Source of the DNA: Candidatus Kryptoniota bacterium
Lineage (GTDB): Bacteria > Bacteroidota > Ignavibacteria > Kryptoniales > JAKASW01
Assembly (NCBI GenBank): GCA_024641705.1
Contig: JAHECO010000006.1
Span: 1-64,000, forward strand
Length of the DNA stretch: 64,000 bases
Reading direction: 5' to 3'
This document shows, piece by piece, positions 1 to 64,000 of this stretch (the first letter of the stretch is position 1; every line of letters begins with the position of its first letter). Both the position numbers and the translations under genes were made by a program. The notes below the pieces were generated by a model that did not search any database, had not been told where the DNA came from, and saw nothing but the letters and a program-made list of their open reading frames with translations.

Positions 1-406
1 GTACCTGCTGCGGCATCGTCGAGACGGCGTCATATTCTTTCCCGCCGGTCGTCACTTTAAGCGAATATGTCCTTCCTGGCACTCCGAGTGGTCCGCGCGA
101 ATAATAGTTGCCATTCCCGTCGCTCTTCAATGTGTCAGCATTTCCCGCATCGTCCGAGATAACAACCAGAGCGCCATTGACAGGCGGGAAGTAAAGGGAA
201 GGAGTGAAATAATCTCCCGTCATTGTAATCGAGACCGAGTCCTGTCCCCCCTGGTTGTTAACCAATCCTTCGATGACAATCTGGGGATTGGCCTTGTTGA
301 GGTCGACCGATATGACCTTCTGGCATGAAGAGAGGATAAACGCGAGCACGATTAGTCCCGGGATTATCCTCGATATGTTTAATGAGCGATACAGCATTTG
401 TCTCAT
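1..406 (-). CDS. DUF4249-type lipoprotein, N-terminal part (cut by window edge)
   Basis: Reading the minus strand from position 406 gives an open frame to the window edge (about 135 residues). It begins MRQMLYRSLNIS, has a hydrophobic stretch, and then a lipobox ending SSC at about residue 24, so it is a lipoprotein. The residues after the cysteine (QKVISVDL, then QIVIEGLV) and the following beta-rich repeat-like segment fit DUF4249 family lipoproteins, which are typically encoded directly after a TonB-dependent receptor. Its ATG overlaps the receptor stop codon by one base (TGATG), so the two are translationally coupled. It is probably an outer-membrane partner of the receptor. The family assignment rests on the N-terminus only; the rest lies outside the window. 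Confidence 0.75.
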   Translation of the reverse strand, partial: MRQMLYRSLNISRIIPGLIVLAFILSSCQKVISVDLNKANPQIVIEGLVNNQGGQDSVSITMTGDYFTPSLYFPPVNGALVVISDDAGNADTLKSDGNGNYYSRGPLGVPGRTYSLKVTTGGKEYDAVSTMPQQV

Positions 407-2730
407 CAGAAATTGAAATTGTAAGTGATCGACGGCATTATCGGGAAAATTGTAGTCTGGACTGCTTGCGTCTGGTTAAGATCGTCCGGGTTCCGCCGGA
501 AAGTAATCGAATAAGCGTTCTGCCGGTTGTAAGCGTTGTAGACCGAGAAATTAAGGTTCGAATGTTTGTTTATGTACCATGTTGCGGAGAGGTCGAGACG
601 GTTGTATGCCGGCATCCTGTAGCCGTTTTTGGATGTGTAATATGGGACCAGCCTGCCGTCTATCATGTAGTTGCCGCTCGGGAATGTCACCGCGTTGCCC
701 GTGTAATAAACCCACGTCGCGCCGAACGTCCACCTGTCGTTGAGCTGGTACGTAGCCACGATCGAGAAGTCATGCGTTCTGTCCTGGGCAGCCGGGAAGG
801 GCGTCCCGTTGTTGATCCCCGCGAACTGTTCTTCGGTTCTGGAAAGGGTGTATGATATCCACCCGGTGACGGGCCCGGCTTTCTTCTTCAATAAGAACTC
901 CGCGCCGTAGCTCCAGCCTCTTCCGAACAACAACAGGGCCTCGACCGTCGGGTTGAGTTGCAGGTCTGCGCCGTTCCTGTAGTCTATGAGGTCAATCATG
1001 TTTTTGTAATAGATGACGAGCGATGACTGATACTCCCCTTGGTCAAAATCGCGATAGTAGCCCAGGTCGACCTGGTCGGCATACTCGGGGGGCACGTTAT
1101 TGGTGCTGGGGATCCAGAGGTTGCTCGGGTTGGTGGTCGTGGAATTCGACAAAAGATGGAGATATTGGGCCGTTCGGTCGTAAGACGATTTTATGGAACT
1201 CTCGTCGTTCAGGATAAACGTTGCCCCGATCCTCGGTTCAAGGCTCACGTAAGTCTTTATGAATTTCCCGGAAGGGTAATATGTCGTGTCCAATGTATTT
1301 CCGAACCCGTCGTAGGTGTAAACCGGACCGGGGCCGACGAGACTGAACGAGGAGACGCGCAGACCGTAATCGAACTTCAGCCATGAAGTAATGGACGATT
1401 GGTTTGAAACGTAGACTGCGTTCTCGAGTCCGTGCTTCTGTTCGATCGTGAAATTGTTGGCTGCACTCGTAGGGCCTGCTGTGATCGAACCCGGGAAGAA
1501 GGTGTGGTAGATCGAGTTGATACCGAAGTCGATTTTATTGTCCGAGTTCAAGAAATACTGGAAATCGATCTTCAGATGAGCGTCCTGAATTCCGGATGTG
1601 ATTTCGAACTGGCTGGTACCTGCCCCGATATCGTTAGTGTATTCGTAATCGCTGTAAATGAGGGAGGTATTCGAGAACAAGTTGTCGCCGAAAACATGGT
1701 TCCATCTCAGCGTTGCAGTTGCGTTCCCCCAGTTGAATCCGAAAACATCGGGATAGTTGAAATTATCTCTTCCGAAATAACCCGACAGAAATACGCGATC
1801 CTTCTCTCCGAGAGTGTAGTTGGCTTTCGCGTTAAAGTCGTAGAAGTACAATCGGATTCGGTTTATCGTCGTGTCGCTGGAGAGCCTCAGGAACAGATCG
1901 GCGTACGTCCTTCGTCCCGAAACGATGAACGAGCCGGTATTCTTCACGATCGGCCCGTCGACGGTCAGCCGCGACGCAAGAAGCCCGATCCCTCCGTCGA
2001 CCCCATACTCCTTATTGTTTCCGTCGTCGGTCCGTATGTCGACCACCGAAGAGAGCCGCCCCCCGTACTTTGCCGGTATTCCGCCGGTAGTCACGGAGAC
2101 GTCTTTTATTGCGTCGGAATTGAAGATCGAAAGGAACCCGAGGAGGTGGGAAGGATTATAGACGGGTGCCTCATCAAGGAGAATGAGGTTCTGGTCCGGT
2201 CCGCCGCCGCGTGCATAGAAGGCGGTGCTCCCCTCGCCGGCCGCCTCTATGCCGGGAAGGAGCTGGATGGTCTTCATTATGTCCTGCTCACCCAGCATGA
2301 CCGGTACTGCTTTCACCTGTTGAACCTGCAGGTTGGTGGTACTGACGTTTGTCGAGGTGACGTTCGAGTTGCGGTACTCGCCGGAAACGACTACCTCGCC
2401 GACTGTGATCGACGCCGGGGTCAGCGCAAAGTTGACGGTCCTGTTCCTGTCGAGGTCGATCGTGTCTTGCACAGATTTGAAGCCGAGGTACTGGACGATA
2501 ATGGTGTAACGTCCCCCGGGGATTGTTATCGAATAGAATCCGTAAGCGTTCGAAGACGATCCCACCGATTTCAATTCCTTGACCATCACCGTTGCCCCTA
2601 TCAGGACTTCGCCGCTCTCCGAATTCCTGACGAAACCGCTGAAGGTATAGTCACGCCCGGTTTGTGCGGGGCAGACAGAGGTAATCCAGAAGATGAGGGC
2701 GAGGGACAGCAGCAGCAGGAATCTCTTCAT
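406..2730 (-). CDS. TonB-dependent receptor with carboxypeptidase-regulatory-like domain
   Basis: This 774-residue outer-membrane protein should import a ligand using energy from TonB. It has a signal peptide (hydrophobic core LLLLSLALIFWIT, cleavage near AQT). A carboxypeptidase-D regulatory-like beta sandwich covers about residues 28-115 and contains the familiar GEVLIGATVMV start. The plug domain covers about 130-240, with ILLDEAPVYNP and later GGIPAKYGGRLSSVVDI. The remainder is a beta barrel ending in an aromatic residue (YNFNF). It shares an operon with the downstream DUF4249 lipoprotein. The ligand cannot be read from the sequence; DUF4249 pairing is seen with receptors for siderophores, peptides and other ligands. 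The opposite strand carries a long open frame (1432-2808) that is only a codon-bias shadow. Confidence 0.93.
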   Translation of the reverse strand: MKRFLLLLSLALIFWITSVCPAQTGRDYTFSGFVRNSESGEVLIGATVMVKELKSVGSSSNAYGFYSITIPGGRYTIIVQYLGFKSVQDTIDLDRNRTVNFALTPASITVGEVVVSGEYRNSNVTSTNVSTTNLQVQQVKAVPVMLGEQDIMKTIQLLPGIEAAGEGSTAFYARGGGPDQNLILLDEAPVYNPSHLLGFLSIFNSDAIKDVSVTTGGIPAKYGGRLSSVVDIRTDDGNNKEYGVDGGIGLLASRLTVDGPIVKNTGSFIVSGRRTYADLFLRLSSDTTINRIRLYFYDFNAKANYTLGEKDRVFLSGYFGRDNFNYPDVFGFNWGNATATLRWNHVFGDNLFSNTSLIYSDYEYTNDIGAGTSQFEITSGIQDAHLKIDFQYFLNSDNKIDFGINSIYHTFFPGSITAGPTSAANNFTIEQKHGLENAVYVSNQSSITSWLKFDYGLRVSSFSLVGPGPVYTYDGFGNTLDTTYYPSGKFIKTYVSLEPRIGATFILNDESSIKSSYDRTAQYLHLLSNSTTTNPSNLWIPSTNNVPPEYADQVDLGYYRDFDQGEYQSSLVIYYKNMIDLIDYRNGADLQLNPTVEALLLFGRGWSYGAEFLLKKKAGPVTGWISYTLSRTEEQFAGINNGTPFPAAQDRTHDFSIVATYQLNDRWTFGATWVYYTGNAVTFPSGNYMIDGRLVPYYTSKNGYRMPAYNRLDLSATWYINKHSNLNFSVYNAYNRQNAYSITFRRNPDDLNQTQAVQTTIFPIMPSITYNFNF

Positions 2731-3190
2731 ACCTTACATGTAACGCGCGGAGTCAGATTCCGGTTTCGCGATGGACAAGAGAAGTGTAAGTTTTCCGGTC
2801 AAGCTTGAGGGCTTCATGGCGAGGGATAATGCCACGGTGCGAAGAAATAAGAAAGCCACTGAACAGGGTCCACGCGGGTATTGGGGCCCGCTCGTGCGGG
2901 AGGCTCCGTTTCACGACAATTTCATCTCGTGGTGTTAAGTTACCGTGCAAAATAGATGAAAGATTTACGGCAGACAGCTTCCTTCCCACGTTTCTTGCGG
3001 TATGCGGGTACACCGAGGAATTGAAAGAGAACCGTGGGAGCCAAATCGGCTTCAGGCCTGACGCCCATAATATGTTAGGAAATGGCTGGCAAGAAAGACC
3101 AGGAATCATTTAACTTTGAATAAGCGAAGGGCATTCGTCCAAGCCGTCGCACTACTCTGATGATCGAATAAACTGGAACAATGAATCGCG
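2731..3190. other. Intergenic region between divergent receptor and efflux operons
   Basis: The 460 bases separate the minus-strand receptor from the plus-strand efflux operon, so they should hold both promoters. I see no recognisable gene. Short open frames on both strands (for example 2753-3109) have no domain, signal peptide or ribosome-binding site that would support them. A small GC-rich hairpin (CCCGC-TCGT-GCGGG) lies near 2888-2902. No clear operator or sigma-70 pair stands out. Confidence 0.4.
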
Positions 3191-4465
3191 ATGAAGTCTA
3201 GACACATTGCACTGGGGTTAGTCCTCTTTTCGGTTCTCGCTGGAGGTTTAACTGCGCAGGCACAAGGGAAGCCGATGTCGCTATCCGACTACGTAAACGC
3301 GGCGCTTAAGAACAACCCCCTGCTCGGTTCCGCTGCCCAGGCCAGAGCCTCCGCCGAGTACAATGGAGAGGCAATCAGGAAGGGCTACTATCCTCAGATC
3401 GGTATCGGGTCTCACCTGATCATAGCGCCCGGCTACGACCAGGCTGTCACCAACGGCGGAGAACTGGGCGCCCAGCTTTCGGGCGCCTATGTGCTTTATG
3501 ACGGGGGAGCGAGGTCTCTGGAAATTCAGAAGGGCGGCATCGGGGTTGAACAGGGCAAGATCAATGAAGTGCGCACGAAAGCCGACGTCATCTATTCCGT
3601 GTCAATTGCCTACGTTGAGGCTGTGAAGCAGAAGCGGGAATTGAAAGTGGCGGAGGAGGACTACGGCTTGCTCAGCGATTACCTCCAGCTCGTCAGGCAG
3701 CTGCACGCTTCAGGACAGGGGAACGAGACGGATGTGCTCAAGACGACGGTCGACCTCAACAACTCGCGGATCGAAATAAATGCCCGGAAAGTTGCGTACG
3801 CCAACGCTCTGATCTCGCTGGCGCAGGCCGCCGGTCTGCCCGTTTCGGAGGCCTCGGACGTCGACACCAGCCTCACACCGATAGGTTACAATGCCGGGTT
3901 CGATGCTTCTCAGAATGCCGATCTCCAATCGCAGGAGCTACTCCTGAAGCAGGCGCAGATGAATGCGCGGATTGCCGGTGCCAGGCTGCGGCCGACGGTA
4001 TCGCTCGGTGCCGATGCGGGGGCACTCACATCGCTTCCAAACCTCCAGCAGGGCCTTGCGAATGTCTTCGGCGCTTCGGTCGGGATTTCGGTCTCGGTTC
4101 CCGTGTTCACATTCGGATCGCTGAAGGATAGTTATAGCGCTGCGGAAGCGAACGCCAAAAGCATTGCGCTCCAAAACGAATATTCGCGGTCGGCATTGAA
4201 ACACGAATTCGAGGCGACCGGGAACGATATTGCAAAGGCAGATTCGGAAATTGCCGCGCTCGGGCAGAACCTTGAGATAGCCGATCAAAACCTGGCCTTG
4301 TCACGCGCACAATACGCCGGCGGAAGCGGGCTGAGCCTGGAGGTGCTGAATGCCATCCAGATGGTAAATCAGATCCGGCTCACGATGGAGGAGGCGAGGG
4401 CAAGCAAGTATGTGAGTGTGTTAAAAATGAACAGGCTTAACTATACCGGAGCTCACTCAGAATGA
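3191..4465 (+). CDS. TolC-family outer-membrane efflux protein
   Basis: This 424-residue protein has a signal peptide (LALGLVLFSVLAGGLTAQAQG) followed by two repeated alpha-hairpin/beta regions typical of the OEP family. Signatures include SLSDYVNAALKNNPLL at the mature N-terminus and repeated long coiled helices around residues 150-240 and 330-410. It would form the trimeric outer-membrane channel of the RND pump encoded next. The following gene overlaps its stop by four bases (ATGA), so the genes are one operon. The start is chosen because it gives a clean signal peptide; the upstream ribosome-binding site is weak. At 424 residues it is near the usual length. The exported substrate is not predictable. 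Confidence 0.93.
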   Translation: MKSRHIALGLVLFSVLAGGLTAQAQGKPMSLSDYVNAALKNNPLLGSAAQARASAEYNGEAIRKGYYPQIGIGSHLIIAPGYDQAVTNGGELGAQLSGAYVLYDGGARSLEIQKGGIGVEQGKINEVRTKADVIYSVSIAYVEAVKQKRELKVAEEDYGLLSDYLQLVRQLHASGQGNETDVLKTTVDLNNSRIEINARKVAYANALISLAQAAGLPVSEASDVDTSLTPIGYNAGFDASQNADLQSQELLLKQAQMNARIAGARLRPTVSLGADAGALTSLPNLQQGLANVFGASVGISVSVPVFTFGSLKDSYSAAEANAKSIALQNEYSRSALKHEFEATGNDIAKADSEIAALGQNLEIADQNLALSRAQYAGGSGLSLEVLNAIQMVNQIRLTMEEARASKYVSVLKMNRLNYTGAHSE

Positions 4466-5439
4466 GAAAGAAACTCCCGACTATTCTACTCCCGATTTTT
4501 CTTGCGGCCATCTTGTACGGTTGCAGTTCAAAGAAAGACGACGCCGATATCAGGCCCCGCGCGACGGTTGAGGCGGCTCACGCCGGCATCGGAAATATCG
4601 ATGAGACCGTAAACACGACGGGGACTTTCGAGGTCCTCCGCGACGAGAAGGTGAAGTCGACGATCGCGGGGAAAGTCCAGAAAGTATTCGTCCTCGAAGG
4701 AGACGCCGTCGGCAAGGGGCAGGTTTTAGCCACAGTGCTGTCGCAGGAATCCAATGCGGCGATCACCGGAGCCGAGCAGCTGGTCACTCGGGCGCGGACG
4801 GAAGCCGAAAGGAAGCAGGCGGAGGCAGCTCTCCACCTTGCCGAACAAACAGCTGCCGTTGCAGATATAACCGCACCGTTCTCGGGGATTGTCATTCGTA
4901 GGTTCGTTACGGAGGGCGAACTTGTGGGACAGGGTGCCGACCTTGTCGAGATGACCGATCCGACGACTGAGTATTTCGTTGCCAATGTACCCGTAAACTA
5001 TATCGGGTCGATAAAGACCGGGCAGAGCGCTGTCGTCTCGATACCCAGCTCAGATCTGGAATCAATCACGGGAACCGTTCAGGCGATCAACCCTGCGACC
5101 GACCCGAACAGCCAGAGTGTGCAGGTCAGGGTTGGGTTCAAGGCGGTTCCCAATGCGGTGCCTGCCGGTACGTTCGGAAACATCGTCATAAAAATCGGCG
5201 AGATGCGAGGAGTCGTCCTCGTCCCCAGGCAGGCGGTTTATCTTGACGACGAACTCGATCAGTATTTTGTGTGGCGCATCCAGGGAGATTCACTCGCACT
5301 GTTGACGCGTGTCCAGGTCGGGTTCTCAGATTCTTTGCATATGCAAATTACTTCCGGCGTCAAGCCGGGTGATGTCGTTGCCACGGTGGGCGGATACGGC
5401 CTGCCGGATTCCACTTATGTCACAGTTGCCGCTCACTAG
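4462..5439 (+). CDS. RND efflux periplasmic adaptor (HlyD/membrane-fusion family), lipoprotein
   Basis: This 325-residue adaptor links the inner-membrane RND pump to the TolC channel. The N-terminus has a signal peptide with a lipobox (AAILYGC), so it is a lipid-anchored periplasmic protein. A barrel-sandwich (biotinyl-lipoyl-like) domain is split around a short helical hairpin: KVQKVFVLEGDAVGKGQ at about residues 70-87 and ADITAPFSGIVIRRFVTEG at about 133-151. A beta-barrel domain follows. It is shorter than AcrA, with a short hairpin, as seen in many FCB adaptors. It overlaps tolC by four bases and sits 15 bases before the pump gene. Confidence 0.92.
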   Translation: MRKKLPTILLPIFLAAILYGCSSKKDDADIRPRATVEAAHAGIGNIDETVNTTGTFEVLRDEKVKSTIAGKVQKVFVLEGDAVGKGQVLATVLSQESNAAITGAEQLVTRARTEAERKQAEAALHLAEQTAAVADITAPFSGIVIRRFVTEGELVGQGADLVEMTDPTTEYFVANVPVNYIGSIKTGQSAVVSIPSSDLESITGTVQAINPATDPNSQSVQVRVGFKAVPNAVPAGTFGNIVIKIGEMRGVVLVPRQAVYLDDELDQYFVWRIQGDSLALLTRVQVGFSDSLHMQITSGVKPGDVVATVGGYGLPDSTYVTVAAH

Positions 5440-5454
5440 TCCTCCACGGGGAAC

Positions 5455-8400
5455 ATGAGACTATTTGAATTCGTAACTTCGCACAGGAAGGGGATAGTTT
5501 TCCTCGTCTCTATTCTGAGTCTCGGGGGAATCGTATCGCTCTTCGAGATGCCGATTTCACTCTTCCCGAACATAGATTTTCCCCGGATTGTCATACTTGC
5601 GGACAACGGCGAGGAGCCCGCGAACCGGATGATGATCGACGTGACCCGGCCGCTTGAAGAAGCCTCAAGAGCTGTCCCCGGAGTGACCCTCGTGAAATCC
5701 ATGACCAGCAGGGGCTCATGCGAAATTGATGTCAGCTTCAAATGGGGAACGGACGTAATCCAGGCGCTTGAACTGCTTCAGGGACAAGTGGCGAGCATAA
5801 GAAATCAGCTCCCGTCGACCGTGTCGATCGAGATTGTAAGGATGAACGCAACGGTATTCCCGATAGAGGGATTTAGTCTCGTTTCCGATTCCCTGGATCA
5901 GGTGCAGCTGCGCGATCTTGCCTACTATACCATTCGCCCTGTGCTTACAAGAATAAACGGAATCGCTCAGGTTAGGGTGCAAGGTGGGAGGCAAAGAGAG
6001 TTTCTTGTCGAGGTCGATCCGGAAAAACTTCAGAGTTATGGCCTGAGCGTCGAGCAGGTGGTCTCCGCTGTCAACAATACCAACTTCGTGTCGTCCACGG
6101 GACTGGTTCAGCGAAACTATCAGATCTATCTCACCCTAGTTGATGGCCTTTATAATAGTCTCAATGATATCCGGAATACGGTGATTACGTTTAAAGGCGG
6201 CATCCCGATCACTGTGGGGGATGTTGCAGTCGTCAAACCTTCTGAAAAGATAGTCTACATCCGCATAACTGCTGACGGCAAGCCTGCAGTCCTCGTGTAT
6301 GTAATTCGGCAGCCCGGTGGGAACACAGTCACTATAGGAAAAGAAGTCCGGGCAGCATTGACGAACTTAAGAGGTCAGCTACCGCCGACGGTCAAGATGA
6401 AATACTTCTATGACCAGGGTGATTTCATCGGCAGCTCAATAGGAAGTGCAAGAGATTCCATCCTTGTTGGTTTGTTCCTTGCAATCCTCGTCATATTCGT
6501 TTTCCTGAGAAGCTTCAGGATAGGTTCCGTAGCTGTGATTACTGTCCCGGCTGTCTTCGCTACTACGGTCTTATTTCTCTATGTGTTCGGCTACACGCTT
6601 AACATAATGACTCTCGGAGGCATAGCTGCTGCCGTCGGTCTTGTGATAGACGACAATGTCGTCATGATTGAGAACATATTCAGGAACATGAGGTACGAGA
6701 AGGAGAACAAGACGAGGGCCATCGCTCTTTCTATGAAGGAGATCTTCACGGCGGTCATCGGTTCCAGCCTCAGCTCGATCATAGTGTTTGCACCGTTTGC
6801 CTTCCTGTATGGTGTTACGGGTGCATTCTTCAAGCCGCTCGCCGTAACAATGGCTGTCTCCCTTGGAATCTCAATGATCTATTCTCTTACTCTTGTTCCG
6901 CTCCTGGCCGAGTCCTTTATAAGGCAGAAAGACGTGGACGCGGAAGTCAGAAGGGAAGAGAGATCGAGTCACACATTTGCGCGCGCTTATGACGGGATTC
7001 TTCGTGCACTGTTTAAGAGAAGCTACTTAGGACCCGTTTTTGCGTTGATCGTCCTTGGCGCCACCTTCTCTCTTTACCACAACATAGGTAGTGACTTCAT
7101 GCCTCGTATGGACGAAGGCTCGTTCGTGCTCGATTTCCAGTCCCCTCCAGGGACGTCGCTTATTGAGACTAATCGCATCCTGACGAACGTCGAAAAGATA
7201 ATTATGTCTGTCCCAGAAGTCGAATCATACTCCAGAAGAGAGGGGACACAACTCGGGTTCTTCATAACCGAGCCGAACAATGGCGACTTTCTCATCAGGC
7301 TGAAGAAGGACAGGAGCCGTACGGTATTTCAGATTATGGATGATCTCCGCAGAAAGATCGAGGCGTCTGAGCCAGCTTTGCGAATCGATTTTGGCCAGGC
7401 CATGCAGGACCTTATCGGAGATCTTACGAACTCCCCTAGACCAATTGTCATTAAGATCTTTGGTCCTAATCAGGACGAACTCGAACGCAAAGCCAATCAG
7501 GTCGCGGATTTCATCTCCAAAGTCCCCGGCGTAGTCGATGTCTTCAACGGGATCGTGATCAGCGGGCCCTCAATTGTGCTACATCCAGATCCGGTATTGG
7601 TGGCAAGAGCGGGCCTAACGATGGCTGACATACGGTCACAATTGAGCACGATCATGAACGGAAATGCCGATACCTATGTGCTGGAAGGCGAGAAATTGAT
7701 CGGGGTCAGAGTCCGATATCCTGACAAATACCACGATCTACTGCAAGATATCCAAAGCGTAAGGCTGAGGTCGCCGAATGGTTTCTATGTTCCACTGAGC
7801 AATATCGCGACTGTTGACATTCTGAAAGGGCAAAGTGAGATCGACCGTGAGAATCTGAAGCAGATGGTCGCTGTCAGCGCCAGGATAGAGGGAAGGGATC
7901 TCGGCAGCACGATCTCCGACATTCAGAAAACTCTTAAGGCAAATCTGATAGTTCCGCAGGGAGTCAGTTATGCCTTTGGTGGATTGTATCAGAGTCAGCA
8001 GGAGTCCTTCCAGAGCCTTCTTTTCGTCCTTATCGCTGCGTTCGTTCTAGTCATAGCATTAATGGCACTTGAATTCGAAAGTCTCTCTACGCCGATAGCC
8101 CTCTCGGTCACCAACCTGACGTCCCTTTTTGGAGTCCTCCTGGCCTTGTTAGTGACGGGAATAACTTTCAACATCTCCAGTTTTGTGGGGATGATAATGA
8201 TGGTGGGAATAGTAAACGAGAACGGAGTTTTCATCATCCATATGATGAAGGTGATCGGGAAGGAGAAAGGAGCCACCTTGGACACTGTCATTGAGGCGAG
8301 CAAGGTCAGGGCGAGGCCGATTCTCATGACAATGTTTGCAGCCGTGTTCGCTTTGATGCCGCTGGCTTTAGGCATAGGTGCAGGAGCTCAGATGCAGCAG

Positions 8401-8502
8401 CCGCTCGCAGTCGCGGTGATCGGTGGATTCCTCCTCTCCAGTTTCCTGTTGCTTTTCGAGCTCCCGACGCTGTATGTTTTTCTGAAGAGGATAAAGGCAT
8501 AG
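5455..8502 (+). CDS. RND family efflux pump, inner-membrane permease (AcrB/HAE1-like)
   Basis: This 1015-residue proton-driven exporter has the usual duplicated layout: a TM helix, a large periplasmic porter loop, a TM bundle, then a second loop and bundle. The proton-relay pair is visible as D399-D400 in GLVIDDNVVMIENIF. The second half has the matching TM motif around MMVGIVNENGVFIIHMM. Early porter residues (SLFEMPISLFPNIDFPRIVI) match the family start. It is the third gene of the tolC-adaptor-pump operon. Substrate class (drug, dye or lipid against metal) cannot be decided; the acidic metal-pump signature of HME pumps is not evident. A two-component system follows 680 bases downstream and may control it. 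Confidence 0.95.
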   Translation: MRLFEFVTSHRKGIVFLVSILSLGGIVSLFEMPISLFPNIDFPRIVILADNGEEPANRMMIDVTRPLEEASRAVPGVTLVKSMTSRGSCEIDVSFKWGTDVIQALELLQGQVASIRNQLPSTVSIEIVRMNATVFPIEGFSLVSDSLDQVQLRDLAYYTIRPVLTRINGIAQVRVQGGRQREFLVEVDPEKLQSYGLSVEQVVSAVNNTNFVSSTGLVQRNYQIYLTLVDGLYNSLNDIRNTVITFKGGIPITVGDVAVVKPSEKIVYIRITADGKPAVLVYVIRQPGGNTVTIGKEVRAALTNLRGQLPPTVKMKYFYDQGDFIGSSIGSARDSILVGLFLAILVIFVFLRSFRIGSVAVITVPAVFATTVLFLYVFGYTLNIMTLGGIAAAVGLVIDDNVVMIENIFRNMRYEKENKTRAIALSMKEIFTAVIGSSLSSIIVFAPFAFLYGVTGAFFKPLAVTMAVSLGISMIYSLTLVPLLAESFIRQKDVDAEVRREERSSHTFARAYDGILRALFKRSYLGPVFALIVLGATFSLYHNIGSDFMPRMDEGSFVLDFQSPPGTSLIETNRILTNVEKIIMSVPEVESYSRREGTQLGFFITEPNNGDFLIRLKKDRSRTVFQIMDDLRRKIEASEPALRIDFGQAMQDLIGDLTNSPRPIVIKIFGPNQDELERKANQVADFISKVPGVVDVFNGIVISGPSIVLHPDPVLVARAGLTMADIRSQLSTIMNGNADTYVLEGEKLIGVRVRYPDKYHDLLQDIQSVRLRSPNGFYVPLSNIATVDILKGQSEIDRENLKQMVAVSARIEGRDLGSTISDIQKTLKANLIVPQGVSYAFGGLYQSQQESFQSLLFVLIAAFVLVIALMALEFESLSTPIALSVTNLTSLFGVLLALLVTGITFNISSFVGMIMMVGIVNENGVFIIHMMKVIGKEKGATLDTVIEASKVRARPILMTMFAAVFALMPLALGIGAGAQMQQPLAVAVIGGFLLSSFLLLFELPTLYVFLKRIKA

Positions 8503-8582
8503 AGTGAGAAAGTCATGGCCAGGGACGAGCGTCTGAGAAGTTCTCCGGATCGGGCTGAAAGAGTTGTTCGGGAGGTGTCCTC

Positions 8583-8618
8583 CCTCACCCTAACCCTCTC
8601 CCATCATTTGGGAGAGGG
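8583..8618. repeat. REP-like repeat with strong hairpin next to the DUF559 gene
   Basis: The segment starts CCCTCACCCTAA and runs into a perfect stem, CCCTCTCCCA (8594-8603) and TGGGAGAGGG (8609-8618), around the loop TCATT. Beyond the downstream nuclease gene, positions 9161-9171 read AGGTGAGGGTG, a partial inverted match to the CCCTCACC start. This sequence type is dispersed in many bacterial genomes and is often found beside DUF559 genes. There is no T-tract after the stem, so it is less likely to be a plain terminator for the RND operon, though it may stop transcription weakly. Confidence 0.6.
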
Positions 8619-8759
8619 GGCGCATGGACGCGGTTACCGCCGTCCGTCTCGGAGACATAAGATAATCACCCTGAGCGAGACTGGATAATTCGCAGGAGGC
8701 GCATGTCCGAAATATTGAGACTATCCTATGATTCCTGGGTTTATCGGTAACGGGAACAG

Positions 8760-9122
8760 GTGGTTGAGGTGAATGTGGTGGAGAGGAATCTGAAAGGGAC
8801 CGCGAGACTTCTGCGAAAGAACCAAACTGAGGCTGAAAAACTGATCTGGAGCAAATTGAGAAACAGACAACTCGAAGGGATGAAATTCCGAAGACAAAGG
8901 CAAATTGGCAGGTATATCGTAGATTTTGTCTGCCTCGAAAGAAAGCTGATTGTTGAAGGCGATGGGTCGCAACACTTTGAAAGTGCCCGTGACATGGTGA
9001 GAGATACTTACCTGCGCGAGCAAGGGTATATCATACTTCGCTTTTGGAACAACGACATCCTTTCTAATCCAGAAGAAGTACTTCAAAAGATTACCGAGAT
9101 AAGTCGAGTTCCGATTCCTTGA
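8760..9122 (+). CDS. DUF559 endonuclease-like protein (Vsr/PD-(D/E)XK-type fold)
   Basis: This small protein of about 115-120 residues has the full DUF559 signature: NQTEAEKLIWSKLRNRQLEG near the N-terminus, then KFRRQRQIGRYIVDFVC, then KLIVEGDGSQH, and near the C-terminus LRFWNNDILSNPEEVL. Members resemble very-short-patch-repair and restriction-like endonucleases; D of VDF and E/D of the VEGDG motif are the likely catalytic acids. No cognate methylase is present. The start is uncertain because in-frame GTG codons occur at 8760, 8769, 8775 and 8778. The gene sits alone between the RND operon and the two-component system and is flanked by GGTGAGGG-type repeats. Its biological role is unproven. 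Confidence 0.88.
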   Translation: MVEVNVVERNLKGTARLLRKNQTEAEKLIWSKLRNRQLEGMKFRRQRQIGRYIVDFVCLERKLIVEGDGSQHFESARDMVRDTYLREQGYIILRFWNNDILSNPEEVLQKITEISRVPIP

Positions 9123-9181
9123 AGGTGTGATATGGAATACGCGTTTTGCAGAAATGATTAAGGTGAGGGTGTGGCAAGCCG

Positions 9182-9856
9182 ATGAGAATCCTTCTCGTTG
9201 AAGACGACCGCAGCCTGCAGCGCACGCTCGTGCGCCTCTTGAAAACGCAGAATTTCGCGGTCGACGCGACCGCTTCCGGGAAGGAGGCGACGTTTCTTGC
9301 GAAGACGAACGATTACGACATCGTAGTCCTCGACATAATGCTTCCGGACATCGACGGTTACGAGGTCTGCCGGCGCCTCCGAGAGGGGGGAATTAAGACG
9401 CCGATAATGATGCTCACCGCCCTCGACGAGGTCGACAGCCGCATCAAAGGACTAGACATCGGAGCGGACGACTATCTTCCCAAACCGTTTCACGCCGGCG
9501 AGCTGCTCGCCCGTGTGCGTGCACTGGCGCGGCGCCTGTCCGATGATAAGACATCCGTACTGAAGGTGGGGGACCTCGAACTCGACACGGCAGCGAGAAA
9601 AGCTTTTCGCGGCGGAAGGGATCTTAGGCTATCCGCCAAGGAATTCGGGCTGCTCGAGTACCTTATGCTGAACCGTAAGCGCATAGTCACGAGGAGCGAG
9701 ATCTCAGAACACGTGTGGGACCTCAATTTCGATCCTAAAAGCAACGTCATCGATGCGTTCATAAAACTGCTGCGGCGGAAAGTCGATATGGGTTCATCGC
9801 AGAAAATTATCAAAACTGTTCGCGGCATAGGATACACGATCTCGGAAGAAGAATGA
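9182..9856 (+). CDS. Response regulator, OmpR/PhoB family
   Basis: This 224-residue DNA-binding regulator has an N-terminal receiver domain (residues 1-115) with the acidic pair E7/D8/D9 in LLVEDDR, the phospho-acceptor D51 in VVLDIMLPD, and the conserved lysine in DDYLPKPF near 101. A winged-helix output domain covers about 128-222, ending in the typical KIIKTVRGIGYTI. The gene overlaps the histidine kinase gene by four bases, so the two form a translationally coupled pair. The arrangement resembles metal- or envelope-stress systems that control RND pumps, and the pump operon upstream is a natural candidate target; that link is inference. Confidence 0.96.
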   Translation: MRILLVEDDRSLQRTLVRLLKTQNFAVDATASGKEATFLAKTNDYDIVVLDIMLPDIDGYEVCRRLREGGIKTPIMMLTALDEVDSRIKGLDIGADDYLPKPFHAGELLARVRALARRLSDDKTSVLKVGDLELDTAARKAFRGGRDLRLSAKEFGLLEYLMLNRKRIVTRSEISEHVWDLNFDPKSNVIDAFIKLLRRKVDMGSSQKIIKTVRGIGYTISEEE

Positions 9857-11241
9857 AAATCGCGATACGATTAAGAGTCGCATTTTATGTCACGCTCTCG
9901 TTTGCGGTCGTTATCCTCGCATTGAGTTACGCGCTGGCTGAACTCTACGAGGGGTATTCCTACCGCTCATTCGACGTAGCGCTTCAGGCCGCCGCGAGCA
10001 GCATAGCCAACCGCGTGGCAGACATGAACCTGCAATCCGGGCTGAAAGGTGCAAGAGAGGACGTCGCGGAGACCGTGGCCGACTTCGAGAACAAGATAGG
10101 CGTGATTCATATAAGCATCTTTGACGCTAAGGAGAGGGAAGTGTTTTCGCTCAACGATGCCGACTCCGTTGCCGCTACCACGCCGCTAGGGTTCGTGAAG
10201 GACTTCCTCAACCTGAAAAAGGGCGGAAAGTTGTACCGCGCGGCGTTCGCGCAGTTCGAGATCTCCGACAGCTTGCAGGGAAGAGTGGTCGCGGTTTGTT
10301 CTATCGCCCCCCTCCACGAATCGATAGATAGAATTCGGGGCCTCGCTTTCGTGATCGCCCCCATAACGATCCTGCTGGTCGGCATCGGCTCTGTCAGGAT
10401 CGCCAGGCGAGCGTTGAAACCGCTGGAGCGGATGGCACAGGACATCGACCGCATCGACGTAGGAAGTCAGATGATGAAGCTGCAGGTTCCGCGGACGAAC
10501 GATGAGATAGAGAAGGTCGCCGAATCGTTCAATGCCCTCATGGATAGAGTCAGCAAGCTTATCGATGCGCAAAGGAATTTCGTTATGGATGCATCTCATG
10601 AATTGAAAACTCCGCTGACCGTCATCCAGGCCGAAATAGAGATGCTGCAGATGAAACCGAACCTGACTTCCGAGGAAAAGGAGAACCTGAGACACCTGGT
10701 AGACGAGGTGGAATATGCCTCGAAGCTTGCGGTCGACCTTACTTATCTCTCGCGATTGGAGTCGTCCGTGATAACTTTCGCGCCGATAGATTTACACCCG
10801 GTAATCACGGAAGTGGTCGCACATCACAATCCCGTTGCCCGGCGGAAGAGGGTTGCTTTAAATGTGGATGTGCAGCCGGAGTGTTTTGTCGGAGGAGACG
10901 TGGACCTCATGAAGCGAGCTCTCTCGAATGTGATTGAGAACGCCATAAAATACAGCAAGAGAGGGGACAAGGTCCTGGTCACTGGCCGTGCTTGGCCAGA
11001 TCGGACGCGATTTGAGATTACGGTTGAAGACAGCGGACCCGGAATAAGCGAGGATGAACTTCCGAGGGTATTCGACCGGTTTTACCGCACAAAGAGCGCC
11101 AGGGGTGGCGGCGAGAAGGGGAGCGGGCTGGGATTGTCCATCGCCAGGCGGATAGTGGAGCAGCACAACGGAGATATAAGCATAGAAAGCAGCCCCGGAG
11201 AAGGAACACGGGTAGTGATCAGCATTCCTAGGGCGGCATAG
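9853..11241 (+). CDS. Sensor histidine kinase of the OmpR-type two-component pair
   Basis: This 462-residue inner-membrane kinase has an N-terminal TM segment (about 10-32), a periplasmic sensor region of about 130 residues, a second TM segment near 160-180, a HAMP linker, a HisKA dimerisation domain with phospho-acceptor H249 in DASHELKTPL, and a HATPase domain. The N-box is NVIENAIKYS, G1 is DSGPGISEDE and G2 is GSGLGLSIARR. It phosphorylates the regulator encoded immediately upstream. The sensor domain has no recognisable ligand fold, so the signal is unknown. Confidence 0.95.
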   Translation: MKIAIRLRVAFYVTLSFAVVILALSYALAELYEGYSYRSFDVALQAAASSIANRVADMNLQSGLKGAREDVAETVADFENKIGVIHISIFDAKEREVFSLNDADSVAATTPLGFVKDFLNLKKGGKLYRAAFAQFEISDSLQGRVVAVCSIAPLHESIDRIRGLAFVIAPITILLVGIGSVRIARRALKPLERMAQDIDRIDVGSQMMKLQVPRTNDEIEKVAESFNALMDRVSKLIDAQRNFVMDASHELKTPLTVIQAEIEMLQMKPNLTSEEKENLRHLVDEVEYASKLAVDLTYLSRLESSVITFAPIDLHPVITEVVAHHNPVARRKRVALNVDVQPECFVGGDVDLMKRALSNVIENAIKYSKRGDKVLVTGRAWPDRTRFEITVEDSGPGISEDELPRVFDRFYRTKSARGGGEKGSGLGLSIARRIVEQHNGDISIESSPGEGTRVVISIPRAA

Positions 11242-11360
11242 GAGTCCGGACGCACCCTCATAACTTGGTCCCGCGAATGAGCGCACACCACAGAGAAGAC
11301 AAAGCGGTATCTGGACATTAACTCAGGAAGGATGCGCCGGGACTTGGGCTCTGTCGCGTT

Positions 11361-11405
11361 TGTGCGCAGGGATTCGAACCCCCAACCCTCAGATCCGTAG
11401 TGTGA
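11361..11405 (-). pseudogene. 3' fragment of a tRNA-Arg-like gene
   Basis: Read on the minus strand, the segment gives an anticodon-loop-like CTACGGA (anticodon ACG) followed by TCTGAGGGTT and the T-loop GGGGTTCGAATCCC. This matches the 3' half of bacterial tRNA-Arg(ACG). The anticodon stem has a mismatch (TCACA against TCTGA), the acceptor 3' strand is shortened to TGCGCACA without CCA, and no D-arm or 5' acceptor strand is present upstream. It cannot fold as a complete tRNA. Such 3' fragments are classical remnants of integration at tRNA genes. Confidence 0.6.
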
Positions 11406-11904
11406 CGAGTCTGATGCAGGATTTTGAAAATCCTGCATATTTCCCATTTTTGTGATGCGCCAATGATATATTTTAGGTGATTCAGCAACGTAAGTCGGGT
11501 GGTTTTGAGACCCTTTATGAGGACCCTTTTGAGTGGGAATGCTGGTTCAGCCCCAGCCTTTTGTTGGACGCTGCTGCTTGCATGCGAGCCTTACGTTGTA
11601 GATCTAGGGATGGTGGACTGGACTTTCCTCACTGGATGCGGTTTAACATCGGAAATGCTCTTTAGGAGCACATGCGGCCGGTATAAGAACTGGCCAACTG
11701 ATGCAACTCCATATGGATGGCAACAGACGTAGCAGGACGACACGACCTAAACATTATGCCAACTGAATTGAACCAAGATTACGATAGACAAGTGCAGTTT
11801 GTTCCCCGAAAGAACTATTCGACAAATCTGATTGGTGAAGTCAGGTGATTTCGCCGAAGTCAGTCACGTCTTTCGTTTCCCGAGATATGCGACTCGGTCT
11901 TCAC
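11406..11904. other. Non-coding scar between two tRNA fragments
   Basis: I see no supportable gene in this half-kilobase. A near-perfect palindrome, GCAGGATTTT-G-AAAATCCTGC, lies at about 11416-11436 just beside the tRNA-Arg-like fragment. It resembles an isolated anticodon arm but has no surrounding tRNA. Short overlapping frames at 11477-11732 have no family features. Confidence 0.4.
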
Positions 11905-11937
11905 AGTTCGCAGGTTCGAGTCCTGCCCGAGGAGCGA
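11905..11937 (+). pseudogene. 3' fragment of a tRNA-Asn-like gene
   Basis: The T-arm is intact: stem GCAGG (11910-11914), loop TTCGAGT, stem CCTGC (11922-11926). It is followed by the acceptor strand CCGAGGA and discriminator G, then CGA in place of CCA. This is the usual 3' end of tRNA-Asn. The matching 5' acceptor strand TCCTCGG and a D-arm are not found upstream within 100 bases, so the gene is truncated. A rho-independent terminator follows 27 bases later, as expected for a former tRNA gene. Identification as Asn is from the acceptor sequence and is moderately secure. Confidence 0.6.
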
Positions 11938-11963
11938 TAGGGTCCGATGACTCGAACCAATAG

Positions 11964-11992
11964 ATTCGCCGGAATTCGGCGAATTTTTTTTT
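11964..11992 (+). terminator. Rho-independent terminator after the tRNA fragment
   Basis: A perfect 8-bp stem ATTCGCCG / CGGCGAAT surrounds a GAATT loop and runs straight into nine T residues (11984-11992). It is the clearest intrinsic terminator in the window and most likely ended the transcript of the tRNA gene whose 3' end remains upstream. Confidence 0.85.
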
Positions 11993-12134
11993 GACAAGTT
12001 CTTCCCACCTTTCAACTGTCCTACCGTCGCCACGCATCTTCAGCTCTATATCACCTTCCCTTTGACGTGCCCCCCAAAAAGTGGTCCAATGTTATATTAG
12101 TGGAAAGAGTAACAAAAGGACCAAAGGAGAAAAC

Positions 12135-12413
12135 ATGGGAAAGAAGCGACACACAGTTGAGTCGATTGTAGCCATGCTTCGAGAAGCAGAAGTCCTGATG
12201 GCGAAGGGCCAGACACTGGCGGAAGTCGTACGGCAACTTGGTATCAGCGATGCGACGTACTACAAATGGCGGAAAGAATATGGCGGGTTGCAGGTAGACC
12301 AGGCAAAACGTTACAAGGAACTTGAACAGGAGAACCAGCGGCTTCGGAAGGTAATTGCGGACTTGACGATAGATAACTCGATACTGAAGGAAGCTGCCCG
12401 GGGAAACTACTGA
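12135..12413 (+). CDS. IS3-family transposase OrfA (helix-turn-helix)
   Basis: This protein of about 92 residues begins MGKKRHTVESIVAML and has a helix-turn-helix (LAEVVRQLGISDATYYKWRKEYGG) followed by a leucine-zipper-like coiled coil (YKELEQENQRLRKVIADLTI). It binds the element's ends and provides the N-terminal part of the OrfAB fusion transposase. I chose the ATG at 12135 over the upstream one at 12081 because AAAGGAGA lies seven bases before it and homologues start here. The stop is four bases after a GGGAAAC heptamer that could allow a -1 frameshift. Confidence 0.92.
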   Translation: MGKKRHTVESIVAMLREAEVLMAKGQTLAEVVRQLGISDATYYKWRKEYGGLQVDQAKRYKELEQENQRLRKVIADLTIDNSILKEAARGNY

Positions 12414-12435
12414 GCCCGGCAAAAAAGCGTCGGGC
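12401..12435 (+). promoter_or_regulatory. Possible -1 programmed frameshift site between OrfA and OrfB
   Basis: In the OrfA frame the codons read CGG GGA AAC TAC TGA, so G-GGA-AAC (12401-12407) forms a X-XXY-YYZ slippery heptamer directly before the stop. OrfB is in the -1 frame, which is open across this point. A short downstream stem GCCCG (12414-12418) / CGGGC (12431-12435) could stimulate slippage. IS3-family elements commonly make OrfAB this way, but more often at A-AAA-AAG; here an A-AAA-AAG run occurs only after the OrfA stop. Confidence 0.45.
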
Positions 12436-12436
12436 A

Positions 12437-13255
12437 GTGACAACGGTTATGGAGAAGATGCACGTATCCGAACGAAGAGCTTGCCACGTATTGGAACAGC
12501 CGAGGTCTAGGCAGAGAGGCGTACCGAGGTTGGAAGCAGCCACGGAACGACTTATAGAACGGATTGTCGCACTTGCCTGCCAGGATGGACGATATGGATA
12601 CCGTCGAATAACCATTCTGCTGAGACGAGAAGGATGGCATGTGAACCACAAGCGAGTAGAACGGCTATGGCGGCAGGAAGGGCTTAAAATGCCTCAAAAA
12701 CAGCCAAGGCGAAGACGTCTGTGGTTTAACGACGGGTCGTGCATCAGGCTTCGCCCTGAGCACAAGAACCACGTGTGGAGCTATGACTTTGTCGCAGAGA
12801 GAACCAGCGACGGAAGACCGTTACGGATGCTTAACATCATCGACGAGTACACGAGAGAATGTCTGGCCATTCGAGTGAGGAGAACCATCAAAGCCAACGA
12901 CGTCATCGATACTCTGTCGGATCTGTTCATTACCCGTGGCATACCGCAGTTCATCCGCTCAGACAACGGGCCAGAGTTCGTTGCGGAGATTCTGAGAACC
13001 TGGCTCCACAATCTTGGTGTCGTCACCGCCTTCATCGAACCTGGTAGTCCCTGGGAGAATGGTTACATCGGATCATTCAACGGAAAGTTCAGGGATGAAC
13101 TTCTCAATCGAGAGATATTTGATACATTCCTGGAAGCGAAGGTGGTTACCGAAGAGTGGAGGATACAGTACAACACCGTGAGACCTTACAGCTCGCTGGG
13201 CTACAGACCTCCAACTCCGGAAGCTTTCTATCCGGTTCAGTTTGCCAATGCCTGA
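12437..13255 (+). CDS. IS3-family transposase OrfB (DDE integrase core)
   Basis: This 272-residue protein has a GTG start. An HTH_21-like segment (CQDGRYGYRRITILLRREG) precedes the rve integrase core. The DDE triad is visible: D in WSYDFVAERT, D in IRSDNGPEFV and E in GSPWENGYIGSFNGKFRDE. The C-terminus NTVRPYSSLGYRPPTP is the usual IS3 ending. The functional enzyme is probably the OrfAB fusion made by frameshifting, because the frame is open upstream through the OrfA stop. No disrupting mutation is seen. Confidence 0.94.
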   Translation: MTTVMEKMHVSERRACHVLEQPRSRQRGVPRLEAATERLIERIVALACQDGRYGYRRITILLRREGWHVNHKRVERLWRQEGLKMPQKQPRRRRLWFNDGSCIRLRPEHKNHVWSYDFVAERTSDGRPLRMLNIIDEYTRECLAIRVRRTIKANDVIDTLSDLFITRGIPQFIRSDNGPEFVAEILRTWLHNLGVVTAFIEPGSPWENGYIGSFNGKFRDELLNREIFDTFLEAKVVTEEWRIQYNTVRPYSSLGYRPPTPEAFYPVQFANA

Positions 13256-13289
13256 CCGGAACTCTAACTTAGCACTTTATAAAAGGTCA

Positions 13290-13766
13290 GAGTCCCCGCT
13301 TGAAGCGGGATTTCGCATGGAACGCTCAACAAGAGACAAATAGATCACTAGTCGATGCAAAGGCATCGATTCCATATGGTCTTTGCACTGTCGTCACTGA
13401 TCCGGATAAGTACCGGCCGCCGACGAGATATCGTAACAAGGGCTCCCTTTAACGCTTCGGAACTGGTCCCAAACACTTTATCGGGCTCTTGTCGTTCAGC
13501 AATCAGAACGACCTGTCCCAGATATATTATGCCGCTCAATTATTTGATATATAGAATGCGGCATGCCGTAAGCGGCATCGGCGACGCGCCCGTATCCCAA
13601 TCATTGGGTCGGAGATACGGCACCAGCGAAGTTAACGGGCTTACGGGCACGAGGCCAGCCCCGGAGCTTATTGATAACGATGTCTTTGAAAGATTCAAAT
13701 TCCTGCTGACGAGTCAGGACGAAGTAAGCACACCTGGCAAGTTCTCCCGCTCACAATTATTTATAT
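13290..13766. other. Non-coding, palindrome-rich spacer between two insertion sequences
   Basis: The open frame 13355-13807 crosses into the next element's inverted repeat and has no recognisable domain, so I do not call it a gene. The segment holds several inverted repeats: ATGCCGC (13529-13535) / GCGGCAT (13558-13564), another GCGGCAT within the next 20 bases, and CCGTATC (13590-13596) / GATACGG (13614-13620). What they do is unknown; they may be ends of decayed elements. Confidence 0.35.
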
Positions 13767-15402
13767 ATGCGGGATGGAGTCCGTTGCAGAACTCGGAAAG
13801 ATCATAGAACAAGTGGAGGGGTAGAAGGGTCATATTGTACCATGATACGATATGAGGAAGGAGCGAGATGCTAGGACACAAGGGCTTTGAGACGAAACTG
13901 TTCTACAAGGTGTCATTAAGGGAGATGGTGCCGGAGGATGACTTTTACAGGCAGGTGTCAAAGGTGCTGGATTTGCGATTTGTATATGAGAGATGTAAGA
14001 AGCTGTACGGTTCGACAGGCAATCCATCGATAGATCCGGGAGTGTTCTTCAGGATGTGTTTGTATGGGTATTTTGAGGGAATAACGCATGATCGGGAGTT
14101 GGTCAGGAGAGTATCGGACTCGTTGTCGGCACGACTGTTCGTGGGATATGATTTGGACGAAGAGATTCCCTGGCACAGTACGATATCGAGGACAAGAGCG
14201 AAGTTGAGCGCGGAGATTTATGAAGAGTTATTCAGGAGAGTTCTGACAATGTGCGTGAACGCGGGACTTGTATCAGGTGGGCACCAGTCGATAGATTCGA
14301 CGCTTGTAAAGGCAAATGCGTCTCTTGAGAGCACAGTTCGTAAAGAGCCATCATTGACGGTAAGCGAGTACATAGGGAGAACACTGAGCGAGAACGACGA
14401 AGAAGGGCCGGATAAACCAGAGGAGATGAAAGGAAACGGAGTGGATGAAGACAGACACGGTAACAGCGGTTCGGTGAAGCTCATAGAGACAGGCGGTTAT
14501 CCGAGAAATAACATAGATAGATATTCGAATAGAGATTACTATAGTCCGGTTGATCCGGATAGTCGGATAGCCTTTAAGAAGCAGAATAAGACGGACCTGT
14601 ACTACGCGGAGCAATTATCGGTAGATTCATTTTGCAACGTGATAACGGCAGTTGTAGCGACGCATGCGGATTACACCGATTCGGAGGCATTGGTTGAGAT
14701 TGCCGGAAAAGCAAGGGAGAATTTGGAGCGGAACGGCCTGGAGTTGAACTCGTTAGGAGCGGACAGCAATTACTACAGTGACAAGAATTTGAAGGAACTA
14801 ACGGACAAGGAAATGACGGTGTACGTTCCGACTAGGTCGGCCAAGAACTCTCACGGAGGAATATCAAAAGACAGGTTCATCTATGATGAGAGAAACGACA
14901 GATATGTATGCCCCGCTGGTGAGAGTCTGTCAGTTTACTGCAGGAGGGAAGATGAGATTACTTACAAGGCCGATAATAAGGTGTGTGGGGGATGTCATCT
15001 GAAAGAAAGATGCAAGCCCGGAAAGAGAGGCAGAAGTATTCGACATTCTTTGTACTACAGTTACGTAGCTCGTCTCAAACAGAGGCAAAGATCGTTTGCT
15101 TACAAGGAAGCAATGAGGGTAAGAAAGGCTACGACAGAACCTGTCTTTGCAGACGCTAAGAATAACCATGGACTCAGACATCTTAATGTTCGAGGGTTAG
15201 ATAAAGCACAGAAGGTCTTCACTTTGACCGCGGTAGTTCAGAATCTGAAAAAGCTGTTAAGATACGCGTTGAAGGAGAAGTGCGCTTCGGCAAAGTATAT
15301 CCCAGCGGGAGATATGACAAATATAATCCATGGGATCCTGTTCACGTTCTCTCATCAGCCAATTTTCTGACCGCGACTTCTGCAACGGACTCCATCCCGC
15401 AT
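13767..15402 (+). mobile_element. IS1182-family insertion sequence with 25-bp perfect inverted repeats
   Basis: The 25 bases at 13767-13791 are repeated exactly in reverse complement at 15378-15402, bracketing one full-length transposase gene that stops eight bases before the right repeat. The key inner sequence is GGGATGGAGTCCGTTGC. Weaker inverted similarity continues outside the perfect part (AATTAT and ATAT blocks on both sides), so the true borders may lie 10-20 bases further out. The right repeat is also the C-terminal coding end of a minus-strand zinc-ribbon ORF. Confidence 0.82.
13868..15370 (+). CDS. IS1182-family transposase
   Basis: This 500-residue DDE transposase has an N-terminal DUF772-like helical domain (residues about 40-120; PSIDPGVFFRMCLYGYFEGI and PWHSTISRTRAKL), then a catalytic core with D in SIDSTLVKANA, D in GADSNYYSDKN and E in TEPVFADAKNNHGLRH. 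A cysteine cluster (CPAGE, then CGGCHLKERC) sits in the insertion before the last acidic residue, as is usual for IS1182. A ribosome-binding site (GAAGGAGCGAG) precedes the ATG. The gene is uninterrupted and may be active. Confidence 0.95.
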   Translation: MLGHKGFETKLFYKVSLREMVPEDDFYRQVSKVLDLRFVYERCKKLYGSTGNPSIDPGVFFRMCLYGYFEGITHDRELVRRVSDSLSARLFVGYDLDEEIPWHSTISRTRAKLSAEIYEELFRRVLTMCVNAGLVSGGHQSIDSTLVKANASLESTVRKEPSLTVSEYIGRTLSENDEEGPDKPEEMKGNGVDEDRHGNSGSVKLIETGGYPRNNIDRYSNRDYYSPVDPDSRIAFKKQNKTDLYYAEQLSVDSFCNVITAVVATHADYTDSEALVEIAGKARENLERNGLELNSLGADSNYYSDKNLKELTDKEMTVYVPTRSAKNSHGGISKDRFIYDERNDRYVCPAGESLSVYCRREDEITYKADNKVCGGCHLKERCKPGKRGRSIRHSLYYSYVARLKQRQRSFAYKEAMRVRKATTEPVFADAKNNHGLRHLNVRGLDKAQKVFTLTAVVQNLKKLLRYALKEKCASAKYIPAGDMTNIIHGILFTFSHQPIF

Positions 15403-15626
15403 TCCCATATGATAATTAAGCGGCACTTCTTGCCTTTATCGACTCGAAGGCTGAACACTCCGCTGCATCCTTTGCATCGGTACTTCTGTACTTTCCGGTT
15501 GCTGTGTCGATCCATGCTCCCGGGTCTTATCATCCTCTTTCCATTGCGGACTGTCTTTAGACTACCACACTTCGGGCATCTCATCCTGCGTCTTCTTCTC
15601 GGTCCTTTCTTCAAAGATGTCTCCAT
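15342..15626 (-). pseudogene. Truncated zinc-ribbon transposase-like ORF running into the IS1182 end
   Basis: This 94-residue frame has a zinc ribbon of the type found at the N-terminus of IS1/InsA-like transposases: CPKCGS at about residues 17-22 and YRCKGCSGVFSLR at about 49-61. After that the frame runs through the right inverted repeat of the IS1182 element (the CGMESVAE stretch), and no catalytic domain follows. The simplest reading is an older element cut off by the IS1182 insertion. The left repeat encodes the same CGMESVAE string on the plus strand, so the tail comes from the repeat itself. It is unlikely to be functional. Confidence 0.55.
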
Positions 15627-15728
15627 TATCCGGTTTGTGGACTGGATAATCTCGCCATCTCTAATTATTACAGCAACTTATGCCAATTCTATCAACCGAG
15701 AATTGTCACGCCTACTGCTGGGGGACAC

Positions 15729-15850
15729 TTGACTTTAGAAAAGGAATGTATTAAATAGCCGAACCGGTTGAGTGCACGAATGTAGAAGAGCACTAAATGG
15801 GATAAGATCAATATGTTAGATTGCATATGGCAAATCATAGAGCGGTTTAG
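15729..15850 (+). promoter_or_regulatory. Promoter with paired operators for the GH51/GH92 unit
   Basis: TTGACT (15729-15734), a 17-base spacer and TAAATA (15752-15757) form a sigma-70-like promoter. Directly after it is a palindromic site CCGAACCGGTTGAG (15759-15772) covering the expected start of transcription. A second site, ATAGAGCGGTTTAG (15837-15850), lies exactly 78 bases downstream of the first. The same promoter and site layout recurs before the receptor gene at 21413. The sites have the central CG of LacI-family operators, and the LacI gene at 31358 is the likely source of the repressor. Confidence 0.72.
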
Positions 15851-16073
15851 TGAACGCCTCTGAGTTTTCCGAGCTACTTTGAACTGCTAAACAGAATCTG
15901 TAGGTGCCCTAAGGGGAATCCCGTTGTTGGCCCATCATGCTAAGCGGGGTCCAATACAGTTTGAACAACTCTTTCAAGAATCACGCAAGAATAAATCACA
16001 ATAACCACATGATTCAAAGTTAGCAAAGTTGTCGAAGCTCCCCTTCAAATCAATTAACTTCCCGGAGAATCAA

Positions 16074-18077
16074 ATGAAGAAAATGTTCCTGCTGGTCCTG
16101 CTTTTGGCTGTTTCACAATTTCCCGTGAAGGCTCAAACGAACGAGAGCACAGTCACATTAGACGCTTCGGCGCAGGAGTATAAGATAGACAAAAATATCT
16201 ACGGCCAGTTTGCCGAAGATCTCGGCCATCTTATCTATGGAGGTATATGGGTGGGACCGGAGTCCTCAATACCTAATATCGATGGGATCCGGAAAGATGT
16301 GGTTGACGCCTTAAGAGAAATTAGAGTGCCGGTCCTGCGCTGGCCGGGCGGATGTTTTGCGGACCTATACCACTGGATGGATGGTATAGGGCCGCGTGAT
16401 AAGAGACCCGAGACGATCAACACGAATTGGGGCGGCGTGACCGACGATAACGGTTTCGGGACGGCGGAATTCCTGCAGTTGTGCAAGTTGGTCGGTTGCG
16501 CACCGTATTTTACCGGGAATGTCGGCAGCGGCACCGTGAAGGAATTGTCGCAGTGGGTCGAGTACGTCAACTCCGACAATATCAGTACGATAACTAAGTT
16601 GCGGGAGAAGTATGGACGGGCGAAGCCGTGGGGAGTAAAATACTGGGGATTGGGAAATGAAAGTTGGGGATGCGGCGGACACATGATGCCTGAATACTAT
16701 GCCGACCAGGTTAGGAGATACGGGACTTACATGCACAATTACGGGAACTACAGATTGTTCAAAATCGCTTCGGGCCCGAACGGAGACAACTATCTCTGGA
16801 CAAGCGTGCTTATGGGCGATGCCGGTCCGTACATCGACGGATTGTCACTGCACTACTATGCGTCCGCAACTCAACACACCGCCGCCGACTTTGATGAATC
16901 GGGGTGGTTCGACATCATGAAGAAGAGCTTGAAGATGAACGAGCTGATCACAAAACATTCCGCGATAATGGACAAATATGATCCGCTTAAAAGGGTCGCG
17001 CTTGTTGTTGACGAATGGGGTACATGGTACAAAGTCGAGCCCGGTACAAATCCTCATTTCCTTTACCAGCAGAACACGATGCGCGACGCAGTTGCCGCCG
17101 CGTGCAATCTGAATATCTTCAACAACCATTGTGATCGGGTCAGAATGGCTTGCATTGCACAGGTCGTCAATGTATTGCAGTCAATGATTCTTACGAAGGG
17201 AGACAAGATGATTCTTACCCCCACTTACTATGTATTCGACCTGTACAAGGTCCATCAAGATGCCATGATGGTGCCGGTCCAGGTACGATTGAGCAATTAT
17301 GAATTCGACGGTGGGACTCTTCCCGCGATAAATTGTTCTGCGTCAATTGACAGCACGGGCATGATGCATATCTCTCTGGTCAACATAGATCCGGATTCGA
17401 CTGAGAATGTGGCAGTGGATCTGAAAGCCTTTGAGGCAGATAAGATTTCCGGCAAAATATTGACTGCCGGTAAAATGAATGCACATAATACATTTGAAAA
17501 TCCTAACGCTGTAAAACCTGTGCGCTTCGCAGATTTCAAGTTAAAAGACAATAATCTGGAAGTTGACATGCCCCCGATGTCTGTGGTGACCTTGGCTGTG
17601 AACGGAACCATAAGGATGAAAGCGGGTACTGCGATCGAATTGAAAAATCCGGGACATGGAATTGCCTATGACTACTACGAATTAGGGGAAGCCGAAAGAC
17701 TACCCGGGTTTTCAGCGCTCAGCCCGGATTCATCAGGCATGCTTGATAGTCTCGTTTTGCCGAAGGAAGTCAGAGAAGATAATTTCGCCGTAAGGTATGA
17801 AGGCTTCATAAGAATACCCCAAAGCGGACTATACACTTTCTACACTAATTCCGATGACGGCTCCGCTCTTTTGATTGACGGCCGGGTCGTCGTGAATAAC
17901 GATGGCAGGCATGCGCCGGAGGAAAGATCGGGATATGCCGAATTATCGGCAGGATACCACAGAATAGAAGTAATGTATTTCCAGGCTACCGGTGGAATGG
18001 AAATGAGCGCAAGCATCAAGGGACCAAACTTGAAGAAGCAAATTATCCCGGCAGGGATGCTGTTCACAACACACTAG
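16074..18077 (+). CDS. GH51 alpha-L-arabinofuranosidase with C-terminal PA14 domain
   Basis: This secreted enzyme of about 667 residues should release arabinofuranose from arabinan or arabinoxylan side chains. It has a signal peptide ([21 protein letters not shown]). The TIM-barrel catalytic domain shows [15 protein letters not shown], acid/base E196 in WGLGNESWG and nucleophile E314 in [10 protein letters not shown] beta sandwich follows and then a PA14 domain at about 540-665 ([20 protein letters not shown], then [13 protein letters not shown]), probably for sugar binding. I chose the ATG at 16074 because CCGGAG lies before it and it starts the signal peptide. The leader from the proposed promoter is about 310 bases. 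A GH92 gene follows 103 bases downstream. Confidence 0.95.
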
Positions 18078-18180
18078 GAGCAATGCTTGCTTGCTCGTGA
18101 TGACTTTGCCGGATCTTGCGGAAGGGGAATGCGCAAGAGTGCCGCAGATATTTCCGAAAAGAGATGACAGGTGAAAGGTG

Positions 18181-20589
18181 ATGGCGAACAACCCGAAAGC
18201 AGGAAGTTTGGAGAGGGACGGCAAGAGAAAAAACCGTGGGCAGGCCTTGATGCCGCAGGGGATCTGCACGGAGTCTAGGCGAGTGGGTGTAGGATCGCGT
18301 AATCCGTGGCAAATACTGGCCGTGCTTATGATGTTGGTTGGAGCCTCCGGGGCATGTCTCTCCTCGCCGTACCATCACAATTTGCGCGCGGGCGCCGGGC
18401 CGCAAAAAGTGGATACTACGAAGAATCTGGTCGGGTTTGTAGACCCTTTCATCGGCACGGATGCAGGGGGCAATACGATCCCTGCAGTTGGCCTCCCCTT
18501 TGGCATGACGCAGTGGACCCCGCAAACATGTACTTCAGAGGAGAAATGCGAACCGCCCTATGTTTACACCGATACTGTCATGAGTGGATTCAGAGGGTCT
18601 CACTGGTTGAGCGGTTCCTGCACTCAAGATTATGGGAGTTTCACGTTGATGCCCATTACCGGCAAACTGACGACAAGTTGGGCTGAATATCAGACGGCCT
18701 TTTCTCACGATGATGAACTGTCCATGCCGTATTATTACCGCGTCGGGTTACCGCGATACCGCCTGGTTGCGGAACTGACTGCAACAGAACGTTGCGCCAT
18801 GATGCGCTTCACGGCCGAACGAAGCGGTGATTTCTATTTGTTGATAACACCAAACAGCGATAGAAAAAAAGGCTACGTTAAGATCGACCCGGCGCAAAAC
18901 GAGATTGTCGGTTATAATCCGGCTTATCGAATTTACCAGGGGGCAGGGGAGCCTGCCGGTTTCAGCGGCTATTTTGCTGCCCAAGTGATGAAGCCTTTCG
19001 ATCGATGGGGAACATTCAGCGAGGGTCACACTTTTTCTAACGACAGCATGAACGGCGGCGAAGATATTGGTGCCTATGTCCATTACAGGGTTACGAAAGG
19101 AGAACAGATACTCGTCCGTATCGGAACGTCGTTTACAAGCATCGATGAGGCCCGCAAAAATCTTAAAGTCGAAATACCGGCATGGAATTTTGACGGAATC
19201 CGAGACAAGGCCAGGGCGACCTGGGAAAAGGCCCTGAACAGGATAAGCGTGACGGACGGGTCATCCGGGAACGAGCGGATATTTTACACAGCCTTGTATC
19301 ATACGATGCAGCAACCGCGCATGTTCAGTGATGTTGACGGCACCTACCCGGCTTTTTCCAAACAGTATGAGACTGCCAGGTTGGATAGTGGACACTACTA
19401 CGATGACTTTTCTATGTGGGATATTTTCCGGGCAGAAATTCCTTTATATGAACTGCTGTCGCCTTCTCTTGTCAACGATTGGGTGAGATCATTTATCCTG
19501 AAAGGGGACGATGGAGGATGGTTACCGATATTCCCCTGCTGGAACAATTATACATCGGAAATGATTGGTGACCACAGCATTGCGTTCATTGCGTCTGCCT
19601 ATAACAAAGGCATTCGGAACTATGACGTGCTTCAGGCGTACGGCCTCATGCGGAAGAATGCTTTCGATATTCCCGATGCGAAAGACTACGCCGATGGAAA
19701 GGGGCGGCGCGCCCTCCCGAGTTACTTGCGATATGGGTATGTCCCTCTTGAAGATCATGTGCCGTTCGCATTTCACTCCAATGAGCAGGTGTCTCGTACT
19801 CTTGAATATGCTTTCGACGATTACAGCCTGGCTACTGTGGCTGACAGCTTAGGGAAGATGTCTGATTACAGGACTCTTATGAAGCGAGCGAAGAATTATA
19901 GAAACGTGTTCGATTCATCGATAGGAATGGTAAGAGGCAGGCATATGGACGGGAGTTGGGCCGCAGACTTCAATCCCGACAAACGGGAATCGTATATTAC
20001 AGAAGGAACTCCGAGGCAGTGGTCTTTCTATGTGCCGCAGGACATACCCGGCCTTGCCGCACTAATGGGAGGACGTGCACGGATGGAAGAAGAATTGGAC
20101 AGCCTGTTTACAGGGGACAATTATAATCCGGGAAATGAACCGGACCAGCAGGCTCCGTTCATGTATGACTATACTCCTCACCCATGGAAGACTCAATTGC
20201 AGGTGCGCAGAATCCTGCACGATGATTACTCGGACGGCCCTGCGGGTCTGCCCGGCAATGACGATGCGGGAGAAATGTCGGCATGGTATGTCTTTGCTGC
20301 TCTTGGGTTTTACCCGGTCAATCCGGTATCGAACGATTACCTGTTGAGTTCACCTCTTTTCGGCAAGATCGAAATCCGCATCGGCGGGAATACTCCTCTC
20401 CATATTGTGACTCATAAGGTCTCGTCAACATCGAAATACATTTATAAAGTGGAATGGAACGGGAAGCCGCTTTTGTATGACTACATAAGCTTCGGCTCGC
20501 TGTTGAAAGGGGGTACGCTTGAATTCTTTCTGGGAGACCAGCCATCCAACTGGGGAAGCAAAAAAGGAGAACAGCCCGCGGGTTTGTAA
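18181..20589 (+). CDS. GH92 family alpha-mannosidase-like enzyme
   Basis: This protein of about 802 residues matches GH92, mostly calcium-dependent exo-alpha-mannosidases. The N-terminal beta sandwich begins VDPFIGTDAGGNTIPAVGLP, and the (alpha/alpha)6 catalytic domain carries GNEPDQQAPFMYDY and later GLPGNDDAGEMSAWYVFAAL, matching the conserved GNEP and GNDDxGxMSAW motifs. A hydrophobic export segment ending GASGAC suggests a lipoprotein, but about 40 hydrophilic residues precede it. The true start may therefore be a later codon such as the GTG near 18283. It is probably co-transcribed with GH51. Linkage specificity is not readable. Confidence 0.93.
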   Translation: MANNPKAGSLERDGKRKNRGQALMPQGICTESRRVGVGSRNPWQILAVLMMLVGASGACLSSPYHHNLRAGAGPQKVDTTKNLVGFVDPFIGTDAGGNTIPAVGLPFGMTQWTPQTCTSEEKCEPPYVYTDTVMSGFRGSHWLSGSCTQDYGSFTLMPITGKLTTSWAEYQTAFSHDDELSMPYYYRVGLPRYRLVAELTATERCAMMRFTAERSGDFYLLITPNSDRKKGYVKIDPAQNEIVGYNPAYRIYQGAGEPAGFSGYFAAQVMKPFDRWGTFSEGHTFSNDSMNGGEDIGAYVHYRVTKGEQILVRIGTSFTSIDEARKNLKVEIPAWNFDGIRDKARATWEKALNRISVTDGSSGNERIFYTALYHTMQQPRMFSDVDGTYPAFSKQYETARLDSGHYYDDFSMWDIFRAEIPLYELLSPSLVNDWVRSFILKGDDGGWLPIFPCWNNYTSEMIGDHSIAFIASAYNKGIRNYDVLQAYGLMRKNAFDIPDAKDYADGKGRRALPSYLRYGYVPLEDHVPFAFHSNEQVSRTLEYAFDDYSLATVADSLGKMSDYRTLMKRAKNYRNVFDSSIGMVRGRHMDGSWAADFNPDKRESYITEGTPRQWSFYVPQDIPGLAALMGGRARMEEELDSLFTGDNYNPGNEPDQQAPFMYDYTPHPWKTQLQVRRILHDDYSDGPAGLPGNDDAGEMSAWYVFAALGFYPVNPVSNDYLLSSPLFGKIEIRIGGNTPLHIVTHKVSSTSKYIYKVEWNGKPLLYDYISFGSLLKGGTLEFFLGDQPSNWGSKKGEQPAGL

Positions 20590-21009
20590 ACTGGCAATGT
20601 CCGAGAGTTTTCGCTGACTAGCTCAACGGATTCGGTTAACCATGAGAGCGATGTACTTCTCCTCGGTGGGGAAGGGCCGGCGAAAGGGCGCGATGGTTCG
20701 TTGGCATTATTTTCGATGAGCCGCTGAGCTCCAATAGTGTCATGATGTGAAGGGAGTTTACATTCGTGTATGTAGGGTTGTCTTCCATGCAGTGTCTCTT
20801 TCTCAGGAATAGCACCATTGACAGCATCGACTATCCGGATGTCGGGTGCCGGCGGAATCCCGCCTCCGAATCAGCTCATGCCCATGTCGGGCGTCGGATT
20901 TCCAACACGAGATCAATGAGACTGCCCGTCTTTCTCGCGGACATGAATGATTTTGGCAAAAACAGTCTTCAAGAAATCATCAGTTGGAGATTAAAAAAGC
21001 GCAAAACGC
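20590..21009. other. Intergenic region upstream of the receptor promoter
   Basis: About 420 bases without a supportable gene. I see no terminator, tRNA or recognisable gene remnant. The short frame 20766-21035 lacks a ribosome-binding site and any family feature. The region ends at the promoter described next. Confidence 0.35.
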
Positions 21010-21131
21010 TTGACTTTGAAAAGGGAATATATTAAATACCTTAAGCGGTTTAGGAAAGAACAACAAGAGTAATGGAAGTGCCTGAGATACAATGTATTAC
21101 ACGATATAACAAAAGAAATAGAGCGGTTTAG
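21010..21131 (+). promoter_or_regulatory. Promoter with paired operators for the TonB receptor unit
   Basis: TTGACT (21010-21015), 17 bases, then TAAATA (21033-21038), with nearly the same spacer as the promoter at 15729. Site 1 is CTTAAGCGGTTTAG (21040-21053). Site 2 is ATAGAGCGGTTTAG (21118-21131), identical over 14 bases to the downstream site of the GH51 promoter and again exactly 78 bases after site 1. Two sites at this distance suit looping by a LacI-family tetramer. The leader to the receptor start codon is about 365 bases with no visible gene. Confidence 0.75.
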
Positions 21132-21412
21132 TTTGTGTCTTTGATACCACCCGGCATGCCAGGATTTACAGGCGCCTTTCTGCTTTCTGCGACAAACACT
21201 TCAAATGGTGCATTATCACACCCGAACAATTCCCAGTTCCCAAAAACGAGAATGGTCGGTCGGGGAAGATACGACTCTGATCAAATAGATCGGTGCGCCA
21301 TTATCGGCAAAAGGAAAAGGCTCAATAAATGATAGTGTCGCACAGCCATCTGCTCCCTGCTGGTGGCGTGCATGAGTAATCGAGAGTACTTGATTTTTGG
21401 AAAGGTGATAGC

Positions 21413-24406
21413 GTGGAACAACTACTCATCAAAAAGTATTGGATATTACTTCTTCTCCTAATCCCAACTACACTTTTTGCATCCGGAAAGCTAAAGGGTG
21501 TCATTATCGATTCAACGACGCACGAGCCATTGGTGGGTGCGAATATAATGCTTGTCGGGACTTCGCATGGAGCTGCTTCCGACTTGGACGGAAATTACCT
21601 GGTCCAGGCCATTTCGGCAGGTCTTTATGTTGTAAAATGCTCCTATATAGGGTATAACTCTAAGGAAGCGAAGGTAACCATCTCTGACGACAAAACTACC
21701 GAGCTTAACTTCGCGCTGAAGTATGGTGTCGGGGTTAGAGGCAAAGAGGTGGTAATTACAGCTCAAGCTACCGGTCAGGCTGCAGCAATTAACCAACAGG
21801 TCACGTCCGACAGAATTGAAAACGTCGTCTCTGAGCAGAAGATCCGAGAATTGCCTGATGCAAATGCCGCAGAGGCGCTTGGACGTCTGCCGGGAATTTC
21901 CGTAGTTCGTTCGGGCGGGGAAGCGAGTGAGATCACCCTGCGCGGTCTGAGCGAAAGCTACACAACAATCACATTGGACGGGACGAAATTGTCGCCGACC
22001 GATGCCGATTCCCGGGGAGTTGACTTGAGCACGATCGCGCAGGGGTCACTCTCGGGGATCACGGTGACAAAGGCCATCACGGCGGACATGGACGGTTCGG
22101 GGATTGCCGGCAACGTGAACTTCGAGACAAAGACTGCTCCTGAAATACGCTCAATTCAAGTAACTGCCCAGGGATCGTATGGGGCACTTGACAACACATA
22201 CAAGCAGTACAATTTTTATGGAAACTATGGAGAGCGGTTCTTCAACGATGTGCTCGGCGTGCAACTGTTTGGAAACATTGAACAACGCGACCGCAGCAGC
22301 GAAAACTATAATGTCGCCTACGATCAGACGCTCCTCAAAAACACCAACTGGGGAATCAGCGACTTCACGATCCAGTATGCCCCCGAATTAAGAAGACGAA
22401 GGGGAGAGAGGTTGCTGCTTGATATAAGGACCCCGGACGGGGGCGTGATAAAATTCAATGGCGATTTCAACAGGACGGAACGCCGACTGTCGATGATTGG
22501 GCGTGACTATCCCGTCGAATGGGCCAGTCCTGAGTACACGTTCACAGGGCAGGATATCAACACGAACATTCTTACCCTGTCGCTGGAGGGTAAGAACAAC
22601 GCTGCCGGTTGGCAGGTGAATTGGAATTTCTCGTTTACGCAGTCGAGCACCGACGAACCCTACAACTACAGCTTGGATTTCGTTGAGCCGTCAACGCTTG
22701 ATTCAGCCGGCAATGTCACCTCGGGAATGAAGACTGTTCCCGTGTCGCTGTGGCACGGTCCATATCAAGCTCTGATCCCATATGCTGTCGACAACTTCAG
22801 TTACGCGTATCTCGATTACGCGAACATCAGGACCAGCAACAACCTTGATTTCCAGAGGACCGCCACGGTCGACATCAAGAGAGACTACTCCCTCTCGAGT
22901 CTGAGCGGTGAACTTAAGTTCGGAGGGAAGTATAACGGCCATTATCACAGGAGAAAGAGTAATTATGTTTTCGCGCCGTATTATAACGGGGCGCAGGTCA
23001 TGAGCTCCATGGTGCTGCCAAACGGTTCTATCGTGCCGAAGGATTGGGCAGCTTACGGCTTTGCGAATCTTCAGAAGGCTGGCGGGCTGATACTCATGAC
23101 GAATTTCATCGGCAGCTCCACCCGCAATGTGTACGGTTTGTACTCGCTAAATCCGCTCATTGATCCGAACCTCATGAGGAACTGGTACAGCATCAGCATC
23201 AATGGCATCGACCCAAATTCAAAGGCGCGCGAGTACTCGGATGGCACTTCAGAGGATGGAACAGACTACAGTGCCATGGAAAGCGTAGGAGCGGCCTATC
23301 TCATGAACACGTTGAATTTAGGGACTTTCGCGACCCTGATTGCGGGAGTACGACTCGAGGTCGATAATGATACTTACCAGGCGTACTATACCACGGAGCC
23401 GCTTTCTATCTACTCTCTATTCAGCGACACCACCGCGGCACACACTGAATCAATCCTTCTTCCTAATTTCCATCTTATCCTTCGGCCCACAAACTTCATG
23501 AACGTCCGCCTTGCCGCCTACCGCGGCGTTACCCGGCCCGACTTCAATTACAGACTCCCTACCTATCTCCTTGTCGGCGTGGCCGCGTACGTCAGCAACC
23601 CGCTCGCGAAAATTGGGAACACCGCTTTGAGGAACGGGAGTGCTTGGAACTATGAACTCAATGTCCAGTTTTACGGAAACGATATCGGCCTTCTTTCGCT
23701 GTCCTCGTACTTCAAGCAGATCGATAATCAAGTTGAACTCCTGAACGGGCTTCCTGTCTTCCCTAACACCAATCTAGCCGACAGCATGGGCGTAAGGTTT
23801 TTAGGTGGCCAGCGCCCCTTCAGTAGTACATACTACCTTACCTATCCATATAATTCATCCAAGCCGACTTACGTGTGGGGCTTTGAACTTGAACAGCAGA
23901 CGAATTTCCTTTTCCTACCCGGATACCTGAGGGGTCTCACATTGAGCTACAATCTGTCGCTTGTCAAGAACCAGACCTACGTCCCTTTTGCAAAGATAGT
24001 CTACGATACCGTCTACATTGCAGGTTTTCCGATCGCCAAACCAATAGCCCAGCTCGACGAACAAAAGAACAGATTAGTCAACTCGCCTGAGTTTTTCTGC
24101 AACGTTGTGCTGGGATACGATATAGGCGGCTTCTCTGTGCGACTGTCGTACTTTTACCAAGATAATTACTACAACGGCTTCTCAAGCGATCAACGCTCGA
24201 ACCCGATTCAGAATGCCTTTGCGCGGATGGACCTTGTGCTGAAACAGACATTGAGTGAGCACCTGGCTATCGGATTAAATATCAATAACCTGACTAATTA
24301 TAATGAGGGAACGAGCCTCCAGAATGCAATTACTGGATGGACACTGCAAACATCAAGCGTCAGGTACGGCACCGACGCTGACCTCTGGCTCGGGGTCACA
24401 CTCTAG
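21413..24406 (+). CDS. TonB-dependent receptor (glycan locus, no SusD partner)
   Basis: This 997-residue outer-membrane receptor starts with GTG after AAAGGTG. It has a signal peptide (ILLLLLIPTTLFASG), a carboxypeptidase-regulatory-like domain at about 24-110 (THEPLVGANIMLVGTS, DLDGNYLV), and a plug at about 125-245 with RELPDANAAEALGRLPG and RGLSESYTTITLDGTKL. These last motifs are typical of the Xanthomonas/Caulobacter-type TonB receptors (TIGR01782). A barrel of more than 700 residues follows. The paired operators upstream tie it to the arabinofuranosidase unit, so it probably imports an oligosaccharide. No SusD-like gene follows; the next gene is a T9SS-exported beta-helix protein. Confidence 0.94.
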   Translation: MEQLLIKKYWILLLLLIPTTLFASGKLKGVIIDSTTHEPLVGANIMLVGTSHGAASDLDGNYLVQAISAGLYVVKCSYIGYNSKEAKVTISDDKTTELNFALKYGVGVRGKEVVITAQATGQAAAINQQVTSDRIENVVSEQKIRELPDANAAEALGRLPGISVVRSGGEASEITLRGLSESYTTITLDGTKLSPTDADSRGVDLSTIAQGSLSGITVTKAITADMDGSGIAGNVNFETKTAPEIRSIQVTAQGSYGALDNTYKQYNFYGNYGERFFNDVLGVQLFGNIEQRDRSSENYNVAYDQTLLKNTNWGISDFTIQYAPELRRRRGERLLLDIRTPDGGVIKFNGDFNRTERRLSMIGRDYPVEWASPEYTFTGQDINTNILTLSLEGKNNAAGWQVNWNFSFTQSSTDEPYNYSLDFVEPSTLDSAGNVTSGMKTVPVSLWHGPYQALIPYAVDNFSYAYLDYANIRTSNNLDFQRTATVDIKRDYSLSSLSGELKFGGKYNGHYHRRKSNYVFAPYYNGAQVMSSMVLPNGSIVPKDWAAYGFANLQKAGGLILMTNFIGSSTRNVYGLYSLNPLIDPNLMRNWYSISINGIDPNSKAREYSDGTSEDGTDYSAMESVGAAYLMNTLNLGTFATLIAGVRLEVDNDTYQAYYTTEPLSIYSLFSDTTAAHTESILLPNFHLILRPTNFMNVRLAAYRGVTRPDFNYRLPTYLLVGVAAYVSNPLAKIGNTALRNGSAWNYELNVQFYGNDIGLLSLSSYFKQIDNQVELLNGLPVFPNTNLADSMGVRFLGGQRPFSSTYYLTYPYNSSKPTYVWGFELEQQTNFLFLPGYLRGLTLSYNLSLVKNQTYVPFAKIVYDTVYIAGFPIAKPIAQLDEQKNRLVNSPEFFCNVVLGYDIGGFSVRLSYFYQDNYYNGFSSDQRSNPIQNAFARMDLVLKQTLSEHLAIGLNINNLTNYNEGTSLQNAITGWTLQTSSVRYGTDADLWLGVTL

Positions 24407-24475
24407 AGCGAACACTATGTTGTGTGCCAACAAATCTAATTCACCAAATCACATTCACTCTTCAAGGAGGATCAA

Positions 24476-26164
24476 ATGAAAGCAGTATTACGTGTTATGT
24501 TGCCAACACTGCTGTTGCTGTCGACTGTGACAGTAGCCTTCGGTCAACATACTATGTTTCTCTCTCGGCCCACCGGTGTGACTTATCTTAGCGACATCAT
24601 TATGAGAGATACTCTCTCTAATGGTGCACGCGCTGATTCACAGAGAGTTTACGTCCTTCAGCGTGGCGGGACTTGGTTCTGGGACGGTACAATCACAAAT
24701 ACCGGGTGGACACTGGACATCGAAGCAGCGGACACCGGGAGCGGTGGGAAGGCGATTATCTATGGCACTCCGGCAGCGGGTACCACGAGCGCGCCGTATC
24801 AATGGGTTAACGTCTCAGGGGACGTCATAGTCAAGAACGTCATTATTAGCGGATACTTTGATCCTGACACGTCTGCCTTCAATAGCTATGGTGGCCCGTT
24901 CATTTTGTTCCGTTGCGCAACCCCCGGGCCTCGGATGGAATTCGACGGGAACGTGTTCTCGAATGTGGGACAGGCCGTCGCTAGCGCCTTCGCTGCGGTC
25001 CCCACAATAAAATTCCAGGACAACATTATTGTGAACCAGGGTCTTCCACCGCGCGTCGATGTAGGCAATGGGCGCGTGGTTGATATTCGGAATGTGTCTG
25101 TTGACAGCCTTGTCTTTATCAATAATACCATTTGCTATGAATTTGACAGGGTCGCAAGGCATATTGCCAGCGTTGGTCGACTGAACCACTTCATCTTCGA
25201 TCACAACACCGTCTACGAAAATGGCGGCAGGTATGGTTTGATCGCGCTTGGTGCGGTAGGTGCCAGTGTGCAGATTACCAACAATTTGTTGATCGATCCG
25301 ATGGCAGTCGGATCTGATACGTGTACAAAACGCCAATCAGATTTCAAAGAGATGAACGAATGGTGGCCGGATGGAAAGGTTAAAATGGCATGGATCTACA
25401 ACTCGCCAGTTACCTCAGACACTCTCCCCGGAAAGGTCGCGACAAATTGGGATATCGCCAAAAATTACTGGTATGTGACGCCGCAAATTCAGGCTGTTTG
25501 GGATTCATGCGTCAAGATGAACTGGGATCCCAGCCTTTCCGTCGGACGGCAGCTGACAGACAGCATCAAGAGCAGGATCGACACGTCGATGGCCTTCTTT
25601 AAACTAGATAAATTCTCGTTTGCAAACGTGCCGGCTCCGTTTGCTGGGACCGTTCTTTGGGCACTCAAGCCGATATCGGTGGGTGGCACAGGAGGTGCCT
25701 CAAGTGGTGGCATATATGTACCGTATGACAAGCGCCTCACCACCTACTATGCGGACACCATGGACTGCAGCTACTCAACATCATCCCCGGCCTACACGGG
25801 CGGCGGCGGCGGATTCCCTGCCGGCGATCTCAATTGGTTCCCTAACAAAAAGCAACAATGGCTGATAACGGGAGTCAAGAATATCCCCACAACTGTTCCG
25901 GCCAAGTTTTCATTAGAGCAAAATTATCCGAATCCATTTAACCCTTCTACCTACATTAAAGTAAACCTGAGGCAGGCTGGCGTCATGAGTCTCACGGTAT
26001 ACAATGTGCTTGGGCAAGTTGTTGAGGTTGTTGATCAGGGTTATAAACCCGCTGGAGTATATGCGTACAATATCAATATGGATCGATACGCGAGCGGAGT
26101 TTACTTCTACACGCTTCGGCAGGGACCTAACGTCATTACAAAAAAAATGCTTCTCCTTAAGTAG
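24476..26164 (+). CDS. Secreted parallel beta-helix protein with T9SS sorting domain
   Basis: This 562-residue protein has a strong ribosome-binding site (AAGGAGGATCAA) and a signal peptide ending AFGQ. The middle (about 40-290) shows repeated short hydrophobic strands with DNIIVN, INNTICYEF, FDHNTVYENG and ITNNLLIDP, typical of right-handed parallel beta-helix proteins such as pectate-lyase-like folds. No lyase or GH28 catalytic motif is clear. The last 80 residues form the type IX sorting domain: LEQNYPNPFNPSTYIKVNLR, then TVYNVLGQVV and ASGVYFYTL, ending KKMLLLK. It should be cell-surface or secreted. It follows the receptor by 70 bases in the same operon and could be a surface binding protein or polysaccharide-active enzyme. 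Confidence 0.88.
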   Translation: MKAVLRVMLPTLLLLSTVTVAFGQHTMFLSRPTGVTYLSDIIMRDTLSNGARADSQRVYVLQRGGTWFWDGTITNTGWTLDIEAADTGSGGKAIIYGTPAAGTTSAPYQWVNVSGDVIVKNVIISGYFDPDTSAFNSYGGPFILFRCATPGPRMEFDGNVFSNVGQAVASAFAAVPTIKFQDNIIVNQGLPPRVDVGNGRVVDIRNVSVDSLVFINNTICYEFDRVARHIASVGRLNHFIFDHNTVYENGGRYGLIALGAVGASVQITNNLLIDPMAVGSDTCTKRQSDFKEMNEWWPDGKVKMAWIYNSPVTSDTLPGKVATNWDIAKNYWYVTPQIQAVWDSCVKMNWDPSLSVGRQLTDSIKSRIDTSMAFFKLDKFSFANVPAPFAGTVLWALKPISVGGTGGASSGGIYVPYDKRLTTYYADTMDCSYSTSSPAYTGGGGGFPAGDLNWFPNKKQQWLITGVKNIPTTVPAKFSLEQNYPNPFNPSTYIKVNLRQAGVMSLTVYNVLGQVVEVVDQGYKPAGVYAYNINMDRYASGVYFYTLRQGPNVITKKMLLLK

Positions 26165-26189
26165 TGGATTAGCGCCACTGCCGTGGAAA

Positions 26190-26215
26190 GGACTGCCGAC
26201 GAAAGTCGGCAGTCC
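26190..26215 (+). terminator. GNRA-capped hairpin after the T9SS gene (processing or attenuator site)
   Basis: An 11-bp perfect stem GGACTGCCGAC / GTCGGCAGTCC closes on a GAAA tetraloop. There is no T-tract, so full rho-independent termination is doubtful; it may stabilise the 3' end of the receptor/beta-helix mRNA or reduce read-through to the next gene, 45 bases on. Confidence 0.6.
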
Positions 26216-26259
26216 CGTGTTATGTCAGCAACGGAACAATGGGTCAAAGGAGATATCGT

Positions 26260-28605
26260 TTGGCAAGGAGACTGCGCGCGCTTGCTCTGAAATACGCCCT
26301 GGTTGCGATTACCGTTTGTGCGGGAATTGTCAATGCCCAGATGGTCAATCCGTCAATTGACGACCCGAACGAGCCATTTTCCTATTACAGTAAGCCAGCC
26401 GATGTAATTGGAGTGATGGATGGTAGATGGGGAACTGAGGTGACCCCTGAAGGTTATCTGTACACGGGATATGGTGAACTGATGTTCTTCACCGGGGATC
26501 CGCCAGAACCTGTCAATCACAGGGTGAAGACACCCGCTGACGGCTATTTGCCGGTAATTTCGTACAGCTTCCAGAGAGACGGCGTTCGGTATAAGGTGAC
26601 AGAGTTTGCCGCGACCCTTGACGGTAACCCCGAGAGCCCGTTAATGAATTTTGTTCGAGTAAGAATAAAGGACGCGGCAAAGCAGGAGCGCGCAGCCTTT
26701 TTTGGAGTGGGGATCAGATATCAGGGAAATTCCAACACGGAAGACGGAACGGCTGACCATTGCTTTGTTCGTCCGATAAAAATGATGTACTTAGGAGGCC
26801 CCGAACAGGCGGGTGCGGTTTTCAATCCCGGTTGGGTATATGGATTTTCAGGCGACACATTTCTCCGCTCGGACAGCGTGATGTACATTTTCCCGAGCAA
26901 TCCGTCTCCAGAGCGGATGATGACTTTGATGACCAAATACAACCGTCCTCAGAATCTGAAACCTAGAACGATGCAAGTACTGCCGACGACTCCGGTTGGC
27001 GTCGTCAACTACATGGTACGTTTAAAACCCGGAGAGGAACGAACTCTCGACTTCAAGATGCCGTATACTCCAATACCGGCGGGAAGCCCGCTTGTAAATG
27101 AGTTACGCAGCGCCAGGTTTACTGAATATCTGAAAAAGACCGTGGATTTCTGGCGGAGTACTTTGTCCCAGGGAATCGACTTTGGCGTGCCTGAGTCAAA
27201 AGTAGTCAATACGTTCAAGTCAAACCTGATATATGATTTGATTGCTCGCACCGAAGAGGACGGCTGCTACATACAGAGGGTGAACGATTTTCAATACCGC
27301 AAATTTTATTTGCGAGATGCGTCTTTTATTGTCAGAATGTACCTTCTGTCCGGGTATTTCAAGATCGCGCGCCAGTGTCTCCAGTTCTTTCCCCGGTGGC
27401 AGCAGCCCGATGGAAACTTCGTTTCACAGGGGGGACAGTTCGACGGGTGGGGTCAGACGATGTGGATATATGGGCAGTACTACAGGTTCACGCGTGACAA
27501 GGAGTTTGCACAGGAGGTGTACCCGTCGATATTGAAAGCCTTCAATTGGCTGGTTAAGGCGCGTAAGTCTGATCCGCTCCATCTTATGCCGGAGACTTCT
27601 CCCGGCGACAACGAAGACATCGAGGGACACATAACGGGACATAATTTCTGGGCTCTTGATGGATTGCAAAATGTGATAGCGATTGCCAAAGGACTCGGCA
27701 AAACGGCAGACGCGGCGATGTTCCAAAGCGAGTATGACAATTTCTACCAGACGCTCATGATGAAACTTGAAGTGGTCACCTCTAGAACGGGGGGATACAT
27801 CCCGCCTGGGCTTGACGAAGCAAACCCTTACGGACAAGACTGGGGCAACATGCTCACGCTTTACCCGGAGCTGCTGTTCCCGCCGTTCAGCAGGATGGTG
27901 ACAGCCACACTTGATTCAACCCGCGCGAAATACAGGGAAGGGATTATGACGTATGGGAATGGCAAGTTCCTGCATGATTATCTGACAATGCGAAATACCC
28001 AGAACGAACTGGTTCGCAACGAACAAGAGACGGCTCTGAAGGAGTTCTACGCGCTGCTTGTCCATACGAGTTCGACCAATGCGGGGTTTGAATTTGCGAT
28101 TCACCCTTGGGGTACGAGAGAGTTTGATGGCAATCTGGCACCGCACGGATGGTATGCAGCGGAGATTCGTTCGCTCATAAGAAACATGATGGTGCGCGAA
28201 CAGCAGGGAGATCTCCATCTCCTTTCGTGTATTTCCCCCGATTGGGTGAGGGATGGACGGGAAATTTCCGTCCGCCATGCGCCGACGTATTTCGGCGAGG
28301 TAAACTTCGTTCTTGCTTTCAGGAAGGGCGGCGCGACTCTGACCTTGAACGACAGCTTCACCAGTAGTCCAGAGCATCTTGTCTTGCATCTGCCTTGGTT
28401 CATGGAAGTGAAATCGGTCACGGCTGACGGGAAGGATTTGAAGATCAGCGATTCCGAGGTAAATCTTCCGCTCAACTCCAGAAAAGTCGAGATTGAATGG
28501 GTAAGAAAAGGAGATGTGCCGGCACTGAGCTACGAAGATGCCGTCAGGAATTACGAGAAGGAGTACAGAGAGAAGTACGAGAAGTTCCTGGAAACAGGGA
28601 GGTAG
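26260..28605 (+). CDS. Secreted six-hairpin glycosidase-like protein
   Basis: This protein of about 781 residues has an N-terminal signal peptide (ALKYALVAITVCAGIVNAQ), a beta-rich N-terminal domain (about 25-290) and an (alpha/alpha)6-type domain (about 300-720) with helices such as RDASFIVRMYLLSGYFKIA and a DGWGQTMWIYGQYY segment. This layout is that of six-hairpin glycosidases (GH15/65/78/127-like). The acidic residues in ETSPGDNEDIEGH are candidates for catalysis, but I cannot name the family. I prefer the TTG at 26260 because AAAGGAG lies seven bases before it and it gives a compact signal peptide; the in-frame ATG at 26239 is the alternative. It lies in the operon of the receptor and probably trims imported glycan in the periplasm. 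Confidence 0.75.
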   Translation: MARRLRALALKYALVAITVCAGIVNAQMVNPSIDDPNEPFSYYSKPADVIGVMDGRWGTEVTPEGYLYTGYGELMFFTGDPPEPVNHRVKTPADGYLPVISYSFQRDGVRYKVTEFAATLDGNPESPLMNFVRVRIKDAAKQERAAFFGVGIRYQGNSNTEDGTADHCFVRPIKMMYLGGPEQAGAVFNPGWVYGFSGDTFLRSDSVMYIFPSNPSPERMMTLMTKYNRPQNLKPRTMQVLPTTPVGVVNYMVRLKPGEERTLDFKMPYTPIPAGSPLVNELRSARFTEYLKKTVDFWRSTLSQGIDFGVPESKVVNTFKSNLIYDLIARTEEDGCYIQRVNDFQYRKFYLRDASFIVRMYLLSGYFKIARQCLQFFPRWQQPDGNFVSQGGQFDGWGQTMWIYGQYYRFTRDKEFAQEVYPSILKAFNWLVKARKSDPLHLMPETSPGDNEDIEGHITGHNFWALDGLQNVIAIAKGLGKTADAAMFQSEYDNFYQTLMMKLEVVTSRTGGYIPPGLDEANPYGQDWGNMLTLYPELLFPPFSRMVTATLDSTRAKYREGIMTYGNGKFLHDYLTMRNTQNELVRNEQETALKEFYALLVHTSSTNAGFEFAIHPWGTREFDGNLAPHGWYAAEIRSLIRNMMVREQQGDLHLLSCISPDWVRDGREISVRHAPTYFGEVNFVLAFRKGGATLTLNDSFTSSPEHLVLHLPWFMEVKSVTADGKDLKISDSEVNLPLNSRKVEIEWVRKGDVPALSYEDAVRNYEKEYREKYEKFLETGR

Positions 28606-28752
28606 ATGGATCAGCGATTGTACATTCGGAATGACCGATCCTGTGAATTGCAAGTTCCTCCGAGCTTCGAAGGAACGATCCGCATCAGTTCTGCGGCTCA
28701 GACCGCCAGAGCTGCCTAAGAAGACATTTCACTAAGAAGTAAAGGGGATGCA

Positions 28753-29889
28753 GTGGACAAGGACAAACGACTTACCTCGCTCGACGTTCTTCGGGGCGCA
28801 GCCATCGCCGGCATGATGATGGTCAATAATCACGGCCCAACTTCAAGTGTTTATACACAAATAGAACACTCGCCGTGGAACGGGTGGACATTCGCCGACT
28901 GGGTGTTCCCCACGTTTCTATTCGTGGTAGGGGTCGCAATGGTGTTTTCTTTCCGCCATCGTGCTGAAGATGCCTCCACCAGAAAAAAACTCTACGCGCA
29001 CATAATACGCCGTTCTTTAATCCTCTTTTTCCTCGGACTGATCCTGAACGCGGTTTCGTACAATAACTTTCCCTTTTTCATCCTTTCAACTATCCGCATT
29101 CCTGGAGTATTGCAGCGCATAGCTGTCTGTTATCTTGTAGCATCACTGATCATGCTCAACTCCGGAATAAAAGCGCAAGCATACTGGACAGTTGGCCTAC
29201 TCGCAATCTACTGGTTGATGGTGAAGCTCATTCCGGTTCCCGGTTACGGAGCCGGTGTAATGCATCCTGCGGGCAGCCTCGTGTGGTTTGTGGACTCACA
29301 TATTTTTCGGGGACACACATATATATTTGCGGCGTTCCCGGGATTCGATCCGGAAGGTCTGGTTAGTACCATCCCTTCCATAGCGACGACTCTTTCTGGA
29401 GTGCTTGCAGGACACTGGTTGTTGGCCGACAGATCGCAGGAAGAGAAAACCGTTTGGTTGTTGGTGCTTGGAAACTCCCTGATCCTTGCAGGTGCAGTTC
29501 TGGGAATATGGCTCCCGATCAACAAGAACATGTGGACCAGCTCTTACAGCGTTTTTATGGCGGGAATGGATCTCGTGTGTCTCGGAGCTCTGTATTGGCT
29601 GATCGATGTGAAAGGATACAAGAAGTGGGCGACACCGCTGGTGATTTATGGTATGAACGCAATCACTGTTTATTTCCTTTCAGAAGTCATAGCTAAACTA
29701 ATCAAAATAGTTCAGCTGGGAGGAGCAGCTGGAAATTCAGTGTCGCTCCGTCATTACATCTTCCATACGTTTTTCCTGTCGATCGCCAGCCCTATTAATG
29801 CCTCACTCTTGTATGCAATTTCATTTATGCTGTTTATGTTCCTCATCTCATTGTTTATGTGGCAAAGAAAATGGTTCGTGAAAATCTGA
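28753..29889 (+). CDS. DUF5009 / heparan-N-acetyltransferase-like membrane protein
   Basis: This 378-residue integral membrane protein of about 10-11 helices starts with GTG after AAAGGGG. It begins RLTSLDVLRGAAIAGMMMVN and continues NHGPTSSVY and FADWVFPTFLFVVGVAMVFS, the signature shared by DUF5009/NagX-like proteins and heparan-alpha-glucosaminide N-acetyltransferases. Members are thought to transfer an acetyl group across the membrane to a sugar, though most bacterial ones lack a proven substrate. Position between a glycosidase and a GH28 gene suggests that it modifies or de-modifies a sugar from the locus. Function beyond membership is inference. Confidence 0.85.
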   Translation: MDKDKRLTSLDVLRGAAIAGMMMVNNHGPTSSVYTQIEHSPWNGWTFADWVFPTFLFVVGVAMVFSFRHRAEDASTRKKLYAHIIRRSLILFFLGLILNAVSYNNFPFFILSTIRIPGVLQRIAVCYLVASLIMLNSGIKAQAYWTVGLLAIYWLMVKLIPVPGYGAGVMHPAGSLVWFVDSHIFRGHTYIFAAFPGFDPEGLVSTIPSIATTLSGVLAGHWLLADRSQEEKTVWLLVLGNSLILAGAVLGIWLPINKNMWTSSYSVFMAGMDLVCLGALYWLIDVKGYKKWATPLVIYGMNAITVYFLSEVIAKLIKIVQLGGAAGNSVSLRHYIFHTFFLSIASPINASLLYAISFMLFMFLISLFMWQRKWFVKI

Positions 29890-29902
29890 CCGGAACAATT
29901 GG

Positions 29903-31270
29903 ATGAGAGCTGCTTACATAATCATTTTTCTTCTGACAAACCTGTCGCTACGTTTTTTATGGCCGGCGAGGGAAGGCAAAAAGGATGGCGAAAAATCCGA
30001 ATGCAACATCGCTGACTTCGGCGCTATAGGTAACGGCAAATATATGAACACTATAATGATACAAGAAGCTATCGATGAAGCATATGAAAACGGCGGCGGG
30101 AAAGTTGTCATTCCCAAAGGGGTCTTTCTGACCGGAAGCATTGTACTTAAATCGGGAGTTGACCTTCATGTTCTAAGAGGTGGGACGCTTCTCGGAAGCA
30201 CGAACCCTTTTGACTATAAAAAGATCAGGTCCGGTCCCGCTCTGGTTCTTGCAGATAGCTGCAAGAATATTTCAATCACCGGCAGCGGAACTATTGATGG
30301 GCAGGGGCTCGAACTGGCACTGGCTATCGACAGCCTCTATCATATCGGCAGGTTGAACGATATTCGGTATGACTATTATAGAATGCGCCCTTCGACGGCT
30401 GTTCGTCCTAAGGTCATTGATATCAGCGAATGCTCGAATATTGCAATCAGCGGGGTCACTATTAAAAACAGTTCTTCGTGGGTAGAAGAATATAGAAGAT
30501 GTGAGAATCTGCGGATCGATCACGTCAAGGTAATAAGTGTCGCATACTGGAACAACGACGGGATGGATATTTGTGACTGCAGGAATGTCAGTATAACCAA
30601 CTGCTTTGTGAATTCGGCAGACGATGGTATTTGCTTGAAAACTTTTTCTCCGAAATATCCGGATGACAGTATAAGCGTTTCAGACTGCACAATACGGAGC
30701 AGCGGGAGTGCGATCAAGCTTGGCACAGATTCCCGCGGAGATTTTGAAAACATCAGGATAAAGAAGATACGGGTTTACGATACTTTCCGCTCGGCAATTG
30801 CCATTGAATGTGTAGACGGTGGAAGAGTTAACAATATTCAAGTGTCAGATGTGATAGCCAGAAACACCGGTAATGCAGTGTTCATCCGTTTGGGGCATCG
30901 AAACATGAAAGCGGGAGCTGGCACAGTCAAAAACGTTACTATTAAGAATATGAAAGTGAGTGTGCCGTTCGGTCGTCCCGACATTAATTATGATTTGAGG
31001 GGACCAGCACTACCGTTTTTCCATAATACATTCCCGTCTTCTATTACGGGTATTCCCCATCATGATGTCGAAAATGTGACACTGAGCAATATAGAGATCA
31101 CTTACCCTGGGAGAGGGACTAAGGGAATGGCCTACGCCCCGCTCAGCCGTCTACACCAGGTCCCGGAAGACACTTCCGGCTATCCGGAATTCTCCATGTT
31201 TGGTGAGCTTCCAGCCTGGGGTTTTTACGTGCGCCATGTTGAGGGCCTCGTAATGAGAGATGTGCACTAA
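29903..31270 (+). CDS. GH28 family polygalacturonase-like enzyme (exported)
   Basis: This 455-residue right-handed beta-helix protein begins with a hydrophobic N-terminal segment (AAYIIIFLLTNLSLRFL), probably a signal peptide or anchor. GH28 features are NIADFGAIGNGKYMNT at about 35, GTIDGQG near 130, the NND of YWNNDGMDICDC and the acidic pair in NSADDGICLK. The usual GHG histidine motif is replaced by GSAIKLGTDS. That occurs in divergent GH28 members acting on galacturonides or rhamnogalacturonan, so the substrate is pectin-like but uncertain. The stop codon lies inside the first operator of the next transcription unit. Confidence 0.9.
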   Translation: MRAAYIIIFLLTNLSLRFLWPAREGKKDGEKSECNIADFGAIGNGKYMNTIMIQEAIDEAYENGGGKVVIPKGVFLTGSIVLKSGVDLHVLRGGTLLGSTNPFDYKKIRSGPALVLADSCKNISITGSGTIDGQGLELALAIDSLYHIGRLNDIRYDYYRMRPSTAVRPKVIDISECSNIAISGVTIKNSSSWVEEYRRCENLRIDHVKVISVAYWNNDGMDICDCRNVSITNCFVNSADDGICLKTFSPKYPDDSISVSDCTIRSSGSAIKLGTDSRGDFENIRIKKIRVYDTFRSAIAIECVDGGRVNNIQVSDVIARNTGNAVFIRLGHRNMKAGAGTVKNVTIKNMKVSVPFGRPDINYDLRGPALPFFHNTFPSSITGIPHHDVENVTLSNIEITYPGRGTKGMAYAPLSRLHQVPEDTSGYPEFSMFGELPAWGFYVRHVEGLVMRDVH

Positions 31271-31354
31271 AGCGGTTTAGTATATTTCGTATATGGTTTT
31301 TAAAGATTATATTACAATAAGTTAATGCTTCCATCACAAGATAATCCGGTTTAG
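31267..31354 (+). promoter_or_regulatory. Paired operators upstream of the LacI/iol unit
   Basis: Site 1 is CTAAAGCGGTTTAG (31267-31280), a near-perfect palindrome that overlaps the stop of the preceding GH28 gene. Site 2 is ATAATCCGGTTTAG (31341-31354), ending three bases before the LacI start codon. The two AGCGGTTTAG/TCCGGTTTAG cores are 74 bases apart, close to the 78 bases of the other two promoters. TACAAT at 31313-31318 is a possible -10; no good -35 is seen. The arrangement suggests autoregulation by the LacI protein. Confidence 0.7.
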
Positions 31355-31357
31355 TAT

Positions 31358-32377
31358 ATGCGAATGACCATCTCAGAAATTGCCAAGCTAGCCAATGTCT
31401 CGAAATCTGCCGTATCGATTGTTCTCAATAACAAGGCGGGGGTTTCCGAAGAAACCCGCTCGAAAGTTCAAGCTATCATTGATAAATACAATTACAGTCC
31501 AAATCAGATTGCCCAATCCCTTGCAGCAAGAGAGACCAAGAGTATAGGTCTGGTTATAAAGGAAATTGACAACCCTTACTTTGCCAAGTTGATGCGAGGA
31601 GTATATGACGCCTGCTCTCAGCTCGGCTATTCAGTGTTGTTGGGAAGTTCGGAATTATCCCCGGAAAAAGAGACTGAGATAATCAAGACGTTAGTAAGCA
31701 AAAGAGTCGATGGCTTGATCATCTCTCCGCTCCAGAACGAAGAGGCGGATTTCACTTACCTTGCGGATTTGCTGAATGACAGTTATCCCCTTGTGATGCT
31801 CGGAGTGGTGACGAACTATTCCACAAATGTCGTCGACATTGATAATGTGAAGGCCGCGTATGACGCTGTATCATACTTGATCGAACAAGGGCATACGAGA
31901 ATCGGTCATTTTGCCGGACCCGCGCGATCCGGACACGGCCAGAAAAGGCTGGAAGGTTATAAGCAAGCGCTTATCGATCATAATATTCCCATCGACAAGA
32001 ACTACATCGTGCCCGTAGAACCGTACACTCCTGACGGATATCTGGCCGGAAAAGAATTATTCTCAAGTAGAACCGAGCATCCCTCAGCAATATTCTGTTA
32101 CAACGATCTAGTTGCGATCGGATTGATCAATGCGCTGACGGAGCTTGGCATAGAGGTGCCGGAGGATGTTTCAGTGATGGGTTTTGACAATATAGATTTC
32201 GGTGAATATGTAAGAATACCTTTGACTACGGTTCAAATGCCTGCCTACGAGATAGGCAAATCTGCTGCCAACCTGTTAGTAAAACAGATTAGTAGTTCAG
32301 CCTCTCCTCTTATTGAAAAAGTAATTCTGGATCATAGAGTGATAAAAAGAGCCTCGGTTTCAAAAAAGGTCGAGTGA
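31358..32377 (+). CDS. LacI-family transcriptional regulator (locus regulator 1)
   Basis: This 339-residue repressor has an N-terminal LacI helix-turn-helix and hinge (TISEIAKLANVSKSAVSIVL, then YNYSPNQIAQSLA to about residue 58) and a periplasmic-binding-protein-like effector domain (SIGLVIKEIDNPYFAKLMRG through GFDNIDFGEYVRIPLTTVQ). It probably binds the CTAAAGCGGTTTAG-type sites before itself, the GH51 unit and the TonB receptor unit, and is released by a sugar or cyclitol. No ribosome-binding site is visible; ATG at 31358 and 31364 are both possible, and an operator sits directly before them. The iol operon starts 138 bases after it. Confidence 0.94.
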   Translation: MRMTISEIAKLANVSKSAVSIVLNNKAGVSEETRSKVQAIIDKYNYSPNQIAQSLAARETKSIGLVIKEIDNPYFAKLMRGVYDACSQLGYSVLLGSSELSPEKETEIIKTLVSKRVDGLIISPLQNEEADFTYLADLLNDSYPLVMLGVVTNYSTNVVDIDNVKAAYDAVSYLIEQGHTRIGHFAGPARSGHGQKRLEGYKQALIDHNIPIDKNYIVPVEPYTPDGYLAGKELFSSRTEHPSAIFCYNDLVAIGLINALTELGIEVPEDVSVMGFDNIDFGEYVRIPLTTVQMPAYEIGKSAANLLVKQISSSASPLIEKVILDHRVIKRASVSKKVE

Positions 32378-32515
32378 ATGTATATGGACGGCGATAAACT
32401 GCAGAAGTAGGATTCGATTGGGAATAATTCCTGAAAAGCAGAAGACGGCGTTATCAACCATTAAGCGAGCCAGTTGAAAACGGATTCGCGATAACAGACT
32501 TCGAGATGCCGAATT

Positions 32516-33439
32516 TTGAAATCCAAAATGACCGACATATTTGATAGGGCTTACGGTAAATACGGGGTCGGTGCGTTCAATGTGTTTAATGCCGAACAAA
32601 TTCATGGCGTATTCAGGGGTGCTTCCGATAGCCGGTTGCCGATAATAGTTCAGATTACACCCGTCTCCCGCAGTTATATGAATCCAAAATTCCTGGAAGG
32701 GATGATAACCGCCGCCGAACTGGTTTACGAGTCCGTTGATTTCTCTCTTCACCTCGATCACGGGAATGTGGAACACTGCAGAAGTGCCATCGAATCCGGT
32801 TTCTATAATTCTGTCATGATAGACTCCTCCCGTGAAGACTTTGAAAAGAATATTTCGATAACCTCCGAGATTGTGAAACGGGCTCACGACAGTAACGTCG
32901 CGGTCGAGGCGGAACTCGGCATTCTTGGTGGAAAAGAAGATGATATCAACATGGGCTCCGATAGCGCACGATACACAGATCCGGACCAGGCAGTCGAGTT
33001 CGTGAACCGCACCTGTTGTGACAGCCTCGCCGTTGCCGTAGGTACGAGCCATGGCGCATACAAATTCAAAGGCGAATCCGGACTGAGCTTCGACGTTTTG
33101 AAGCGGATTCAATCCCTCTTACCGCGTTTCCCTCTCGTGCTTCACGGCGCATCCGCAGTGCGCGGCGATGAAATCTCGAGAATAAACAATGCCGGCGGAA
33201 AACTGAAGGCGGATGCAAAAGGAATTACAAACGAAGACCTCTTGAACGCTGTTCGATGCGGAGTCACAAAGATCAACATTGCGACCGACATGAGACTTCT
33301 CTGGACAAGAGTTCAGCGGGAGTTTTTCAGAAATTCTCCTGAATTATTCGATCCTGTGTTGCCAGGAAAGACATATATGGATGAATTAGCGAATTTCGTG
33401 AGGCGCAGATGTCAATCATTAGTCTTAAGTGAACCATGA
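32516..33439 (+). CDS. iolJ: Class II aldolase, 2-deoxy-5-keto-D-gluconate-6-phosphate aldolase (IolJ-like)
   Basis: This 307-residue zinc-dependent class II aldolase resembles fructose-bisphosphate aldolase: VGAFNVFNAEQIHGVF near the N-terminus, the zinc/catalytic SLHLDHGNVEHC at about 78-89, VEAELGILGG near 127, GTSHGAYKF and LVLHGASAV with the later zinc histidines, and KINIATDMR for phosphate binding. In this operon it should cleave the inositol-derived phosphate to dihydroxyacetone phosphate and malonate semialdehyde. Its assignment as IolJ rather than a general FbaA rests on the neighbours. The start is TTG (32516) or ATG (32528); neither has a good ribosome-binding site. It overlaps iolB by four bases. 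Confidence 0.88.
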   Translation: MKSKMTDIFDRAYGKYGVGAFNVFNAEQIHGVFRGASDSRLPIIVQITPVSRSYMNPKFLEGMITAAELVYESVDFSLHLDHGNVEHCRSAIESGFYNSVMIDSSREDFEKNISITSEIVKRAHDSNVAVEAELGILGGKEDDINMGSDSARYTDPDQAVEFVNRTCCDSLAVAVGTSHGAYKFKGESGLSFDVLKRIQSLLPRFPLVLHGASAVRGDEISRINNAGGKLKADAKGITNEDLLNAVRCGVTKINIATDMRLLWTRVQREFFRNSPELFDPVLPGKTYMDELANFVRRRCQSLVLSEP

Positions 33440-34326
33440 AGATCGATGTAAAATGTAAATTGCTGGTTCACCCTGGAGCAGAAGGATCCGGCACTTATCA
33501 CAGCATAACCGTTCCGGACACCGGCTGGAAACACCTTAACTTCGGCGCCAGGGAAATGCGAAGAGGTGATAAATGGAATTACGACACCGGACAGGACGAA
33601 CTATGCATCGTTCTCATGAGCGGAAAGTTTTCCATTTTATCAAAGTGGGGTGAATGGAGAACCGCGAACGGTCGGGAAAATGTGTTCAGGGGACTTCCTC
33701 ACGCTGCATATTTGCCGCCGAACACGAAGTTTACTCTTGTGGCAGAAAGTGATTCCATTGACATAGCCTACGGCTATACGAAAGGGGAAAACAGATTTAA
33801 GGGATTTTTCGTAACGCCCGAGGCCGTGCAGAATTACGGAATCGAACTTCGCGGCGGCGACAATGCTTCGCGACAGATAAATTCAATTCTACCTCCCGGT
33901 TCTGCATGTCATAAACTCGTCTGTGTCGAAGTTTATACGCCGTCGGGCAATTGGAGCTCTTTCCCGGCGCACAAACACGACAACCGCAAAGTCAACGAAA
34001 AGGGAAAATTGGTCGAAGCCGAATTGGAAGAAATCTACTTCTATAAGTTCGACAAGCCGCAGGGCTTTGCTTTACAAAAGGTATATACGGACGACAGAAG
34101 TCTGAATGAAATTGCGGAGCCGCACACGGACGATGTGGTGCTTGTTCCGCGGGGTTATCATCCGGTCTCCGCGGGACATGGCTACAACACCTATTATCTG
34201 AATTTCCTGGCCGGTAGTGATCAATCGTTGGCCAACAGCGATGACCCGGACCACAAATGGATTTACGGGACATGGAAGAAAATAGACGAGCGGTTGCCTC
34301 TCGTGACCTTGGAAATGAACAAATGA
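33436..34326 (+). CDS. iolB: 5-deoxy-glucuronate isomerase
   Basis: This 296-residue bicupin enzyme converts 5-deoxy-D-glucuronate to 2-deoxy-5-keto-D-gluconate, the fourth step of myo-inositol breakdown. Family features are LNFGAREMRRGDKW near 35, the second-cupin metal site FPAHKHDNRKV (about 175-186) followed by EAELEEIYFYKFDKPQGFA, and VVLVPRGYHPVSAGHGY near 235-250. The length is normal for IolB. It overlaps iolJ by four bases and lies 10 bases before iolC. Confidence 0.95.
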   Translation: MKIDVKCKLLVHPGAEGSGTYHSITVPDTGWKHLNFGAREMRRGDKWNYDTGQDELCIVLMSGKFSILSKWGEWRTANGRENVFRGLPHAAYLPPNTKFTLVAESDSIDIAYGYTKGENRFKGFFVTPEAVQNYGIELRGGDNASRQINSILPPGSACHKLVCVEVYTPSGNWSSFPAHKHDNRKVNEKGKLVEAELEEIYFYKFDKPQGFALQKVYTDDRSLNEIAEPHTDDVVLVPRGYHPVSAGHGYNTYYLNFLAGSDQSLANSDDPDHKWIYGTWKKIDERLPLVTLEMNK

Positions 34327-34336
34327 AAATCATCCG

Positions 34337-35344
34337 ATGAAGAAATACGATGTAATCACTTACGGGCGTTCATCGATCGATCTTTACAGTAATAATATCG
34401 GAAGCCCGTTCGAGGAGATCAAAGAATTTGGCGCCTTCGTCGGCGGTTCACCGCTGAACATTGCGGTAGGCACGAAACGGCTCGGTTTGAATTCGGCTCT
34501 GCTCACTGCCGTCGGAAACGACATGGTTGGGAAATTCCTCCTGAACTTTTTGAAGAAAGAAGGGGTCGAGACGGCGTTCATACCCGTAAAGAATAATGCG
34601 AGGACAAGCGCGGTGATCCTGGGAATAGAGCCTCCCGACAATTTCCCGCTTGTTTATTACCGTGATAACTGTGCCGATTCCAAATTGGATATCGACGACG
34701 TGATGAAGGCAGACATCGCGCATTCGCGGCTGCTGGAAGTCTCGGCTACCGCCCTGAACGTCGAGCCTTCCCGTTCGGCGGCGTTCTTCGCCGCGGAACA
34801 GGCAGTCGAGCACAATGTCCCGGTTCTGGTCGATCTCGATTTCAGGGCGGATCAGTGGCACGACCCCCGGGCATACGGCGTAACCGCACGTGCATTCCTG
34901 AATTTTTGTAAAATGGCTATCGGGACTGAAGAAGAAATATTGGCGACGATGCTAAAAGATCCCTCACAAATAAAAATCAAAAACCAGCAGATATCCGCGC
35001 CTGAAATTACCGGTGATATTAATGAAGCGATAAAGGCGGTCCTGAGGACGGGTGTTGAAACACTGATAGTTAAGCGCGGTGAGAAGGGTTCTTCGGTGTT
35101 TCTGAAGGACGGGACCGTCACCGATGTGCCGGGGTTTCCAGTTGAAGTTGTGAATGTCCTCGGAGCGGGAGATGCGTTTGCGTCTGGCGTCATCTACGGG
35201 TTCTTGCAAGGTTGGGACTGGTACAAAATATGTCGGTTTGGTAACGCGTGCGGTGCAATTCTTGTAACAAAACATGGCTGCGCTAATTTCAATCCGACCC
35301 TTCAGGAAGCCATGAGCTTCGTTGGATCTAACGGGGGCTTTTGA
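34337..35344 (+). CDS. iolC: 5-dehydro-2-deoxygluconokinase (PfkB family)
   Basis: This 335-residue ribokinase-fold sugar kinase phosphorylates 2-deoxy-5-keto-D-gluconate. It opens YDVITYGRSSIDLYSNNIG, has the first PfkB signature GGSPLNIAVGTKRLG and the second VNVLGAGDAFASGVIYGFL, with the catalytic aspartate in GAGDAF. The opening residues and size match IolC. The gene's stop directly abuts the GTG start of iolD, indicating coupled translation. Confidence 0.95.
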   Translation: MKKYDVITYGRSSIDLYSNNIGSPFEEIKEFGAFVGGSPLNIAVGTKRLGLNSALLTAVGNDMVGKFLLNFLKKEGVETAFIPVKNNARTSAVILGIEPPDNFPLVYYRDNCADSKLDIDDVMKADIAHSRLLEVSATALNVEPSRSAAFFAAEQAVEHNVPVLVDLDFRADQWHDPRAYGVTARAFLNFCKMAIGTEEEILATMLKDPSQIKIKNQQISAPEITGDINEAIKAVLRTGVETLIVKRGEKGSSVFLKDGTVTDVPGFPVEVVNVLGAGDAFASGVIYGFLQGWDWYKICRFGNACGAILVTKHGCANFNPTLQEAMSFVGSNGGF

Positions 35345-37204
35345 GTGGAGACAATTCGTCTGACAGTCGCACAGGCAACGATAAGGTTCTTGAAGAATCA
35401 GTTTGTCGAACGCGATGGAGTCGAAAACCGGTTCTTTGCCGGTTGCTTTGGAATTTTCGGACACGGTAACGTCGCCGGGATCGGGCAGGCACTTCAGGAG
35501 AACAAGGATTTCAAATACTACCAGACGCGTAATGAGCAAGCGATGGTTCACACAGCCGCAGCCTACGCGAAGATGAAAAACCGGCTGAGCACGTTTGTGT
35601 GTACGTCATCTATAGGCCCGGGCGCCACGAACATGATCACCGGCGCAGCGGCGGCCACGATTAACAGGCTGCCGGTGTTGCTGATCCCCGGTGATATATT
35701 TGCGAAAAGAAATGTTGCGCCTGTACTGCAGCAGCTGGAAAGCTCCTCAACTCAGGATGTATCAGTTAACGACTGCTTCAAACCTGTCGCGAAATACTGG
35801 GATAGAATCAATCGTCCGGCGCAGCTTATTGCCTCACTGCCTGAGGTCATGAGAGTGTTGACCTCACCTGCCGAAACCGGCACAGTCGTGTTGGCCATCC
35901 CGCAGGACGTGCAGGCGGAAGCTTTCGATTTCCCGGTCCAATTGTTCAGAAAAAGAGTCTGGACAATTCAGAGGACCCGGCCTGACCAGAAAATAATTCG
36001 GAAAGCAGTCGAATGGATCAAACGGAGCAGGGAGCCGTTGATCATAACCGGCGGCGGGACAATTTACAGCGGCGCCGAGGATGTACTAAATAAATTTATA
36101 CAAATCACCGGAACACCGGTAGCGGAGACTTTCGTCGGCAAGGGCGCCGTACCTTATAATAGGCCTGAAAACCTGGGCGCAATCGGAGCCACCGGAACTC
36201 AAGGAGCGGCCGTGATGGCTGAGGAAGCCGATCTGGTTATCGGCATAGGTACCCGCTACACCGACTTCACGACCGCCTCAAAGACCGCTTTTCAAAATCC
36301 CGATGTAAAATTCATAAATATCAACGTTGCCGGATTCGATGCGTACAAACACTCGGCTTTGCCCGTTATCGGCGATGCAAAAGTGTGTCTCGAAGAAATT
36401 CTGAATCTGCTTGGACAGTACAGGACGGAGGAAAGCTGGAGGCAAAAAGCGGTTGCCTTCAATAAGTTGTGGGATGAAAAGGTATCCGGGTACTACAAAG
36501 ACAGAAGGCAGCTTCCCGTAAGCCAGGTGGAAGTCGTTGGTGCCGTGAATGATTTTGCTGAACCGAGAGACGTTGTGCTTTGCGCTGCAGGAAGCCTCCC
36601 CGGTGATCTTCACAAACTGTGGCGCACTCGTGACAGCAAGTCGTTCCACCTAGAGTACGGCTATTCGACGATGGGATATGAGATTGCGGCGGGACTCGGT
36701 GCTAAAATGGCTTGTCCGGACCGGGAGATCTACGTCATGGTCGGTGACGGCAACTACCTCATGAACAATCATGAAATAATCACCGCAGTCCAGGAGGGAA
36801 TCAAGATCACAATCATACTCCTGAACAACAACGGTTTTAAAAGCATAGGTTCGCTTTCCGAATCGATCGGCAGTGATCGTTTTGGAACGGAATACAGGTT
36901 TAGGAATCATGGTACAGGACAGCTCGACGGCGGCAATCTGCCGGTCGACTTTGCCGCGAACGCGCGAAGCCTCGGAGCAAACGCAATTGAAGCAGACAGC
37001 ATCGAGTCGCTTAAGAAAGGGCTTGCTGATGCAAAGAAGACAGATAAGACGACGGTTATTTACATAGAAACCGATTTGAAAAAAGGCATAGATGGTTACG
37101 CGTGGTGGGAAGTCGCGGTCGCGGAAGTATCCGAGATGGATTCCGTCAAGGAAGCCCATCGGACTTATCTGGAGAACAAGAAGAAGCAAAAGTACTATTT
37201 ATAG
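35345..37204 (+). CDS. iolD: 3D-(3,5/4)-trihydroxycyclohexane-1,2-dione hydrolase (TPP-dependent)
   Basis: This 619-residue thiamine-diphosphate enzyme opens the cyclohexane ring to give 5-deoxy-glucuronate. It begins TIRLTVAQATIRFLKNQFVE, has the CIFGHGNVAGIGQAL-like segment FGIFGHGNVAGIGQAL at about 37-52, the TPP-binding glutamate in TRNEQAMVHTAAAYAK, and the C-terminal TPP/Mg motif VMVGDGNYLMNNHEI. The length is typical of IolD. It starts with GTG immediately after iolC's TGA. Confidence 0.96.
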   Translation: METIRLTVAQATIRFLKNQFVERDGVENRFFAGCFGIFGHGNVAGIGQALQENKDFKYYQTRNEQAMVHTAAAYAKMKNRLSTFVCTSSIGPGATNMITGAAAATINRLPVLLIPGDIFAKRNVAPVLQQLESSSTQDVSVNDCFKPVAKYWDRINRPAQLIASLPEVMRVLTSPAETGTVVLAIPQDVQAEAFDFPVQLFRKRVWTIQRTRPDQKIIRKAVEWIKRSREPLIITGGGTIYSGAEDVLNKFIQITGTPVAETFVGKGAVPYNRPENLGAIGATGTQGAAVMAEEADLVIGIGTRYTDFTTASKTAFQNPDVKFININVAGFDAYKHSALPVIGDAKVCLEEILNLLGQYRTEESWRQKAVAFNKLWDEKVSGYYKDRRQLPVSQVEVVGAVNDFAEPRDVVLCAAGSLPGDLHKLWRTRDSKSFHLEYGYSTMGYEIAAGLGAKMACPDREIYVMVGDGNYLMNNHEIITAVQEGIKITIILLNNNGFKSIGSLSESIGSDRFGTEYRFRNHGTGQLDGGNLPVDFAANARSLGANAIEADSIESLKKGLADAKKTDKTTVIYIETDLKKGIDGYAWWEVAVAEVSEMDSVKEAHRTYLENKKKQKYYL

Positions 37205-37222
37205 CGAAGGCTGGTTTGGTAA

Positions 37223-38692
37223 ATGAAGAAGCTTAACAACTATATCGGCGGCCAATGGATCGATAGCAAATCGGATCAGTACATAGATGTTGAAAATCCG
37301 GGGACGGGCGAAGTCATAAGCCGGGTACCGCTCGGTAGCAAGTATGACATTGATTTGGCGGCAGGGAAGGCTGCGGCTGCATTTGAAACCTGGAAGGATA
37401 CCCCTGTCGAAAAGAGGATCCAATATCTGTTCAGGATGAAAGCCGTCCTGGAGGAAAATGCCGACAATATTGCCGAAATCTGTACGCAGGAGAGCGGGAA
37501 GACGTTAGCGGAATCGAAGGCCGAAGTCGTAAGGGCTGTTGAGAATATCGAGGTAGCCTGCGGGATACCTACAATGATGCAGGGCGAGTTTTCGGAGGAT
37601 ATCTCGGAGGGTATCGATGAGTTTGTGATCCGCCAGCCTCTCGGTGTCGCCGCCTGCATTGCTCCCTTTAATTTTCCCGTAATAATTCCTTTTTGGTTTT
37701 TCCCTTATGCCATAGCCTGCGGGAATACGTACATCGTCAAACCATCGGAGAAAGTGCCGGGGACGATGACGCGCATTTTCGAACTTCTCGAAGAGGTGAA
37801 TTTACCTGAAGGTGTTTTGAACCTTGTGCACGGCGCCAAAGAGACCGTTGATGCCATTCTCACCCATCCCGGGATAAAAGCCGTCAGCTTTGTCGGTTCG
37901 ACGAAGGTTGCACGATATGTCTACTCGAAGGGTACCGAGAACGGCAAGAGGGTACAGGCACAGGGAGGTGCGAAGAACCCGTTAGTTGTTATGGCGGATG
38001 CCGATCCCGAAACAACGACCAGGATTATTGCGGACAGCGTCTACGGTTGTGCAGGACAGAGATGCCTCGCGGCTTCGACGGTCATACTTGTAGGCGAGGC
38101 AAAACAAAAATTCAAAGACAGAATTGTTGAAGCCGCCAAGTCTAAAACTACCTGCTATGGAATGGATGAGACGTCGCAGATGGGTGCAATAATCACGAAA
38201 GGAAGCAAGAATCGAATTGAAGAGATAATCGAAGAAGCGCGGAGTAAAGGCGCGAATCTTTTGCTGGACGGGAGAAACAAGAATGTCGGTGGTTTTGAAG
38301 GCGGCAATTACATCCTTCCCACGGTAATAGAAAATGTGCCCGACGATTCTGAAGCGGCGACAACCGAAATATTCGGCCCGGTGATGAATCTGAAATATGT
38401 CGACACATTGGATGATGCAATTGAGTTTATAAACGGCGGTAGATACGGGAATGCGGCGTGTATTTTTACGACAAGCGGTCCTGCTGCAAGAAAATTCAGA
38501 CACGAAGTCACGGCCGGGAATATCGGGATTAACATAGGAGTTCCCGCGCCGATGGCGTTCTTCCCGTTCAGCGGATGGAAGGAATCATTCTTCGGAGATC
38601 TGCACGGACAATCGAAACACGCGGTGGAGTTTTTTACTCAGACAAAAGTCGTTATTGAACGCTGGCACGATGAATGGACCAGAAAATTTTAG
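37223..38692 (+). CDS. iolA: CoA-acylating methylmalonate/malonate-semialdehyde dehydrogenase
   Basis: This 489-residue aldehyde dehydrogenase converts malonate semialdehyde to acetyl-CoA at the end of inositol breakdown, or methylmalonate semialdehyde to propionyl-CoA. It starts LNNYIGGQWIDSKSDQ, has GVAACIAPFNFPVIIPFWFF, the glycine motif SFVGSTKVARYVY and the catalytic cysteine C281 in YGCAGQRCLAAS. These match the MmsA/IolA subgroup rather than ordinary ALDHs. The gene is 18 bases after iolD in the same operon. Confidence 0.95.
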   Translation: MKKLNNYIGGQWIDSKSDQYIDVENPGTGEVISRVPLGSKYDIDLAAGKAAAAFETWKDTPVEKRIQYLFRMKAVLEENADNIAEICTQESGKTLAESKAEVVRAVENIEVACGIPTMMQGEFSEDISEGIDEFVIRQPLGVAACIAPFNFPVIIPFWFFPYAIACGNTYIVKPSEKVPGTMTRIFELLEEVNLPEGVLNLVHGAKETVDAILTHPGIKAVSFVGSTKVARYVYSKGTENGKRVQAQGGAKNPLVVMADADPETTTRIIADSVYGCAGQRCLAASTVILVGEAKQKFKDRIVEAAKSKTTCYGMDETSQMGAIITKGSKNRIEEIIEEARSKGANLLLDGRNKNVGGFEGGNYILPTVIENVPDDSEAATTEIFGPVMNLKYVDTLDDAIEFINGGRYGNAACIFTTSGPAARKFRHEVTAGNIGINIGVPAPMAFFPFSGWKESFFGDLHGQSKHAVEFFTQTKVVIERWHDEWTRKF

Positions 38693-38712
38693 ATTAATAA
38701 ACCGAATGGAGT

Positions 38713-39612
38713 ATGATAAAGATTGCTAATGCCCCCTGTTCATGGGGGGTCCTTGAATTCGAACTTGAAGGCAAAGCCCCGGACTACGTCCAGGTCCTCG
38801 ATGAGATGAAGGAAACCGGCTATCAGGGGACAGAATTAGGTGACTGGGGATTCATGCCGACGGATCCCGGGAAATTAAGATGGGAGTTAGAGAGACGTAA
38901 GCTGAATATGCTCGGCGCTTTCCTCCCCGTTTTGCTGAAAGACAAGTCCAGGCACAAGGAAGGAATCAACGCCGCAGTCAGGACTGCATCACTGTTGAAA
39001 GATGCCGGTTATCCCGATGCCTTCATAGTATTGGCCGATGACAACGGAACCGTGCCTGAACGCACAAAGAACGCCGGACGAATTACACCCGAGATGGGGT
39101 TATCGAAAAACGAGCGGAAGATTTTTTGTGACGGCGCCATGGAACTTGCACGAAGAGTAAGGGAAGACACCGGATTAAGAACAGTGTTTCACCATCATTG
39201 CGGCGGATATGTCGAAACGGCTGAAGAGTTGGAGACCCTGATGAGTTCCACCGACCCGGAGTTATTAGGATTGGTTCTTGACATGGGGCATTACAAATTC
39301 GGCGGGGGCGACCCCGTTGCAGCTCTCAGAAAATATGTGAACCGCATATGGCACGTTCACTTCAAAGACTGCGACGACAACGTCGCGGCGTTGTCCCGCA
39401 GCCAAAAGTGGGATTATTTTCAGTCTGTCAGAAACGGCGTGTTTTGCGAACTCGGGAAGGGTTCTGTGGATTTTAGATCGATTGTTCAAGAATTGCAGAG
39501 AATTAAATACAGTGGGTGGATTGTCGTAGAACAGGATGTTTTGCCAGGAATGGGAAGACCTAAGGACTGTGCGCGGCACAACCGCGAGTATATTATGACA
39601 CTTGGCTTATAA
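38713..39612 (+). CDS. iolE: Inosose dehydratase-like TIM-barrel protein (IolE)
   Basis: This 299-residue xylose-isomerase-like TIM barrel should dehydrate 2-keto-myo-inositol (scyllo-inosose) to the 3D-trihydroxycyclohexane-dione. It begins KIANAPCSWGVLEFE and carries the metal-site residues ETGYQGTELGDWGFMP, VFHHHCGGYVE, LVLDMGHYKFGGGDP and HVHFKDCDDNV and the C-terminal WIVVEQDVLPGMG. These fit IolE, with IolH/IolI-type epimerases as the alternative. In context it supplies the only missing second step, so IolE is preferred. Confidence 0.9.
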   Translation: MIKIANAPCSWGVLEFELEGKAPDYVQVLDEMKETGYQGTELGDWGFMPTDPGKLRWELERRKLNMLGAFLPVLLKDKSRHKEGINAAVRTASLLKDAGYPDAFIVLADDNGTVPERTKNAGRITPEMGLSKNERKIFCDGAMELARRVREDTGLRTVFHHHCGGYVETAEELETLMSSTDPELLGLVLDMGHYKFGGGDPVAALRKYVNRIWHVHFKDCDDNVAALSRSQKWDYFQSVRNGVFCELGKGSVDFRSIVQELQRIKYSGWIVVEQDVLPGMGRPKDCARHNREYIMTLGL

Positions 39613-39632
39613 AAACCTCGAAATAAGGTAAA

Positions 39633-40685
39633 ATGAAAAAGACGAAAATTGGTGTGATCGGTACGGGGCGTATCGGTAAAGTCCATACTGAGACAATTGC
39701 CGAGAGTATTCCCGAAGCGGAAGTCATTGCAATTGCAGATATCAATATCTCCACGGCGCAAAAATTGGCGGACCGCTTTTTGATAAGGTCAGTATCGGGT
39801 AATTACCGCGATGTGATTACCAATCCCGAAGTCGATGCGGTTTTGATTTGCTCACCGACAAATACTCACGCTCAGTACATCATTGAAGCAGCAAAAGCGG
39901 GGAAACACATATTCTGTGAAAAGCCGATTGATCTTGATTTGGATACTATTCAGAACGCATTGGATGCAGTCGAGGAATACGGTGTCAAATTAATGGTCGG
40001 CTTTAACAGAAGATATGATTCGAACTTCAAGAAGATTAAGCAAATGGTTATTGAAGGAAAGATCGGCGAACCTCATATTTTGAAAATCACTTCAAGGGAT
40101 CCTGCCCCTCCTCCGCCGGATTATATTGCGGTTTCTGGAGGCATGTTCCTGGATATGACTATTCATGATTTTGATATGGCGCGCTTTATCGTCGGCAGCG
40201 AAGTCACGGAGGTATTCGCCGTTGCCGGAGTAAGGATCGACGAAAGGATCGGCCTGGCCGGTGACGTTGATACCGCCGTGATCACTTTGAAATTTGAAAA
40301 TGGCGCATTGGGCGTAATCGATAACAGCAGGCAGGCGGTTTATGGATATGATCAGCGCCTCGAGATCTTCGGCTCCGAGGGCATGGTTAAGGTGGATAAT
40401 AACGCCCCGGATAATCATGACTATTACAGCAGAGACGGCGTCCATTCATCGTTGCCGCTTAATTTCTTTATGGATAGATATATTGAGGCATACGCAAGCG
40501 AGATCAAGGAATTTTGTCGGGCCGTTGCCGAAGATCGTCCTGTTTCTGTCGGTGGAAAGGACGGCCTACTATCCGTAGCGATCGGATTAGCTGCAAAAAA
40601 ATCACTGGCAGCAAAAAGGCCGGTCAAGGTCTCTGAAGTGTTCAACGGGACAAGTCACGACGTAAATGCGGCCCACAGAGGCTGA
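39633..40685 (+). CDS. iolG: Inositol 2-dehydrogenase (Gfo/Idh/MocA family)
   Basis: This 350-residue NAD-dependent dehydrogenase oxidises myo-inositol to inosose, the first step of the pathway. It has the Rossmann start KIGVIGTGRIGKVHTET, the catalytic lysine in HIFCEKPIDLDLD, and a C-terminal GFO_IDH_MocA domain with LMVGFNRRYDSNFKKIK and GGMFLDMTIHDFDMARFIVG (conserved D and H). It is the last gene of the iolJBCDAEG operon, so the gene order runs opposite to the pathway order. Confidence 0.95.
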   Translation: MKKTKIGVIGTGRIGKVHTETIAESIPEAEVIAIADINISTAQKLADRFLIRSVSGNYRDVITNPEVDAVLICSPTNTHAQYIIEAAKAGKHIFCEKPIDLDLDTIQNALDAVEEYGVKLMVGFNRRYDSNFKKIKQMVIEGKIGEPHILKITSRDPAPPPPDYIAVSGGMFLDMTIHDFDMARFIVGSEVTEVFAVAGVRIDERIGLAGDVDTAVITLKFENGALGVIDNSRQAVYGYDQRLEIFGSEGMVKVDNNAPDNHDYYSRDGVHSSLPLNFFMDRYIEAYASEIKEFCRAVAEDRPVSVGGKDGLLSVAIGLAAKKSLAAKRPVKVSEVFNGTSHDVNAAHRG

Positions 40686-40986
40686 ACCTGTTGTCAAAAT
40701 ATGTAAACGACGTCGACTCCCAAGGCGATTACCCGATCGAATGCTCTGCCTTTTCTCTTATGAGGAGGACGAGTCGTTGCCGCGGTGGGCACGCCCGAAC
40801 TGATCCGTCCGGTAGAGAAGTGCATGGAGGAAGATGGAGTGCAGGCATGTTCGTCCCCTCTTTCCTCCATGAGACCTCCATGTGAAACCATGATTGGACT
40901 CCAGCCGGTCCGATGCTCAGCATCGCTATGGCAACTTCAGTGCGAAGGTGCCAGCAAGCGAGATTTCCGACACTAAGGAGAACAAA
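40686..40986 (+). other. Intergenic region with a long-loop inverted repeat
   Basis: The 300 bases between iolG and the GH92 gene hold no supportable gene. CATGGAGGAA (40823-40832) and TTCCTCCATG (40862-40871) form a 10-bp inverted repeat with a 29-base loop, followed by a small CGATGC-TCA-GCATCG hairpin near 40911. These could be part of a weak terminator or mRNA leader. AAGGAG at 40975-40980 is the ribosome-binding site of the next gene. Confidence 0.45.
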
Positions 40987-43398
40987 ATGCAGAAACTGAA
41001 CCTCAATCCACTGCCCCTGTTTTTGCTCGTATCGATTTTCTGCGTGCCATCCTGGAGTAGGGAAAAGATTGATCGAACCACGGTGCAAGGGAAACCGAAA
41101 TGCAAAATGGAGAATCTCGTTCAGTATGCCAATCCTTTCTGCGGCACGGCCAAAAACGGGAATGAATATCCGGGTGCGACTATGCCGTTCGGAATGGTCC
41201 AGTGGAGTCCCGACACGGGACCCCAGAGGCGGATGGGGGGGTATAATTACTCGGACTCGCTGATTTACGGCTTCAGTTTGGATCATCTGAGCGGGGCCGG
41301 CTGTTTTTATGCTGGCGACTTTTCCTTCACTCCTATTTTGGGAACGGAAAGGATCACGCCGCCTATTGGTCGGACGCCATGGCGGATGTGGAACAATTCC
41401 AGGTCGGGAAGCACGGGCGGGGCGGCTCCTCCTGTCGGCCAGGCTGTATTCGCTGAACCGTTCTCGCATGCAAACGAGAACGCAGAACCCGGCTACTATT
41501 CTGTAAGACTGAACAACGGAATCAAAGTGGAGCTCACCGCAACCGTGAGAACCGGTTTTGGGCGATTCATCTTCCCGTTGAATGCGTCTCCGACAATTGT
41601 GATAAATGCAGGTAGTAACGTAAACGGCACTTCTGAAGCGTCCGTCCAAATCGATCCATCTACCCGCTCAATCAGCGGCGCAGCAACGGGTGGACATTTC
41701 TGCAGTAAGCAATATGACGCGAGAACAATCTATTTCTACGCCGTCTTTAACCGGGCCTTTGCCGTCTACGGTACCTGGGGTGATTCCACCCTCCTTAGGA
41801 ATCAGACTAACAGCGAGGGGATGACCGCGGGCGCTTATGTCGGGTTTGATCCTTCCGGGGGACGCACGGTTCTTGCCAAAATCGGGATTTCCTACGTGAG
41901 TGTGGCCAACGCCAAAGCCAATCTGGAAGCTGAAAATCCGATCTCGCGTTTCTCATCAAGAGATTTCGACGCGGCTGTGCAGACCGCTAGTCGAATTTGG
42001 AATTCGTGGTTGAACCGTATTCAGGTTTCCGGTGGCACGAAAGCAAACATGAGGACTTTCTACTCGATGATGTACCACACGCTGCTCGGACCGACTATCT
42101 GCTCGGATGTGAACGGAGAGTATGTCGGCAGTGACGGTAAGGCTCATGTGATGAAAAATGGCCACCTGATGTATACTGATTTTTCAGGGTGGGATATTTA
42201 CCGGAGTGAGGTCCAATTTCTTGCTATGATCGCACCCAGGCATGCAAGCGACATGGCACAGTCACTTCTTCTCGACTACCAGCAGGGAGGTACTTTCCCT
42301 CGCTGGCCCGTGCCAAATATGGACAGCGGTGTCATGATGGGAGATCCGGCGGCGCCCACGATTGCTGGCATCTATGCGTTCGGCGCGAGAAGTTTCGATG
42401 TCAAGGATGCGCTTAAAGGTCTTGTGCGTGCCGCGACCGACACCTCCGTTATGGCGCCGCTTTCCCATACATATGAACGCGACGCGCTCGGCGATTATCT
42501 CAAACTCGGTTACGTTCCCGAGCACCAGATTGGCGGGTATGGCAACGTTTCAATGACGCTTGAATACGCTTCTGCCGACTTTGCCTTGTCCCGGTTGGCT
42601 GAGTCGCTCGGCGATGAAGCCGACGCCGGTCTCCTTCTCAGGCACGCGCAGAACTGGAAGAACCTGTACAATCCAGAAACCGATTATATCCAGATGCGAA
42701 GACGCGACGGCTCGTGGGCCCCGGGTTTAGTTCTTGATTCTACCGCTTACGATCATGATCTGGCATTTGTTGAGGGAACCGCCCCGCAGTATGTCTGGAT
42801 GGTCCCTTTTAACCTGAAGGGCCTTGCGGAGAAAATGGGAGGAGAAAAGACCGCGATTGTCCGCCTCGATTCCTTTTTCATGGTGCTGAACGGAGGAGTC
42901 AAGTCGAAGCCTTACTTTTCTAAGTATGCCTACCTGGGAAATGAAGTCTGCCTTGAAACTCCATGGATTTACGACTTCTGGAGCCGACCGTATAAAACAC
43001 AGGAGATAGTTCGCCGGGCTATAAGGGAACTGTACTCCTACAAGCCGGTAGGTTACCCTGGCAACGACGACCTCGGAGAGATGTCATCGTGGTACATTTT
43101 CGGAGCACTAGGCATGTATCCCGAACTTCCCGGTTCCGATATCCTCGTCCTTGGAAGTCCGCTATTCCCGAAAGCCGTACTTCATTTGGCTCATGGAAAA
43201 GTAACCATCATCGGCCATGGTGCAGCTGATAGTGCTCCTTATGTCCACGGTTTGACTGTCGACGGAAGGAAGTGGAATAAGCCATGGATCATATTCACCG
43301 ATATTTCGAAAGGTGAAACGTTGAAATATGACCTGAGCCCGACTCCCGACAGGAAATGGGGAAGCGCTCCCGGGGACGCTCCGCCGTCGTATCAATAG
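40987..43398 (+). CDS. GH92 family glycosidase, divergent member
   Basis: This protein of about 803 residues has a signal peptide (PLPLFLLVSIFCVPSWS). GH92 features are YANPFCGTAKNGNEYPGATM and PFGMVQWSPDTGP near the N-terminus and PGNDDLGEMSSWYIFGALGM near the C-terminus. The usual GNEP motif is changed to GNEVCLETPWIYDF; the catalytic glutamate is present but the following residues differ from the first GH92 at 18181. That hints at a different linkage or substrate. I chose the ATG at 40987 because AAGGAG precedes it and it begins the signal peptide; a frame from 40894 is open but lacks both. Confidence 0.92.
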   Translation: MQKLNLNPLPLFLLVSIFCVPSWSREKIDRTTVQGKPKCKMENLVQYANPFCGTAKNGNEYPGATMPFGMVQWSPDTGPQRRMGGYNYSDSLIYGFSLDHLSGAGCFYAGDFSFTPILGTERITPPIGRTPWRMWNNSRSGSTGGAAPPVGQAVFAEPFSHANENAEPGYYSVRLNNGIKVELTATVRTGFGRFIFPLNASPTIVINAGSNVNGTSEASVQIDPSTRSISGAATGGHFCSKQYDARTIYFYAVFNRAFAVYGTWGDSTLLRNQTNSEGMTAGAYVGFDPSGGRTVLAKIGISYVSVANAKANLEAENPISRFSSRDFDAAVQTASRIWNSWLNRIQVSGGTKANMRTFYSMMYHTLLGPTICSDVNGEYVGSDGKAHVMKNGHLMYTDFSGWDIYRSEVQFLAMIAPRHASDMAQSLLLDYQQGGTFPRWPVPNMDSGVMMGDPAAPTIAGIYAFGARSFDVKDALKGLVRAATDTSVMAPLSHTYERDALGDYLKLGYVPEHQIGGYGNVSMTLEYASADFALSRLAESLGDEADAGLLLRHAQNWKNLYNPETDYIQMRRRDGSWAPGLVLDSTAYDHDLAFVEGTAPQYVWMVPFNLKGLAEKMGGEKTAIVRLDSFFMVLNGGVKSKPYFSKYAYLGNEVCLETPWIYDFWSRPYKTQEIVRRAIRELYSYKPVGYPGNDDLGEMSSWYIFGALGMYPELPGSDILVLGSPLFPKAVLHLAHGKVTIIGHGAADSAPYVHGLTVDGRKWNKPWIIFTDISKGETLKYDLSPTPDRKWGSAPGDAPPSYQ

Positions 43399-43422
43399 CA
43401 CCGGAGAGAGAGTCCAGACTTT

Positions 43423-44826
43423 ATGCGAATATTCGACATAACGGATTACGGAGCTATCGGCGACGGCAAAAGAGACAACGCCGATGCTATTCAGAAAGCA
43501 ATAGATGATTGTTCCCAGTCGGGTGGAGGAATTGTCAAAATACCGGGGAACAATGTTTTCTTGACTGGCCCATTCAATTTGAAATCATACGTCAACTTTC
43601 AGGTTGGACGTGACGCCACGCTCTTAGCCAATCCCGACGAATCCGCTTATACGAAGAGCGCCTTCAAGGACAACTTCGCTGAGGGGAGTATTTGGATAGG
43701 CGGTGAGAACGCAGAGGGAGTAACAATCAGCGGAGAGGGAATTTTAGACGGCAATGGAATTGCCTTCATGGGACCCGAAGAGAGAGCTGCGTACGTCCTT
43801 AAGAAATTCCACACGATCGATCCGCGCCCGCATTTGTTTACTCCCGTAAATTTTAAGAATCTTGTGATACGCAATGTCACATTCAGGAATTCGGCCTACT
43901 GGTGTCTGCATCTAGTCGGTTGCTATGATGTTGCGATCTTCGGAATTCGTATAATGAATAACCTGAAGATCAGAAACTCGGATGGCATCGACATTGACCA
44001 TACGAGGAACGTGCGTATACGCGATTGCTATATCGAATCGGGCGACGATTGTATCTGCTTCAAAACCAGGAGAGAGTATAAAGAATACGGCCCTACTGAA
44101 AACGTGACCGTCTCAGATTGTACCATGACATCGACTTCATGCTCGATCAAGTTCGGCAGTGAAAATGTCGATGCAATCAGGAATGTGGATGTGAGGAATT
44201 GCATTATAAAGTCGAGCAACCGGGGTATAGGCATCCAGAACAGAGATGAAGGCACAATCGAGAATCTTACATTCAGCGATATCTCTGTCGAGGGACGTTT
44301 GTTTGATGATGTATGGTGGGGGAAAGCAGAACCTATTTATGTGACGGCTTATAAGAGGAAAGCAAGTAAAGGAAAGGATTCGAATCTAAGATTCGCCGAA
44401 GGCCAGACTGAAGGCAAAGTCGGTGAGGTGAAAAATGTCGCCTTTTCGAATATCGACTGCAGGAGTGAGAATGGGATATTTGTCGGTGGTGAAAACAAAA
44501 AAATCAATGACATCCGGTTTGACGGCGTAAGTGTTGAAGTAGAGAAAAAGACGGATTATGCCGGCGGTGTTTATGATCTACGGCCTTCGGAATCGGTTGG
44601 GTTGCTGAAGAATGATACGTCAGGATTCTATTTGCTTAATGCTGAAGCTGTCTCGTTGAGAAATTGCTCGGTAAAATGGGGAGAGAAGAAAGCGCCCTAT
44701 TTCAAGCATGCTATATTTGCGTCGAATACGTGCGACCTTGGTATCGACAATTTCGCGGGTGAAGGTGCCCGGGATGGAATTGAGCCCATTAAATGTGTTG
44801 ATTGTGAAAGAGTATCCATTAGGTGA
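43423..44826 (+). CDS. GH28 family enzyme without signal peptide
   Basis: This 467-residue parallel beta-helix protein starts MRIFDITDYGAIGDGKRDNA, the family N-terminus with no export signal, so it should be cytoplasmic. GH28 signatures are NSDGIDIDHTRNV, ESGDDCICFKTRREY and later SSNRGIGIQNRDEG in place of the RIK motif. The GHG histidine is replaced by CSIKFGSEN, as in the other GH28 of this locus. It is followed after 15 bases by a sugar-type symporter, which suggests that it hydrolyses short imported oligosaccharides inside the cell. GGAGAG precedes the ATG. Confidence 0.9.
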   Translation: MRIFDITDYGAIGDGKRDNADAIQKAIDDCSQSGGGIVKIPGNNVFLTGPFNLKSYVNFQVGRDATLLANPDESAYTKSAFKDNFAEGSIWIGGENAEGVTISGEGILDGNGIAFMGPEERAAYVLKKFHTIDPRPHLFTPVNFKNLVIRNVTFRNSAYWCLHLVGCYDVAIFGIRIMNNLKIRNSDGIDIDHTRNVRIRDCYIESGDDCICFKTRREYKEYGPTENVTVSDCTMTSTSCSIKFGSENVDAIRNVDVRNCIIKSSNRGIGIQNRDEGTIENLTFSDISVEGRLFDDVWWGKAEPIYVTAYKRKASKGKDSNLRFAEGQTEGKVGEVKNVAFSNIDCRSENGIFVGGENKKINDIRFDGVSVEVEKKTDYAGGVYDLRPSESVGLLKNDTSGFYLLNAEAVSLRNCSVKWGEKKAPYFKHAIFASNTCDLGIDNFAGEGARDGIEPIKCVDCERVSIR

Positions 44827-44841
44827 AAGAGTAGCGTAAAT

Positions 44842-47028
44842 ATGTTCGGTCTTCATTTGGCAGACATAGCTGTAATCGCTGCCTATTTCCTGGCACTGAT
44901 TGGGATAGGTGTCCGGGCAAGCAAACGGATTAAGAACCAGGAAGATTATCTCTTAGGCGGGAGGAAATTCGGGAAGCTTGTCCAGACATTCGCTAGTTTC
45001 GGACAGGCCACTTCCGCCGACCAGCCTGTCGGAGTCGCGACCACCACTTTTCACAATGGAGCCGCAGGAACATGGAGTTCGTTGCTGTTGGTATTTTTTA
45101 CGCCCGTGTTCTGGATTACATCGCCATGGCTGCGCAGGATGAGGCTGCTGACGATGGGGGATTTTTATGAGGAGAGATACGGCTCAAAGAATATGGCAGC
45201 AACGTATGCGATAGTTGCCACTGTCGGTATGATGGGATTGCTTTCTGTCGGTTACACCGCAATGAGCAAAACGATATTGGCAATTACTCCCAAGGAAGTT
45301 TCCGAGTATACGGTCAAAGAAAAGAAAGAATACGCTAAAGCCCAGGAACTGAACAAACTGGAGGAGAAAAATTTCGCCTCTCTGAACAACGCCGACAAGG
45401 CACGCCTGAGCCAACTACGTCTTTTGAGTCCGCAGAGCGATTTTTCGTATAACAGCGAATCGATGCTGGTCTGGCTCGTGTGCTTGGTCACCATCTTCTA
45501 CGCTGCGATAGGAGGATTGGAAGCGGCCTTCTATACGGACATGCTGCAGGGAACTTTCATCATTATCCTGTCGATTATTCTAATACCTTTTTCATGGCTG
45601 AAGATTTCTCGCTTGTACGATAACGGGCATATGGCATCAGCGCTGAGAATTCTTCATCAAAAACTACCCGAATCGTTCTTTCAAATATTCGGCTCGCCGA
45701 GCCTGATAGATTTCACGTGGTATTTCATTATTGCCGCTTCACTTGTCGCAGGCATAACCGTGGTAACCCAGCCGAACCAGCTGGTCACCAATGCCGCGGC
45801 AAAGGATGAACATGCTGCCCGGTTGGGTTTCGTAAGCGGCGTGTTCATCAAAAGGTTTTGTACGATTCTATGGGGTGTGGTCGGCCTTTCTGCTATCCTG
45901 CTTTACTCCGGGAAAGTGCAGGACTCCGATTTGATATGGGGATACGCCACGCACGATCTCTTGGGGCCGGTCGGGTTCGGACTGATTGGTTTGATGGTTG
46001 CTTCAATGATGGCTGCTTTGATGTCGGCGGCGAGCGCCCTGATGCTTACAGTGTCAGGCTTGTTGCTGCACAACATATATCGCCCTTTGGTTAAGGATAG
46101 AAGTGAAAGACACTATGTTTGGGCCGGAAGGATTTTTGGCGGATTGTTCCTGGTCGGCGGGGCTACTATTGCTCTTCAATTCAATAATATATTTGAACTA
46201 CTAAAATTCATTTGGGCGTTCTTCGTGATTTTCGCCGCCGCGTTCTGGCTTGGCTTGAAATGGCGGCGAGCTAACAGGCAGGGGGCATGGTTTTCTATTA
46301 TAGCGACACTATTTGTCTTTTACGTCTTCCCTCTCCTTCTGCCCGCTGTGTTTCCTTCCCTGAGATTCGACAAGAGCATGCTTCTGGAAACCCATCCGCG
46401 TCCGGTCTTGCGTACATATATGGCCAGCGAAATTGATGTCGAACAGAGGAACAAAGAGATTGCGAGTTGGCAGGAGTTGGATTCTTTGCACAAAGCAATT
46501 GGCGTGTGTCCGCAGGCGTTAAGTGCGGGCGAGAAATTTTCGAAAGAGTATCAATTACCCTCGAAAGCGATTTTCTGGTCGAAGCAACCTTCCCTGAACA
46601 AGGATGGCGTTATGGAAGCGCGCGGTTATCTTTATCCGGAGCTCATCTTGCTTCAGTCACTTGGCCTCAATCTTCAAAGAGAACCGTATGCTGTCAGCGA
46701 GACCATTACAATGTTGATTCCGCTTGTGTTTCCGTTCCTGATCCTGATCATCGTCTCATTGTTGACCCCCCGAAATGACGATAAGGTAACCGAACGATTT
46801 TTCCTGAAGATGCGAACGAAGGTCAGAGGCCTGGGGCCTGTTGTAGATGCAAGCGATGTAATGACAGCATTCAGTAATCCCGAAATGACTAAGAAGTTGT
46901 TGTTGTTCCCCAAATCAAACTTGGAAATTTATAGATGGAATAAGCAGGATCTTGTCGGCTTCCTGATATCAATTGTCATCGTATTCATAGTCCTTGGCAC
47001 GTTGTTCGCCGTAGTGACAATCTATTAG
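44842..47028 (+). CDS. Sodium:solute symporter (SSS family)
   Basis: This 728-residue inner-membrane transporter of about 14-15 helices starts LADIAVIAAYFLALIGIGVR. SSS signatures include EDYLLGGRKFGKLVQTFAS, the sodium-site region GLMVASMMAALMSAASALML and VTQPNQLVTNAAAKDEHAA. It is longer than the usual 500-550 residues because of a hydrophilic, coiled insertion at about 155-205 and a long loop at about 510-600. The neighbouring GH28 and GH27 enzymes and the iol operon suggest an uptake substrate such as a galacturonide, a small oligosaccharide or inositol; known family members include sugar and myo-inositol carriers. Confidence 0.93.
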   Translation: MFGLHLADIAVIAAYFLALIGIGVRASKRIKNQEDYLLGGRKFGKLVQTFASFGQATSADQPVGVATTTFHNGAAGTWSSLLLVFFTPVFWITSPWLRRMRLLTMGDFYEERYGSKNMAATYAIVATVGMMGLLSVGYTAMSKTILAITPKEVSEYTVKEKKEYAKAQELNKLEEKNFASLNNADKARLSQLRLLSPQSDFSYNSESMLVWLVCLVTIFYAAIGGLEAAFYTDMLQGTFIIILSIILIPFSWLKISRLYDNGHMASALRILHQKLPESFFQIFGSPSLIDFTWYFIIAASLVAGITVVTQPNQLVTNAAAKDEHAARLGFVSGVFIKRFCTILWGVVGLSAILLYSGKVQDSDLIWGYATHDLLGPVGFGLIGLMVASMMAALMSAASALMLTVSGLLLHNIYRPLVKDRSERHYVWAGRIFGGLFLVGGATIALQFNNIFELLKFIWAFFVIFAAAFWLGLKWRRANRQGAWFSIIATLFVFYVFPLLLPAVFPSLRFDKSMLLETHPRPVLRTYMASEIDVEQRNKEIASWQELDSLHKAIGVCPQALSAGEKFSKEYQLPSKAIFWSKQPSLNKDGVMEARGYLYPELILLQSLGLNLQREPYAVSETITMLIPLVFPFLILIIVSLLTPRNDDKVTERFFLKMRTKVRGLGPVVDASDVMTAFSNPEMTKKLLLFPKSNLEIYRWNKQDLVGFLISIVIVFIVLGTLFAVVTIY

Positions 47029-47066
47029 TCGAACATCAATAAAAGTTCAATGAAGGATTGAGGCCC

Positions 47067-48467
47067 ATGAAAAGTTCAGTCTATTTCAGAATCGTCTTGT
47101 TGCTTTTATCGGGTCTGCTCCTGAATGCATATGCTCACGGTAGGCATGAGGCAAGGTCCCCTGCAAGTGAAGTTGTAGCCCCAACCCCGCCGATGGGGTG
47201 GAACAGTTATGATGCGTTTGGAAGTACCGTCAACGAATCCCAATTCAAAGCTGAAGTTGATTTCCTGAAAGCCAATCTGCTTCAATATGGCTGGAAGTAT
47301 GCGGTCATTGACTATTTATGGTTCAATCCGACCGGCGGACCGAACATTCATCTTCACAAGGACGGGCGGCCGACAGATTCATTAGCTATGGATGAATATG
47401 GAAGGCTCCTGCCCGCCGTCAATCGCTTCCCATCGGCAGCGGGTGGCAATGGGTTCAAACCGCTTGCCGATTATACCCACAGCATGGGCCTCAAGTTCGG
47501 CATTCACATAATGCGCGGAATTCCAAAGCAGGCGTACTGGGACAATGCGCCCGCGAAAGGCTCAGCATACACAGCTCGCGAGGCCGCGGATACTTCCTCG
47601 TCCGACCTGTGCGTGTGGAATAACAGCATGTATGGTCTGGACCCTGACAAACCTGGAGCGCAGGCGTATTATAATTCAATTTTCGATCTCTACGCGAAAT
47701 GGGGAGTCGACCTTGTCAAAGTCGACGATATTGCACATCCTTATCGCAATGGTGAAATAGAAATGATACGCAGAGCCATCGACCAATGTGGAAGGCCGAT
47801 GGTCCTGAGTCTGTCTCCCGGCGAAGCGCCGATATCTGAGGCCGAGAATCTTCTGAAGAATGCGAATATGTGGCGAATATCGGGTGACATGTGGGATACG
47901 TGGAAGAAACTGGAACACAATTTTGAATTGTTGAACAAATGGTCTCCCTACATTAAGAAGGATCATTGGCCGGACGCGGACATGCTCCCCATCGGGCATC
48001 TATCGATAAAGAATTCTTCGGTTGGCGCCGAACGGATGTCCAAGTTCACGAAAGATGAAATGTACACGCTCCTGACTCTCTGGTCAATTGCGCGTTCTCC
48101 CCTGATTATGGGAGGTGAACTGCTGACCAGTCCGAGATGGGTTATCTCTTTGCTGCAGAACAGGGAGGTCATCGCGGTTGACCAGCACAGCACTGACAAC
48201 CACCAGGTATTCCGGAACGACAGCGAAGCGGCGTGGGTGGCTCACGGCCCGACCGCCGGCATAAGATATGTAGCACTGTTCAACCTGGAAGACACGGCGC
48301 AAACCATCGATTTCAAATTTGATTCAGCCGCCGGCTTCAAGGGCACGTTCAGTGTCCGGGATTTATGGAAGGGCGAAGATATAGGTACTGCTGAAGCGCA
48401 TGTGAGCACCACGATAGGTGCGCATGGCGCGGTCCTGTATAAATTGGGGAAAGAACAATCCAGGTAA
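47067..48467 (+). CDS. GH27 alpha-galactosidase-like enzyme
   Basis: This enzyme of about 466 residues has a signal peptide (RIVLLLLSGLLLNAYAHG). GH27 features are PPMGWNSYDAFGSTVNE, GLKFGIHIMRGIPKQAYWDN, the nucleophile aspartate near residue 220 in GVDLVKVDDIAHPY and the acid/base region RISGDMWDTW near 271-280. A beta-sandwich C-terminal domain follows. The family releases alpha-galactose from galactans or galactinol, or beta-L-arabinopyranose. I prefer the ATG at 47067 (GGATTGAGG before it) over the in-frame TTG at 47058. Periplasmic or surface action is expected. Confidence 0.92.
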   Translation: MKSSVYFRIVLLLLSGLLLNAYAHGRHEARSPASEVVAPTPPMGWNSYDAFGSTVNESQFKAEVDFLKANLLQYGWKYAVIDYLWFNPTGGPNIHLHKDGRPTDSLAMDEYGRLLPAVNRFPSAAGGNGFKPLADYTHSMGLKFGIHIMRGIPKQAYWDNAPAKGSAYTAREAADTSSSDLCVWNNSMYGLDPDKPGAQAYYNSIFDLYAKWGVDLVKVDDIAHPYRNGEIEMIRRAIDQCGRPMVLSLSPGEAPISEAENLLKNANMWRISGDMWDTWKKLEHNFELLNKWSPYIKKDHWPDADMLPIGHLSIKNSSVGAERMSKFTKDEMYTLLTLWSIARSPLIMGGELLTSPRWVISLLQNREVIAVDQHSTDNHQVFRNDSEAAWVAHGPTAGIRYVALFNLEDTAQTIDFKFDSAAGFKGTFSVRDLWKGEDIGTAEAHVSTTIGAHGAVLYKLGKEQSR

Positions 48468-48961
48468 CACATATATCGAAGGTGGCATTCGCTCACACTT
48501 GTTCCCAGCTAAACAGGAGTACTCAGAGGATGTCATTGAAACAGAGTTGCCGGGAATTGCCTGCACCGGGAGTAAGTTTGATTAGAAATGGTTAACACGA
48601 TGGGAGTTATAAAATGAAGCGAGTCTTCATATGGGCCCGGAATACAATTCTGCAGCGGAAACTTCCTGGACCGCTTCCAAAAGGCAGGGGCGGGGCAGCG
48701 TGCAAATTCAGGACAGTTCTCCCGCACGAAACCCATCCGCCACGCTTCTGCCCAGACATAAAAACGATTTGGCCACAATTTTCAAATTCTCCTTACTGAA
48801 GCAGCTTCCGCGCCAGCAGCCGGAAAAGAGCTTCAAGCTCCCTACCAACGGCCTAAGGCAGGGAAGAAGTCGACAGCGGTGGATATCGGTAGATGATCTT
48901 ACGCCGTTGCCCAGAGAGGCCGCGATAGTCATTAATCTCATAAAGTCTGGGTTGTTCGATT
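48468..48961. other. Gene-poor stretch with probable decayed coding remnants
   Basis: No intact gene is evident. A good-looking ribosome-binding site (ACAGGAGT) before an ATG at 48529 leads only to a frame of about 21 residues. The frame 48631-48978 ends exactly over the araA-like start, as an upstream operon gene would, but its residues match nothing I recognise. The stretch is best read as a rearrangement scar. Confidence 0.35.
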
Positions 48962-49111
48962 ATGATAGACCTGAGTAAATACGGGGTATGGTTTGTAACG
49001 GGAAGCCAACACCTATACGGGCCCGAGACATTGAAGCAAGTCGACAAAGATTCGGAAGGGATAGTCAACGGATTGAACAGATCGGGGATCATCCCAATCA
49101 GGATAGTGTTC
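48962..49111 (+). pseudogene. araA: N-terminal fragment of L-arabinose isomerase
   Basis: The first 50 codons read [20 protein letters not shown], then [20 protein letters not shown] and GIIPIRIVF, which is the conserved AraA N-terminus. After about 49111 the frame continues for 30 codons of basic, unrelated residues and stops, and the remaining 450 or so residues of the isomerase are absent. This is a 3'-truncated gene. It shows that an arabinose operon once stood here and was cut just upstream of the second LacI regulator. Confidence 0.85.
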
Positions 49112-49209
49112 GGCAGGAGACCTGAACGTCGTTTCCGCTTAACGTGCAACCCCACGCTCACAACCTCCCGTAATTTTGATAGGCGTCGCAAGAAATTCTG
49201 ACGAACCTC

Positions 49210-49260
49210 TTGACAAACGGAAATTGTGAAGTTATATTACTGCGCAAATGATTGCGCAGT
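49210..49260 (+). promoter_or_regulatory. Promoter and perfect palindromic operator of LacI regulator 2
   Basis: TTGACA (49210-49215), 17 bases, TATATT (49233-49238) is a near-consensus sigma-70 promoter. Directly after it is a perfect inverted repeat, ACTGCGCAA (49239-49247), ATGA, TTGCGCAGT (49252-49260), placed over the expected transcription start. The core TGCGCAA-N4-TTGCGCA is of the type bound by LacI-family sugar repressors. The LacI gene starts 34 bases later, so this is an autoregulatory site. Confidence 0.85.
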
Positions 49261-49294
49261 CCATTTTTTGCCTTATTTTTGAAACGGAGTTGTA

Positions 49295-50341
49295 GTGGCT
49301 TCAACCTTAGAAGACATCGCGAAGAAGGCCGGCGTGTCAGTATCTACCGTCTCAAGAATCCTGAACAAGAAGTCGAAGAAGTATCGGATTAGCCCCAAGA
49401 CCGAGAGCCTCGTCTTGAACTTAGCTAAGGGCCTCAACTATACCCCCAACCAGTTGGCAAGAGGGCTCAGACTCAAACGAACTCACTCAATTGGCTTGAT
49501 CGTGCCAGACATTTCAAATCCGTTTTTTGCGGCGGTTACACGAGCTGTGCAACGGGCGGCCCACGAAATGGGTTACAGCTTGGTCGTATGCGACACTGAT
49601 GAAGATGAATCACAGGAAATTGCCCACATCAAAGTGCTGAGGAGCAAAGGGGTGGATGGCATGGTCGTTATGCCTGTAGGGCAGAACGGCTCTCATTTAC
49701 AGCAACTTATAAAAGATGGACTGCCGCTTGTTGTTCTTGATCGAATCTTTGACGATCTCCCGTGTGATTCCGTCGTAACCGACAATTATAAGGGGGCTTA
49801 CGAGGCTGTGGATTATCTCGTGAAGAACGGGCATTCCAGGATTGCGCTTATTCAAGGTTTACCGAATACTTACACCAATAAAGGGCGTCTGAACGGATAT
49901 CGTGATGCGCTCAAGGCTAACAACATTGCGCCGGACCCGAGGCTTGTCGTGGGCCGTGACTTCCGGCAAGAAAGTGGTTACGTTGAGACCAAGATCCTCC
50001 TCAGCTTGGAACCTCGTCCTACCGCAATTTTCGCGACGAGCGATCTAATTACACTTGGTTCCCTGGAGGCGATCAATGAAGAGGGTTTGCGTATCCCGCA
50101 AGATTTATCAGTGATAGCATTCGACGATATCGACCACGTGAATTTCTTCAAAACACCTGTGACTACTGTCTCCCAACCAAAGGAAATCATTGGCGAAGTT
50201 GCTATCAAACTGCTGATTGAGAGAATTAAGAACCGTAACAAAGGTGAGTCGAGACGAATTATGTTGAGCCCCAAGCTTGTCGAGCGTAATTCCGTGCTCT
50301 CGCTGGTGAGACCCCAAGTAGTCCAGCTCAATCTTTCATAG
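49295..50341 (+). CDS. LacI-family transcriptional regulator (locus regulator 2)
   Basis: This 348-residue repressor has a GTG start. The helix-turn-helix and hinge read LEDIAKKAGVSVSTVSRILN, followed by YTPNQLARGLRLKRTHSIGL. The effector domain has IGLIVPDISNPFFAAVTRAV, VDGMVVMPVG and VIAFDDIDHVNFFKTPVTTV. It is the likely ligand-controlled repressor of the TGCGCAA-N4-TTGCGCA sites before itself and before the lipoprotein/ABC importer unit. The effector is probably the sugar carried by that importer. Confidence 0.95.
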   Translation: MASTLEDIAKKAGVSVSTVSRILNKKSKKYRISPKTESLVLNLAKGLNYTPNQLARGLRLKRTHSIGLIVPDISNPFFAAVTRAVQRAAHEMGYSLVVCDTDEDESQEIAHIKVLRSKGVDGMVVMPVGQNGSHLQQLIKDGLPLVVLDRIFDDLPCDSVVTDNYKGAYEAVDYLVKNGHSRIALIQGLPNTYTNKGRLNGYRDALKANNIAPDPRLVVGRDFRQESGYVETKILLSLEPRPTAIFATSDLITLGSLEAINEEGLRIPQDLSVIAFDDIDHVNFFKTPVTTVSQPKEIIGEVAIKLLIERIKNRNKGESRRIMLSPKLVERNSVLSLVRPQVVQLNLS

Positions 50342-50384
50342 CCACAAATTCGCTCTTTTCGTACAGGAGAAGCAATAGCTGTGA

Positions 50385-50402
50385 TGCACAATCGTTTGCG
50401 TA
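50385..50402 (+). promoter_or_regulatory. Second copy of the regulator-2 operator, before the ABC importer unit
   Basis: TGCACAA-TCGT-TTGCGTA has the same 7-4-7 layout as the palindrome at 49239-49260 and differs from its core at two half-site positions only. It sits 90 bases before the lipoprotein start chosen here. No good -35/-10 pair is visible around it. It supports the idea that the operon is controlled by LacI regulator 2 and that the upstream in-frame codons are leader, not coding sequence. Confidence 0.65.
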
Positions 50403-50491
50403 ACAACCTGGCGAAACCCGCAGGACGACGTGTTTTAACGGGTTTTTCTGGTTTCCAACTTTCGTTTGCGCACTTACACGGGAAGACTGCC

Positions 50492-51346
50492 ATGAGGAAA
50501 CCTCTCGAGTTTTTGTTGGTTGCAGCCCTTTTTTCTGCTTTTTCGCTCAGTTGCAACAACCAGAGCAATACCCTGGCGCCATATGTCGGAGCAAGAGGGC
50601 TGCGGATGGTCACGGTGACCCAGAATTTTACGCCTGACATCCAATGGCTCGGCGGCCGCGTCGCCGCGGTCGGGGTCAACAGGGGGACCAGGGCGTCAAT
50701 GGACTCGACATTGGTCTGGCTTATGGATGCTCCGACAGATAGCATCACTTACAAAAGCTCATCCTATGTGACTTATGGATCTGTCACTGATAAAAGCAAA
50801 ATCCAGTCGTTGGGAGGGACATACCAAGACAGCCTCAATAATGAGGCCACCTATACATTCTGGATTGCGACAACGGACGCATTTAATGCCAACCTTGACT
50901 CCTCGAGCAGAACAGAGTTCAGCTTTGCCGACACTACATTAAGTATGCAGTTGTATTTAAGAGGGACTGCGGGTGGCGAAACCGACTCTCAGGGCAACCT
51001 CGCCACTACTCTGGCAATCTTGCACGAGCAAACCCTTCTGTCTGACAAATACGTCATCGAATGGACTCCTGCCACGCATGCATACCGAAGAATAGGCATC
51101 AACGCGGCATCGTTTGGGTCCTTTACTAATCTTGTCTGGCATGTTGTTACACCGGACTCAGTACCCGACAATATAGTGTCTCCTGTTGTTATTGGAGTCC
51201 CTCCCCCCGGTACACAGGAGGCTGTACCATGGTCCGGATTTCAGAAAGGTCAGGTATACATGGTCTGGATGGTGGACAGCACTTGGAACGGTAGCTTTGC
51301 ACCTTCTTCTCAGGGATATGCATGGTACAGAATCTTTGCCTTCTAA
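50492..51346 (+). CDS. Uncharacterised lipoprotein of the ABC importer operon
   Basis: This protein of about 284 residues is not one I recognise. It has a signal peptide with a lipobox (LEFLLVAALFSAFSLSC at residues 5-21). The mature part is rich in beta-strand residues, threonine and serine, with segments such as WLMDAPTDSITYKSS, ATYTFWIATTDAF and QVYMVWMVDSTW, suggesting one or two immunoglobulin-like domains. I start it at 50492 because this begins the signal peptide; the frame is open from 50381, but that part overlaps the operator. It precedes the ABC binding-protein gene by 31 bases and may be a surface sugar-binding or accessory lipoprotein. Confidence 0.7.
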   Translation: MRKPLEFLLVAALFSAFSLSCNNQSNTLAPYVGARGLRMVTVTQNFTPDIQWLGGRVAAVGVNRGTRASMDSTLVWLMDAPTDSITYKSSSYVTYGSVTDKSKIQSLGGTYQDSLNNEATYTFWIATTDAFNANLDSSSRTEFSFADTTLSMQLYLRGTAGGETDSQGNLATTLAILHEQTLLSDKYVIEWTPATHAYRRIGINAASFGSFTNLVWHVVTPDSVPDNIVSPVVIGVPPPGTQEAVPWSGFQKGQVYMVWMVDSTWNGSFAPSSQGYAWYRIFAF

Positions 51347-51377
51347 CTCATTTGTAATGAGCACGAGAGGCTTATAA

Positions 51378-52694
51378 TTGAAAAAAGCATTGATAATTCT
51401 TGCGGCCGTTGGCTTGACTCTTCAGTCAGGATGCGGAAAGAAGACAGAGCAAAATCCTGGTACGAAGGGAAAAGTGACTATAACCTTCTGGCATAGCTTC
51501 GTTTCATCCACCGTGCCGGCACTTGATACACTAATCGCGACCTTCGAGAGGGAGAATCCAAAGATAGTGATTAATGCTCAATATGTGCCGACCGGTGATG
51601 CCCTCGTCCAAAAACTCATAACAAGTGTACAGAGTAATACTGCCCCTGATATCTCGTGGATACATTCTGATTTTCTCCAATACTTGGTGGAAGCAAACGC
51701 TATTTATCCCATGAAGACGTTCATTGATGGGCATGATAGTCTGACGGCTGAAGACATGACGGACATCTATCCGCCACTTCTTCAGGCAGCATCCTGGCGT
51801 GGTACGCTATACAGCATGCCGATGGAGGCAACGGATCTCGCGATAATATATAACAAAGATATGTTCCGAAAAGTCGGTCTTAATCCGGAGCGCGGGCCCC
51901 AGACATGGCAGGAACTGGTAGATTACGCAAAGAAGCTCACTGTCAAGGTCGGCGATTCCCGGCAGATTGGATTCTTCGTGCCGGTATACCCGGCTGCCGG
52001 CCCGCTCGGTGCGTGGATGGAGTGGCAGTGGATGCCGTTCCTATGGCAAGGCGGTGGCGATGTCATTAATCCGTCGCAGACACAGATCCTAGTGGATAAT
52101 CCGGGAGGTGTCCAGTCGCTGGCCTTGTGGAAACAGATCTATAATTTCCAGGATCAGAGCAGGTTCACTGTCGATTACGACGCGGCGTTCGTTTCGCAGC
52201 AGGTCGCAATGATATTGGACGGCCCATGGGATCTTCCACGTTATCAAAAAATTCTCACAAATTTTAATTGGGGTGTGGTGCCTCTCCCCGCCGGGCCTGC
52301 AGGCCGGGCGACTATAATGGGAGGAGAGTATCTCGCGATATTCAGGCAGACCAAATATCCGCAACAGGCGTGGACGTTTGTGAAATGGCTACTGAGACCC
52401 GAAGTGCAGGCGCTGTGGTCCATGAAGTCCGGTTATTTGCCGGTTCGCAGAGCTGTGATGAATCTTAAGGGCTACCAGGAATTCCTGAAGGCTCACCCCA
52501 GATTTGCTGTGTATGTGAATGAGCTCAAATACGGCCGAAGCCCGCGTTCGATTGACTACAGTGGACTCGAGATTACCCGTAATATTGCCGAGGCAATTGA
52601 AAAGGCAACTCTCGGGAACTCGGATCCGAAGAAGGCTCTGGACGTGGCGGCAGAGAATTCCAACAAGTTGCTTCAAGCGGGCGGAGGAAATTGA
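51378..52694 (+). CDS. ABC transporter sugar-binding lipoprotein (family 1 extracellular)
   Basis: This 438-residue binding protein starts with TTG and has a lipoprotein signal (ALIILAAVGLTLQSGCGK). Family features are VTITFWHSFVSSTVPALDTL, the sugar-binding lobe linker TAPDISWIHSDFLQYL, LYSMPMEATDLAIIYNKDMF and AMILDGPWDLP. The late segment AWTFVKWLLRPEVQALWS is typical of the MalE/UgpB group. It would deliver an oligosaccharide to the two permeases encoded next. The bound sugar is not readable. Confidence 0.95.
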   Translation: MKKALIILAAVGLTLQSGCGKKTEQNPGTKGKVTITFWHSFVSSTVPALDTLIATFERENPKIVINAQYVPTGDALVQKLITSVQSNTAPDISWIHSDFLQYLVEANAIYPMKTFIDGHDSLTAEDMTDIYPPLLQAASWRGTLYSMPMEATDLAIIYNKDMFRKVGLNPERGPQTWQELVDYAKKLTVKVGDSRQIGFFVPVYPAAGPLGAWMEWQWMPFLWQGGGDVINPSQTQILVDNPGGVQSLALWKQIYNFQDQSRFTVDYDAAFVSQQVAMILDGPWDLPRYQKILTNFNWGVVPLPAGPAGRATIMGGEYLAIFRQTKYPQQAWTFVKWLLRPEVQALWSMKSGYLPVRRAVMNLKGYQEFLKAHPRFAVYVNELKYGRSPRSIDYSGLEITRNIAEAIEKATLGNSDPKKALDVAAENSNKLLQAGGGN

Positions 52695-52751
52695 GATCAG
52701 CGATGCGAGAACTAACCGTGAGAACAACTTTGGCGCGCAGAGTTTAATAAA

Positions 52752-53657
52752 ATGAATCTTCGCCCAAACATGGAAAAGAGAGGCAAAAGAAGTGACGGAA
52801 GGAGCGCTTTCTTCTTCCTCTTGCCAACTCTAGTGATCTTTTCTGCATTCATTCTTATTCCGGTCGTCTTTTCATTCTTCCTTAGTTTCCAAAAATGGAA
52901 CATGTTCAGCCAGACCACACGGTATGTCGGATTCGACAATTATCTGAGAGCTCTCAGCTCAGCAGACTTCTGGGCGGTTCTTAAGAACACCTTTGTATAT
53001 ACTCTCGGAACCGTTCCCCTGAATATGCTTCTGTCCCTTGGAGCGGCAATGCTAATAAGCAAGAAGATTGCAGGGAAGAAGTTCCTGCGAACTGCTTTTT
53101 TCGCTCCCGTGGTGGTATCTCCCGTGGCCGCAGCCGTTATCTGGAGATGGATATATGAGCCTAATTTTGGCATTCTGAATTACGTCCTTCATTTCTTTGG
53201 GGTTCCCGCAATTAATTGGCTAAACGATCCGACGGCTGCAATGTTTGCTTTGATTGTGATGGGGGTCTGGAAGACAATGGGCGTGAATATGGTCCTATTT
53301 TCAGCAGGCCTTGACGGAATTCCGAACCAGTACTACGAGGCGGCCGAAATTGATGGTGCAGGTCCCTGGCGAAGGTTCTGGAGAATAACTTTGCCGCTTT
53401 TGGCACCAACGACTTTCTTCATATTGGTAATGTCTATGATAGGTTCGTTCCAGGTCTTTGATTTGGTTTACGTGCTGACGTCCGGCGGCCCGTTGGGATC
53501 CACCAAAGTATTGGTTTTCTACATCTACGAAGAGGCCTTCAAGTATTTCGACATGGGCTATGCTTCTGCGCTTGCCTATGTCCTGTTTGCAATAATGTTC
53601 GTGTTGACCCTCATGCAAGTAAAGTTCATGAAGAAACGAGTTGATTTTGCCGTATAG
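52752..53657 (+). CDS. ABC sugar permease, MalF/UgpA-like
   Basis: This 301-residue inner-membrane permease has six helices. It begins with a basic tail then FFFLLPTLVIFSAFILIPVV. The EAA loop that contacts the ATPase is visible as QYYEAAEIDGAGPWRRFWRI near residues 196-216. It pairs with the MalG-like permease encoded 16 bases downstream. No ATPase gene occurs in the operon, so a shared MsmK/UgpC-type ATPase encoded elsewhere must drive it. Confidence 0.95.
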   Translation: MNLRPNMEKRGKRSDGRSAFFFLLPTLVIFSAFILIPVVFSFFLSFQKWNMFSQTTRYVGFDNYLRALSSADFWAVLKNTFVYTLGTVPLNMLLSLGAAMLISKKIAGKKFLRTAFFAPVVVSPVAAAVIWRWIYEPNFGILNYVLHFFGVPAINWLNDPTAAMFALIVMGVWKTMGVNMVLFSAGLDGIPNQYYEAAEIDGAGPWRRFWRITLPLLAPTTFFILVMSMIGSFQVFDLVYVLTSGGPLGSTKVLVFYIYEEAFKYFDMGYASALAYVLFAIMFVLTLMQVKFMKKRVDFAV

Positions 53658-53673
53658 GTCAGAGCAATAGGAA

Positions 53674-54504
53674 ATGGCAAGCACCAAGAAAGTTTTGTCT
53701 TCGACTCTGTCGCACGCTATAGTGTATACTGCTGCACTCATAACCGTAGCACCCTTCCTTTGGATGATACTTACCTCTTTCAAATCGCTTGGGGAGATAT
53801 TGAAGTCGCCGCCGACAATCCTTCCGGCGAAATTTCATTTTGATAATTATGTGCGGGCTTTCGACGCGGCCCCGTTTGGTCGCTATTACTTCAACAGCCT
53901 TTTCGTTTCGGCTTGTGTTACAGTGGGTCAGCTTATCACTTGTTCCATGGCTGCTTTTGCATTCGCGAGATTGAAATTCAAAGGACGTGATGTCATCTTC
54001 TTCCTATTCCTTGCGACCATGATGGTCCCGGGTCAGGTCACCATGATACCAAGCTTCATGATATTGTACCGACTTGGTTGGATAAACAGCTACAAGGCGT
54101 TAATTGTCCCGGGTCTGGCATCGGCCTTTGGCACCTTTCTGCTGAGACAATTCTTTATGACGATACCGCGCGAGCTAGAAGAGGCGGCATATATTGACGG
54201 CTGCAGCAGATTTGGGGTCCTGTGGAGGGTAATCATGCCGTTGGCTAAACCTGCACTCGCGGCTCTTGCAGTTTTCACCTTCATGGGCGTGTTCAATGAT
54301 TTCCTGTGGCCGCTGATAGTAATCAATTCGGAGTCGTTGAGGACAGTGCCTCTGGGACTCGCGGTGTTCCGAGACAGGTATACCTCTGAATGGGACAAGT
54401 TGATGGCGGCTTCAGTCGCCGCAACTGTACCTATCCTTCTAATTTTCTTCTTCGCACAAAAGTATTTCATCAAGGGAATAACGTTTTCAGGATTGAAGGA
54501 TTGA
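53674..54504 (+). CDS. ABC sugar permease, MalG/UgpE-like
   Basis: This 276-residue six-helix permease begins HAIVYTAALITVAPFLWMIL, has FARLKFKGRDVIFFLFLATM, the EAA loop RELEEAAYIDGCSRFGVLWR near residues 167-187, and ends QKYFIKGITFSGLKD. It completes the transmembrane part of the importer with the upstream MalF-like permease. Spacing of 16 bases and a ribosome-binding site (ATAGGA) support one operon from the lipoprotein to this gene. Confidence 0.95.
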   Translation: MASTKKVLSSTLSHAIVYTAALITVAPFLWMILTSFKSLGEILKSPPTILPAKFHFDNYVRAFDAAPFGRYYFNSLFVSACVTVGQLITCSMAAFAFARLKFKGRDVIFFLFLATMMVPGQVTMIPSFMILYRLGWINSYKALIVPGLASAFGTFLLRQFFMTIPRELEEAAYIDGCSRFGVLWRVIMPLAKPALAALAVFTFMGVFNDFLWPLIVINSESLRTVPLGLAVFRDRYTSEWDKLMAASVAATVPILLIFFFAQKYFIKGITFSGLKD

Positions 54505-54617
54505 TTTGAAAACCGAATCTCAAAATTTGGTGCTATGTAAAAGAAGTTTATCGAATTCATTCGGCAAATGCCTCAAACCAACCATTCGTGCAAAACAAAA
54601 AACAGGAGGAAGTAAGT

Positions 54618-56417
54618 ATGAAGACCTCTATCGCACTAAGCGTCTGCTTGCTAGTGTTTGCCGGTGCGCAGGCATACGCGCAATCCACCTACGGGAGTGG
54701 AGTGAAGGTGACCGTATCGTACGTTGCTCCGGGGACCATACATCTCGATTCTCTCGGGAGCGAGGCTGCATGGAAGAATGCCCCCACTTTCAACCTCACT
54801 AAATACTGGAACGGTTCCTATTCAAACCACCCGACTGTAGACGTGACACATACGGCTAAAGTGTTGTGGACCCAGGACACTCTTTACGTTTACACTTATT
54901 TTCAGGGCTATCTGCCGTTCTATTGGGGAACCGCTGGGAATCCATGGCAGGGGAACCAGGTGTTGATCGGACTAGATGGAACGTTCGCGGATGATACCAC
55001 AGTTGATGCCGGATACGCTGGGTGGCCGCAAAATGCCCCCGACCATGGAGCAACTACGTATAAGATTTGGAAGGGCGGCATTACTCTCAACTGGGGGGTC
55101 AACGCCTCGGATACGGGCTTCGCTTTCGTTGCGGATTCGATTGATACAACCAACTTTATTTGGAAGACTGTGAGTGCCATCTATCTACCCCAGGCAGCTC
55201 CCGGTAACGAGATAGGATTCAACATCGGTGGAGCATCAGCAGATTCCGGTTATGCGAGTGGAAATGGTGGCGACGGTGCCTACGCATACTATTCGTGGAG
55301 CGTCGTAGATTCGTCTAATCCCGGGACTGCAGGCGGCGACGTGATGAACAATGCCGCGAGTTTCGGAATCCTTTCCCTCGCGAATGGACCGACCTACGGT
55401 GCCACCGGCGAAGGTGCGACGGCATACATACCATACGTAGCTCCGGGAACAATCAGCATTGGCAATCTGGGCGCCGAAACCGCGTGGACAAAAGCTCCGA
55501 GTTTCAATCTGACCAAGTATTGGAATGGTTCATACTCCAATCATCCGACTGTAGATGTGACACACACGGCGAAGGTACTCTGGACTCAGGACACACTTTA
55601 TGTGTACACCGATTTCCAAGGATACTTGCCTTTCTATTGGGGGACGGCTGGCAATCCGTGGCAGGGTAACCAGGTGCTAATTGGCCTGGATGGAACTCAC
55701 GCCGAGGATACGAGCATCGACAATGGATATGCCGGTTGGCCGCAGAACGCTCCAGACAAGGGTCCGGTCACTTACAAGGTTTGGAAGGGCGGCATTACCC
55801 TCAACTGGGGTGTCAATGCTTCAGATACCGGATTTGCGTTCGTCGCTGAGTCTATTGACACGACCAACTTCATTTGGAAGACTGTGAGTGCTATCTATTT
55901 GCCTCAGGCGGTTTTGAATAACGAAATCGGGTTCAACATAGGCGGTGCGGCAGCCGACTCCGGGTACGCGAGTGGAAATGGTGGTGACGGTGCGTATGCC
56001 TACTACTCATGGAGCGTCGTCGATTCGAGTAGTCCCGGAACTGCCGGCGGTGACGTGATGAACAATGCAAAAAGTTTTGGCCTTATTCATTTCACGCTCA
56101 ACGGGACTCCCACTGCCGTGAGGGAACCGAACGTTACAAACGTGCCCCCGTCGAATTTCAAATTGAGTCAGAACTATCCTAATCCATTCAATCCATCGAC
56201 GGTGTTGGATTATTCTGTACCAAGATCAGCTCACATCACAATCACGATATACAATATCCTTGGACAGAAGGTAGCTACCCTGGTGAATGCCGATCGGGCG
56301 CCTGGCCATTACTCCGTTGTGTGGGAGGCCGCCCAGTTCAGTAGCGGCGTGTACCTCTATCAATTATCGGCCGATGGAAGGACAATCGCAACTAACAAAA
56401 TGATCCTATTGAAGTGA
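54618..56417 (+). CDS. T9SS-exported protein with two tandem CBM9-like domains
   Basis: This protein of about 599 residues has an excellent ribosome-binding site (AGGAGGAAGTAAGT) and signal peptide (SIALSVCLLVFAGAQAYAQ). The rest is two nearly identical domains of about 220 residues (starting YVAPGTI, with TKYWNGSYSNHPTVDVTHTA, YLPFYWGTAGNPWQGNQVLI and AYAYYSWSVVDSS in both), resembling carbohydrate-binding family 9 / DOMON-like beta sandwiches. A T9SS sorting domain follows (LSQNYPNPFNPSTVLDYSVP, IYNILGQKVATLV, KMILLK). It is probably a surface-anchored sugar-binding protein feeding the ABC importer encoded just upstream. Binding is inferred from fold-like features and abundant aromatic residues. 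Confidence 0.82.
   Translation: MKTSIALSVCLLVFAGAQAYAQSTYGSGVKVTVSYVAPGTIHLDSLGSEAAWKNAPTFNLTKYWNGSYSNHPTVDVTHTAKVLWTQDTLYVYTYFQGYLPFYWGTAGNPWQGNQVLIGLDGTFADDTTVDAGYAGWPQNAPDHGATTYKIWKGGITLNWGVNASDTGFAFVADSIDTTNFIWKTVSAIYLPQAAPGNEIGFNIGGASADSGYASGNGGDGAYAYYSWSVVDSSNPGTAGGDVMNNAASFGILSLANGPTYGATGEGATAYIPYVAPGTISIGNLGAETAWTKAPSFNLTKYWNGSYSNHPTVDVTHTAKVLWTQDTLYVYTDFQGYLPFYWGTAGNPWQGNQVLIGLDGTHAEDTSIDNGYAGWPQNAPDKGPVTYKVWKGGITLNWGVNASDTGFAFVAESIDTTNFIWKTVSAIYLPQAVLNNEIGFNIGGAAADSGYASGNGGDGAYAYYSWSVVDSSSPGTAGGDVMNNAKSFGLIHFTLNGTPTAVREPNVTNVPPSNFKLSQNYPNPFNPSTVLDYSVPRSAHITITIYNILGQKVATLVNADRAPGHYSVVWEAAQFSSGVYLYQLSADGRTIATNKMILLK
54720..56088 (+). repeat. Internal direct repeat of about 655 bases, 714-base period
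   Basis: Copy 1 runs from about 54720 to 55374 and copy 2 from about 55434 to 56088, with corresponding positions exactly 714 bases apart at both points checked (54720/55434 and 54801/55515). The proteins are nearly identical, yet many third codon positions differ (for example AAATACTGGAACGGTTCC against AAGTATTGGAATGGTTCA). The duplication is therefore not very recent and both copies have been kept by selection on the protein. Confidence 0.9.
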
Positions 56418-56460
56418 GAATATTAGGCGTCCTGTAACAAGTGAACATGTAACGCTTTGG

Positions 56461-56497
56461 AGTCGCCCTGCTGTTTGTCAAGATGCAGCAGGCGACT
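56461..56497 (+). terminator. Hairpin after the tandem-domain T9SS gene
   Basis: AGTCGCCCTGCTG (56461-56473) pairs with CAGCAGGCGACT (56486-56497) over 12 base pairs with one bulged C and a 12-base loop. There is no T-tract. Its place just after a strongly translated gene, like the hairpin at 26190, suggests an mRNA 3'-end or partial terminator. Confidence 0.55.
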
Positions 56498-56528
56498 CTG
56501 AAGCCTAAACCTTGAAACGAGCGATCAA

Positions 56529-57479
56529 ATGAAAGCCGCCATACTTGAGCAGCCGGGGAAATTCAGCGTCAACTCACTGCCAATTCCTCCATGTGAGCCC
56601 GACGAGATACTTATAAAATCGAAAATCTGTGGGATCTGCACTTCGGAACTTGATATGTGGGAGGGCAAAGCTGTTGGACTGGAGTTCCCTCGGTTCATCG
56701 GCCATGAGGTTGGCGGGATCGTCGAAGCAGTCGGCACAAAAGTCAAGAATTTCCAACCGGGTGACCACGTTGCTGTCTGGGCCGACGGAAAGGGTTACGC
56801 GGAATATCTGGCGATCAAAGGAGAGTACGCGTATAAACTCTTGGACGAGACACCTTTCGAGTATGCTCTGGGCGAACCGATCGCATGCTCGACAAATGGA
56901 GTACGAAAAGCGGATCCACAGCTTAACGATAGTGTAGCCATTGTGGGATGCGGTTTCATGGGTCTCATCATGTTACAAATACTAAAAGTCCGGGGAGTCG
57001 GGAAGATAATTGCCGTTGATTCGAGATCGAGTGCCCTCACGCTCGCTTCTGAGCTGGGTGCAACCGATACCATAAACCCTAAAGAGAAAGACGTCAAGAG
57101 AGAAATTCAGAGTTTGACAAATGGGGTAGGCGTCGATATAGGTATTGAGGCTGCCGGGAATCAACGTACTCTCGACTTGGTCACTGATCTTGTCCGGATG
57201 GAGGGAAAGCTCGAGGTATTCGGATTTCACCAGGGGCAACCGAGGACAGTCAATTGGGGATACTGGAACTGGATGGCTTTTCAAATCATAAACGGACATG
57301 TGAGAAGCCCGCGAATATACGTCGAAGGTATGAACATCGGGCTCAAACTCCTGGAAAGTGGCAAGCTCAAGATGGACAAGCTGGTTACCGACAAGTTTAC
57401 TCTCGATGAGATTAACAAAGGGTTTGAGGCTGCGTCTGCCAAAAGGGAAGGCTTTGTAAAAGGGGTAATCGTGCTATGA
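56529..57479 (+). CDS. Zinc-type MDR dehydrogenase (polyol/threonine dehydrogenase-like)
   Basis: This 316-residue cytoplasmic oxidoreductase has the catalytic zinc ligands in KICGICTSELDMWEG and FIGHEVGGIVEAVG, and a Rossmann domain with SVAIVGCGFMGLIMLQILKV. The structural-zinc cysteine cluster of longer alcohol dehydrogenases is absent, which explains the short length. It should oxidise a sugar alcohol, cyclitol or sugar with NAD(P). It lies between a T9SS binding protein and a TonB receptor gene, whose frame begins within its stop. The substrate is unknown; the inositol pathway next door makes a cyclitol a reasonable guess. Confidence 0.88.
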   Translation: MKAAILEQPGKFSVNSLPIPPCEPDEILIKSKICGICTSELDMWEGKAVGLEFPRFIGHEVGGIVEAVGTKVKNFQPGDHVAVWADGKGYAEYLAIKGEYAYKLLDETPFEYALGEPIACSTNGVRKADPQLNDSVAIVGCGFMGLIMLQILKVRGVGKIIAVDSRSSALTLASELGATDTINPKEKDVKREIQSLTNGVGVDIGIEAAGNQRTLDLVTDLVRMEGKLEVFGFHQGQPRTVNWGYWNWMAFQIINGHVRSPRIYVEGMNIGLKLLESGKLKMDKLVTDKFTLDEINKGFEAASAKREGFVKGVIVL

Positions 57480-57550
57480 GATCTCGTTTGGATTTCCACA
57501 TGAACCGCAGGGGCCTTGTTCGCGATTGGTCACTGAAAGGAGGAAAACCG

Positions 57551-60421
57551 ATGAATTCACAAAAGGATTCTCGTGGTGTCAAGAATGAATTCTGTTGCCT
57601 AAGCGTGTTTTGCTACTTCCTGATGACTGTCGTATTTGTCAGTTTCTGCTACACTCAGGCCTTTGCAGGCAGCACAGGAAAAATCGCAGGAAGAGTTTTC
57701 GACGCGAAGACCCACGAACCTTTGGTCGGTGTAACCGTGCTCCTAACCGGGACGACAATCGGAGCCTCAACCGACCTAAACGGGAATTATTTTATAGCCA
57801 ATATACCGATTGGAACCTATTCTGTCAGGGCAAGTATGGTGGGTTACATGTCCGAGCTTGTCAAGGACGCGAGAGTCCTTCCGGACCTGACCACCACCGT
57901 TAATTTCGACCTGCAAGTAAGCGAGGTCAATACGAATGAGGTCGTAGTAGAAGCTACCCGGCCGCCCGTTCAAAAGGACATTACAGCTACCCAACTTTCT
58001 GTCCGGGCCCAAGATATCCAGGCAAGGCCGGTTGCGACCTTCTCTCAAGTGCTTGCTTCTCTTCCAAGCATAGATGTATCAAATGGCGTGATGACCATGA
58101 GAGGTAGGCCTATCAGCGAAGTGGCCTTCATGGTTGATGGAGCGAGACTAAGGAACCCGCTGGATCAAAACCCTTTCACCGACATAAACTTGAGTGCTAT
58201 TCAGGAAGTCCAGGTTATAACCGGACCATTTAACGCCGAATATGGAGAGGCTCAATCTGGAGTGGTCAACATCATTACGAAGGAAGGTGGAGACAAATAC
58301 ACTTTCTACTTGGAGGGACGATTGCCCCCCCCTCATAATCCTAATTGGGGACCGTCGTTATACGATTTGAACACTCCACTATACTGGGATAATACTCATG
58401 CACGTCACCTTCAGTGGTGGATACAGTACCCGGATCAATGGGTTGATCCAAACGGAAACCCAGGCAGCAGCCCCCTTTGCATTTGGACACCGGAGCAGGC
58501 ATATAAAAATTACCTGCAAACACATCAACCATTGACCGACTATACCAGCACACCCACATATCAGATCGAGTCCAGTTTCGGCGGGCCAGTTCCGGATATC
58601 AAGGGAATGCATTTCTTCTTGACCGGGAAGTACCTGTCAGAAGCGCCGACTTACGGAAATACGTTTCGGAAAGTTGGGATAGTTACCAATTTCACCGGCA
58701 ACGTATCGTATGAGTTCGGGCATAATATGAAATTGCTCTTCTCCAGCATGTATGCCAATGATCTTACGGGATGGGGATTTGGAGGAACCACCGACAATTT
58801 CTATGCGCTTAATTATGGCGTCAATTCGAGGTACGCTTACTATGATTTTCCGGGTTTGCCAAAAAACCAGGATGATTATGAGGAGCTGAAATTTTCCCAG
58901 GTGGTTAGTTCATCCACAATGTACGAGATACAGCTGTCAAAAGTGCATGCCATCAGAGAAGTAGGCACGTTTCCTAACGACACGCTCGGGTTTGCAGCAA
59001 GCGGTCCGACAACTGATAATCTGAGAGCGGTTGGTTCCCTGGGGAATCCCATAATTGGAGCTTACCAGGACAACATCGGATACCACACAACCGGCTACTA
59101 CTACCGATACAATGACAGCAACACGGATTGGACACTGAATGCTTATTTGTCTTCACAGATAAATCCTAAGTGGGATTTCAAAACGGGGATTCACTTCGAC
59201 TATTACAATTTGAATCACGATGATGTCTCAAAGTTGCCTGACCGGACTGACCATAATATTTACAACCCCTTCCAAGGAGCAGCTTATTTGGAAACCAAGT
59301 TGGAGCTCGGCGGCATGATCATGAACGCGGGCTTAAGATGGGATTTTTATGACCCCAACAGCGTCGCGTACGATAGTCTGTTTGACCCACTGGTGGGTCC
59401 TGTCAGTAAGGCGCCTCTCTTCTCACAGCTCAGCCCCAGATTGGGGATCTCTCATCCCATAGACGAATGGACTGTGTTGCACTTTTCTTACGGTTGGTTC
59501 TTTGAACGTGGTCCTTTCGGCGACTATGGTGAGGGCAGCAGTCCGGACCAGCAACAGGGGAGCTTGACCACGTTTATCATAAATGGCACTAATTATCCGT
59601 GGGTTCTTGGCAACAGAGATTTGAAACCATCTAAAACTGTGGCATATGAAATCGGCATTGAACGAAATTTCGCGAACTTATTTGATCTGGATGTTACGGG
59701 CTATTACAAGGACATTTCTAATACGATAAGAATTGTCACAATCGCGACTCCCCTTGGCGTCTACGCCACAAACGGAAACGGTGACTACGCCGATGTTCGC
59801 GGAATAGAAATCTCTCTTAATAAGCTGTATGCCACTGAACCTTGGGGTACAACTTGGGGGTACGCGAACTACACTACTGAGCTTGGTATCGACGGCAGAA
59901 GCGGCGCACCGACGGTTATATCTCCATCCGGAGTAAAGTATTCTCCGAGCGGAGACTTCATCCAGTATAACGACCCCATACTGAAATTTGGATTGTATTA
60001 TCAGACTCCGGACGATCTGGGTTTTCTTAACGGCGTTTTCAGCGGCCTTCGGCTTTCATTCGAGTATCAAGCCATATTCCCAAATCCAGAATTAATTCAG
60101 GATTACTTTGTGTATAACGGGACAAAATATGTACGCCCGGCATACAAGAACGGAGATATGCGATTGGAAAAAGACTTCACCCTGTTCAACGGCGGCTCGA
60201 AGCTCGGATTGTACGTGGAGGTCGACAATGTATTCAACGACAAGTGGTTGAACCTCTCGACTTTTCAGAGCGCGTCCCTGGCTGATCAGCAGAAGTTCGC
60301 GACCAGCGGCTTCAAATACATACCCACGATGAACGCCAACGGCTCTCCTATTTCACCTTTGGCGATGTACGAGAATTTGCCCCGGTCTCTTGTGCTTGGG
60401 GCTTCAATCCAACTCCAGTGA
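57551..60421 (+). CDS. TonB-dependent receptor of the T9SS/PorV cassette
   Basis: This protein of about 956 residues starts at the ATG after AAAGGAGGAAAACCG; the frame is open from 57476 but that part has no signal. A signal peptide (FLMTVVFVSFCYTQAFAGS) is followed by the carboxypeptidase-regulatory-like domain (KIAGRVFDAKTHEPLVGVTV), a plug domain (VLASLPSIDVSNGVMTMRGR, AEYGEAQSGVVNIITKEGG) and a large barrel. The loops are rich in Tyr, Trp, Pro and Asp. The next two genes, a large secreted protein and a PorV-like protein, follow within 20 bases each or overlap, so the three are one unit. No SusD is present. Confidence 0.94.
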   Translation: MNSQKDSRGVKNEFCCLSVFCYFLMTVVFVSFCYTQAFAGSTGKIAGRVFDAKTHEPLVGVTVLLTGTTIGASTDLNGNYFIANIPIGTYSVRASMVGYMSELVKDARVLPDLTTTVNFDLQVSEVNTNEVVVEATRPPVQKDITATQLSVRAQDIQARPVATFSQVLASLPSIDVSNGVMTMRGRPISEVAFMVDGARLRNPLDQNPFTDINLSAIQEVQVITGPFNAEYGEAQSGVVNIITKEGGDKYTFYLEGRLPPPHNPNWGPSLYDLNTPLYWDNTHARHLQWWIQYPDQWVDPNGNPGSSPLCIWTPEQAYKNYLQTHQPLTDYTSTPTYQIESSFGGPVPDIKGMHFFLTGKYLSEAPTYGNTFRKVGIVTNFTGNVSYEFGHNMKLLFSSMYANDLTGWGFGGTTDNFYALNYGVNSRYAYYDFPGLPKNQDDYEELKFSQVVSSSTMYEIQLSKVHAIREVGTFPNDTLGFAASGPTTDNLRAVGSLGNPIIGAYQDNIGYHTTGYYYRYNDSNTDWTLNAYLSSQINPKWDFKTGIHFDYYNLNHDDVSKLPDRTDHNIYNPFQGAAYLETKLELGGMIMNAGLRWDFYDPNSVAYDSLFDPLVGPVSKAPLFSQLSPRLGISHPIDEWTVLHFSYGWFFERGPFGDYGEGSSPDQQQGSLTTFIINGTNYPWVLGNRDLKPSKTVAYEIGIERNFANLFDLDVTGYYKDISNTIRIVTIATPLGVYATNGNGDYADVRGIEISLNKLYATEPWGTTWGYANYTTELGIDGRSGAPTVISPSGVKYSPSGDFIQYNDPILKFGLYYQTPDDLGFLNGVFSGLRLSFEYQAIFPNPELIQDYFVYNGTKYVRPAYKNGDMRLEKDFTLFNGGSKLGLYVEVDNVFNDKWLNLSTFQSASLADQQKFATSGFKYIPTMNANGSPISPLAMYENLPRSLVLGASIQLQ

Positions 60422-60439
60422 CAAGATAAAGGGTGTACC

Positions 60440-62689
60440 ATGAAGGGATTTACTAGTGTGAGCTGTAAGGCGTCAAGCGCGAAGAAAATAGCCCGACTAA
60501 TTTCCGTCGGCCGTATTCAACTTTTGACACTTGTGACGGTGCTGTGTCTCTCAGGGCTCGCGTATGGGCAGCTCCAGAACGAAGTGTGGCTTGAAAGAGG
60601 GAACCTCTGGGAAGACCTGCAAAATGATGGGTGGATTGGCAATCTAGGCTCCTGGGATTATCTGACTCCCGCCCCGTTGGGTTTGTTTCCGGGATTCCCG
60701 GGTTACAATCAGCCAGTCGGCAATGAGGAGGATGCGGTCGATACCTACGAGAATTGCAACTTTCATAATTTTCGTAGCGGCATTTGGATCACCGTCCCCG
60801 GCATGGAAGAGCCCGGTCTCCCTCCAGCCTATACTCCTACATCCGTACCTTACGAGGTTTACCTATCAGGTCTGCAGGACCAGACTTACGGAGTCGCTTC
60901 AGTTAGGGCGCCAATTATACTAACAGAAAATCACGTCGACACTGCCACCTACAATCCGGCTTTGCCAGAGGAAATGAGTACTGCCACCTGGAATACCGAT
61001 GTCGGTATAACGGTGACGTGTCGCAGCTACGATTGGAGTTTCCCGGGATATCGCGACTTCATTATCTACGACTATGTTTTCAAGAATACAGACAGTATTG
61101 TATCGAATCAGACTCAGCAGGTCGTCTCAAATTTTCCAAGCCAGACTCTTAAAGGTGTCGTCTTCACCCTTACTTCTGGCATCTCTGTATCGACAAAGAG
61201 CCAGATAAACTTTCATTCCGAGCTCACTGCCGTCCAGGCTGGAGGTTTCGGCTGGCAGCCCGGTTCGTATCACGATTACTATCATCACACTGATGATAAC
61301 ACGCTTTTCTTTTCGACCAATTACAATGGTGGTGCCGCCCCCCTCTATTGGTGGGATCCATTCCCGTTGAAACCCAACAGCGCTTGGACGCAAAAATTCG
61401 GCAATGAGCTCGAGAGTCCTGCCGCATTCGGTTGGCTCTGCTTATACGCGAGTCCGACCGGTGGCACACCAAGAACCGTTATGGCACCCGATTTTTGGAG
61501 AATTGATTCTCACAAGGGCGGAACCTTCCAAGGAAAGGACTTCGATCTCGAGTTCTTTCGTCTTTCGAGTGGAGTACCGAAGCAGGAATTCTATCAGGTC
61601 GCTACTACCCCGGATACACAGGCAGCCCTTGGCAATAAAGGGAATAGGCTCAACTTTTACACTCTTTCATATGGGCCGTACAATCTTGCACCTGGTGACT
61701 CTGTGCGCATAATTCAGGCCGAGATAGCAGGTGTCATGGACTATCACGAAGTGACCAGTGGCGATTCCAGCCATTGGTTTCCGGATAGTACTATCGCCGC
61801 AATAGAAAGAAACGCAACCAACGCCAGGGACGCGATCAAATGGGGAATGGGAGCGACGGTCGATGGGATCCCGATCGCAGCCAATGTCCCTGCTCCTCCG
61901 CCCGGCCCTCACGTCAATGCCGTGAATGGATCCAGAGGTACGCAGAAAGCCATAATCGACGTAACATGGGATAGACTTGCGGAGAATTCAACGATTAAGG
62001 ACGGTGCCGGCAATTCATGGTTCAGCGGCGCTGCGGATGTGGACGGGTATCGAGTTTACAGGTCGACCGACTTTCAGTATGTCAGCGATACCCAACCATC
62101 TACGTTTCGTGGTGCAGCTTGGAACCTTATCGCCGATATTCCGAAAGCCGACTTCGGTAACTACTGGAATCCATCATTGAACGAATATGAATATCCGGAT
62201 TCATCGGTTCAGTTCGGAGTCAAGTACGGCTATTATGTTGCCGCGTACTGGAAGAAGCCTGCGCCATGGACTTCAGTGAACGGCACCGTGGTGACCAATC
62301 TCCCCCAGCTTCAGAATGGCGACTACAATTATGTCGCCCCGGCATCAGCCGCGGCAGGGCCGGTCACCTCTTTTGATATTTACGTCGTGCCCAATCCGTA
62401 TGTTTATAATAGCCCTCTGCGAAGCTTTGGTATCAACGATCCTTTCAAGATTGAGTTCCGAAATCTTCCCGCGAAATGTGTGATTCGGATCTATACGATT
62501 GGCGGTGATTTGATTCGCACAATTATACATGGTCCAGACAGTCAGGGGAACGAGTACGGAACTGAAGATTGGGACCAGAAGAGTGATTCAGGTTTGCTCG
62601 TTGCGCCCGGTTTATACATTTACAATGTCCAGTCGACAACACCGGGGCTGGATAAATCATTCACCGGTAAATTGATGATAATAAGGTGA
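60440..62689 (+). CDS. Large secreted protein with Fn3-like and T9SS/FlgD-like C-terminal domain
   Basis: This 749-residue protein is not a named family to me. It has an N-terminal export segment (QLLTLVTVLCLSGLAYGQ) and a long beta-rich N-terminal half with many Trp/Tyr/Pro residues (FPGFPGYNQPVGNEEDAVDT, then FRSGIWITVPG). A fibronectin-III-like region spans about 495-625 (IIDVTWDRLAENST, VDGYRVYRSTDF, GYYVAAYWKK). A FlgD-like/T9SS-type end (DIYVVPNPYVYNS, VIRIYTIGGDLIRT, LYIYNVQS) finishes in KLMIIR. Placed between a TonB receptor and a PorV-like protein, it may be a surface ligand-capture protein in the role that SusD plays elsewhere; this is inference. Confidence 0.75.
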   Translation: MKGFTSVSCKASSAKKIARLISVGRIQLLTLVTVLCLSGLAYGQLQNEVWLERGNLWEDLQNDGWIGNLGSWDYLTPAPLGLFPGFPGYNQPVGNEEDAVDTYENCNFHNFRSGIWITVPGMEEPGLPPAYTPTSVPYEVYLSGLQDQTYGVASVRAPIILTENHVDTATYNPALPEEMSTATWNTDVGITVTCRSYDWSFPGYRDFIIYDYVFKNTDSIVSNQTQQVVSNFPSQTLKGVVFTLTSGISVSTKSQINFHSELTAVQAGGFGWQPGSYHDYYHHTDDNTLFFSTNYNGGAAPLYWWDPFPLKPNSAWTQKFGNELESPAAFGWLCLYASPTGGTPRTVMAPDFWRIDSHKGGTFQGKDFDLEFFRLSSGVPKQEFYQVATTPDTQAALGNKGNRLNFYTLSYGPYNLAPGDSVRIIQAEIAGVMDYHEVTSGDSSHWFPDSTIAAIERNATNARDAIKWGMGATVDGIPIAANVPAPPPGPHVNAVNGSRGTQKAIIDVTWDRLAENSTIKDGAGNSWFSGAADVDGYRVYRSTDFQYVSDTQPSTFRGAAWNLIADIPKADFGNYWNPSLNEYEYPDSSVQFGVKYGYYVAAYWKKPAPWTSVNGTVVTNLPQLQNGDYNYVAPASAAAGPVTSFDIYVVPNPYVYNSPLRSFGINDPFKIEFRNLPAKCVIRIYTIGGDLIRTIIHGPDSQGNEYGTEDWDQKSDSGLLVAPGLYIYNVQSTTPGLDKSFTGKLMIIR

Positions 62690-62781
62690 AAAAGATGTCG
62701 GCACAAGACGAAGAGAAAGCGACGCGGGCCTCCAACCAATGTTGGACTGCGTCGCAGAGAACCCTGAGGTTGAGGTGGATT

Positions 62782-63771
62782 ATGAAGAACGCCTTCCGGT
62801 TTGGCCTGCTTATCATCACAATAATTTCCACGTCCTCGCTGGTTTATGGACAGTCGTTCAACAAGGGAGGCAGAACTGCTTTGCAGTTTCTGAAAATAGG
62901 AATCGGGGCGAGGCAAGCGGCATTAGGTGAGGCGAATATCGCTGCTGTCAGTGATGTGAACTCGATTTTCTGGGATCCCGCCGGTCTGACGGGAATAAAG
63001 AGCGCCGAGGCGTCTGCAGATTACACATCTTGGTTCGGAGGGATGAATTACTACGCCGGGGCCGCAGGTTTTCGGATCAAAAACATCGGCGTGTTCGGTT
63101 TGGATTTTGCCAGCCTGAGCTACGGAAATATACCGGAGGCGCTGGTTTCAGTGCCGAGCGGCTCAAACGACACTCGGACAGGTAATACTTTTACCGGCGG
63201 AGATGTCCTACTCGGCGTTGCCTACTCGCATGATTTCACGGATCAACTTTCCATTGGAATTGCAGGGAAGTACCTGCGGGAAAATTTATTCACTTACACT
63301 ACAAGCAGTCTCGCTTTCGACGTAGGGACACTTTACAATGTGGGCTATAAGAATATCCACGTAGCCATGAGTGCACAAAATTTTGCCGGCACGGTCAAGT
63401 GGCTCGCAAATAGCAACAATACCTCTGGGTACGAACTTCCGCTATTGTTCCGCATCGGGATGTCGTTCGGACTCTTGGGGGGAAAAGATGCATTCGTTAA
63501 CGTCGGGGACCTGAACCGCATGGATGTAAGCGTGGACGCTGTTCATTCGAATGACTATTCCGAGAGACTTGACGTGGGTGGTGAGTATGTGTTTGATAAC
63601 TTTCTTTCGTTGAGAGCTGGCTATCGGTTTAATTATACAGAGGGAAATCTGTCCCTTGGCTTCGGCCTGAAGACCACGATTACTGGCGTAAGCATGGAGA
63701 TTGATTATGCGTACACGCAATACACCTATTTGGAATCCCCGAATAGGTTAACGGTCATGTTCGATTTTTAA
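62782..63771 (+). CDS. PorV/PorQ-family outer-membrane protein
   Basis: This protein of about 329 residues has a signal peptide (FGLLIITIISTSSLVYGQS) and the family start GGRTALQFLKIGIGARQAAL then GEANIAAVSDVNSIFWDPAG. PorV proteins are FadL-like barrels that carry cargo in type IX secretion; PorQ paralogues are related. I start at 62782 because this gives the signal peptide; a GTG at 62686 overlapping the previous stop would add 32 hydrophilic residues. Being third in the TonB receptor/secreted-protein unit, it may be a dedicated carrier for that secreted protein instead of the housekeeping PorV. Confidence 0.85.
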   Translation: MKNAFRFGLLIITIISTSSLVYGQSFNKGGRTALQFLKIGIGARQAALGEANIAAVSDVNSIFWDPAGLTGIKSAEASADYTSWFGGMNYYAGAAGFRIKNIGVFGLDFASLSYGNIPEALVSVPSGSNDTRTGNTFTGGDVLLGVAYSHDFTDQLSIGIAGKYLRENLFTYTTSSLAFDVGTLYNVGYKNIHVAMSAQNFAGTVKWLANSNNTSGYELPLLFRIGMSFGLLGGKDAFVNVGDLNRMDVSVDAVHSNDYSERLDVGGEYVFDNFLSLRAGYRFNYTEGNLSLGFGLKTTITGVSMEIDYAYTQYTYLESPNRLTVMFDF

Positions 63772-63844
63772 AACCTCAACAAGTCAAGGAGAAACACCAC
63801 GAAGAGTCTGCAATAATTGTCGTCATCAAATGGAGATGTAGGAG

Positions 63845-64000
63845 ATGGATATCAAGACACTGCTTAACGGGTTACAGCTGGACAAGAAAACCTTCAAGAA
63901 CCCTCCGCCGGAGATGGGTATTTTACCATTCTGGTTCTGGAATGGGGAAATGGATGACGACGAGATGGAGTGGCAATTACGGGAATACTTCAGTAAGGGT
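63845..64000 (+). CDS. Glycoside-hydrolase-like protein, N-terminus only (cut by window edge)
   Basis: The last 52 codons open a frame with GGAG about nine bases upstream. The residues KKTFKNPPPEMGILPFWFWN, then MDDDEMEWQLREYFSKG fit the N-terminal motif (FxxPP...PFWFWN...Q) of large uncharacterised glycosidases related to GH106 alpha-L-rhamnosidases. No signal peptide is seen, so it may be cytoplasmic. An in-frame stop at 63839-63841 fixes the start region. Confidence 0.55.
   Translation, partial: MDIKTLLNGLQLDKKTFKNPPPEMGILPFWFWNGEMDDDEMEWQLREYFSKG

Follow-up and report, generated by a model that had tools for sequence, protein, structure and literature searches.

Gene content of the locus

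The window analysed here is the whole stretch of 64,000 nucleotides, bases 1–64000 of contig C63 in a genome of 4.62 Mb on 95 contigs. It carries a GH51 unit, a TonB-receptor unit and a unit in which a LacI-family regulator precedes inositol (iol) genes; the grouping of these genes into operons is predicted from their order, strand and spacing. The genes concerned are the following.

16074..18077, + strand: GH51-type alpha-L-arabinofuranosidase with PA14 domain (Pfam PF06964, PF07691); ATG start, longer TTG start possible at 16029
18178..20589, + strand: GH92 alpha-mannosidase-family protein (Pfam PF07971, PF17678)
21413..24406, + strand: TonB-dependent receptor with CarboxypepD_reg-like N-terminal domain (Pfam PF13715, PF07715)
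24476..26164, + strand: surface protein with T9SS sorting tail (Pfam PF18962); relatives adjoin the receptor in other genomes
26239..28605, + strand: putative glycoside hydrolase with GH95/MGH1-like similarity (E 0.005 and 0.07, sub-threshold)
28753..29889, + strand: HGSNAT-like membrane acetyltransferase (phmmer against PDB: heparan-alpha-glucosaminide N-acetyltransferase, E 3.5e-28)
29903..31270, + strand: GH28-family protein (Pfam PF00295); its stop codon lies within the operator at 31267
31358..32377, + strand: LacI-family regulator of 339 aa, proposed binder of all six sites (Pfam PF00356, PF13377; alignment to CcpA/PurR; co-occurrence)
32516..40685, + strand: inositol operon with class II aldolase, iolB, iolC, iolD, MMSDH (iolA), iolE and iolG (NCBIfam)
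40894..48467, + strand: GH92, GH28, sodium:solute symporter and GH27-like (melibiase) genes, 3' of the iol operon (Pfam)

Within the inositol operon, TIGR04378, TIGR04382, TIGR04377, TIGR01722 and TIGR04380 were matched above their NCBIfam cut-offs, while the best family for iolE, TIGR04379, was matched below its own. The AlphaFold model of the T9SS protein was of low confidence (mean pLDDT 55) and gave no match at E <= 0.001.

Six paired sites upstream of three units

The earlier note had placed six 14-mers upstream of these units, in pairs at 15759/15837, 21040/21118 and 31267/31341, and all six were located in the sequence. The spacings it gave (78 bp in the GH51 and receptor units, 74 bp in the regulator unit) were borne out, as was the identity of the downstream 14-mers of both 78-bp units. 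In the GH51 and receptor units, the site next to the promoter is called O1 below and its downstream partner O2.

15729..15757, + strand: GH51-unit promoter, TTGACT-N17-TAAATA, identified from sequence; same promoter–operator geometry as the receptor units of eight genomes
15759..15772, + strand: GH51-unit O1, CCGAACCGGTTGAG, a weak match (17th-ranked entry with the foreign-genome matrix), one base past the -10 box
15837..15850, + strand: GH51-unit O2, ATAGAGCGGTTTAG, 78 bp from O1; supported by sequence, foreign matrix and pair ranking
21010..21038, + strand: receptor-unit promoter, TTGACT-N17-TAAATA, identified from sequence; conserved in eight genomes
21040..21053, + strand: receptor-unit O1, CTTAAGCGGTTTAG, centre at about +2; supported by sequence, geometry and foreign matrix
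21118..21131, + strand: receptor-unit O2, ATAGAGCGGTTTAG, 78 bp from O1; supported by sequence, geometry, foreign matrix and pair ranking
31267..31280, + strand: regulator/iol-unit upstream operator, CTAAAGCGGTTTAG, the top-scoring site in the window
31341..31354, + strand: regulator/iol-unit downstream operator, ATAATCCGGTTTAG, a weak match, 74 bp from the first operator and directly 5' of the start codon

The sites are CG-centred palindromes, as had been claimed; an even palindrome with CG at its centre is the typical operator of the LacI family (PMC4052901). Their 14-bp consensus, CTRRAgCGGTTTAG, probably derives from a CTRAACCGGTTYAG palindrome. The regulator/iol unit showed no recognisable promoter.

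A promoter–operator module conserved in eight genomes

Orthologs of the protein encoded at 31358 (the 31358 protein), with 64–82% identity, were present in G005, G011, G031/G045 and the named bins L084 to L091, among which L086 is the locus of G011, L087 that of G005 and L090 that of G031. Its nearest named relatives come from metagenome bins labelled 'Bacteroidetes bacterium' and 'Ignavibacteriae/Ignavibacteria'. In eight genomes, the window's own and seven with a regulator ortholog, the module TTGACW-N17-TAnnnT-N1-[CTRRAGCGGTTTAG] was found 5' of the TonB-receptor gene, with the -10 box only loosely matched in some of them. The first base of TTGAC precedes O1 by 30 nt in seven receptor units and by 29 nt in that of L090. 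O1 begins one base past the -10 box at both the receptor and the GH51 promoter, which places its centre at about +2. In L089 a second copy of the module precedes genes for an acetyltransferase-like protein and a GH89 alpha-N-acetylglucosaminidase.

The partner site lies downstream of O1 in six genomes, at +78 (the window, twice; L084; G042), +76 (G005, G011) or +75 (L089, twice), and upstream in two, at -67 in L088 (a weak match) and at -65 in L090, where it is upstream of the promoter. Except in the close pair G041/G042, the spacers between paired sites are unrelated, showing that selection acts on the sites. The receptors of G005 and G011 are only about 30% identical to that of the window and have the same operators upstream; the site thus tracks the regulator rather than the receptor.

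Pairing beyond chance

Genome-wide scans were pattern searches, and weight-matrix scoring was applied to the window and the loci. With a matrix trained exclusively on sites from other genomes, the top four sites of the window were 31267, 21040, 21118 and 15837; the weakest two of the six, 31341 (12th entry) and 15759, were nevertheless in register. Leave-one-genome-out matrices, applied to about 300 stretches each 420 bp long, put the three window pairs in the first to third places. Two pairs of sites scoring >=10 and lying 60–80 bp apart were observed in the window, against a mean of 0.02 in Markov-shuffled windows. By the same leave-one-genome-out approach, the pair upstream of the receptor topped its own locus in all seven other genomes tested, and in six of these seven no second stretch of the locus scored as a pair.

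The lone 14-mer behaved differently: with up to two mismatches allowed it was not enriched genome-wide, giving 13 matches versus 31 and 29 for the reversed control pattern. The evidence therefore comes from pairing, position and conservation. A loose pair pattern gave seven matches in the 4.62-Mb genome, three of them the window pairs; among the other four, one overlaps a tRNA-Ser gene and the rest were taken as chance. Several candidates were set aside: a pair at G000:C67, which overlaps a tRNA-Ser gene; a pair at G042:C158, apparently the same sequence; a lone site at G000:C35, GTAGAGCGGTTTAG, which has no promoter module and was read as chance; and a promoter-like match at G046:C252, which lies where an unrelated gene ends.

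That the six sites are chance repeats or a copied promoter has next to no probability in our estimate. The missing enrichment of the lone 14-mer would fit such an origin, as would the similar -35/-10 stretches of both 78-bp units. Against it, the pairs are kept in eight genomes with unrelated spacers, and despite the similar -35/-10 stretches the GH51 and receptor spacers are not significantly alike (z 1.3), on which ground we rejected promoter duplication as the source of the shared 78 bp.

The regulator encoded at 31358

The 31358 protein matched PF00356 (helix-turn-helix) and PF13377 (periplasmic-binding-protein-like effector domain) above cut-off and aligned full-length with CcpA and PurR, placing it in the LacI family. 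Its recognition helix is almost invariant across orthologs. Among 13 genomes of the genus, a stringent pair was present in exactly three, those holding the regulator ortholog, and iolD exceeded its curated cut-off in these three alone. In the window, G005, G011, L084, L088, L089 and L090, iol genes come after the regulator, the genomic link expected of an IolR/IolQ-type protein. As in a LacI-family regulon, CG-centred palindromes lie near promoters of the predicted co-regulated genes and are conserved together with the regulator.

Autoregulation is found in most local regulators of the LacI family (PMC4052901). The window has a pair of sites 5' of the regulator gene, and L084 and L085 have one strong site each; in G005, G011, L088, L089 and L090 there is no site directly 5' of it. 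More distant homologs in L092 and L093 (56–57% identity) have a perfect palindrome, CTGAACCGGTTCAG, just 5' of their own gene, and that of L094 (55%) has related sites. The neighbouring genes in L092 and L094 look uronate-type, as judged from the starts of their translations.

The window's genome has about nine other LacI-family genes, and the sites might belong to one of their products, for instance the LacI-family protein at 49295. We regard this as improbable: the sites co-occur with the 31358 ortholog and precede the gene of the 31358 protein itself, and the promoter of the 49295 gene has a different inverted repeat, CTGCGCAA-ATGA-TTGCGCAG. The proposal of the earlier note that the 31358 protein is the likely binder thus gains support from the co-occurrence of regulator, pair and iolD and from the sites before regulator genes, and its proposal of a single LacI-family regulon joining the receptor, GH51 and regulator/iol units from the conserved pairs and co-occurrence. 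A LacI-family repressor very probably controls the receptor, sugar-cutting enzymes and inositol-breakdown genes through the paired sites. We put the probability of one local LacI-family regulon, with the 31358 protein as regulator and the paired sites as predicted operators, at roughly 85%.

Predicted mode of action

We infer binding, repression, an inducer and cooperation between sites from the sequence features described above. A dimer of the 31358 protein would bind the 14-bp CG-centred operator. Since O1 covers the start point, its occupation would be expected to block initiation at the receptor and GH51 promoters, and the partner operator 65–78 bp away would strengthen repression. Cooperation would most likely come from contact between two bound dimers, as with GalR, or the partner may just be a second block. 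An inositol-derived inducer would bind the regulator and turn on the receptor/T9SS/hydrolase, GH51–GH92 and regulator–iol units together.

How the two operators work together is less clear-cut. The earlier note pictured a looping regulon, a picture that three points make less secure: the C-terminus lacks a tetramerisation segment of the LacI type, helical phase is only weakly signalled and the partner may lie on either side of O1. The protein ends about four residues past the PurR-aligned core, making a lac-type tetramer unlikely; some orthologs have short, non-conserved tails. In true looping, one regulator complex would span both operators in a loop of 65–78 bp and helical phase would be essential, a tentative reading that we rate somewhat short of an even chance. 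The pairs are kept in eight genomes, with spacings that fall into two groups, 65–67 and 74–78 bp, close to six and seven turns of an 11-bp repeat. Phase clustering is weak, however (R 0.64–0.70 for repeats of 10–11.3 bp, from pairs that are not independent), and the regulator unit has 74 bp rather than 78. LacI-family dimers are able to form loops with the help of HU, as the case of GalR demonstrates (PMC4693257). The 31358 protein itself ends like the PurR/CcpA core.

Two independent dimers, O1 blocking initiation and O2 acting as roadblock or local reservoir with no mutual contact, are a possible arrangement that likewise falls a little below even odds. It would suit a protein without a tetramerisation tail and the position of O2, which in six genomes is past the start, and it has a parallel in B. 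subtilis IolQ, which uses two sites of unequal affinity with no loop mentioned in the paper (PMC5504672). Set against it are the narrow range of spacings despite unconserved spacers and the upstream partner in L090 and, weakly, L088. A roadblock alone misfits these two genomes, and in this respect the upstream or downstream position of the partner speaks for looping.

In most units both repeats lie inside the transcribed leader, where a riboswitch or similar RNA element between them could have been responsible. One of five leaders (L089, z -3.3) folded better than shuffles, whereas the other four folded no better than most shuffles; there was no Rfam match, the spacer sequences are unrelated, and the partner in L090 is upstream of the promoter. 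With Rfam negative and no consistent fold, we rejected an RNA element as very unlikely.

Comparison with known systems

In E. coli lac, as in the present pairs, a primary operator overlapping the transcription start is accompanied by an auxiliary one. The difference is that LacI forms a tetramer through a C-terminal helix absent from the 31358 protein.

The closest described case is IolQ (DegA) of B. subtilis, set beside the 31358 protein by published description. This LacI-family repressor acts at the promoter of an inositol gene, iolX, through two similarly placed sites of unequal affinity (+4..+30 and +68..+88) with the CG-centred palindrome AGAAAGCGCTTTCT (PMC5504672). The operator sequence is another one, the cores are about 59 bp apart (counted from the printed sequences) rather than 65–78 bp, and a single dehydrogenase gene is controlled, with no outer-membrane receptor or iol operon. 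A survey that included Bacteroides as one taxonomic group described seven LacI-family IolR orthologous groups and reported tandem sites in front of some 20% of the operons under regulation (PMC4052901). Compared by description, these share with the system predicted here LacI-family control of inositol utilisation and tandem sites; spacings in the survey peak at 13, 22 and 32 bp versus 65–78 bp here (PMC4052901).

IpsA of Corynebacterium is likewise a LacI-type protein, reported to be dimeric, with myo-inositol as effector and two sites in the ino1 promoter; it has different operators and, rather than governing a catabolic regulon, is needed to express genes for inositol-lipid synthesis (PMC3899939). 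The GalR/HU repressosome at E. coli gal, in which dimers on two operators contact each other, offers a model for the use of pairs by a dimeric protein, although its loop of 113 bp encloses two promoters, HU is needed, and regulator and sugars are different (PMC4693257). No description of a LacI/TonB inositol regulon was found in the literature searched.

The substrate

Pectin or arabinan, proposed in the earlier note, is doubtful as the substrate, and gene content in relatives suggests inositol-containing glycans or lipids instead. A PI-PLC-C1 gene adjoins the regulator in L089 and L091, and GH89 (alpha-GlcNAc-ase) and GH29 are among the genes added in relatives. G011 adds a glycerol kinase (equivalog, above cut-off), an aquaporin-family channel, a phosphoesterase and a glycerol-3-phosphate dehydrogenase-like enzyme (below cut-off).

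The regulon might be dedicated to the use of glycosylated inositol lipids, such as plant or fungal GIPCs, GPI-type glycans or phosphatidylinositol. The TonB receptor would then import the glycan head group, which phospholipase C, GH92, GH51, GH27 and the GH28-like uronosidase would trim, together with the acetyltransferase and alpha-GlcNAc-ase pair, as in the lysosomal HGSNAT/NAGLU route. The iol and glycerol genes would consume the core, with one inositol-sensing LacI-family repressor over all. As general markers of such a use, PI-PLC was set aside, being found in two ortholog genomes only and absent from the window's genome, and NAGLU (GH89) because it occurs in many genomes of the genus whether or not the regulator is present. 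For these reasons we consider the use of inositol glycolipids an unlikely, if coherent, interpretation.

Significance

The regulon is a fresh example of a well-known type of genetic switch, unusual in its spacing of 65–78 bp, in a partner site that changes sides and in the inclusion of an outer-membrane receptor. Through it, inositol catabolism would be linked with several hydrolases and a receptor of unknown cargo. Were the glycolipid reading true, the regulon would point to a way for bacteria to use a class of lipids from eukaryotic membranes whose breakdown is undescribed in the literature searched. For an uncultured bacterial lineage, the predicted regulon provides a specific and testable pairing of regulator and operator.

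Genes near the proposed operators in the window

13868-15370: DDE transposase gene (PF13751, PF05598)
48962-49198: truncated N-terminal fragment of L-arabinose isomerase (PF02610, E 7e-13)
49295-50341: second LacI-family gene, with ABC sugar-transporter genes after it

Upstream of the second LacI-family gene, positions 49200-49300 contain TTGACA-N17-TATATT-N1-CTGCGCAA-ATGA-TTGCGCAG. The geometry is that of the paired-operator promoters with a different inverted repeat, which is apparently a separate operator. Immediately 5' of this gene lies the L-arabinose isomerase fragment, which matches the enzyme over about 43 residues and looks like a gene remnant. The DDE transposase gene is immediately 5' of the GH51 unit and may be responsible for the arrival or relocation of that unit.

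Regulator orthologs and distant homologs in other genomes

L075:10507-14298 (genome G011) and L076:1-3241 (genome G005): glycerol genes before the regulator gene
L155:275-1393 and L091:913-2022: genes of the Ca2+-dependent phosphoinositide phospholipase C family (PF16670, E ~1e-121)
L089:852-4475 (G044:C36): extra paired-operator promoter and the genes behind it
L092:6879, L093:9927, L094:9799 and 9985: sites 5' of the homologs' own genes

In G011 and G005, the genes immediately 5' of the regulator gene encode a glycerol kinase, an enzyme resembling glycerol-3-phosphate dehydrogenase and a channel of the aquaporin family (families tested in G011). The phospholipase C family genes, found in only two of the 22 genomes searched, adjoin the regulator or sit close by. 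At locus L089, the extra promoter precedes two genes, one acetyltransferase-like and one for a GH89 alpha-N-acetylglucosaminidase, a pair that corresponds to the known two-step chemistry of lysosomal heparan sulfate breakdown. The more distant regulator homologs (55-57%; L092, L093 and L094) belong to other phyla, and CTGAACCGGTTCAG or near variants were found 5' of their own genes; the neighbours of the L092 and L094 homologs look like uronate-utilisation genes.
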